Part shown: positions 1 to 24,910 of the stretch, piece after piece
How the letters are laid out: every line of letters starts with the position of its first letter
Position numbering within the stretch: the first letter of the stretch is position 1
DNA from: a virus
Length of the DNA stretch: 24,910 nucleotides
Direction: 5' to 3' (one strand)
Virus record (IMG/VR): IMGVR_UViG_3300032560_000109
Coordinates: 1-24,910 of that record
Position numbers and translations under genes: made by a program
The notes under the pieces: model-generated
Database searches by the model: none
Told to the model about the DNA's origin: nothing
What the model saw: the letters and a program-made list of their open reading frames with translations, nothing else

Positions 1-72
1 TTCAGCGCAGTCGATGCAGGCCGTGAATTGGACGGCTCCGGAAAAGCGGTTGAGCACGTTATGCGAAATCAT
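1..72 (-). CDS. Partial leftward gene, probable pentapeptide-repeat protein N-terminus
   Basis: Only the first 24 codons lie in the window; the gene continues off the left edge. It starts at an ATG (complement of 70-72) behind a strong AGGAGG site. The start reads MISHNVLNRFSGAVQFTA followed by CIDCAE. From memory, this kind of opening (an 'N-R-(W/F)-(S/T)-G-A-V-Q-F-T-A' stretch, then an acidic Cys-containing segment) is typical of phage and alphaproteobacterial proteins whose body is a run of pentapeptide repeats (A(D/N)LXX). The repeats themselves are outside the window, so this is a family guess from the leader. It is probably co-transcribed with the small gene at 177-353, which lies upstream on the same strand. 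Confidence 0.5.
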   Translation of the reverse strand, partial: MISHNVLNRFSGAVQFTACIDCAE

Positions 73-176
73 CGGGTTGTTCCTCCTAGGCCAGGGACGG
101 CCTTGCACGCCTTCGGGCCCGCCACCGCTTGCGCGGCTCCGGGCCTTTGGGCGCTAGAGCGCGAGGTCGCCAGAGG

Positions 177-353
177 CTAATCCGTGAGCTCGGCGACCAG
201 TGCGCGGTCCGCCACGTCTTGCCGAAGAATGCGGGATTGCTGCAACTGCAGAATGAGGCGGGCCGCCCAGAGTTCGGCCTCCGCTTGTTTGCCGCAAGCC
301 GAATAGGCTAGGGCTTTCGTTAGGGCACGGATCACTTCGCTGCGATCGATCAT
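177..353 (-). CDS. Small helical protein of unknown function (58 aa)
   Basis: A 58-residue protein starting MIDRSEVIRALTKALAYSA. I chose the ATG at the complement of 351-353, not the longer upstream reading to 482, because a GGAGGAAC site sits just before it, matching the site used by the next leftward gene. The sequence predicts two or three amphipathic helices with an Ala/Leu/Gln-rich middle and an acidic end; no signal peptide, membrane segment or catalytic motif is visible. Small proteins of this shape occur in phage early regions, but I cannot assign a function. It is the first gene leftward of the divergent control region and probably heads a short leftward operon with the gene at 1-72. 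Confidence 0.65.
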   Translation of the reverse strand: MIDRSEVIRALTKALAYSACGKQAEAELWAARLILQLQQSRILRQDVADRALVAELTD

Positions 354-388
354 TGTGTGTTCCTCCGCGGCGTTGCGCCGATGCATCC

Positions 389-416
389 CTTTTACAGCAT
401 GTGCGTTGCACGTCAA
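389..416 (-). promoter_or_regulatory. Candidate leftward promoter
   Basis: On the minus strand a TTGACG hexamer (complement of 411-416) is followed after 16 bases by TAAAAG (complement of 389-394), about 36 bases before the ATG at 353. The -35 is one base from consensus but the -10 is weak. It is the best-placed candidate for the two leftward genes. It overlaps one copy (393-398) of the TACAGC motif that recurs through this region, so it may be under control of whatever binds that motif. Confidence 0.3.
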
Positions 417-434
417 GCGGTATCTACGTGCTTG

Positions 435-476
435 TTGTATGGTTGTATGGCGCTGTATGGGCGCTGTAAAACAGCG
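435..476. repeat. Tandem TGTATGG direct repeats ending in a CGCTGT palindrome
   Basis: TTGTATGG occurs at 435-442 and 443-450, CTGTATGG at 453-460, then the related CGCTGTAAA at 462-470. The last copy forms a perfect palindrome, CGCTGT (462-467) and ACAGCG (471-476), around three A residues. The 8-10-base spacing places successive copies on nearly the same face of the helix, as iterons or operator half-sites often are. Confidence 0.65.
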
Positions 477-509
477 GGGCATTTAGAGCGGTGCAACGCT
501 TGTGTTGTA

Positions 510-533
510 GGGGGTTGGCTTTAGGCCACCCCC
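510..533. repeat. GC-rich inverted repeat (hairpin)
   Basis: GGGGG (510-514) plus TGGC (516-519) pairs with GCCA (525-528) plus CCCCC (529-533) around a five-base loop, with one bulged T. There is no T-run on either strand, so it is not a clear intrinsic terminator. It sits between copies of the TGTA/TACA motif. Confidence 0.5.
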
Positions 534-566
534 AAATACAGCGGTGCGCCGATGCCGGGACCGAAA

Positions 567-585
567 CGCTGTACGCCATACAGCG
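567..585. repeat. Perfect palindrome CGCTGTA-N5-TACAGCG
   Basis: CGCTGTA (567-573) and TACAGCG (579-585) are exact inverted copies separated by five bases. The half-site is the same CGCTGTA word found at 451-457 and 462-468, and TACAGCG also occurs alone at 537-543. A repeated 7-base half-site arranged as direct and inverted copies is what a dimeric DNA-binding protein would use. Confidence 0.6.
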
Positions 586-720
586 GCCAGGCCGTACAAC
601 AGCCTCTGACCATAACCGGATAGGACGCCGTGGCGATAAGGATGGATTGGCGTAAAGGCTAAGGCTCTCGGTAACTGTAACCGTTCCAGTTGCTCGTGCG
701 CGAGTGTGACGGGCGTTGCG

Positions 721-769
721 CCGTGTCGGCCGGATAGCTGGTTATGCTCAACCTGAGCATAAGACACGG
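721..769. repeat. Nested inverted repeats forming a compound stem-loop
   Basis: Inner arms TTATGCTCA (742-750) and TGAGCATAA (754-762) are perfect 9-base inverted copies around a 3-base loop. Outer arms CCGTGTC (721-727) and GACACGG (763-769) are also exact inverted copies. Together they make a 16-base-pair compound stem with a one-sided 14-base internal loop. No T-run follows on either strand, so a terminator is unlikely; a protein-binding site, an origin stem-loop or a structured RNA is possible. Confidence 0.6.
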
Positions 770-799
770 TAACCCGTTACCGCGGTACTATGATACCGC
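767..799. repeat. Two adjoining palindromes
   Basis: CGGTAAC (767-773) and GTTACCG (776-782) are perfect inverted copies around CC. The next palindrome starts at the last base of the first: GCGGTA (782-787) and TACCGC (794-799) around six bases. Both directly follow the compound stem-loop at 721-769, giving a run of palindromes within about 80 bases. Related words GGTAAC and GTAACCG also occur at 670-683. Confidence 0.55.
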
Positions 800-914
800 T
801 ATGCACCGGCCGATACAGTGCTAGGCGTCTCGGCTTAGCGGTCCCCCTACGTATACGCGCGGCAATAGAGCCTGGCCGCTCCAGCTGGTCCGCCGCATCG
901 CCGCTAGGGAGCTC

Positions 915-937
915 CGGTTCGGGGAAACCCCGGACCG
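915..937. repeat. Stable GC-rich hairpin upstream of the A+T-rich block
   Basis: Ten bases from 915 (CGGTTCGGGG) pair with 928-937 (CCCCGGACCG) around an AAA loop, with one G-T wobble. AAAAATTTTT follows 12 bases later (949-958), which is too far for a standard intrinsic terminator. It may still stop or pause transcripts crossing this region. Confidence 0.5.
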
Positions 938-972
938 CCGGCTCTGCGAAAAATTTTTGATCCACACGCCTA

Positions 973-997
973 AAAATCGACACGGATTTTCAAAATC
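973..997. repeat. Alternating AAAATC / GATTTT elements in A+T-rich DNA
   Basis: AAAATC (973-978), GATTTT (985-990) and AAAATC (992-997) alternate in orientation; the last two form a 13-base perfect palindrome centred on a single C. This block is clearly A+T-rich against a GC-rich genome, consistent with an unwinding element or an operator upstream of the rightward operon. Confidence 0.5.
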
Positions 998-1038
998 GCT
1001 AGCATTTCCCGTAACTTAACGCCGCATCACCTACAACC

Positions 1039-1065
1039 TTGACACAACCGGCCCGCCAATACATC
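1039..1065 (+). promoter_or_regulatory. Candidate promoter of the rightward operon
   Basis: A perfect TTGACA lies at 1039-1044. The best -10-like word downstream is TACATC (1060-1065), with a short 15-base spacer, so the -10 is weak. Placement about 100 bases ahead of the first rightward gene (1163) fits the start of the long late transcript. A phage-specific or activator-dependent promoter would also fit. Confidence 0.35.
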
Positions 1066-1162
1066 CTGGCCTCGTTCCTTCCTGTGTTGCGCTTACACCT
1101 TGCTCCGGCGGACCGTCCCAAACCCGATCCGCCGGAGGACTTCCCCCCTGGAGACCCGCCGA

Positions 1163-1498
1163 ATGTCCGACCCCTCTGAGACCATGGCCGCGATCGACGT
1201 GGCGCTGGCCCCTCTGGCTCGGATGGCCGGCGACGCAGGTCCGGTGAACGCCTCCCAGCTGCTGACGGTGTCGGCCGCGGTTCGCGCCGCCTTCAACGCC
1301 CTGGTGTACGGGGTTCCCGAAGCGGCTCCGGCGGTTCAGCCTGAGCCCGAAGCGGCTCCGGCGGTTCAGCCTGAGCCCGAAGCGGCTCCGGCGGTTCAGC
1401 CTGAGCCCGAAGCGGCTCCGGCGGTTCAGCCTGAGCCCGAGGAGATTACGGAAGAAACCGTTCCCGAGGCCGATCCGGCTTCGATCTTCGACAAGTGA
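1163..1498 (+). CDS. Small repeat-bearing protein (111 aa), function unknown
   Basis: First gene of the rightward block. I start it at the ATG at 1163 (MSDPSETMAAIDVALAPLAR) because GGAG lies nine bases upstream; a longer in-frame reading from 1100 lacks a ribosome site. Residues 1-51 predict helices with Ala/Val/Leu content. Residues 52-91 are four exact copies of the decapeptide PEAAPAVQPE, followed by an acidic tail ending IFDK. The Pro/Glu/Ala repeat should be extended and disordered, like a linker or stalk. It lies close upstream of the gene at 1513. It stands roughly where a small terminase often lies, but nothing in it shows a DNA-binding or terminase-small fold. Confidence 0.7.
   Translation: MSDPSETMAAIDVALAPLARMAGDAGPVNASQLLTVSAAVRAAFNALVYGVPEAAPAVQPEPEAAPAVQPEPEAAPAVQPEPEAAPAVQPEPEEITEETVPEADPASIFDK
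1316..1435 (+). repeat. Four perfect 30-bp tandem repeats within a gene
   Basis: Four identical 30-base units (1316-1345, 1346-1375, 1376-1405, 1406-1435) begin CCCGAAGCGG and end TTCAGCCTGAG, followed by a further partial CCCGA. The unit is a multiple of three and in frame, so copy-number change would alter protein length without a frameshift. Identity at all third codon positions points to recent expansion. Confidence 0.95.
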
Positions 1499-1512
1499 TC
1501 CTGGAGAAACTC

Positions 1513-1815
1513 ATGTCCTGGCTTTCAGTCGGCCTGGCCGATATCGGCAAGTTCCTGACCAGCGCCGCGGCTTCGCCCACGGCCACCCCGGCGGCCAAGA
1601 CGGCTCTGGCGGATGTGACGACCGCCGCCGCTTCGGTTCAAGCCGCCGTGCCGGACCTGATCACCTCTGGTGTCGACGCCGGCGTGAACGCCCTGGTCAG
1701 CCAGATCCCGATCATCGGCGGCCTGGCCGAACCGGAGTTCGATGCGATCGCCAACGCCTTCCTGGCGGCGCTGTACGCCAAGTACGGTCTGACGCCCAAG
1801 ACCGTGGCCGCCTGA
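1513..1815 (+). CDS. Ala-rich small protein (100 aa), function unknown
   Basis: The ATG at 1513 is preceded by GGAG with suitable spacing; the alternative GTG at 1495 overlaps the stop of the previous gene and has no site. The protein starts MSWLSVGLADIGKFLTSAAA, is rich in Ala, Val and Thr, and has a moderately hydrophobic middle (around residues 50-75, including LVSQIPIIGGL) and a C-terminal helix ending LAALYAKYGL. There is no clear membrane helix or catalytic motif. It belongs to the string of small genes ahead of TerL. It could be a minor virion or accessory protein; I do not recognise the family. Confidence 0.65.
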   Translation: MSWLSVGLADIGKFLTSAAASPTATPAAKTALADVTTAAASVQAAVPDLITSGVDAGVNALVSQIPIIGGLAEPEFDAIANAFLAALYAKYGLTPKTVAA

Positions 1816-1826
1816 GGCTTCAGCCC

Positions 1827-1940
1827 ATGGCTAAGCATCCGAAGACCCCGGCCAAGATGGGGATGCACAAGGTGGAGCCCAAAGCCCCGCCCAAGCCTCC
1901 GTCGAAGCCGCCCGGCCATAAGGCCCAGAAGGGTAAGTGA
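1827..1940 (+). CDS. Very small Lys/Pro-rich basic protein (37 aa)
   Basis: A 37-codon frame opens with ATG at 1827, nine bases after GAGG (1814-1817), and ends with TGA at 1938-1940. The product (MAKHPKTPAKMGMHKVEP, then a Lys/Pro-rich tail) has no acidic residue except one Glu, so it is strongly basic and probably disordered, as expected of a nucleic-acid-binding peptide. It fills the gap between neighbours closely and has a plausible ribosome site. Its reality is inferred from spacing and site; small basic phage peptides are common but hard to prove from one sequence. Confidence 0.5.
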   Translation: MAKHPKTPAKMGMHKVEPKAPPKPPSKPPGHKAQKGK

Positions 1941-1942
1941 CC

Positions 1943-2161
1943 GTGGCCGCCGAGACGTTCCTGTTCCGCGGGTCCGCGAACCTGGCGGAAGCGACCTACG
2001 ATCCGGACGTCGAGAACCTGGACATCACGTTCAACGACGGGTCGTCGTACACCTACATGAACGTCCCCAACAGCGTGTACCGGGCTCTGACCTTGTCGCC
2101 GTCGGCTGGATCGTACTTCCACCGGAACATCAAGGGCCGGTTCCCCTACGAGCAGCAGTGA
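1943..2161 (+). CDS. KTSC-domain protein
   Basis: A 72-residue protein matching the KTSC domain from end to end: an N-terminal strand, the 'YDPDVENLDITFNDGS' beta hairpin, a 'Y-x-Y-x-x-V-P' turn (YTYMNVPNSVY), a short helix, then GSYFHRNIKGRFPYE at the end. The family is small and widespread in phages and bacteria, with no firmly established biochemical role; it has been linked by its fold to nucleic-acid-associated proteins. GTG at 1943 is preferred because AAGGG (1929-1933) is nine bases upstream; GTG at 1937 would overlap the previous stop but has the site too close. It lies directly before terL. Confidence 0.85.
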   Translation: MAAETFLFRGSANLAEATYDPDVENLDITFNDGSSYTYMNVPNSVYRALTLSPSAGSYFHRNIKGRFPYEQQ

Positions 2162-2162
2162 C

Positions 2163-4235
2163 GTGGCGGACCTGTCCCCCGTCCAGAAGGCCATGGTCAC
2201 GCTGGGCACGGACCGGCCACTGGCGCACCGCGTTCTCTTTGGGCACCGGCATCCGAACAAGTCCCCGGAGTTCCACCGGGAACTGATCCTCGACTGGCAC
2301 TCGTCGGACATGTCCGTGCTCGACATGGTCTTCCGTGGCGGCGCCAAGTCGACGATCGCCGAGGAAGCGATCACGATCAAAGGCTGCTACCGGGAGTTCC
2401 GCAACTGCCTCATCATCGGGGCGGACGAGGACATGGCGATCATGCGCCTGCGCGCCATCGCTCATGAGTTCGAGACCAACGAGCGGTTGATCCAGCTGTA
2501 CGGGAACCTGACCGGATCCACCTGGGCGCCCGACAGCGGCGAGATCGTGCTGTCCTCCGACGTGAAGATCCAGGCCCGCGGCAAGGGCCAGAAGCTGCGG
2601 GGGATCAAGCACCTCGATACCCGGCCGGACCTAGTCTACTTCGACGACATCGAGAGCTACGCCGACGTCGTGCGACCAGAGCTCCGCAAGAAGACCCAGG
2701 ACTGGTTCGACGGCGAAGTGCTGCCGGCCCTGGAGCCGGGGTTCATGGCCCGCATGTCGCAGACGCCGCTGCACCCCGAGGACCTGTGCTCGCACGTCAT
2801 GCGCGACCCGACCTGGAAGCGGCACAAGTTCCCGATCAAGTACCGGGACCTGGAGACCGGGGACTGGAAATCCTCGTGGCCGGAGCGGTTCCCGCTGACC
2901 GAGAAGGAGGCCTCCCACCTTCGCGGGCTGGCCTACAAGCGCGGCGAGAAGGCCAAGGTCCAGTCGATCGAGAACATCGAGACCGGCCTGTCCCGCAAGG
3001 GTCAGATCCACCTGTTCAACTGCGAATACATGTGCGAGGCCGAGAGCCCGGAGACCAAGGCGTTCAAGCGGGAGATGTTCTGGACCGAGCCCCAGGTCCG
3101 GTCCTGGCAGGCCGTCTACGCCATGTTCGATCCGGCGCGCACCGTCGGCATCAAGTCGGCCACGACGGGCATGGCGGTCTGGTCCTGGGTCAACGGCAAG
3201 CTGGTCGTGTGGGACGCCTGGGGCGAGCGCCTGATGCCCGACGAGATCATCCAGGCCCTGTTCAAGGTCCACCAGGACTACCACCCCGTCTGGATCGGCT
3301 TCGAGGAAGACGGCCTGAACCAGTGGGCCCTGCAGCCGATCCGCCAGGAGATGGTCAAGCGCGGAGAGGCGCTGCCGCTGCGCGCCCTCAAGGCGCCGAC
3401 GGGTAAGAACGACTTCATCCGCGGGCTGCAGCCGTTCTTTCATGGCCGGGAAGTGCGCTTCGCCAAGCCGATGCCCGAGCTTGAGCGCCAGCTGTTGGGC
3501 TTCCCCTCCGGCGAGATCGACGTTCCGAACGCCCTGGCCTACGCCCTGAAGATGCGGCCCGGCGCCCCGCTGTACGCCGACTTCGGGGCCAAGCACGCCA
3601 CGGACAGCCTGGAGCCGACTACCAGCCGGCCGATCGTCGTGTGCCTCAACGCGACCCGGAGCCTCGTCACCGCCGTGGCCATCCAGGTCTTCGACGGCTG
3701 CGCCCGGGTGTACCGGGACTACGTCCGGGAGGGAGAGCCGTCCGCGGTTCTGCCCGGCTTGGTCTCGGACCTGCAGGCCGACCTGGGGACGAACCTGCAG
3801 TTCACGGCCGGACCGATCCACTGGGACCGGCACAACAACGTCGGGCTGATCGCGGTGGCCGGCCGAATCCCCCGGCGCGTCAACCCAGGACTGCCGGCCG
3901 ACCAGGGCCGGGCCCGGATCGCGGCCATGCTGCAGCGGGACAAGAGCGGATTCCCGATGCTGATGGTGTCGGACAAGGCCACCTGGACGATGAACGCCTT
4001 CGCCGGGGGCTACAGCCGCGTCCTGCTGAAGCAGGGCCAGTTGGCCGACTACGCCGAGGAAGGCCCGTACCGGGTGCTGATGGAAGGCCTGGAGAGCTAC
4101 CTGGCCCTGACGGAACTCGGTTCGACAGAAGGGTACGGATCGTCTACCTTGAACGCGGAGACGGCCGAGGGCCGACCGTACCGATCCATGCTGGGCGGCG
4201 CCCGCACGGTGACGGCGACCAAAGACAACTGGTGA
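2163..4235 (+). CDS. terL: Terminase large subunit (TerL), 690 aa with C-terminal extension
   Basis: DNA-packaging motor with ATPase and nuclease domains. Residues 58-64 (RGGAKST) form the Walker A loop; 157-164 (LVYFDDIE) form Walker B with the catalytic Glu. The RNase H-like nuclease follows: FDPART with D323 as first metal ligand, GFEEDG with E381/E382 as second, and EIDVPN with D453 as third. Many TerL proteins would end near here; this one continues for over 200 residues. Residues about 488-600 again read strand-loop-strand (VVCLNATRS, AVAIQVFDG, ARVYRDYV), like the start of a second RNase H-like fold, but with N496 where the metal-binding Asp should be. It starts with GTG at 2163, one base after the previous stop, without a strong site, so coupling is likely. 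Confidence 0.93.
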   Translation: MADLSPVQKAMVTLGTDRPLAHRVLFGHRHPNKSPEFHRELILDWHSSDMSVLDMVFRGGAKSTIAEEAITIKGCYREFRNCLIIGADEDMAIMRLRAIAHEFETNERLIQLYGNLTGSTWAPDSGEIVLSSDVKIQARGKGQKLRGIKHLDTRPDLVYFDDIESYADVVRPELRKKTQDWFDGEVLPALEPGFMARMSQTPLHPEDLCSHVMRDPTWKRHKFPIKYRDLETGDWKSSWPERFPLTEKEASHLRGLAYKRGEKAKVQSIENIETGLSRKGQIHLFNCEYMCEAESPETKAFKREMFWTEPQVRSWQAVYAMFDPARTVGIKSATTGMAVWSWVNGKLVVWDAWGERLMPDEIIQALFKVHQDYHPVWIGFEEDGLNQWALQPIRQEMVKRGEALPLRALKAPTGKNDFIRGLQPFFHGREVRFAKPMPELERQLLGFPSGEIDVPNALAYALKMRPGAPLYADFGAKHATDSLEPTTSRPIVVCLNATRSLVTAVAIQVFDGCARVYRDYVREGEPSAVLPGLVSDLQADLGTNLQFTAGPIHWDRHNNVGLIAVAGRIPRRVNPGLPADQGRARIAAMLQRDKSGFPMLMVSDKATWTMNAFAGGYSRVLLKQGQLADYAEEGPYRVLMEGLESYLALTELGSTEGYGSSTLNAETAEGRPYRSMLGGARTVTATKDNW

Positions 4236-4242
4236 GGCGACC

Positions 4243-6354
4243 TTGGCGGAAAAGGATCTGAAGCGGGACGACGAGATCCCCCTGGGCGAAGGCGAAGACA
4301 GCCTGAAGGCCAAGGTCCTCGGCCTGTTCGACGACGTCGAGAAGGGGTTCACCGATCAGCGCGGCCGGTCCGACGACTGCCAGGACAACTGGGACCTCTA
4401 CAACTGCAAGCTGGGCGAGAAGCAGTTCTACGTCGGCAACTCCAAGATCTTCCTGCCGTTCGTCCGGGACGCCGTCGACGCCCGGGTCACGCGCTTCACC
4501 AACCAGATCTTCCCGGCGTCCAACCGCTGCGTCGAAGTCCTGACCGGCGACAAGGACCACCAGTGGGCGCAGCAGGCCCTGATCGAGGCCTACGTCCGCC
4601 GGGCCAAGCTGCGGACCCGCGTGATCCCCGCACTGATCCGGAACGGGGACATCGAAGGCCAGTACAGCCTCGCGGTCTCCTGGCGAAAGCGCACGCGGCA
4701 CGCGGTCTACCGGGTGAAGAAGCAGCCCACCACCGACGGCATCGAGAATCCCGCGGCGGAGGAAGTCGAGGACATCGAGGAGCAGGAGGTCGTCGACGCC
4801 GGACCCACCGTCGAGGTCCTGGCGGACTCGGATCTGCTGATCCTGCCGGTCACGGTCGACGGCGTCGAGGAAGCCCTGGACTGCGGCGGGTCGGTGACGA
4901 TCCTGCGCCGGTGGACCAAGGGCAAGATCAAGAAGATGATCGCCGACGGGGAAATCGACGAGGACAAGGGCGACGAGCTGTGCGAGGCGCTGTCCTCCGA
5001 GCAGAAGGACCCGAAGGTCGATCGGGCCAAGGAACTCGCCGACGTCGCGGGCATCAAGGCCGGCGGCAAGAAAGCCGTGGTCTATGAGACCTGGCACTAC
5101 CTGAAGGTCGACGACAAGGTGATGCTCTGCCGGATCTACTTCGCCGGGGGAGACTGTATCCTGAGCGTCCGCCGGAACCCGTTCTGGAACGACCGCTGCC
5201 CCGTCATCACCGCCCCTGTGGAGAAGGTCGCCAACGTCGCCAAGGGCGTCGCGCCGGTCATGGCCGTCGGGGACCTGCAGATCTTCGCCAACGACACGAT
5301 CAACGAAGGCGCCGACACCGCGCACTTCTCGGCCATGCCGATCGTGATGACGGATCCGCTGAAGAACCCGCGCACCGACTCCATGGTTCTCGGCCTGGGC
5401 GCCGTGTGGGATACCAGCCCGACGGACACGAAGATCGTCGAGTTCCCCGAACTGTGGCGGTCCGCCATGGAGCGGGCCGGCACGATCAAGGAGCAGATCT
5501 TCCAGACCCTGGGCGTCAACCCCGCCATGGTCCCGGGTCAGACCGGCGGCCCGGGGAAGAAGCGCAGTCAGGCGGAGATCGCCAACGAGCAGCAGGTCGA
5601 TCTGCTGACGACCGCCGACGCCGTGACCAACATCAGCGACAGCATACTCACGCCCCTGGTGCAATGGTTCGTCGAACTCGATCACCAGTTCCGGGACGAC
5701 GTGACCACGGTCCAGGTCTACGGCGAGATGGGGATCGAGGCCACGCAGGAGGAAGTCGAGCCCCTGCTGCTGAACAAGGCCTACGAGTACCGGTGGTTCG
5801 GCGTCGAGAGCGCGCGGAACGCCGCGCAGATGCAGCAGCAGATTGCCTGGCTGAACGTCGCCAAGGAGATTCCCCCGGAAATGTATCCGGACTACGAGCT
5901 CGACTTGACGCCCATGATGATCCAGGGGACCGAGAACGTGTTCGGTCCGCGCATCGCGCCGTCGATCTTCAAGCGGAAGAATGTCCTCACGGTCGATCCG
6001 GCTCTGGAGAATGAGGCGATGAAGTTCGGGTACATGATGAATGTGCATCCGGCCGACGACGACGCCCATCACATCCAGGAGCACCTGATCGCCGCCCAGG
6101 CCGACAACGATCCGCACGGGACCTTCCGCGACCACATCCAGAAGCACGTCGCTCAGCTGCAGCAGAAAGCCGCGATGCAGGAAGGCATGGTTCCTTCCGG
6201 ATCGCAGCGTCCGCAACCCGGCGGTAGCAAAGGAGCGCCGAAGCCGGGATCGCAGCCGGCCATGCCGCGCCAGATCAAAGGTCCCGCGGGGTCGATTCAT
6301 CCAGACTCTATGGCCAAAGCAGGAGCCCCGACGATGCCCCGTAAGATGGGCTAG
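4243..6354 (+). CDS. Portal protein
   Basis: A 703-residue protein immediately after TerL, in the usual place and at a usual length for large podovirus portals. It would form the dodecameric ring at one head vertex through which DNA is pumped. The N-terminal part (DNWDLYNCKLGEKQFYVGNS, then IFLPFVRDAVDARVTRF) is typical of this portal type. A region with stem/wing character follows, and then a Gln-rich helical part near residues 515-545. The tail is Pro/Gly/Lys-rich and probably disordered. The start is TTG at 4243, chosen because TGAGG lies just upstream and the N-terminus is acidic and plausible. I rely on position and overall pattern, since portals lack a short diagnostic motif. Confidence 0.85.
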   Translation: MAEKDLKRDDEIPLGEGEDSLKAKVLGLFDDVEKGFTDQRGRSDDCQDNWDLYNCKLGEKQFYVGNSKIFLPFVRDAVDARVTRFTNQIFPASNRCVEVLTGDKDHQWAQQALIEAYVRRAKLRTRVIPALIRNGDIEGQYSLAVSWRKRTRHAVYRVKKQPTTDGIENPAAEEVEDIEEQEVVDAGPTVEVLADSDLLILPVTVDGVEEALDCGGSVTILRRWTKGKIKKMIADGEIDEDKGDELCEALSSEQKDPKVDRAKELADVAGIKAGGKKAVVYETWHYLKVDDKVMLCRIYFAGGDCILSVRRNPFWNDRCPVITAPVEKVANVAKGVAPVMAVGDLQIFANDTINEGADTAHFSAMPIVMTDPLKNPRTDSMVLGLGAVWDTSPTDTKIVEFPELWRSAMERAGTIKEQIFQTLGVNPAMVPGQTGGPGKKRSQAEIANEQQVDLLTTADAVTNISDSILTPLVQWFVELDHQFRDDVTTVQVYGEMGIEATQEEVEPLLLNKAYEYRWFGVESARNAAQMQQQIAWLNVAKEIPPEMYPDYELDLTPMMIQGTENVFGPRIAPSIFKRKNVLTVDPALENEAMKFGYMMNVHPADDDAHHIQEHLIAAQADNDPHGTFRDHIQKHVAQLQQKAAMQEGMVPSGSQRPQPGGSKGAPKPGSQPAMPRQIKGPAGSIHPDSMAKAGAPTMPRKMG

Positions 6355-6384
6355 TTGACAAAGTCTTAGACCCCGGGCTTAACT
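6355..6384 (+). promoter_or_regulatory. Candidate promoter before the scaffold and capsid genes
   Basis: TTGACA begins at 6355, immediately after the portal stop, followed 18 bases later by TTAACT (6379-6384). The -35 is perfect and the -10 matches three of six. The 100-base gap here is one of the few in the operon. Downstream CAGTCTCG resembles GTAGTCTCG in the gap before 14414, suggesting a shared signal. It would give extra transcript for scaffold and capsid. Confidence 0.4.
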
Positions 6385-6454
6385 ACAGTCTCGGAGCCAG
6401 AGCACCGTTATCCTGGCAATCGACGCCCGTCACGTACCGGGCATAGGAGTGAGT

Positions 6455-7180
6455 ATGGACCCGGAAGACGAACTTGAAGACGACTTCTCTCTCGACGAGG
6501 AGGTCGATCAGGATCTCCCGGACCAAGACGAAACTCCCGAAGACGATGCCGACGTAGACCTTGACGGTCTCGACGATGTCGAAGACGAGCCGGCTCCCCG
6601 ACAGTCCCGCGGCGACAACCGCGTAGCGACCGCCACCAGGGAAGCCAAGGAAGCCAAGGAAGCCTTGGCCCGCCTGGAGCGGGAGATGGCGGAAATCCGG
6701 GCTTCCACCCGTCCCCAGACGCCGCAGGAAACTCCGCAGCAACGCGAGCAACGGCTCGCCGCACTGGACCCTTACGAGCGGCTTCAAATCGAACTCCAAG
6801 AGACGCGCCAGGAAACCCGCCTGTTTCAGCAGCGCCTGGAGTTTGAGACCCGGGACAACGCGGACAAGGTTGCCTACGACGCGCTCGCTCAACGGGCGCC
6901 GGTCGCGGCTAAGCTCAAGGACGAAGTTGAGAAGCGCCTCGCGGATATGCGGGCCGCCGGGACCACCGCTCCGAGGGAAACGGTTCTACGCTGGGTGATC
7001 GGTGATCGAGCCCTGGCGAACGCCGGCAAGGCTACTACCCGAGCGCGGACCGCCGCCGCCGGGAACAAGGACCGCCAGGCCGCCAGAGCTCCTTCGGGGC
7101 GAGGCGATGTGGCGGCCGAAGGCCGAAACAACAGTTCGACGAAGGCGCGCGAGAAGCGGCTGGAGTCATACAATCTCTGA
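6455..7180 (+). CDS. Capsid scaffolding protein
   Basis: A 241-residue protein directly upstream of the capsid gene. The first 50 or so residues are extremely acidic (repeated D/E from MDPEDELEDDFSLDEEVD). A Lys/Glu-rich predicted coiled coil follows at about residues 60-150, and then a basic, Ala-rich end. An acidic head, coiled-coil middle and basic capsid-contacting tail is the usual make-up of podovirus scaffolds, which guide procapsid assembly and then leave. The ATG at 6455 has AGGAG five bases upstream; the in-frame GTG at 6449 overlaps that site and is less likely. The gap before it may hold a promoter. Confidence 0.85.
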   Translation: MDPEDELEDDFSLDEEVDQDLPDQDETPEDDADVDLDGLDDVEDEPAPRQSRGDNRVATATREAKEAKEALARLEREMAEIRASTRPQTPQETPQQREQRLAALDPYERLQIELQETRQETRLFQQRLEFETRDNADKVAYDALAQRAPVAAKLKDEVEKRLADMRAAGTTAPRETVLRWVIGDRALANAGKATTRARTAAAGNKDRQAARAPSGRGDVAAEGRNNSSTKAREKRLESYNL

Positions 7181-7191
7181 CGGGTAGCCTG

Positions 7192-7217
7192 GGCTCCCCG
7201 TTTTTAGCGGGGGAGCC
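7192..7217 (+). promoter_or_regulatory. Hairpin covering the ribosome site of the capsid gene
   Basis: GGCTCCCC (7192-7199) pairs with GGGGAGCC (7210-7217) around a loop containing TTTTT. The 3' arm contains the GGGGGAG that acts as ribosome site for the ATG at 7220, so the site is occluded when the hairpin forms. Such a stem could also protect the capsid message from 5' decay. The T-run is in the loop, so it is not a normal terminator. Confidence 0.6.
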
Positions 7218-7219
7218 AG

Positions 7220-8575
7220 ATGGCCACCAATCAGTCCAGTCAGTTCCAAGCTGACATCGAAGGCTATATCGCCGACAAGACCCTCCCGCTGGCTCGACGC
7301 CAGCTGGTGGCTTTCCAATTCGCCGACAAGTCCGAAGGCATTCCGAAGGGCCGAGGCGTCAGCTACACCGCCACGCGCTACCAGCGCCTGCCGGTTCCCT
7401 TCGCTCCGCTGTCGGAAGGTGTTCCTCCGGTCGGCGAGACCATGACGATCCAGCAAGTCACCGCCACCGCCCTCCAGTGGGGCGATAAGGTGACGATCAC
7501 GGACGTCGCCGAGATGACGGTCAAGCATCCGCTGTTCAAGAAGGCGACCGAACTGGTGGCCCTGCAACTGTCGGAAACGCTTGAGCGCAACACCATGCTG
7601 GCGCTTATGGGCGGAACCCAGGTCAACTACGTCAACTCGCGCGGATCGCGCGGCGCCCTGCAGTCTGGTGATGTGCTGGACGGCCAGACGGTCATCCGCA
7701 CCGACATGGCTCTGGAAGTCCTGGGCGCCCCGCGCTTCATGGGCGACGAGATGACCGACACCAAGATCGACGCCGGCAAGCCCTCCAAGGCTTCGGACAA
7801 TCCGCGCGGGATGCCGCACTACGTGGCGATCTGCCACCATGCGGTGGTCGCGGACTTCCGCCAGCAGTCCGATGTGAAGCTGGCCTGGACCTACTCGGAC
7901 CTGAACCGCCTCTACAACTTCGAAGCCGGCGAGTGGTCGGGCATTCGTTTCTGCAAGACCAACATGGTTCCGTCCTTCACGGGCGTCGCGCAGATCAATG
8001 GCACGGCCGGCACCGCCGGTAGCCTGGCGGGCTCGCCGACCAACTACTACGTGATCGTCACCGCGTCCGACTCGCAGAACCAATACGAGAGCCGGATCTA
8101 TGCCGTGTCGAACGCCGTCTCCGTGACCGGCCCCAACGGCTCTATCTCGGTGACGCTGCCCTCCCTGGTCGGGTTCACCTTCAACGTCTACGTCGGCACC
8201 ACGACCTCGCCAAGCCAGTTGGGCCTGTCGGCCTCCGGCCCCACGGTCGGCCCCATGGCCGGCCAAGCCGTGCAGCTGGCGGGAAACCAGACTGTGGTCA
8301 TCACCGGCCTCGGTCTGGCTCAAGTGCCGCCCGCCTTCCCGGGAAACGCGGCCGGCCTGACCGTGTATCCGACCTTCATCATCGGTCGCGGAGCCTACGC
8401 CCAGGTCGAACTCGACAACGTCAAGTTCACCTACCTGAAGGACGCCGACAAGTCCGATCCGCTCAACCAGCTGCGGATCGTCGGGTGGAAAGCGTTCTAC
8501 GGTACGCTGCTCTCCAACGTCCAGTTCATGGCCCGCATCGAAAGCGTGTCCGCCTACACGACCTCTTTCACCTAA
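7220..8575 (+). CDS. Major capsid protein, N4-gp56 family, with inserted Ig-like domain
   Basis: A 451-residue HK97-fold-type capsid protein. The N-terminal two thirds carry features I associate with the N4-gp56 family: an early 'A-D-K-T-L-P-L-A-R-R' helix, a GETMTIQQVTATALQWGDKV strand region, then HPLFKKATELVALQLSETLE and a helix ending NTMLALMGG. Residues 248-254 (NMVPSFT) would normally lead almost directly into VYPTFIIGRGAY (from 382). Here about 120 residues intervene, with alternating strands (YYVIVTASDS, YESRIYAVSNAVSV, TFNVYVGTT) that look like an Ig-like or fibronectin-like fold, probably displayed on the capsid surface. The ribosome site lies in a hairpin. A further hairpin follows the gene. 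Confidence 0.9.
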   Translation: MATNQSSQFQADIEGYIADKTLPLARRQLVAFQFADKSEGIPKGRGVSYTATRYQRLPVPFAPLSEGVPPVGETMTIQQVTATALQWGDKVTITDVAEMTVKHPLFKKATELVALQLSETLERNTMLALMGGTQVNYVNSRGSRGALQSGDVLDGQTVIRTDMALEVLGAPRFMGDEMTDTKIDAGKPSKASDNPRGMPHYVAICHHAVVADFRQQSDVKLAWTYSDLNRLYNFEAGEWSGIRFCKTNMVPSFTGVAQINGTAGTAGSLAGSPTNYYVIVTASDSQNQYESRIYAVSNAVSVTGPNGSISVTLPSLVGFTFNVYVGTTTSPSQLGLSASGPTVGPMAGQAVQLAGNQTVVITGLGLAQVPPAFPGNAAGLTVYPTFIIGRGAYAQVELDNVKFTYLKDADKSDPLNQLRIVGWKAFYGTLLSNVQFMARIESVSAYTTSFT

Positions 8576-8585
8576 CTTGATCTAG

Positions 8586-8609
8586 GCTAGGCGGGTAAAA
8601 CCGCCTAGC
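8586..8609 (+). terminator. Hairpin after the capsid gene, possible partial terminator
   Basis: GCTAGGCGG (8586-8594) pairs perfectly with CCGCCTAGC (8601-8609) around GTAAAA, followed by only TT. It lies in the 57-base gap between the capsid gene and a gene with a full ribosome site (AAGGAGG). Without a T-run it would at best attenuate; it may instead be an mRNA stability or processing element. Confidence 0.5.
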
Positions 8610-8632
8610 TTGACCCAAACAAGGAGGGCCAG

Positions 8633-8908
8633 ATGGCCTACGCTATTCGATATCAAATGGATGTGGTCTGGATCGGTGACGGCCTTGGCCCGATGGGCGC
8701 CCTGACCACCAGCCTCAACACCGGCGGCGGTGGCGGCGCCCAGGTGAAGTCGTTCTTCCAGACGACCCTGGTCCCGGTCCCCGGCGGCGATTCGCCGACC
8801 GCGGCAAACTTCAACACGGCGATCACCGGCACGATGACCACCGACCTGGAGGCTCAGGTCCTGGCGAACCTCGGGCAGCTGCAGGGCTTCGCTACGGGCG
8901 GGGGCTAA
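8633..8908 (+). CDS. Small probable virion protein (91 aa)
   Basis: A 91-residue protein with the strongest ribosome site in the window (AAGGAGG five bases before ATG 8633), straight after the capsid gene. It begins MAYAIRYQMDVVWIGDGLGP, has a run of five Gly near residue 32, then mixed strands and a Gly-rich end (ATGGG). There is no signal peptide, membrane segment or recognised domain. Strong translation next to the capsid gene suggests a high-copy virion component such as a head decoration or head-tail protein, but this is inference from position. I do not recognise the family. Confidence 0.75.
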   Translation: MAYAIRYQMDVVWIGDGLGPMGALTTSLNTGGGGGAQVKSFFQTTLVPVPGGDSPTAANFNTAITGTMTTDLEAQVLANLGQLQGFATGGG

Positions 8909-8911
8909 TCC

Positions 8912-9208
8912 ATGACGAAAACCCTCGGCACTTCGACCACCAGCGGCCTCACCGCCGTCTCGTACTTGCCGGGCTACGGGTCCGGCATGTCGACCTCCGA
9001 TCAGGCCGCTATCCAGAACGCCATCAAGGACGATCTGGGCAACGCGCACAACCTTCTGGGCGGTGCGTTTCAAGGCGGTCAGCTGTTCATTCCTAACCGG
9101 GGCGTCCTCACGGTGCTCCCCGGCGATTGGGTAGGCGTTGACGCCAATGGGTGGCCTATCCTAGTGTCCAAATACTCCATCGCTACCGGCGGATGGACAC
9201 ACAGTTAA
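8912..9208 (+). CDS. Small probable virion protein (98 aa)
   Basis: A 98-residue protein starting MTKTLGTSTTSGLTAVSYLP. Residues 1-30 are Ser/Thr/Gly-rich and extended; the middle is helical (SDQAAIQNAIKDDLGNAHNL); the C-terminal third is a short beta-rich domain (LFIPNRGVLTVLPGDWVGVD, then WPILVS). The start is ATG 8912, three bases after the previous stop, with only a G-rich stretch as ribosome site, so coupling to the previous gene is likely. It travels with the capsid-proximal genes. A structural role is plausible, but I do not recognise a named family. Confidence 0.7.
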   Translation: MTKTLGTSTTSGLTAVSYLPGYGSGMSTSDQAAIQNAIKDDLGNAHNLLGGAFQGGQLFIPNRGVLTVLPGDWVGVDANGWPILVSKYSIATGGWTHS

Positions 9209-9220
9209 CCGGAGGCCCCC

Positions 9221-9733
9221 GTGGCTAAATCCCTCCCCGTCGACGAGATCATCGACGACGCCGAATTTCTCGGGCTGGAGCCGGCGGAAACGCCGGCTTC
9301 CGCGCATCCCATCTTGTCGGCCGAAGAAGTCGACGCTGCTCGGGCCAAGGCTCGTAAGCGCATCGAAAACGAGCGCAAGGTTTCGGCCATGCGCCAGATC
9401 GAGGACCAGGAAACCGAGCGTCTGCGTCGCGAAGAAGGCCTGGTTTCCGGAATCTCCGGCGAGGACGTCATGGTGTGGGTGACGATCGATCTCCCGCCGG
9501 AAGCGGCGAGCATCGCCATCAACGGCGAAGCCTACCACCACGGTCATTCGTACCCCGTGCCCAAGCATGTTCAGCGGTCCTTGGCCGAACAGATGCAGGC
9601 GTCGTGGCGGTCCCACGATCTGGCGGACGGCAAGTCCACCTCCCAGATGTTCCAAGGTCGTCGAAACAGTAAGGTCGACGGCAAGACGGGAATCGTCGAT
9701 AACGCTCCGAGGCGCTTCGATGCCGTCCACTGA
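9221..9733 (+). CDS. Probable minor virion protein (170 aa)
   Basis: A 170-residue protein with GTG start at 9221 behind GGAGG. Residues 1-70 are acidic then strongly helical and charged (EEVDAARAKARKRIENERK). Residues about 85-120 form a compact beta unit (VMVWVTIDLPP, SIAINGEAYHHGHSYPVP) followed by a helix with QASWRSH. I have seen similar short beta units ('V-T-(I/L)-D-L-P-P... I-x-I-(D/N)-G-x-x-(Y/F)-x-H-G') in small proteins downstream of podovirus capsid genes, function unknown. The C-terminus is basic and overlaps the next gene by 14 bases. Confidence 0.7.
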   Translation: MAKSLPVDEIIDDAEFLGLEPAETPASAHPILSAEEVDAARAKARKRIENERKVSAMRQIEDQETERLRREEGLVSGISGEDVMVWVTIDLPPEAASIAINGEAYHHGHSYPVPKHVQRSLAEQMQASWRSHDLADGKSTSQMFQGRRNSKVDGKTGIVDNAPRRFDAVH

Positions 9734-10430
9734 GGAAGGCAAGAACGTCGCGGTCGGTTTCTCCCTGGTCGTCGGTCTGTCCGACAACAGCCAGATCACC
9801 TTCCAATCGGGTTTTGAGGGTGACGAAACCGACGAAGCGGTCAACGCGCGTATCGACAGGATCGTCCGCATCGCGCACCGGCAGAAGGCCCTGAACCAGA
9901 TCCCCGATGTCGAGCGCGATCTCGCGCAGCAGCGGGCGACCCTGGCGCAGTTCCGGGAGGACCTGGAGCGGGTCAATCTTGACCATGACAAGCAGCAGGC
10001 CCAGCGGGCGCTGGAGATCGAGGAACGGGTTTCGGCGCGTGAGACGGAGCGCCGGAAGTTCGAGGCCGAGATCAACACCGCGATCCTGCAGATGCAGGAA
10101 GCCCGGCAGGCTCAGTGGAACGAAGGCGCCATGGAGCATCAACGCTCCGGTCGCGCCAGCAGCTACAAGCCCGCCGGCGTTCGTGCGACCAACATCGCCA
10201 AGATCGAAAGCGCGATCGAGAAAGCCAAGGAGAACCGTGAAGGGGCTCTGGAGGACTTCGATCGCGACTATGATGCTCGCATCCAGACGGCGCGAGACGA
10301 GATCGAACGGGCGGAAGCCGAGCGCGAGCAATCGCTTCGCAGTCTGAACATCTCCGTGAAGCACTATCAGGAAGCGATCTCGGCGAGCGAGGAAAAGCTC
10401 TCCAAGGCGCAGGCCCTGGTCGGGAGATGA
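9720..10430 (+). CDS. Coiled-coil protein (236 aa), probable virion component
   Basis: The ATG at 9720 (MPSTEEGKNVAVGFSLVVG) is chosen because GAGG lies seven bases upstream; the longer in-frame reading from 9567 is just a shadow of the previous gene. The first 35 residues make a small beta-like unit. Residues about 40-235 are almost entirely charged heptad-like helix (IPDVERDLAQQRATLAQFRE; ERVSARETERRKFEAEINTA; DEIERAEAEREQSLRSL), interrupted once by a basic Ser/Gly stretch near residue 145. It should form a long coiled coil. Position between capsid and adaptor genes suggests a head/neck or internal structural role, not proven. I do not recognise the family. Confidence 0.75.
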   Translation: MPSTEEGKNVAVGFSLVVGLSDNSQITFQSGFEGDETDEAVNARIDRIVRIAHRQKALNQIPDVERDLAQQRATLAQFREDLERVNLDHDKQQAQRALEIEERVSARETERRKFEAEINTAILQMQEARQAQWNEGAMEHQRSGRASSYKPAGVRATNIAKIESAIEKAKENREGALEDFDRDYDARIQTARDEIERAEAEREQSLRSLNISVKHYQEAISASEEKLSKAQALVGR

Positions 10431-10431
10431 C

Positions 10432-11304
10432 ATGGCTCTTACCGCGGCGCAGCTATGCACAAATGCGGCCCAGGTCGCAAAGTGCCCGGGCTATACGAGT
10501 CAGGCCGGACAAGGTCTGAACCAGATACTCGGTGATCTGTGCCGCGCGTGGGACTTCGAACTCGCCGCCAAGACGACGTACTTTAACTTCAACCCGGGGC
10601 TGTCGGCGCTGGTCGGTAACAGCATTTACGGCTCCGGGCCCTACCCGCTTCCCACGGACTTCCTCCGCATCAAGGACGACAAGTCCGCCTTCTGGACCCT
10701 TCCGGGAACCGGTGTGGTCTATCCGCTGATCCCTTGCGATCTGTCGGAATTCGACATGATGGTGCAGCAGGCCGGAACGCAGTCCTACCCGTACATCATC
10801 GCCACGGACATGAGCCTCGGGGATGAGACGACGCAAGGTGATAATACGCCGGTGTGCTATGTCTACGCGCCTCCGAGCGGCGCCTATCCGGTGACGATCC
10901 GGTATTTCGCTCAGATGCCTGACATCTACATGCCGGAAACTTCGGCGACGATCCCTTGGTTCCCACACCAGGGGTATCTGCACATGAAGCTGTCGGCCTA
11001 TCTGATGGGCTTCACCGATGACGTGCGCCAAGGTGAGTGGGACAAGGCGGCTAACGAGCTGCTACGTGAGTACCTGATGATGAAGGACAATCGTAGCAAC
11101 CGGGCTTCGACCGTGAAACTAGACCGCCGGCGGTTTGGCCGGGCGTACACGACGCTCCCGAACACGAAGACCGTCGGTTGGGTGGTAGCACTTGCGCTGT
11201 TGGGTGGTAGCGTGCTTAGCTCCTTGTACAACAAGGAGGTGCAGTATGCTCACGGACGAGCAGAGGCTTCGGCGCAACGAATATATGCGGGAGTGGAAGC
11301 GTAA
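10432..11304 (+). CDS. Head-tail adaptor (connector) protein with abnormal C-terminus
   Basis: A 290-residue protein one base after the previous gene. It resembles the podovirus adaptor that docks below the portal: helical start (ALTAAQLCTNAAQVAKCPGY), a beta-rich core with LPTDFLRIKDD, then a helical C-terminal part (HMKLSAYLMGF; ANELLREYLMMKD). The family's usual end, as I recall it, is a LDRRRFG...TLPNTKTVGW motif; here that is residues 229-250. Instead of stopping at W250 the frame runs 40 residues more through the 22-bp repeat, the SD hairpin and the first 59 bases of the HNH gene. The extension (VVALALLGGSVLSSLY...) is hydrophobic then polar and looks like an accident of the endonuclease insertion. 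Confidence 0.78.
   Translation: MALTAAQLCTNAAQVAKCPGYTSQAGQGLNQILGDLCRAWDFELAAKTTYFNFNPGLSALVGNSIYGSGPYPLPTDFLRIKDDKSAFWTLPGTGVVYPLIPCDLSEFDMMVQQAGTQSYPYIIATDMSLGDETTQGDNTPVCYVYAPPSGAYPVTIRYFAQMPDIYMPETSATIPWFPHQGYLHMKLSAYLMGFTDDVRQGEWDKAANELLREYLMMKDNRSNRASTVKLDRRRFGRAYTTLPNTKTVGWVVALALLGGSVLSSLYNKEVQYAHGRAEASAQRIYAGVEA
11178..11211 (+). repeat. Direct repeat TTGGGTGGTAGC at the adaptor/HNH junction
   Basis: TTGGGTGGTAGC occurs at 11178-11189 and again at 11200-11211, a 22-base period, exactly where the adaptor's conserved end meets the HNH insertion. Two turns of helix separate the copies. It may be a junction scar or a binding site for a regulator. Confidence 0.8.
11220..11238 (+). promoter_or_regulatory. 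Hairpin sequestering the HNH gene ribosome site
   Basis: CTCCTTGT (11220-11227) pairs perfectly with ACAAGGAG (11231-11238) around ACA. The ribosome site AAGGAGG (11233-11239) of the HNH gene at 11246 lies almost wholly in the 3' arm. On a read-through transcript the gene should be poorly translated unless the stem is opened, for example by ribosomes finishing the overlapping adaptor frame. Confidence 0.7.
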
Positions 11305-11776
11305 GAACCGCGAGAAGGTCAACGCGATAAATCGCTCGGTCAAGGCCAAGAACCCTGAAAAATACCGGGGGATCAATCGGCTATCCATGGCCAAGGCGCG
11401 GTCCGAAGACCCCGATCGGTTCCGGGATTTGGCCGACCGGTACCGAGACAAGAACGCACCGAAGTACCTATTAGACCACGCCCGATGGCGGGCTAAAAAG
11501 CTGGGGGTCGCATTCTCATTAACCGAGCAGGACGTAAAAATTCCGGAATTTTGCCCGGTGCTCGGTATCAGGCTAGAGTGGAGCCGAGGTCGTCGAGCTT
11601 CAGCAAACAGTAGCTCGCCTTCGTTAGACCGGGTCGAAGGTGCTAAAGGGTATGTGCAAGGGAACGTGGTCGTGATCTCTAACAGGGCTAACTTCCTCCG
11701 GAACAATGCGTCTGCAGAAGAACTTCGCCGTGTTGCGGAGTACGCGGGCAAAGTGGAAGGCGGATGGAGGCCCTGA
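11246..11776 (+). CDS. HNH-type homing endonuclease, free-standing
   Basis: A 176-residue protein from ATG 11246, six bases after AAGGAGG. The N-terminal 75 residues are very basic and helical with repeated 'R-x-K-N-P-E-K/D' units, probably DNA-binding. The C-terminal part matches a common phage HNH homing-endonuclease type: DHARWRAKKLGVAFSL, IPEFCPVLGIRLEW, SPSLDRVEGAKGYVQGN (126-140), VVVISNRANFLR, then AEELRR. It lies between the adaptor and nozzle genes, overlapping the adaptor frame by 59 bases and the next gene by a TGATG junction. Its A+T content is visibly higher than its neighbours, consistent with invasion. Such enzymes cut an allele lacking the gene and so spread; the target is probably the adaptor/nozzle junction (inferred). 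Confidence 0.88.
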   Translation: MLTDEQRLRRNEYMREWKRKNREKVNAINRSVKAKNPEKYRGINRLSMAKARSEDPDRFRDLADRYRDKNAPKYLLDHARWRAKKLGVAFSLTEQDVKIPEFCPVLGIRLEWSRGRRASANSSSPSLDRVEGAKGYVQGNVVVISNRANFLRNNASAEELRRVAEYAGKVEGGWRP

Positions 11777-13599
11777 TGCCTATCCGAGGCTCCAAGAACC
11801 TGGTCTTCAAACCCCGCGGACTCTCCGACGCGGTCGACGGGACCAACGTGTTCCCCGGAGCTCTGAAGATAGCGACCAACTTGATCCCGTCCAGCGACAC
11901 CCAAGATACCTGGGTCCCCCGGCCGGCCGCCGTCGAACTCAGCAGCTACTCCGGGTTCACCTCGCCCGGGTTCGTGTCCGCCTCCCTGGTGGTGGGGAAC
12001 ATCGAATACGGCATGATCGCCAGCGGGCTCCATGCCGGCAAGGATCAGCCGTACGCCTACAACCTGCTGACGGGGACCTTCCTCACGGTCAACGGGATCC
12101 AGTCGACGAACGTCCCTACCAGCCCGGTTACGACGGGATCCTGGACGCCGCCGATCATGTCCGTGGTCGGGAACCGTGTGATCGTCTGCCACCCTGGCTT
12201 CCCCGGCGGCACGGTCAAGTTCGGTTGGTTCGATCTATCGAGCTTCAGTTACACCGGCAGCATCGTCACCAACGGCACCACGACGATCACCAGCGCGACA
12301 AACCTCCTGACCAGCGGCGTCCAGCCGGGCCAGACGATCACCAAGGCCGACATCCCGGCCGGCGCGACCATCGTCTCGATCGCGGTGAACGGCCTGTCCG
12401 CGGTCATCTCCGCAGCCGCCACGGGGAGTACGACGTCTTCCGCCACCATCGCCGGCGGGACCTCCACCACGCCCCTGTGGGGCGCAGGGGACACCAACAT
12501 CAACAACTTGCCGTCGATCCCCGTCAGCGTCGTCCAGTTCAACGGCCGGGCGTACTACGCCTGCGGGATCAACGGCGTGCCCTACACCGACTCTCTGCTT
12601 CCGTGCAATCGGACCAACGCCAACCAGGCGCTGACCTTCGCCAATGGTTTGGCGGTGACGGCTCTGGGCCCGCTTCTATTGGCCTCTCCGGTCACCGGTG
12701 GCATCGTCCAGGCGGTCATGGCGTTCCAGGGCGCTTCCGCGATCCAGCAGATCACTGGTGACCAAGCCACGTCGAACCTGGCGGTCAATGCGATGAACGT
12801 AGCGACAGGGACCTTGGCGCCGCTGTCGATCACGCCGACAGACTTCGGCTTGGCGTTCATTTCTCCGGACGGTCTTCGTGTGATCCAGTTCTCCGGTCAG
12901 GTGTCCGACCCCATCGGGTTCCACGGTGAAGGCGTGACCATACCCTTCATCTACGCCGTCCAGCCGACTCGCGTGTGCGCTGCAGCGACGGCTGACGTTT
13001 TGCGGATCAGCACGCAAAACGGGAATGCGGTGAACAGCCCCAATCAGGAATATTGGTTCGATATAGCCAAGAAAGTGTGGAGCGGACCGCACACTTTCCC
13101 GGCCAGTCTGATCCAACCTTGGGGAGACACTTTCGTCGTCCACCCTGTAGGTATCCCCGGAACGATCTTCCAGAGCGACGCCAACATTTCCGCTGCGTCC
13201 AGCTTCACGGAAAACGGGACGCCGCTCCAGTGGCAGCGCATGTCCTGCCTGATGCCCGACAATCAAATGGGCTGCATGAACGCCTTGGTGCAGTCCACCT
13301 TGTCCGCATCGCTGCCCACCGGGTACAACCTGACGGTTTCCGCTTTCGACGAGACGGGAGCTACGCTAGGCACTGCTGCTATTATCATCCCCGGAACGGC
13401 GACCACTTGGGACGCTTTCAACTGGGGTGGTGCATCCTGGTTGGGAGGCGTCGGCGCTTTCACGCAGCACCGAGTTCCGTGGATGGCGCCAATCGTGTAC
13501 AAACAGGTGTTTGAATCTCTGCGAGGGCTTTCTGCTTTCGGAGTGGAGATCGGGAACAGCTACTTCAATTTCCAGGAACTGGGCTACATGCTCCAGTAG
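11776..13599 (+). CDS. Tail nozzle / tail hub-like protein
   Basis: A 607-residue, beta-rich protein starting MPIRGSKNLVFKPRGLSDAV at ATG 11776, behind GGAGG and overlapping the HNH stop. In podoviruses the gene after the adaptor usually encodes the nozzle that closes the tail tube (P22 gp10 or T7 gp12 position). The sequence has repeated strand-turn units compatible with a propeller or barrel, an N-terminal 'G-x-x-x-x-x-P-R-P' feature (TWVPRPAAVEL), and late motifs (YWFDIAKKVWSGPHTFPAS; WQRMSCLMPDNQMG). Residues about 156-230 form a Thr/Ser/Ala-rich insertion (ITKADIPAGATIVSIAVNG) like the small Ig-like modules common in phage tails. Identity is by position and overall pattern. Confidence 0.7.
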   Translation: MPIRGSKNLVFKPRGLSDAVDGTNVFPGALKIATNLIPSSDTQDTWVPRPAAVELSSYSGFTSPGFVSASLVVGNIEYGMIASGLHAGKDQPYAYNLLTGTFLTVNGIQSTNVPTSPVTTGSWTPPIMSVVGNRVIVCHPGFPGGTVKFGWFDLSSFSYTGSIVTNGTTTITSATNLLTSGVQPGQTITKADIPAGATIVSIAVNGLSAVISAAATGSTTSSATIAGGTSTTPLWGAGDTNINNLPSIPVSVVQFNGRAYYACGINGVPYTDSLLPCNRTNANQALTFANGLAVTALGPLLLASPVTGGIVQAVMAFQGASAIQQITGDQATSNLAVNAMNVATGTLAPLSITPTDFGLAFISPDGLRVIQFSGQVSDPIGFHGEGVTIPFIYAVQPTRVCAAATADVLRISTQNGNAVNSPNQEYWFDIAKKVWSGPHTFPASLIQPWGDTFVVHPVGIPGTIFQSDANISAASSFTENGTPLQWQRMSCLMPDNQMGCMNALVQSTLSASLPTGYNLTVSAFDETGATLGTAAIIIPGTATTWDAFNWGGASWLGGVGAFTQHRVPWMAPIVYKQVFESLRGLSAFGVEIGNSYFNFQELGYMLQ

Positions 13600-13614
13600 G
13601 CGCGGAGGTCTTCA

Positions 13615-14352
13615 GTGCGGATCAGAAAATTAACGGCCCTACTGGCTTTCATGGCCGGCCTGGGGCTAGCCTCTTCGGCTCCGGCGCAGATCGTCGGGGT
13701 TCTTCCCTACACCCTGACCAACGGCACGACAGCCGACGCTAATCAGGTTCAAGGGAATCTGCAGTACATCGTCAACCAGGTGAACGCTAACGTCGCCACG
13801 GCGGTCACCGCGGCGATCAGCGCGGTCCTCCCGGTGGGGACCATCGTTGAATGGAGTGGATCGATCGTGTCCATTCCCACCGGGTGGCACATCTGCGACG
13901 GAACGCACGGTACGCCGAACCTGGAAGATTCGTTCGTCGTCGGCGCCGGTAATTCTTACGCGGTGGGTTCGACCGGAGGTGCGACGTCGAACACGCCGAC
14001 GATCACGGTGGCGGGTCATACGCTGACCTTAGCGGAGATCCCCAGCCACAACCACGGTGTGACTGATCCCGGGCACGGACACGGTGTGACCGATCCGGGA
14101 CACAGCCATACCTACCAACTAGCGCAGACGGGTCCGACTGCCGTTATCGGAGGGGGCAGCAGCCCTTTGGGCTCCACGACGGGATCGAGCACCGGAACGT
14201 CGACTACCGGAATCTCCATCCAAAGCTCGACCACAGGCATCACTGTTCAAAACAACGGGGGCGGGGGTTCCCACACGCACACGGCCAGTTCATCGGCCGT
14301 GCCGACGTTGCCGCCCTACTACGCCCTGGCTTACATCATGAAGACATCCTAG
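13615..14352 (+). CDS. Tail-collar-domain fibre protein with signal peptide
   Basis: A 245-residue protein with GTG start at 13615 behind GGAGG. Residues 1-24 (MRIRKLTALLAFMAGLGLAS, then SAPA) form a textbook Sec signal peptide: basic start, hydrophobic core, and A-P-A before Q25. Residues about 72-120 match the phage tail-collar domain (LPVGTIVEWSGSIVSIPTGW, HICDGTHGTPNLEDSFVVGA). A histidine-rich DPGHGHG/DPGHSH stretch (about residues 142-163) follows, with SHTH near the end, like the HxH metal sites of fibre tips; the C-terminal PPYYALAYIMKTS is the usual end of collar proteins. It should be a trimeric receptor-binding or fibre protein. A signal peptide on such a protein is unexpected. Confidence 0.85.
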   Translation: MRIRKLTALLAFMAGLGLASSAPAQIVGVLPYTLTNGTTADANQVQGNLQYIVNQVNANVATAVTAAISAVLPVGTIVEWSGSIVSIPTGWHICDGTHGTPNLEDSFVVGAGNSYAVGSTGGATSNTPTITVAGHTLTLAEIPSHNHGVTDPGHGHGVTDPGHSHTYQLAQTGPTAVIGGGSSPLGSTTGSSTGTSTTGISIQSSTTGITVQNNGGGGSHTHTASSSAVPTLPPYYALAYIMKTS

Positions 14353-14358
14353 GCGTTT

Positions 14359-14387
14359 TTGACGCGAGCCGACCAAGGCTGTAGTCT
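14359..14387 (+). promoter_or_regulatory. Candidate promoter before the second signal-peptide protein
   Basis: TTGACG (14359-14364) is followed 17 bases later by TAGTCT (14382-14387). The gap of 61 bases here is one of the longer ones in the operon. The surrounding GGCTGTAGTCTCG resembles the CTACAGTCTCG in the gap before the scaffold gene. The -10 is weak; the case rests on recurrence and placement. Confidence 0.3.
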
Positions 14388-14413
14388 CGCGGAACAATTC
14401 TCTGGAGAAGGCC

Positions 14414-14902
14414 ATGCGCCAACGAATTCTAGCGGCACTGCTTCTGCTTTGCGCGCTATCCGTCGCCCCGGCGGTATCGTGGGCGCAGACCGGAACTCCG
14501 GCACAGACCGTGGCGACGTGCGGCACCCCGAACAATGCTCCCGTGGTCGGCGGTTATTACAGCCTGACCATGAACCCCGCGTCCCAGCTTTGCATCGCGG
14601 GAAATATTACCGCTAATCCGAGCGTGATCGACGCGACGTCGACGGATGCCTCCGGCACCGTGACCGCAGGAGGCACCTACCAATTGGTGATCGCGTCCAA
14701 TGCCTCTCGAAAAGGCTGCTTGATCCAAAACCCGGTGTCCGCCAGCGAAACGCTCAACGTCCGGATCGGCGCTACCACCGTCTACTCCCTGGCCGCCGGA
14801 GCAGCGTTGTCCTGCTCGGCTGGCGGCGGTGTGATCGTCTCGGATAACGTCTACGTCACCGGCACGACGACCGGACATGCATTTTCGGCGAACTATCAAT
14901 GA
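14414..14902 (+). CDS. Secreted beta-rich protein with signal peptide (162 aa)
   Basis: The ATG at 14414 follows GGAG. Residues 1-24 ([20 protein letters not shown], then VSWA) form a Sec signal peptide with S-W-A before Q25; there is no lipobox, so no lipoprotein. The mature part is Thr/Ala/Ser/Val-rich with four Cys residues. It has a beta-sandwich-like rhythm ([51 protein letters not shown]). The unit '[19 protein letters not shown]' is one I associate with small phage and prophage structural or adhesin modules. It overlaps the next gene by ATGA. Function unknown; an exported or virion-surface adhesin is the likeliest reading. Confidence 0.75.
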
Positions 14903-16182
14903 AGAAATTCCTAGTCACCTTCGCGGCGCTCCTGGCTTTTCCGGCGTTCGCCCAGACCATCACGCCCTCCGGCACGGTGACGAGTGTCGCGGTAACGGCC
15001 CCGGCGTTTTTCACCGTGACGGGCAATCCTATCACGACCAGCGGGACCGTCGCGCTTTCGATCACGTCACCGGCGGCGGCTAATTTTCTCGCCTCGCCGA
15101 CCGGCTCAAGCGGCCAACCGACATTCCGCGCCATCGTTAGTGGGGACTTGCCGGTCATTAATCTGAACACCTCGGCGGCGGGCGGCGTTCAGGGGAATTT
15201 GCCGGTCGGCAATTTGGCGAGCGGAACCAATGCTAGCGCGTCAACATTTTGGCGCGGCGATGGTTCCTGGCAAACGCCTGCGGGCGGCGGCAATGTTTAC
15301 AACGTCGCGACACCCACGAATTTGCAAATCGCCCAATGGACCGGCGCGACGACAATTCAGGGCCTCGCCACGACCGGGACCGGAAATGCGGTCCTCGCCA
15401 CATCGCCGACGCTGACCACGCCTAATTTGGGCACGCCTTCCGCCGCTGTCCTGACCAGCGCGACGGGCCTTCCTCTGTCGACGGGCGTAACCGGGACGCT
15501 TCCGCTCGCCAACGGCGGGACCGGAATTACGACAGCGTCGCCGATGGTCACTCAGCAAATTTTCCTGACGGGTTCGGGTACCTATACGAAGCCCGCCGGA
15601 GTAATTTGGATCAGGGTCCGCATGGTCGGCGGCGGCGGCGGCGGCGGCGGTGGCGGGACAGGCGCGGCAGGAAACGGTGTGACGGGCGGCGTATCGACGT
15701 TTGGTTCTGCTTTTCTGACGGCTAATGGCGGCCTTTTTGGACAGGCAAATGCCGCGCCGGGTGGCGGCGGCGGGACCGCTAGCATAACGGCTGGCGCTAC
15801 CGGATTGGCCCTAACGGGCGGTGGCGGTGGCGCTAATGTTTCCCAAGGCATCATAAACGACGTCGTTTCGGGCGGTATGGGCGGGAATTCGGCCTTGGGT
15901 GGCGGGGCTCCCAGCGTCGTTTACAGTATGGCGGGCACGGCGGGTGCTTCTAATACCGGCGGCGGCGGTGCCGGCGGCGGTTCTGGAAACAACGTCGGCG
16001 CTTATTCCGGTTCGGGCGGCGGCGCTGGCGGATTTGTTGACGCCATTATTACGGCTCCCTCCGCGACCTATGCCTATAGCGTCGGCGCGGGAGGGACGGC
16101 GGGTACGGCGGGCACTGGCGGCTATGCTGGCGGCGCTGGCGGCTCCGGCGTGATCATTGTCGAAGAACATTATTGGTATTGA
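14899..16182 (+). CDS. Glycine-rich tail fibre/adhesin with signal peptide (427 aa)
   Basis: It starts at ATG 14899 in an ATGA overlap. Residues 1-18 ([18 protein letters not shown]) are a signal peptide with A-F-A before Q19. Residues about 20-215 carry phage-fibre repeat modules ([71 protein letters not shown]). Residues about 222-427 form a glycine-rich adhesin domain ([20 protein letters not shown], a run of ten Gly, many later GGGG and GGAGG blocks, ending IIVEEHYWY). Such domains occur at phage fibre tips, where polyglycine stretches can pack as type II helices. Codon choice becomes more A+T-rich (AAT, TTG, ATT) from about 15060, suggesting a recently acquired host-range module. Confidence 0.85.
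15628..15657 (+). repeat. In-frame GGC trinucleotide run
   Basis: Seven consecutive GGC codons (15628-15648), then GGT GGC GGG, encode ten Gly at the start of the adhesin domain. Pure trinucleotide runs can gain or lose units by slippage without a frameshift. Confidence 0.85.
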
Positions 16183-16191
16183 GGCGCGATC

Positions 16192-16407
16192 ATGAACCCC
16201 GCAATCCTGAGGGTCATAAAGTCGCTGATTTCGGCGGCTGGAATTACGCCCGAAGTCATCGCCGCCTATATTGACGAATTCCGCAAAAAGGCCGATGCAT
16301 ATGTCTCCGCTCAATTGGAACAAAGCGAGCGGCTTGCTCGGATCGAAGCCCATTTAGGCATAGGCCAAAATCCGCCCCTTCAAATTGAGGACAAAACGAA
16401 TGTCTGA
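16192..16407 (+). CDS. Small helical protein (71 aa), function unknown
   Basis: A 71-residue protein starting MNPAILRVIKSLISAAGITP, seven bases after GAGG. It predicts an N-terminal amphipathic helix, then a charged helix (VIAAYIDEFRKKADAYVSAQ) running into LEQSERLARIEAHLGIG. Lys/Glu content and lack of a membrane segment suggest a soluble helical bundle or coiled coil. Base use matches the preceding fibre gene (A+T-richer), so the two may have arrived together. It could be a fibre chaperone, since small helical proteins directly after adhesin genes often are, but nothing specific shows this. Confidence 0.65.
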   Translation: MNPAILRVIKSLISAAGITPEVIAAYIDEFRKKADAYVSAQLEQSERLARIEAHLGIGQNPPLQIEDKTNV

Positions 16408-16498
16408 CACTCTCGGGGCTGTCATCACGATTCTCAATTGCCACGCGTCCACGGCCTTCAACGGCACCATCACCTACAGCTTCCTCGTCATCAACTGA
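16400..16498 (+). CDS. Possible very small hydrophobic peptide (32 aa)
   Basis: A 32-residue frame, MSDTLGAVITILNCHASTAF then NGTITYSFLVIN, opens at ATG 16400, overlapping the previous gene by eight bases; GAGG lies about ten bases upstream. It is too short for a confident call. The peptide is hydrophobic with no charged residue after Asp3. It could be real or a chance frame; it fills a gap otherwise about 116 bases long. Confidence 0.4.
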   Translation: MSDTLGAVITILNCHASTAFNGTITYSFLVIN

Positions 16499-16523
16499 GT
16501 CAGTTTTAAAGGCGGGGCGGGGC

Positions 16524-16784
16524 GTGTTGAACGAGAATGAGTGGAACGTGAAACAGTGGGCCGCGGATCACGACGCTAAGGATAACTTCCGGTTCGCCAT
16601 TGTGTGGCGAGTGTTCGCCGTGGGCGGCGCGGCGGTCCTAGCGGTCCTGGGTTGGTCCTTGAAGTCGCAGTACGACACGGCGTATGCTACGCAGCAGTCG
16701 GTACAGCAGATGGGTTCGGCGATCGTGCAGGAATTGCATCGCCAGACTGAACACTTCGACACGGAGAACCAACCCAATGGCTGA
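16524..16784 (+). CDS. Single-span membrane protein, candidate holin or spanin
   Basis: An 86-residue protein with GTG start at 16524. A polar N-terminus (MLNENEWNVKQWAADHDAKD) precedes one hydrophobic segment at about residues 24-46 (FAIVWRVFAVGGAAVLAVLG, then WSL). A polar, Gln-rich C-terminal stretch of about 40 residues follows. It lies two genes before the lysozyme, which has no signal peptide and therefore needs a membrane-permeabilising partner. That makes a single-span holin or an inner-membrane spanin plausible; there is not enough periplasmic coiled coil to choose a spanin. It overlaps the next small gene by eight bases. Confidence 0.65.
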   Translation: MLNENEWNVKQWAADHDAKDNFRFAIVWRVFAVGGAAVLAVLGWSLKSQYDTAYATQQSVQQMGSAIVQELHRQTEHFDTENQPNG

Positions 16785-16929
16785 GAAGCACGCGCTTAAC
16801 GGGACCAAAACCCCGCCCGCCACGCAGGACTCGTCTCGCGTTTTGCCGAAGGGTCCTTCGGTCAATTCCGAAACGACCCGGTCCTCCGCGGCGCCCACGC
16901 CCAAGACGCTCGGCCCGCGCGAAGCCTGA
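16777..16929 (+). CDS. Small disordered protein (50 aa) in the lysis region
   Basis: A 50-residue frame from ATG 16777 (MAEKHALNGTKTPPATQDSS), ten bases after GGAG, ending three bases before the lysozyme gene. The sequence is Pro/Ser/Thr/Lys-rich with no hydrophobic core, so probably disordered. The overlap with the previous gene and the tight spacing to the next support translation. No family recognised; a lysis accessory role is only suggested by place. Confidence 0.5.
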   Translation: MAEKHALNGTKTPPATQDSSRVLPKGPSVNSETTRSSAAPTPKTLGPREA

Positions 16930-16932
16930 TCC

Positions 16933-17394
16933 ATGCGTCCGGTTCCTCCCCAAGCCCTCGCTCTGGTTAAGTCCAGCGAGGGCTTTCGCGCGTCTTGCTA
17001 TTCCGATACGGGCGGTCTGCCGACCATCGGCTACGGGCACAAGTTGCGTCCGGGCGATCCGCTCCTGGTTTCGACGATCTCTGAGGCCGCCGCCGAGGAG
17101 TTGGCCGAGCAGGACCTGGCGGCGGCCGGCGCTCAACTGACCTCCGTTCTGGGCGACGCGCAGATCACGGAACTCTCGGACGGACAGTGGTCCGCGCTCC
17201 TGGACTTCACCTTCAACGAAGGCATCGGCCAGTTCGAGGCGTCGACCCTGTGCGCCAAGATCAAGACCGGACAACTGGCATCCGCGTCGATCGAATTTAA
17301 CCGGTGGGTCTACGGCAAGGTCAACGGCGTCGAGACGGTTCTGTCCGACTTGGTCGCGCGCCGAGCCTCCGAAACGGCGTTGTGGAATTCATGA
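16933..17394 (+). CDS. Endolysin, GH24 lysozyme (T4/P22 type)
   Basis: A 153-residue muramidase that cleaves the glycan chain of peptidoglycan at lysis. The catalytic triad of the family is in place: E16 (KSSEGFR), D25 (CYSDTGG) and T31 (LPTIGYGH), with the family's 9- and 15-residue spacings from the Glu. The ALLDFTFNEGIGQFEASTL segment and the RW...G...GL(V)xRR-like end (EFNRWVYGKVNGVETVLSDL, then VARRASE) complete the fold; length is normal. There is no signal peptide or signal-anchor, so it depends on a holin, possibly the gene at 16524. It overlaps the next gene by ATGA. Confidence 0.93.
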   Translation: MRPVPPQALALVKSSEGFRASCYSDTGGLPTIGYGHKLRPGDPLLVSTISEAAAEELAEQDLAAAGAQLTSVLGDAQITELSDGQWSALLDFTFNEGIGQFEASTLCAKIKTGQLASASIEFNRWVYGKVNGVETVLSDLVARRASETALWNS

Positions 17395-17900
17395 TCCAGC
17401 CGATTGGGTTTATCGACGCAGCGGCCTTCACCGCATCTTACGTCGTCAAGTACAAGCAGCACATGCGAGATGGCACGCTGAAGCTCCGTAGCCGCGACCC
17501 GGCCGACGTGCTCCTGGCGGTCGCTGACGAGCCTATTCTGGGGGAATGGAAAGCCGCCGCCGCGCTGCTGAGCCGTTACCGCAGTCATGCACGAAACGCC
17601 CTTAAGGACAGCAAGATCGAACTGGGCGAGGCCTGGATCGAGATGCTCCCCGGAGGGCATGGGACACCCTGGCGCCAGTACGAAGACGACTACGCGCAGG
17701 CGCACATCAGGACCCGGCTGTGCCTGATCCCCGCGCCGGATGCTTTTACCTACTCGGGCCACTTCCGAGAAATCCTGGCGGTCGGCGTGGTCAACGTCGT
17801 CGAACACCGCGTGCTGCATAGCGACACGAACTTCAGCACTTTCCCCCGGGTGCACCTGGTGGTGGACGTGGAGCGGCCGGATGCCCACGAAGTCGAGTAG
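17391..17900 (+). CDS. AspH-like 2-oxoglutarate oxygenase
   Basis: A 169-residue protein from ATG 17391 in an ATGA overlap with the lysozyme. The C-terminal part matches the aspartyl/asparaginyl beta-hydroxylase family: H143-S-D-T-N147, ten residues on R153, then VHLVVDV, the usual iron ligand, spacing and 2-oxoglutarate-binding Arg. The strand RTRLCLIPAP (107-116) corresponds to the family's 'R-x-H-L-x-L' strand. The first iron ligand is less clear: His is expected near residues 95-100, where PWRQYEDD stands, with H90 and H105 the nearest. It may be displaced or lost. Its partner is the overlapping GNAT gene. Substrate unknown; phage AspH-like genes are usually unassigned. Confidence 0.72.
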   Translation: MIQPIGFIDAAAFTASYVVKYKQHMRDGTLKLRSRDPADVLLAVADEPILGEWKAAAALLSRYRSHARNALKDSKIELGEAWIEMLPGGHGTPWRQYEDDYAQAHIRTRLCLIPAPDAFTYSGHFREILAVGVVNVVEHRVLHSDTNFSTFPRVHLVVDVERPDAHEVE

Positions 17901-18375
17901 GCTGTCGTTCGACTGGTGCTCCATCGCGCAGGCTCTGACCGAAGGCCTGGCCGATCTCGCCGAAGCCAATTACGCCGAAGTCGAAACCTACGTCGGCCAC
18001 TTTCCCCTGGATATCAATTGGGGCGCCTACCAGATGGCCGAGCGCCGCGGGGAACTCCGGTCGATCGCGGCTCGCGCCGGCGGAAATCTGGTGGGGTACG
18101 CTTCGTACTCGATCCAACCTCTCAGCCAGAACCAGACGGTGCTTTGCGCCGTCAATCGCGTCGTCTACATGGCGCCCAGGCACAGAGGCTGGGGCTCTCT
18201 GGAGCTCCTGGACGACAGCGAACGAAGGCTCAAGGACCTCGGTGTCCAGATGGTGATCTATGTCGTCAAGGAGCCCAATTCGACAGATGGTCGCCGCTCC
18301 GCTAATCTGGCTTCTCTCCTGGTTCGTCGGGGCTGCGATCCCTATGAGCGGCATTTTTCGAAGGTCTTGAAATAG
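17881..18375 (+). CDS. GNAT-family N-acetyltransferase
   Basis: A 164-residue protein from ATG 17881, overlapping the oxygenase gene by 20 bases; GGAG lies upstream. The longer in-frame reading from 17740 is a shadow. The acetyl-CoA-binding motif of GNAT enzymes is visible: strand NRVVYMAPRHRGWG with R100-x-x-G103-x-G105, followed by helix SLELLDDSERRLKDLG. It is preceded by strands NLVGYASYSIQPL and followed by VQMVIYVVKEPN. The protein begins with a helix-rich part (AQALTEGLADLAEANYAEVE). Tight coupling to the oxygenase suggests one pathway or complex modifying a phage or host protein, cell-wall component or small molecule; the target cannot be told from sequence. Confidence 0.8.
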   Translation: MPTKSSRLSFDWCSIAQALTEGLADLAEANYAEVETYVGHFPLDINWGAYQMAERRGELRSIAARAGGNLVGYASYSIQPLSQNQTVLCAVNRVVYMAPRHRGWGSLELLDDSERRLKDLGVQMVIYVVKEPNSTDGRRSANLASLLVRRGCDPYERHFSKVLK

Positions 18376-18377
18376 CC

Positions 18378-19388
18378 ATGGGCGGCAGTACGCAGCAAGC
18401 ACCGCAGGCTTACCAACCGGCTAACCAGGCCGGAGCGGATCAGAGTTATCAAGCGGGCGCGAGCCAGCTTTCGTCCGCCGGGCAGGGCTTGGCTTCGACG
18501 GTGACGCCGCAGCTGGCGTCTATCGCGTCCAACGTCCAGAGCAACCCCTACTACGGCCAGGCCCTGACCGGCGCCCAAGGCGCGGCCAACGTGGCGACGT
18601 CGCAAGTGGCGCCGCAGCAGTTGTCCTCGGCCGCCAGTTTGCAGAATCTGTCCCAAGGCGCTTCGGCGTTGGCGCCTTATCTGTCGCAAGTGCCCGCCAG
18701 CTACACCGGGATTACATCCAACCCGGAACTCATGGCCGGGTTGCAGACGCTGCAGACCGCCTACGATCCGCAGAGCACGCTGTACAATCAGCAGTACCAG
18801 CAGCAGCAGGACCAGCAGAACGCGATCAACGCCATGAGCGGGGTGGCAGGAACGCCATATGGCGCAGGCGTCGCCGGACAGGCCTCGCAGAACTTCAACA
18901 CCAACTGGCAGAACCAGCAGCTGCAGCGGCAAGTGACTGGCCTAGGAGCGTATGACAGCGCGGCGACCACGGCGGCGAATAACATCGCGGCGCTGACCGG
19001 GGCTTCCGCGAACAACTACAGCACCCTGGCGAACACGGCGGGGAGCGCGGCGACCACGTCGTCGAACCTGGGCACGGCCGGCCTGAACACCATGGCGACC
19101 GCCGCGCAGCTTCCGTACGATCTGTATCTACAGCAGCAGCAAGCGGGGTTGTCGGCTCTGGGCCAGCAGATCCAAGGGACGAACAGCGCCAATGCCTTGA
19201 CGCAGCAAGGTGTGGCCGATCAGGGCGCCTATCTGAATATCGGTCAGGGCGCGACGGGGCTCAACCAGAGCGCAGCCCAAATCAACAACCAAGCCGCGCA
19301 AGCGTCTTCGGCGGGCCTGGGAAGTCTGTTCGGGGACATCACCGGCATGTTCCATTTCGGAAACCCACTAGCCCCCTCTGCGACGTAG
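18378..19388 (+). CDS. Probable internal virion / ejection protein, Gln/Ala-rich (336 aa)
   Basis: The ATG at 18378 lies two bases after the GNAT stop. The product is extremely rich in Gln, Ala, Ser, Asn and Gly, with few charges (MGGSTQQAPQAYQPANQAGA; STLYNQQYQQQQDQQNAINA). It reads as long low-complexity helices around a GVAGTPYGAGVAGQASQNFN unit. This composition and the 'S-G-x-(A/P)-x-G-(G/T)-x-x-(A/G)' style core occur in podovirus proteins encoded upstream of large ejection proteins. It ends LGSLFGDITGMFHFGNPLAP. I infer an ejected or tail-inner protein from composition and place; it has no enzymatic motif. Confidence 0.65.
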   Translation: MGGSTQQAPQAYQPANQAGADQSYQAGASQLSSAGQGLASTVTPQLASIASNVQSNPYYGQALTGAQGAANVATSQVAPQQLSSAASLQNLSQGASALAPYLSQVPASYTGITSNPELMAGLQTLQTAYDPQSTLYNQQYQQQQDQQNAINAMSGVAGTPYGAGVAGQASQNFNTNWQNQQLQRQVTGLGAYDSAATTAANNIAALTGASANNYSTLANTAGSAATTSSNLGTAGLNTMATAAQLPYDLYLQQQQAGLSALGQQIQGTNSANALTQQGVADQGAYLNIGQGATGLNQSAAQINNQAAQASSAGLGSLFGDITGMFHFGNPLAPSAT

Positions 19389-19397
19389 GACGAACAG

Positions 19398-20609
19398 ATG
19401 GATTGGGGCTCGTTCGCAGGAGGGGTAGGCCAAGGGCTCGAACAGGGCCAGCAGATGCGTGCGCGCCAGATCGCCATGCAGGACCAACTGCGCCATCAAG
19501 CCGCGCATCAGGCCGCATCGAACGTGCTGCAGTCCCTGGTCGCTGCGGGTCCGGACGCCGGAGCCACGTCGCCGACCGCCGTCCCGCCGCAACCGACACC
19601 CGCCGTTCCTCCGGGCGGTCCGCCTGGCGCGCAGCCTATGCCACCGGCGGGTCCCGCGCCGATGGCCGGCCCTGCCCCTGGCGGACCGCCGCAGGCCGTT
19701 CCGATGCCCGGCGCGCAGCTCATGCCCCAGGCCGCCGCCCCGCCGCCTGCACCGGCTCCCCTGCCGGCCGGACCCCCGCAAGGCGGCCCCGGCGGCGCAG
19801 CGCCTCCCGGCCCGGCAGGACCGGCCGTGTCGGGACCGGCGGCCGGCTCTACCGGGGACGTGTGGGTGGACAGCAAGAAGACGCTCCAGAGCGCGGCGCG
19901 CTGGGTCGCGCAAGCCAACCCCGGCCGCAAGTGGAAGCCGGGTGAACTGCTGGACGCCGTCAACGAGGTGATCGAGACCATGAACGGTCTGAACCCGATG
20001 GAGAAGATCGCAGCCCAGGCTCAGATCGCCGGGGCGAAGGCGCAGCATGACTGGTACACCGCCGAGACGCAGCGCCTGTCGGAGCAAGAACGGGAGACGA
20101 AGGACAAGACGGCGCATTCGGACCGGCTGACGGCGCTCGACGCTGCGGCGAAGCGCGTCAAGATGCAGTCCGACACCAAACTCAAGGCCGTCGCCGCGCA
20201 GGACCTCATGCGGATGCAGGTCGCCGAACTGGCGCAGGCCGGTCAGGATGAGCGCCAGGGGAAACTCCTGGATTTCCGCCAGCAGGCTCTCGACGCCGGT
20301 CTGGACGAAAAGACCTGGCAGACCCTGGTCCAGGCCGGCCTCAAGGAGCAAGGCATGTCGGACGCCTTCGCCGGCCGCGTGTTCTCGGCGCAGGCCCGGA
20401 GCGCGGGCCAAGCGACGGCGCCTCCGACTCGTCAGCGTGTGGGCGCCGCTCCGCCCCCGCCGAAGCGTGGCGCCGCCCCTACCGCCGGACCGAAGGTGGA
20501 TCCGGTCAAGGAGAAGGCCGAGGCGCTGTCGCACATCCGGGCCGGAGCCGATCCCGCCCAGGTGCGCGACATCTACAAGCAGAGGACCGGACAACCGGCT
20601 GACTTCTGA
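19398..20609 (+). CDS. Probable internal virion protein with Pro/Gly/Ala-rich linker (403 aa)
   Basis: It starts at ATG 19398 with AGGA upstream and ends in a TGATG overlap with the next gene. The N-terminus (MDWGSFAGGVGQGLEQGQQM) predicts a helix of the kind found in phage ejection proteins. Residues about 50-150 are almost entirely Pro, Gly and Ala. A helical domain follows (DVWVDSKKTLQSAARWVAQA, then charged coiled-coil-like helices to about residue 315), then another Pro/Ala linker and a short C-terminal helix. The middle protein of a three-gene cassette with large products before and after suggests a T7 gp14-16-like ejectosome role (inference from order, not similarity). Confidence 0.65.
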   Translation: MDWGSFAGGVGQGLEQGQQMRARQIAMQDQLRHQAAHQAASNVLQSLVAAGPDAGATSPTAVPPQPTPAVPPGGPPGAQPMPPAGPAPMAGPAPGGPPQAVPMPGAQLMPQAAAPPPAPAPLPAGPPQGGPGGAAPPGPAGPAVSGPAAGSTGDVWVDSKKTLQSAARWVAQANPGRKWKPGELLDAVNEVIETMNGLNPMEKIAAQAQIAGAKAQHDWYTAETQRLSEQERETKDKTAHSDRLTALDAAAKRVKMQSDTKLKAVAAQDLMRMQVAELAQAGQDERQGKLLDFRQQALDAGLDEKTWQTLVQAGLKEQGMSDAFAGRVFSAQARSAGQATAPPTRQRVGAAPPPPKRGAAPTAGPKVDPVKEKAEALSHIRAGADPAQVRDIYKQRTGQPADF

Positions 20610-23362
20610 TGGCGGACGATCCGTACGCCGCGGCCTACGTCAAGACGCCCTCCCCTGCCAAGCCTGCTGCAACGGACCCCTACGCAGCCGCCTACACCCA
20701 GGCTCCGGCCGCACCGGCTGCGAGCGATCCATACGCAGCCGCCTACACCCAGGCTCCGGCCGCACCGGCTGCGAGCGATCCATACGCCTCGGCGTACGCC
20801 AAGCCTCCCGCTGCAGCATCCCCGCCGGCCGCGCAAGCGGCGCCCACGCGCCCGGCCAAGCCCGGCGAAGACCTTCCCGTGGTCGGGCATCTGGTCCGGA
20901 ACCTGAACGACGTGGCGGCCGAGCGCACCGCGGCGCTGAAGCACGACGTCACGACCAAGCCGCAGCACGGGATGCCCCTGCGGGTCGCCAAGACCGCCGT
21001 CGACGTCGCGGGCTACGCCCTGGGCCCGATCGATGCCGCGGCACGCACGGTGGTCGGCGAACCCGTGGCGGTCGGCGCCGCAGCGATCGACAAGGCGATA
21101 GGCAAGGGCACGTCTCCCGAGCTCCAGGAGCGCGTCAAGAAGAACATCGGAGACGTAGCCTCCATGGCCTTTCCGCTCGATGCGGTCGGCAAGGCCACGG
21201 GCGTCGCGGAGAAAGTCCCTGCGGCGTTCAAGGTTCTGGAGAAGATCGCGTCCCCCGCCACCGTTAACGACGAGGCCAAGGCCGCGGCGAACATGCACCG
21301 CCATATCCTAGGGAAGCGCGGCATCGAAGCGGACAAGGCGGCCTACAATCTGGGCAAGCACCAGCGCATCGTCGGCAACGCCTCCCCAGAAGACCAGCGC
21401 CGGATCATCCAGTACGTGGAGAACCGGTCCAAGGGCGGCGTGTCGCTGCCCGAACGGTTCAAGCCGGCCGCCGACGCCATCCGGACCGTGGCCGAGGGAT
21501 ACCGCAAGCAGATCGAGTACGTGCTGGGCAAGGACGGCCCGAGCTTCGTGCAGGACTACTACGCCCGGATGTGGAAGCAGAAGCCCGACGAAGTGGTCCG
21601 GGCGATGTCCAAGCAGGGATCTGGAAAGAGCCTGAAGGCCCGCTCTCTGCCGACCTATGAGGACGGGCTGAAGGCCGGTCTCACGCCCGTCCACGCCAAT
21701 CCGCTAGACGCCATGACCGCCTACAGCGAGAACATGGGCCGATTCCTGGCGACGCACGAAATCCTTGACGGGATGAAGTCCGAGAAGGCCATCGGCGCCA
21801 AGTTCTTCGCCCCAGGCAAGCAGCCCGAGGGATGGGTTCCGTTGAACGGGGTTAAGACCCGCACGCCCGAGCGCCTGATCGTGCAGAAGGGGAAGGGTAC
21901 GATCGGCCGCCAGGGCGAGCAGGTCATGTACGCCCCGGAAGGCGCGGCGCGCGTCTACAACAACTACATCTCCAAGGGGCTTGAGAGCAGCGACACGGCC
22001 GGCGGGATTTACCGCGGCGCGCGGGCGGCGGCGAACGGCCTGGTGCAACTGAAGCTCGGGCTCAGCGCCTTCCACGGCGCGGTCATGGGCCAGGAGGGCA
22101 TCATCTCCGAGATGGCGCGCGGGCTGAAGCAGGTCTCCCGCGGCGACGCCGGCGGGCTGAAGACCATGGCCGCATCGCCGGCCGCCCCGATCTCGACCTA
22201 CCGCCGGGGGTCGAAGATGGCCGACCAGATCCTGGGGAAGGCCGCTCCATCCGAGTTCGACGCCAAGCTGAACAAGATCTACGAGAAGACCGGCGCCCGC
22301 CTGGGCATGGATAAGATCTACGCCACCCGCGACAAAGCGTCGCTGTTCGCGTCGACGGTCCGCGGGACTCTTCTGCGGGACCTCGGGGACGCGCTGAAGG
22401 CGACCTACACCGGATCGGCCGGATCCCGAGCCAAGGGCGTCATCGACTTGGCCGGCAATCTGATCCAGTCCACCGCCGCCCCGCTGTTCGAGCACTACAT
22501 CCCGAACGTCAAGCGCGGCGCGTGGGCGCAGCAGATGTCGGACTTCCTGAAGGCCAATCCGAACGCCTCGGAGGCCGAGCAGGTCGCCTACGGCCAGAAG
22601 CTCCAGGACACGATCGACAACCGGTTCGGCGAACTCGTCGTCAACAACAACTTCTGGAACAAGAGCGCCTACCAAGTCGCGCAGCTGCTGCTGCTGTCCC
22701 CGTCGTGGAACATCGGCACGGCGCGCGAGATCGGCGGCGGCATCATCGAGATCCCCAAGAGCCTGAAGGGTGTCGTCGAAGGCAAAGGCGTCACGGACAA
22801 GACCGCCTACGTCGCGGCCCTGGTGGGCACTACGATGCTGGAGAACGCCGTCGCCACGAAGCTGCACACCGGCCAGGACCCGGAGGGCGCCGACTTCTTC
22901 GCCTATCGCACCGGAGGGACGGATCCGGCCACGGGCAAGCCCGAGCGCGCCATGCTGCCGGGCTACATGAAGGACGTCCTGGCCTGGTCGCTTGAGGGGC
23001 CGGGCAAGGAGGCGGCGAACAAGCTGAACCCCGGCCTGCAAGCGGCGGCGTCCCTGCTGACGAACAAGGACTACAAGAACCAGCCGATCCGCGACATCAA
23101 CGCGCCGGCCGAGACCCAGGCCGGGCAGGTCGCGGGCTACGCCGCCGAGCAGGCGTCGCCGATCGCCTTCGGCGAGAGCAGCAAGCCGAAGAAGGGCTCC
23201 AAGCTGTCCGGGCCGGAGCGGGCCCTGGCGATCCGGCCGGCTGCGCGGTACATCACGGACCCGCAGGGCGTGAAGGCCATGGAGGGGGAGGTCGCCCGCC
23301 GTGGATGGAATGCCAAGACGCGAACGGAGCAGCGCATGAAAGCCCGAGAGGCCGACCAGTGA
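20609..23362 (+). CDS. Large internal virion protein with LPD38-type domain (917 aa)
   Basis: The largest gene, from ATG 20609. Residues 1-70 hold four copies of a DPYA(A/S)AY motif with Pro/Ala linkers. A long, mostly helical body follows. Residues about 600-830 match what I know as the large polyvalent protein domain LPD38: NNNFWNKSAYQVAQLLLLSP, then WNIGTAREIGGGIIE, a hydrophobic helix (VAALVGTTMLENAV), DFFAYRTGGTDPATGKPERA, MLPGYMKDVLAWS, and LLTNKDYKN. LPD38 proteins occur as giant virion proteins of podoviruses, probably ejected with DNA. No lytic transglycosylase or protease motif stands out. The C-terminus is basic. It overlaps the HNH gene by GTGA, so its original downstream neighbour was probably the gene at 23789. 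Confidence 0.82.
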   Translation: MADDPYAAAYVKTPSPAKPAATDPYAAAYTQAPAAPAASDPYAAAYTQAPAAPAASDPYASAYAKPPAAASPPAAQAAPTRPAKPGEDLPVVGHLVRNLNDVAAERTAALKHDVTTKPQHGMPLRVAKTAVDVAGYALGPIDAAARTVVGEPVAVGAAAIDKAIGKGTSPELQERVKKNIGDVASMAFPLDAVGKATGVAEKVPAAFKVLEKIASPATVNDEAKAAANMHRHILGKRGIEADKAAYNLGKHQRIVGNASPEDQRRIIQYVENRSKGGVSLPERFKPAADAIRTVAEGYRKQIEYVLGKDGPSFVQDYYARMWKQKPDEVVRAMSKQGSGKSLKARSLPTYEDGLKAGLTPVHANPLDAMTAYSENMGRFLATHEILDGMKSEKAIGAKFFAPGKQPEGWVPLNGVKTRTPERLIVQKGKGTIGRQGEQVMYAPEGAARVYNNYISKGLESSDTAGGIYRGARAAANGLVQLKLGLSAFHGAVMGQEGIISEMARGLKQVSRGDAGGLKTMAASPAAPISTYRRGSKMADQILGKAAPSEFDAKLNKIYEKTGARLGMDKIYATRDKASLFASTVRGTLLRDLGDALKATYTGSAGSRAKGVIDLAGNLIQSTAAPLFEHYIPNVKRGAWAQQMSDFLKANPNASEAEQVAYGQKLQDTIDNRFGELVVNNNFWNKSAYQVAQLLLLSPSWNIGTAREIGGGIIEIPKSLKGVVEGKGVTDKTAYVAALVGTTMLENAVATKLHTGQDPEGADFFAYRTGGTDPATGKPERAMLPGYMKDVLAWSLEGPGKEAANKLNPGLQAAASLLTNKDYKNQPIRDINAPAETQAGQVAGYAAEQASPIAFGESSKPKKGSKLSGPERALAIRPAARYITDPQGVKAMEGEVARRGWNAKTRTEQRMKAREADQ
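20675..20776 (+). repeat. Two near-perfect 51-bp tandem repeats plus a partial third
   Basis: Units 20675-20725 and 20726-20776 encode DPYAAAYTQAPAAPAAS twice, and a partial third copy starts at 20777. They differ at only a few bases near the DPY codons. In-frame length makes copy-number change harmless to the reading frame. Confidence 0.9.
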
Positions 23363-23805
23363 CCGGTTTGCGAACCTGCCGAATTTGCGGGGAAGAAAAA
23401 CCTTTAGACAAAGACCACTTCCACTCGGCGGTAAAAGCTTACGTAGATGGATGGGACACGCAGTGTAAGCTGTGCAAAAACGCTTACGACAGGAATAGAG
23501 CCCGGACCTTCGGAAAAGATAAGGTCCGGGCTAACAACGCCAGGCATAAAGACAAGATACGGTCCGAGATGCTGGCGCAGTACGGGGGAGAGTGCGCGTG
23601 TTGTGGGGAGCGGACCCCCGAGTTCTTACAGGTGGATCACATACTAGGAGGCGGAACAGAGCATAGAAAGAAAATAAAAGGGTCTTCTTTCGCCCCTTGG
23701 CTAAAGAAAAACGGGTGGCCTAAAGATCGTTTTCGTCTTCTTTTCTGCAACTGTAACTTTTCTTTGGGTATAAGAGGCTATTGCCCCCATGAAAATAGTG
23801 ATTGA
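23359..23805 (+). CDS. HNH endonuclease with zinc-binding cysteines, free-standing
   Basis: A 148-residue protein from GTG 23359, whose GTGA overlaps the stop of the LPD38 gene, with GAGAGG upstream; an in-frame ORF from 23305 is a shadow of that gene. Two CxxC pairs near the start (C7/C10 and C36/C39) form a zinc finger. The HNH part follows: YGGECACCG, FLQVDHILGGGTEHRKKIKG with D93-H94, WLKKNGWPKDRFRLLFCNCN, and YCPHE at the end. This is a common phage homing-endonuclease type. The gene is far more A+T-rich than its neighbours, a sign of invasion, and overlaps the next gene by 17 bases. It is unrelated in sequence to the HNH gene at 11246. Confidence 0.9.
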   Translation: MTGLRTCRICGEEKPLDKDHFHSAVKAYVDGWDTQCKLCKNAYDRNRARTFGKDKVRANNARHKDKIRSEMLAQYGGECACCGERTPEFLQVDHILGGGTEHRKKIKGSSFAPWLKKNGWPKDRFRLLFCNCNFSLGIRGYCPHENSD

Positions 23806-24154
23806 GACTATACCGCATTTTGAGCAAAGGTACGTAACTTGCGGGGACTACTGGCTCGACGCCGAGGGCGTCCTCCAGGTCCGCGTGTCGGATCTCGGCG
23901 ACGTGCGGCTGGAGTTCCTGGTGGCGCTGCACGAACTGGTCGAAGTGACGCTGTGCGACCTCCGCGGCATCGCCGAGCCCGATATCAAGGCCTTCGACGA
24001 AGCGAACCCGGAGGCGGAAGACCCGGGCTCCCTGCCGGATGCGCCGTACCGCAAGGAGCATCTGTTCGCCGAGGCCGTGGAGAAGTGGGTCGCCACGGAG
24101 ATGGGCGTCGACTGGAACGACTACGGCCGGCGCGTGGAGGCCCTGTTCGAATGA
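23789..24154 (+). CDS. Conserved phage protein with HELVE motif (121 aa)
   Basis: It starts at ATG 23789, inside the HNH gene's last codons. The product (MKIVIETIPHFEQRYVTCGD, then YWLDAEGVLQVRVSDLGD) resembles a widespread phage family I recall as uncharacterised. Residues 46-53 read ALHELVEV: an H48-E49-x-x-E52 helix that could bind metal, in the helix after the beta sheet, with APYRKEHLFAEAVEKWVATE (about 85-104) as another conserved helix. Whether it is an enzyme is unknown. The first 60 or so bases are A+T-rich like the HNH gene, then composition returns to that of the phage. It overlaps the ATP-grasp gene by ATGA, so the two are probably co-expressed. Confidence 0.75.
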   Translation: MKIVIETIPHFEQRYVTCGDYWLDAEGVLQVRVSDLGDVRLEFLVALHELVEVTLCDLRGIAEPDIKAFDEANPEAEDPGSLPDAPYRKEHLFAEAVEKWVATEMGVDWNDYGRRVEALFE

Positions 24155-24910
24155 AGGTCTTGCTTTTGGATTATTGGGGAACCGATGGCATGTTGGACTT
24201 CGCCATGCGCGCGAAGGCCGACGGCCATTCCGTCCGCTGGTTCTTCAAGCGGGACGACCGCAACGCTTGGATCGGCAAGGGCCTGGTCGAGCGCGTTGCC
24301 GACTGGCGGGACCACATGCGCTGGGCCGACCTCGTCATCCTGGCAGACAACACGAAGTACCTGCACGAACTCGAACGCTGGCGCAAAGAGCACGGGACGC
24401 CCGTGATCGGCGCCACGCCAGAGTCGGCCACCTGGGAGTTGGATCGCAAGACGGGCCAGGACATTTTCCGCAAGGCCGGCATCGACGTACCGCCGTTCCG
24501 GGAGTTCTCCCGATACGACGACGCGATCGCCTACGTGAAGCGAGAAGGTCGCTCGTTCGTGTCGAAGCCCTCCTATGACGAGAGCGACAAGGCGCTGTCC
24601 TACGTCGGTAAGACTCCGGCGGACCTCATCTACATGCTCGGCAAATGGAAGAAGCAGAGCAAGCTGAAGGGAGCCTTCATCCTCCAGGAGAAGGTGAGCG
24701 GCTGCGAAATGGCGGTGGGGGCGTACGTCGGGCCTCACGGGTTCAACTCCAGCTGGTGTGAGAACTGGGAATTCAAGAAGCTGATGGCCGGCGACATGGG
24801 CCCCAACGTCGGCGAGATGGGCACGGTCCTGCGGTTCACCAACCGGTCGAAGCTGGCCGACAAGGTCCTGAAGCCCCTGGAGGACAAGATCGTGGCGACC
24901 GGCCACACCG
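24151..24910 (+). CDS. PurD-like ATP-grasp ligase, cut off at window end
   Basis: ATG 24151 overlaps the previous stop (ATGA); 253 residues are visible and the frame is still open. The N-terminal Rossmann-like part (MKVLLLDYWGTDGMLDFAMR) precedes the ATP-grasp region: DIFRKAGIDVPPF, SFVSKPSYDES with K139 as likely phosphate-binding Lys, FILQEKVSGCEMAVGAYVG (E180, E186), and ENWEFKKLMAGDMGPNVGEM. The last corresponds to the 'D-H-K-R... G-D-x-G-P-N-T-G-G-M-G' signature of phosphoribosylamine-glycine ligase (PurD). In phages such genes need not make purines; an amide-forming ligase on another substrate is possible. No other purine genes are in view. Confidence 0.85.
   Translation, partial: MKVLLLDYWGTDGMLDFAMRAKADGHSVRWFFKRDDRNAWIGKGLVERVADWRDHMRWADLVILADNTKYLHELERWRKEHGTPVIGATPESATWELDRKTGQDIFRKAGIDVPPFREFSRYDDAIAYVKREGRSFVSKPSYDESDKALSYVGKTPADLIYMLGKWKKQSKLKGAFILQEKVSGCEMAVGAYVGPHGFNSSWCENWEFKKLMAGDMGPNVGEMGTVLRFTNRSKLADKVLKPLEDKIVATGHT

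Follow-up and report, generated by a model that had tools for sequence, protein, structure and literature searches.

Introduction

In phage phi29, the switch between early and late transcription is operated by the proteins p4 and p6. The available part of the published account places the control of its early and late promoters (A2c/A2b and A3) in one intergenic region, where inverted repeats with A/T tracts bind p4 (PMC3100819), and the genome is given as 19 kb (PMC4974454; available part of the text). Repeated protein-binding sites of other kinds are described in the accessible portions of further reports. In phage 186, the stretch between pR and pL contains several direct repeats at intervals of about one helical turn, to which the protein Apl binds cooperatively (PMC7498355). 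The stoperators of Cluster A mycobacteriophages are short repeated sites that differ in sequence between subclusters (PMC6550527) and are spread across the phage genome (PMC9283540), and the origins of PLEs are exchangeable RepA-iteron modules with three semi-palindromic iterons of ~30 bp (PMC8263062). Here, we analyze a repeat-rich divergent region of a phage sequence from IMG/VR. In a limited literature search by titles and the opening parts of abstracts, no paper describing this region was found; its kind is known, and within that search this member is undescribed.

Results

The window, that is, the whole stretch of DNA analyzed, comprises positions 1 to 24,910 (24,910 bases) of IMGVR_UViG_3300032560_000109; it is the whole IMG/VR record, for which no end repeats are noted, and is probably a fragment of a phage genome. 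The genes for the large terminase (2163-4235, phrog_38), portal (4243-6354), major capsid (7220-8575), and endolysin (16933-17394) are all rightward, the first 353 bases consist of leftward ORFs, and the early genes of this phage lie off the contig. The divergent region (351-1162) extends from the first leftward start codon to the first plausible rightward one and is bordered by a minus-strand ORF of 58 aa (177-353, with its ATG at 353-351) and a plus-strand ORF of 111 aa (1163-1498). Within the latter, a 30-bp in-frame repeat is present in four near-identical copies (1321-1440); another contig, L002/L019, begins at this repeat, and its overlap upstream of the terminase is otherwise identical to the window. 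Two ORFs among the structural genes (11192-11776 and 23305-23805) have an HNH-type look by eye.

Among 50,697 phage records, neither the divergent region nor window positions 1-5000 had a nucleotide match, the portal protein had no tblastn match, and the terminase and capsid had distant matches only, every one below 60% identity. Relatives were drawn from IMG/VR, and three more came from genome contigs; one of these three, L191, belongs to a metagenome-assembled Acetobacteraceae bin. Some records represent the same contig (L269 is L161; L262, L194, and G011 are L172; L001 is the window). The capsids of L020, L036, L057, and L191 are 81-89% identical to that of the window, which is nearest to L036, L057, and L191 (88-89%), and L161 and L172 are more distant (terminase identity of 44-45%). 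The genomes of the relatives are about 41-46 kb in size, and several assemble with end overlaps of 71-127 bases.

An earlier note on this DNA had described dense repeats at 421-800, and every feature that it named was found in its place. The TGTATGG repeats (436, 444, and 454, with an inverted copy at 576) and the CGCTGTA words merge into one word, GYTGTA(T), in 10 copies, at 392, 434, 442, 452, 463, 504, 536, 568, 578, and 594 (6 on the plus and 4 on the minus strand), often with T as the next base. Four direct words on the plus strand (434-469; GTTGTAT at 434, GTTGTAT at 442, GCTGTAT at 452, and GCTGTAA at 463) are spaced 8, 10, and 11 bp apart. They are accompanied by GTTGTAG on the plus strand (504-510), inverted GCTGTAT (536-542, minus strand), a perfect palindrome of two words, CGCTGTACGCCATACAGCG (567-585), inverted GTTGTAC (594-600, minus strand), and a GCTGTAA on the minus strand (392-398) that is left of the range first reported and overlaps the -10 box of a candidate leftward promoter considered below. 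A CGCTGT/ACAGCG palindrome, CGCTGTAAAACAGCG, is located at 462-476.

The repeats of the divergent region are real and beyond chance. CGCTGTA is present nine times in the 24,910 bp, with five of the nine within 451-585 (shuffles: mean 1.67, largest 5), TGTTGTA is present five times, with three within 433-601 (shuffle mean 0.52), and a 7-mer with five copies per 140 bp was found in none of 100 dinucleotide shuffles of the window. Counts of 7-mer pairs were also compared with shuffles at 23 loci (3 of 26 having been left out for too little sequence); although at most 1 of 200 shuffles attained the observed value in 18 of the 23, we set this statistic aside because coding pieces often score equally high (5 of 29 in the window). 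The statement of the earlier note that no gene explains the structure agrees with our searches, in which the minus-strand ORFs at 483-767 and 777-983 had no homologue in 186 related records. The gammaproteobacterial form of the LexA (SOS) box is CTGT-N8-ACAG. Since this form has no match in the window, where the palindromes have spacers of N7 and N3, a LexA box reading was dropped.

A candidate leftward promoter, P_L, with a sigma70-like TTGACG-N16-TAAAAG, is located on the minus strand at 389-416. The corresponding pattern, TTGACR-N16-TARAAR, has a single match in the window and no match in 100 shuffles, and among 290 loci it was found in the window, the contigs of L161, L172, and L259, and once in L243 only; as the pattern was derived by eye from these phages, its informative part is the near absence elsewhere. 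In the window, L172, and L259, this promoter is placed immediately downstream of the array, and the closest upstream word is ~16-24 bp from the -35 box. In L161, a 170-aa ORF (963-1475), which had no relative among the 20 other sequences searched, lies between array and promoter.

The 58-aa ORF has no PHROG match, and its homologues among the 186 related records were confined to L172 and L161 (tblastn, 53-55% identity). When an alignment of the three homologues was run against IMG/VR, 88 loci were obtained, of which 80 were kept. Because most of these 80 loci have other words or none upstream, the 58-aa ORF is probably not the determinant of word specificity. The iterated words of other phages with this ORF, located immediately upstream of the ORF homologue (upstream of position 3001), include AGAACCC (12 copies, L255), CAGACAC (5, L260), GTTCCCA (5, L266), CATGATC (5, L249), and AGCACCT (5, L226).

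In a scan of 183 records (window included, some overlapping) for [GT][CT]TGTA within 200 bp, L161 had 10 words, the window 9, and L172 9, and the fourth-best record had 5; the clusters of L161 and L172 are located in the divergent region. A cluster scan of the 80 loci with the 58-aa ORF was led by L259 (11 words), L269, and L262, and the conserved element described below was found among these 80 at E <0.01 in L161, L172, and L259 only. All three have this array in their divergent region, and no other sampled member of the family has a homologue of the 58-aa ORF. Of the 16 GCTGTA copies in the complete contig G011, 8 fall within 18,724-18,880 (~157 bp). The eight loose word matches of L243 are, by eye, a tandem coding repeat and were rejected as an array, and an exact-pattern scan of IMG/VR for CGCTGTATGGGCGCTGTA gave no match. 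L161 also has inverted pairs of TGTTGTA at 1502-1590, and in one pair, ATGTTGTAGGTG...CACCTACAACAT, the arms measure 12 bp or more (by eye).

The earlier note had taken the recurring word as pointing to a specific DNA-binding protein. The word is indeed non-random, clustered only here, and repeated in arrays of 9-11 copies in three distant relatives; from this pattern, we infer the binding itself. Absence of the repeats from close relatives with a conserved gene order had been named as an outcome against that view, and on this point the result is divided: L020, L036, L057, and L191, in which gene order is conserved, have no comparable cluster of GYTGTA(T), but three of the four have another iterated word. 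In their divergent regions, L036 and L057 have GCGGGTA seven times and L191 has GTAGGTA four times, and L020 has its own palindromes and weak repeats only. Taking as a cluster any 7-mer that occurs four or more times in 200 bp without being tandem or in frame, we counted 13 clusters in 26 kb of divergent regions versus 31 in 326 kb elsewhere at the 23 loci with enough sequence, which is five times denser; the 13 clusters are spread over 13 of the 23 loci, and the other 10 have none. Further words are GCTGTCA (L128), GTGATAA (L162), GACTGAC (L130), and TCTATCA (L068). The GCTGTCA/TGACAGC array of L128 (2050-2420) is near to but distinct from GYTGTAT and occupies the same divergent position.

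Where the earlier note had claimed a single array, we found at least two site types and a separate conserved element. Besides the words, there are an imperfect GC hairpin, GGGGG...CCCCC (GGGGGTTGGCTTTAGGCCACCCCC, 510-533), a compound stem at 721-769, CCGTGTC...GACACGG, with the palindrome TTATGCTCAACCTGAGCATAA (742-762) inside it, and a tandem pair of GGTA-N6-TACC palindromes at 768-797 (768-781 and 784-797), first reported as adjoining palindromes at 767-799. Both arms of the 742-762 palindrome are DnaA-box-like 9-mers with one mismatch each. The exact 14-mer GGTACTATGATACC is also present in L165, about as far from the conserved element as in the window, and its flanks there differ yet are again complementary; the palindromes at 742-797 are lineage-specific.

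Perfect inverted repeats within 353-1162 number 5, against a shuffle mean of 1.96 (8 of 200 shuffles attain 5), and their summed arm length is 35, against 12.5 (1 of 200 shuffles). The strand at 700-960 folds better than its shuffles (z of -2.74, DNA parameters). Across loci, perfect palindromes (arms of 7 or more, loops of 6 or fewer) are densest in the 200 bp that precede the element on the left, where there are 16, or ~3/kb, versus 0.66/kb elsewhere; by whole-contig counts, the divergent region is not the peak in every genome. GGTA-N6-TACC was found five times within 350 bp left of the element versus once elsewhere, a post hoc count, as the motif had been noticed in the window, L165, L124, and L020 beforehand, and one site is left (L130) once the window, L165, and L124 are removed. 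A wider count gave 5 in 125 kb upstream of terminases versus 12 in 807 kb, and the enrichment left of the element is only suggestive. Two structures were observed in other phages: L181 has GTGTGGTACCAGARTACC three times, 32 bp apart, at 4220-4297, 0.4-0.46 kb upstream of its terminase, and L020 has, by eye, a strong intrinsic-terminator-like hairpin with a T run at 2137-2174, rightward and with no ORF before it, which could be the end of a small RNA.

The conserved element is a noncoding stretch of ~90 bp on the plus strand (911-997; GGTTCGGGGAAA...GCGAAAAATTTTTGA...CCTAAAAATC...TTTTCAAA) outside the coordinates first reported (421-800). A first profile made of window positions 800-1175 and the matching stretches of L161, L036, and L057 led to eleven further contigs at E <0.01, all as plus-strand matches: L191 (6e-11), L165, L115, L117, L124, L152, L172, L123, L147, L132, and L130 (0.008), with L041, L061, and L054 counted once as the same contigs as L117, L124, and L152. 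In 170 records, a refined model matched 26 at E <0.01, 16 of which had been used to build it, and on reversed sequences it had no match at E up to 1. The conserved parts are TTCGGGGAAA or CTTGGGAAA, a GC-rich spacer, GAAAAATTTTTGA, an A-tract, and a T-tract. In every record with a known terminase position, the element precedes the large terminase by ~1.25 to 4 kb. Because RNAalifold predicts no pair in the element (16 sequences), we take it to be a DNA element. To its right, TTGACA (1039-1044, plus strand) is a candidate -35 box of a rightward promoter, P_R, which is without a good -10 box. In 20 of 27 loci, the element has a TTGAC no more than 130 bp to its right, compared with 3.5 to 20% of the 130-bp pieces of loci. 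With 62% AT, positions 945-1004 rank with the most AT-rich 60-bp segments of the contig.

The two flanks of the divergent region differ in their relatives. On the left, window positions 288-355 match L172 (75%) and L161 (71%), and positions 103-182 match L191 (80%). The first rightward protein has matches in L191, L020, and L057 and none in L161, L172, and L259 (L036 was left out of this comparison). Given the different closest relatives of the left and right flanks, the array looks like part of an exchangeable cassette; judging from these short matches, array and 58-aa ORF appear to sit cassette-like between flanks of other descent.

Selected leftward ORFs of G011 were examined. Its leftward block includes PolA, Prim-Pol/AAA, an Enc34-type SSB, an SNF2-like helicase, an exonuclease, a protein that matches both RusA-like resolvase and processivity-factor families, a Holliday-junction resolvase, and a small protein with MarR/LexA-like and sigma-r4-like matches. 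G011 has two early DNA-binding candidates (14090-14479 and 15006-15464, minus strand), one recognized by Pfam/PHROG match and one by eye. Searches of 17 other genomes and of IMG/VR gave no clear relative for them, the genomes yielding a single weak match (E of 0.04).

Discussion

Since the replication genes of G011 run leftward, we interpret the region as one of early/late control, with the array serving as a multi-copy operator at the leftward promoter, and we give a probability of roughly 60% to such a region in which a DNA-binding protein governs this promoter from multiple sites. Promoter-like boxes face both ways from the divergent region, and 351-1162 would be the start point of both the leftward and the rightward genes. 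Judged by gene content, the leftward genes would be an early replication module (this from one full relative), and the rightward ones, namely small ORFs, terminase, portal, and capsid, the late genes. The GYTGTA(T) array (392-600) would serve as a multi-copy site for one protein, most likely encoded by the phage, which would act on P_L as a repressor or an activator, and the direct copies 8-11 bp apart together with the inverted pairs are suggestive of proteins bound cooperatively side by side. A second protein, acting as a dimer, may have its sites in the palindromes at 742-797, and rightward transcription may have its control site and start in the conserved element with the TTGACA box. Against the operator reading, no binding protein was found, the early genes of the window being off the contig and the two G011 candidates having no clear relative in the genomes searched; P_R is without a good -10 box, the ORF of L161 splits the array from P_L, so that adjacency is not universal, and the closest relatives (L020, L036, L057, and L191) are without the word, as 10 of 23 loci are without any cluster.

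The main rival is an iteron-like replication origin, in which GYTGTAT would be the iterons of a phage initiator, the element an A/T-rich unwinding site, and word differences a reflection of initiator specificity. The helical-turn spacing of the direct words (8-11 bp) would suit iterons, a change of word between relatives has a parallel in the initiator/iteron modules of PLEs (PMC8263062, accessible portion), and the AT-rich 60 bp at 945-1004 and the DnaA-like 9-mers, with three of the seven one-mismatch copies of the window inside 351-1162, fit an origin equally well. However, none of these three 9-mers is exact and two are arms of a single palindrome, the words abut the promoter in three of four phages, and no initiator gene is linked to them (the early genes being off the contig here); the A/T-rich stretch is ~350 bp away. 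The earlier note had proposed cumulative GC skew as a check, and the outcome is inconsistent: a clear sign change across the region is seen in at most three of eight full or near-full relatives, and five of the eight have none. Overall, we regard an origin as rather improbable, though a serious competitor.

That the words are sites of a host transcription factor or nucleoid protein, with their differences reflecting different hosts, is unlikely in our view: the words do vary by lineage and no phage protein is tied to them, but L036, L057, and L191, nearest by capsid, differ in word, distant L161, L172, and L259 share it, and the word travels with the left flank. We consider a structured RNA or terminator region, with the inverted repeats as RNA hairpins, very improbable. 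The folding of 700-960 (z of -2.74) and the position of the L020 hairpin inside the divergent region would agree with it; on the other side, positions 1-3000 have no Rfam match at the gathering score (one sub-threshold match, 2249-2357), a scan of 1-2000 gave 370-384 as the sole terminator-like site, and no consensus structure emerged for the element (16 sequences). Late control, origin, or packaging are candidate functions of the element, and its deep conservation and steady position, 1.25-4 kb ahead of the large terminase, are in keeping with recognition by terminase at a cos/pac site. Such a site would account for the element and not for the word array, we noticed no contig that ends at the element, and the 71-127-base end overlaps of several relatives also speak against it, making packaging a most improbable explanation.

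Returning to the operator reading, we tentatively suggest that this large family of uncultivated phages keeps a fixed frame (a divergent region with the element and the TTGACA box) in which early-side cassettes of operator words, each with a DNA word of its own, are swapped, thereby exchanging regulatory specificity; as part of this frame, the ~90-bp late-side element may belong to no described family, which we put forward equally cautiously. If the words are operators, the region is a probable control switch of a phage family that has no nucleotide match among the 50,697 records for the stretches searched, and the array could be used as DNA bait for the family's master regulator. A deeply conserved element beside fast-changing words would also be a natural series on the exchange of phage regulatory specificity.

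Among the known systems, a likeness to phi29 would lie in the control of early and late promoters from one region, which for the window we infer from sequence. The phi29 p4 consensus, CTTTTT-15-AAAATG, has no match in the window with up to two mismatches allowed, and a p4-controlled switch of the phi29 type was rejected as its defining site is not present. The phi29 genome is also smaller (19 kb versus about 41-46 kb), and the GYTGTAT array finds no counterpart in the available part of the phi29 account (PMC3100819). Compared with the three iterons of PLEs, there are ten 7-bp words beside a promoter here, and no RepA was found. As in operators of the lambda and 186 kind, many copies of one site lie in the divergent region and are not clustered elsewhere, and the direct repeats about one helical turn apart are shared with 186. 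Apl, in contrast, has att as a further binding site and acts as a recombination-directionality factor, according to the accessible portion of that report (PMC7498355); the words of the window are in both orientations, and no Apl relative was identified here. An exchange of word specificity by cassette might, by analogy, resemble the exchange of immunity in temperate phages, a comparison as tentative as the cassette model to which it belongs. Like the stoperators of Cluster A, the site sequence varies within one phage group, whereas the window has its array as one cluster within the divergent region.

Follow-up and report, generated by a model that had tools for sequence, protein, structure and literature searches.

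Why should a tailed phage encode, in the middle of its virion genes, three consecutive fibre- or adhesin-like proteins that each appear to begin with a Sec signal peptide (SP), when the assembly of tailed-phage fibres is, in the textbook view, purely cytoplasmic? The window analysed here is the whole of a 24,910-base virus record (IMG/VR record IMGVR_UViG_3300032560_000109) that carries terminase, portal, capsid, SU10-type adaptor and endolysin genes, all in the same direction. The fibre-gene slot is marked by the gene for a conserved tail protein (11764..13599, + strand; family members ~540–610 aa) and is followed on the same strand by protein 1 (13615..14352, 245 aa), a putatively exported fibre with an N-terminal anchor and a collar-type receptor tip, protein 2 (14414..14902, 162 aa), a small, apparently exported protein with Cys residues C36, C60, C102 and C134 in its mature part, and protein 3 (14899..16182, 427 aa), a Gly-rich adhesin-like fibre, also predicted to be exported, that is devoid of Cys. 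Downstream of these lies the gene for the endolysin, a phage lysozyme without an SP (16933..17394, +).

The SP calls rest on a home-made scorer (a weight matrix from 24 known Escherichia coli SPs combined with terms for the h-region and charge) together with conservation. Proteins 1, 2 and 3 score 12.4, 10.8 and 16.8, all other likely genes of the window score 1.5 or less, and the 24 reference SPs score mostly 18–27 with a minimum of 11.9; the coordinates and the three successive SPs given by the initial annotation were borne out. The predicted precursors open MRIRKLTALLAFMAGLGLASSAPA (where ^ is the predicted cut), and each has a positive n-region, a hydrophobic core and small residues at −3/−1 by scorer and alignment. 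For protein 1 the predicted SP is 24 aa long (13615..13686, APA^Q; scorer and alignment), for protein 2 also 24 aa (14414..14485, SWA^Q; scorer and family) and for protein 3 18 aa (14899..14952, AFA^Q; scorer and coupled ORFs of relatives), so that a small-residue site is predicted directly before Gln in all three, as first noted. The starts of all three ORFs look credible from their context: a GGAGG ribosome-binding site (13604..13608, +) lies 6 nt before the GTG start of protein 1, GGAG precedes the start at 14414, and the start of protein 3 overlaps the stop of protein 2 (ATGA, 14899..14902, +), which probably reflects translational coupling. Shuffling the residues of the N-terminus matched the score in 34, 111 and 14 of 5000 trials for proteins 1, 2 and 3, and no fibre was among the 4 of 159 genes that the scorer picked out in a control on 22 loci of SP-less relatives. 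The residue at +1 is Gln in all three, and the site is not a lipobox, with its Cys at +1, which sets the proteins apart from receptor-blocking lipoproteins of the T5 Llp type. The shared cleavage before Gln had been thought striking, but it carries little weight and was dropped as a special signal because Gln stands at +1 in 2/7 to 3/11 host SP calls (a small sample) and the predicted cut sites of relatives include A^G, A^T, A^S and A^A.

Protein 1 matches PHROG tail-fibre families strongly (phrog_8469, E 2e-33), and its earlier description as a collar-domain protein holds as far as the fibre assignment goes, but the Pfam Collar match (PF07484; score 15.9 vs a gathering cut-off of 24, E 0.013) falls below threshold. 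Directly behind the predicted SP lies an anchor domain, QIVGVLPYTLTNGTTADANQVQGNLQYIVNQVNAN (13687..13791, +), delimited by alignment, profile and model, which belongs to a constant region of ~35 N-terminal residues with the consensus IIGxLPxTLxNGTTADAxQVMADFNxIVNQVNAN; residues 26–59 of protein 1 match the extreme N-terminus of SP-less fibres of other phages (M[AP]IIGTLPNxIxNGQAVDAxPVMADFNFIVNQVNAN). In the AlphaFold model the anchor is a short extended segment followed by a predicted helix of ~30 residues (pLDDT ~70), most of the remaining model is below 50, and mean pLDDT is 43 for protein 1 and 38 for protein 2; at this low confidence no barrel was seen, nor did Pfam give a match pointing to a Lom-like outer-membrane beta-barrel. 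A search of IMG/VR with an anchor profile found 228 relatives, and among the best 80 of these some open with the anchor and others have an SP immediately before it, the gene in both forms lying directly 3′ of a relative of the 11764–13599 gene. Behind this one anchor the tips vary (collar type, Gly-rich phrog_863, other tail-fibre tip families, ‘attachment protein’), and the shaft that follows it resembles annotated tail fibres of isolated phages. Receptor-binding proteins with an N-terminal anchor are usually built in this way. Encoded within the virion gene block and combining a constant N-terminus with a C-terminal tip that varies, protein 1 is best read as a modular receptor-binding (fibre) protein of a podovirus lineage, and the anchor would then bind the tail; proteins 2 and 3 lack the anchor. 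A PDB profile search with the anchor returned no credible relative, and the same was true for the 11764..13599 protein, which also had no match in Pfam or PHROG. Searches of the 50,697 phage records of INPHARED found no relatives for protein 2, the 11764 family or two proteins from related loci, and a search of 289 genomes of Reyranella’s class likewise gave no member of the 11764 family; judged by the 11764 family, no isolated INPHARED phage belongs to this lineage.

Further loci were collected starting from the 11764 family, and the slot fibre was classified in 87 phages, in all of which a homologue of the 11764 protein lies directly upstream of the anchor fibre. An SP stands directly before the anchor in 41 of the 87, and in the other 46 the anchor starts at Met. 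On a tree of the upstream 11764-family protein, which has no outgroup root, one half contains 41 SP-bearing and 7 SP-less rows and the other is SP-less in 39/39, and seven changes of SP state are needed vs 29 when the labels are shuffled. Among 13 aligned SP-bearing sequences identity is 28% in the SP columns and 63% in the anchor columns while the Ala at the cleavage site is invariant; it is the character of an SP that is kept, rather than its sequence. In the syntenic loci L310 and L076/L319, the nearest relatives of the window, the slot fibre is SP-less and begins MSIVSALPF or MTIITALPF, so even closely related phages differ in SP state. The same fibre N-terminal part also occurs with and without an SP in the sister pairs L367/L377 (63% identity over 136 aa), L349/L385 (68% over 152 aa) and L369/L361 (65% over 266 aa), and the SP ends where the SP-less homologues begin.

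Many of the related anchors contain a pair of cysteines, the first just past the predicted cut and the second ~20–30 residues on (C..PFxLxNGTTADATQVMANYNxLxxC). Anchors behind an SP (n = 41) have two Cys in 26 cases, none in 15 and a single one in no case, and SP-less anchors (n = 46) have none in 45, one in a single case (L311) and never the pair (Fisher p = 6e-12, kinship ignored). In phylogenetically independent pairs the two traits agree in 4–6 of 7 and disagree in none (sign test p 0.03–0.125), and in both L367/L377 and L349/L385 the SP-less sister lacks both cysteines despite 63–68% identity over 136–152 residues. Counted over the whole slot fibre, Cys content shows no significant difference between SP-bearing and SP-less forms (Mann–Whitney p 0.31); the difference is confined to the anchor pair. 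The anchor of the window’s own protein 1 has no cysteines and the pairing rule comes from its relatives, where it fits a disulfide that forms only once the protein has been exported. Homologues without the N-terminal segment, named in the initial annotation as evidence against export, do occur for protein 1, the nearest relatives included, but as the segment is lost exactly at the domain boundary, and together with the cysteines where the pair exists, its absence accords with export and does not count against it.

Nine other contigs encode relatives of protein 2, an SP is found in all 10 family members, and the C102/C134 pair of protein 2 is conserved in the aligned homologues. In L076, L077, L079 and L081 the protein 2 homologue is followed by an ATGA-overlapping, SP-bearing ORF whose mature part begins QTI like that of protein 3; comparison of homologues finds SPs for all three proteins (41/87 slot fibres, 10/10 of the protein 2 family and the coupled ORF of four relatives). 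Many fibres share the shaft motifs of protein 3, and the majority of these are SP-less (about 8 of ~57 examined have an SP). Consecutive SP-bearing genes are present in L076, L077, L079, L081 and L084, and runs of 2–5 occur in several relatives, so that three in a row is not peculiar to this phage. Two longer relatives, G001 (46.6 kb) and G002 (41.3 kb), were read nearly end to end and have an SP on every recognisable fibre, which leaves no recognised candidate there for an SP-less virion fibre; G001 has, besides its slot fibre, a series of consecutive SP-bearing or SP-like genes that lies between portal and scaffold and includes one for a laminin-G/lectin-type protein with a Tat-like N-terminus. 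By comparison, L076/G005 and L081/G008 keep one SP-less fibre beside those predicted to be exported, and the lambda-like relative L090 has an SP-less gpJ followed by a 1296-aa fibre that is apparently exported.

These observations give good support to the export of the fibre-like proteins of this clade. This part of the original interpretation stands, on the conservation of the SP across a deep clade, its drift with features kept and its co-occurrence with the cysteines; the Gln cut contributes little to it. What the exported proteins are for is a harder matter, and our preferred explanation, to which we would give an even chance, is that proteins 1–3 are fibre-type proteins made as Sec precursors and that the fibres join the virions at lysis, proteins 2 and 3 being best explained as co-translated exported partners of protein 1. 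They would be expressed late, alongside the other virion genes, as their position suggests, and translocated by Sec; a cut after A-x-A would expose the same anchor with which the SP-less relatives start. Trimerisation would take place in the periplasm and, in many relatives, so would disulfide formation, to judge from the pairing rule. Once the cell had been opened by holin and endolysin, the fibres in the periplasm would meet finished heads and tails and attach to them via the anchor, perhaps having occupied host-surface receptors beforehand. Such late addition of fibres is chemically reasonable, since tailless P22 particles accept tailspikes in vitro. The fuller scheme, an assembly in two compartments in which cytoplasmic heads and tails are joined at or after lysis by Sec-exported, periplasm-oxidised fibres that are possibly also shared between particles and possibly block receptors on the dying cell, is put forward tentatively, as somewhat less than an even bet, and we know of no tailed phage that assembles Sec-exported fibres.

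It is also possible, though we lean against it, that the proteins are exported but never reach virions and serve as secreted fibre-derived adhesins that coat the infected cell or block its surface or receptors, to prevent superinfection or the loss of progeny on debris, or as accessory polysaccharide-modifying factors. The evidence for export (the SP and the cysteine pair) is common to both explanations. What makes a secreted coat, receptor block or decoy a serious rival is mainly the SP-less fibre or gpJ kept in some phages: the single SP-less fibre of L076/G005 and L081/G008 and the SP-less gpJ of L090 fit accessory secretion, and the 1296-aa fibre of L090 lies near the position of lambda Lom (PMC12309495). 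The GDSL-type hydrolase predicted to be exported in the same run in L076, the laminin-G/lectin-type protein of G001 and the chromosomal secreted proteins that share the anchor motif and cysteine pair point the same way. Against this, all fibre candidates of G001 and G002 have an SP and no virion fibre is otherwise recognised in them, and the slot switches between SP-bearing and SP-less forms in close sisters whose N-terminal parts are homologous and whose anchor is conserved. Given an anchor that is conserved whether or not an SP precedes it, and two phages that seemingly lack an unexported fibre, virion-bound exported fibres are favoured over decoys. We consider it improbable that the hydrophobic N-terminus stays uncleaved and anchors the protein in a membrane or the virion, for example by keeping the fibre on the tail or at the inner membrane up to lysis. 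In L338, L349, L363 and L384 the hydrophobic segment is long and the cleavage site less typical, which would suit such a role, but the Ala at the cut is invariant in the 13 aligned SPs and the SP ends at the start of the SP-less homologues; the cysteine pair, moreover, suggests that the domain itself crosses the membrane, although a signal anchor would do likewise. Chance look-alikes or wrong start codons are very improbable, and a chance origin of the three SPs is unlikely given the related loci, for against the one GTG start, the home-made scorer and the 0.3–2% of shuffles that attain the score stand good ribosome-binding sites or coupling, three consecutive cases, conservation across dozens of phages and the correlation with cysteines.

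The preferred reading, of exported fibres that join virions, can be set beside known systems. Podovirus modular fibres (T7 gp17- and P22 gp9-like in role; phrog_8469, phrog_863) share with these proteins the place in the virion block, the constant N-terminal anchor, the exchangeable receptor tips and the fibre-shaft motifs, but here a Sec SP precedes the anchor and many relatives have the anchor cysteine pair. T5 Llp and phi80 Cor are phage envelope proteins that are exported. Lambda Lom is an exported outer-membrane protein encoded among the tail genes (PMC12309495). Lom and the three proteins are alike in being SP-bearing products of phage genes among tail-fibre genes, but Lom forms a beta-barrel in the outer membrane and Llp is a lipoprotein, whereas the putatively exported proteins here are themselves of fibre or receptor-binding type. 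Exported phage proteins encoded among tail genes are, then, already known; in the open-access library searched we found no report of SPs on tail fibres or structural proteins, of conserved Sec SPs on fibres, or of either main reading, whether virion fibres made as Sec precursors or a secreted coat, receptor blocker or decoy. Repeated change of SP state between close relatives amounts to a set of natural experiments on the compartments in which fibres can be assembled, and the clade bears on what a phage might gain from exporting them (disulfides, receptor blocking or protection of the cytoplasm) and on how SP-bearing ‘hypothetical’ genes in virion blocks are treated in annotation. The prediction is that the mature fibre starts at Q25 and that the fibre of relatives carries a disulfide.

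Apparently secreted proteins with an SP, the cysteine pair and the anchor motif (LPYxLTNGTTADAxQVMANF) are also encoded on alphaproteobacterial MAG chromosomes (Reyranella, Hyphomicrobiales, other alphaproteobacterial and Caulobacteraceae MAGs; L246, L250, L251, L255, L262). These features are shared with the phage fibres, but several of the chromosomal loci adjoin very large ORFs with YD-repeat-like sequence and not virion genes. The anchor motif and cysteine pair were seen in alphaproteobacterial MAGs at L293 (4147–7091), L246, L250, L255 and L263, with three in tandem in Reyranella.

A second fibre family, with the N-terminus TTEINTNxxDNxxGxITPAxLR, is also SP-bearing (L367 2775–5000, L377 2300–4429 and L264 16580–17971), in L377 although the slot fibre is SP-less. 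L264 (contig IMGVR_UViG_3300035114_000005) has SP-bearing or SP-like genes for proteins of 273–864 aa between its portal and scaffold genes (10067–17971), among them one for a laminin-G/lectin-type protein with the Tat-like N-terminus ‘SRRLFLVRAALAAPALI’. At 4108–5295 of L076, within the run of putatively exported genes, is an SP-bearing GDSL/SGNH-type hydrolase (Lipase_GDSL_2, E 1e-6, below cut-off), a candidate exported polysaccharide deacylase. In the window itself, a 917-aa late protein (20609–23362, +) with tandem ~16-residue repeats at its N-terminus (DPYAAAYTQAPAAPAAS) had no family match and is probably an ejection protein, and an endonuclease-VII/HNH-type ORF (11192–11776, +; phrog_3322, E 2e-31), which overlaps the adaptor gene (10432–11304) at one end and the first bases of the 11764 tail protein gene at the other, is probably a homing-type insertion.
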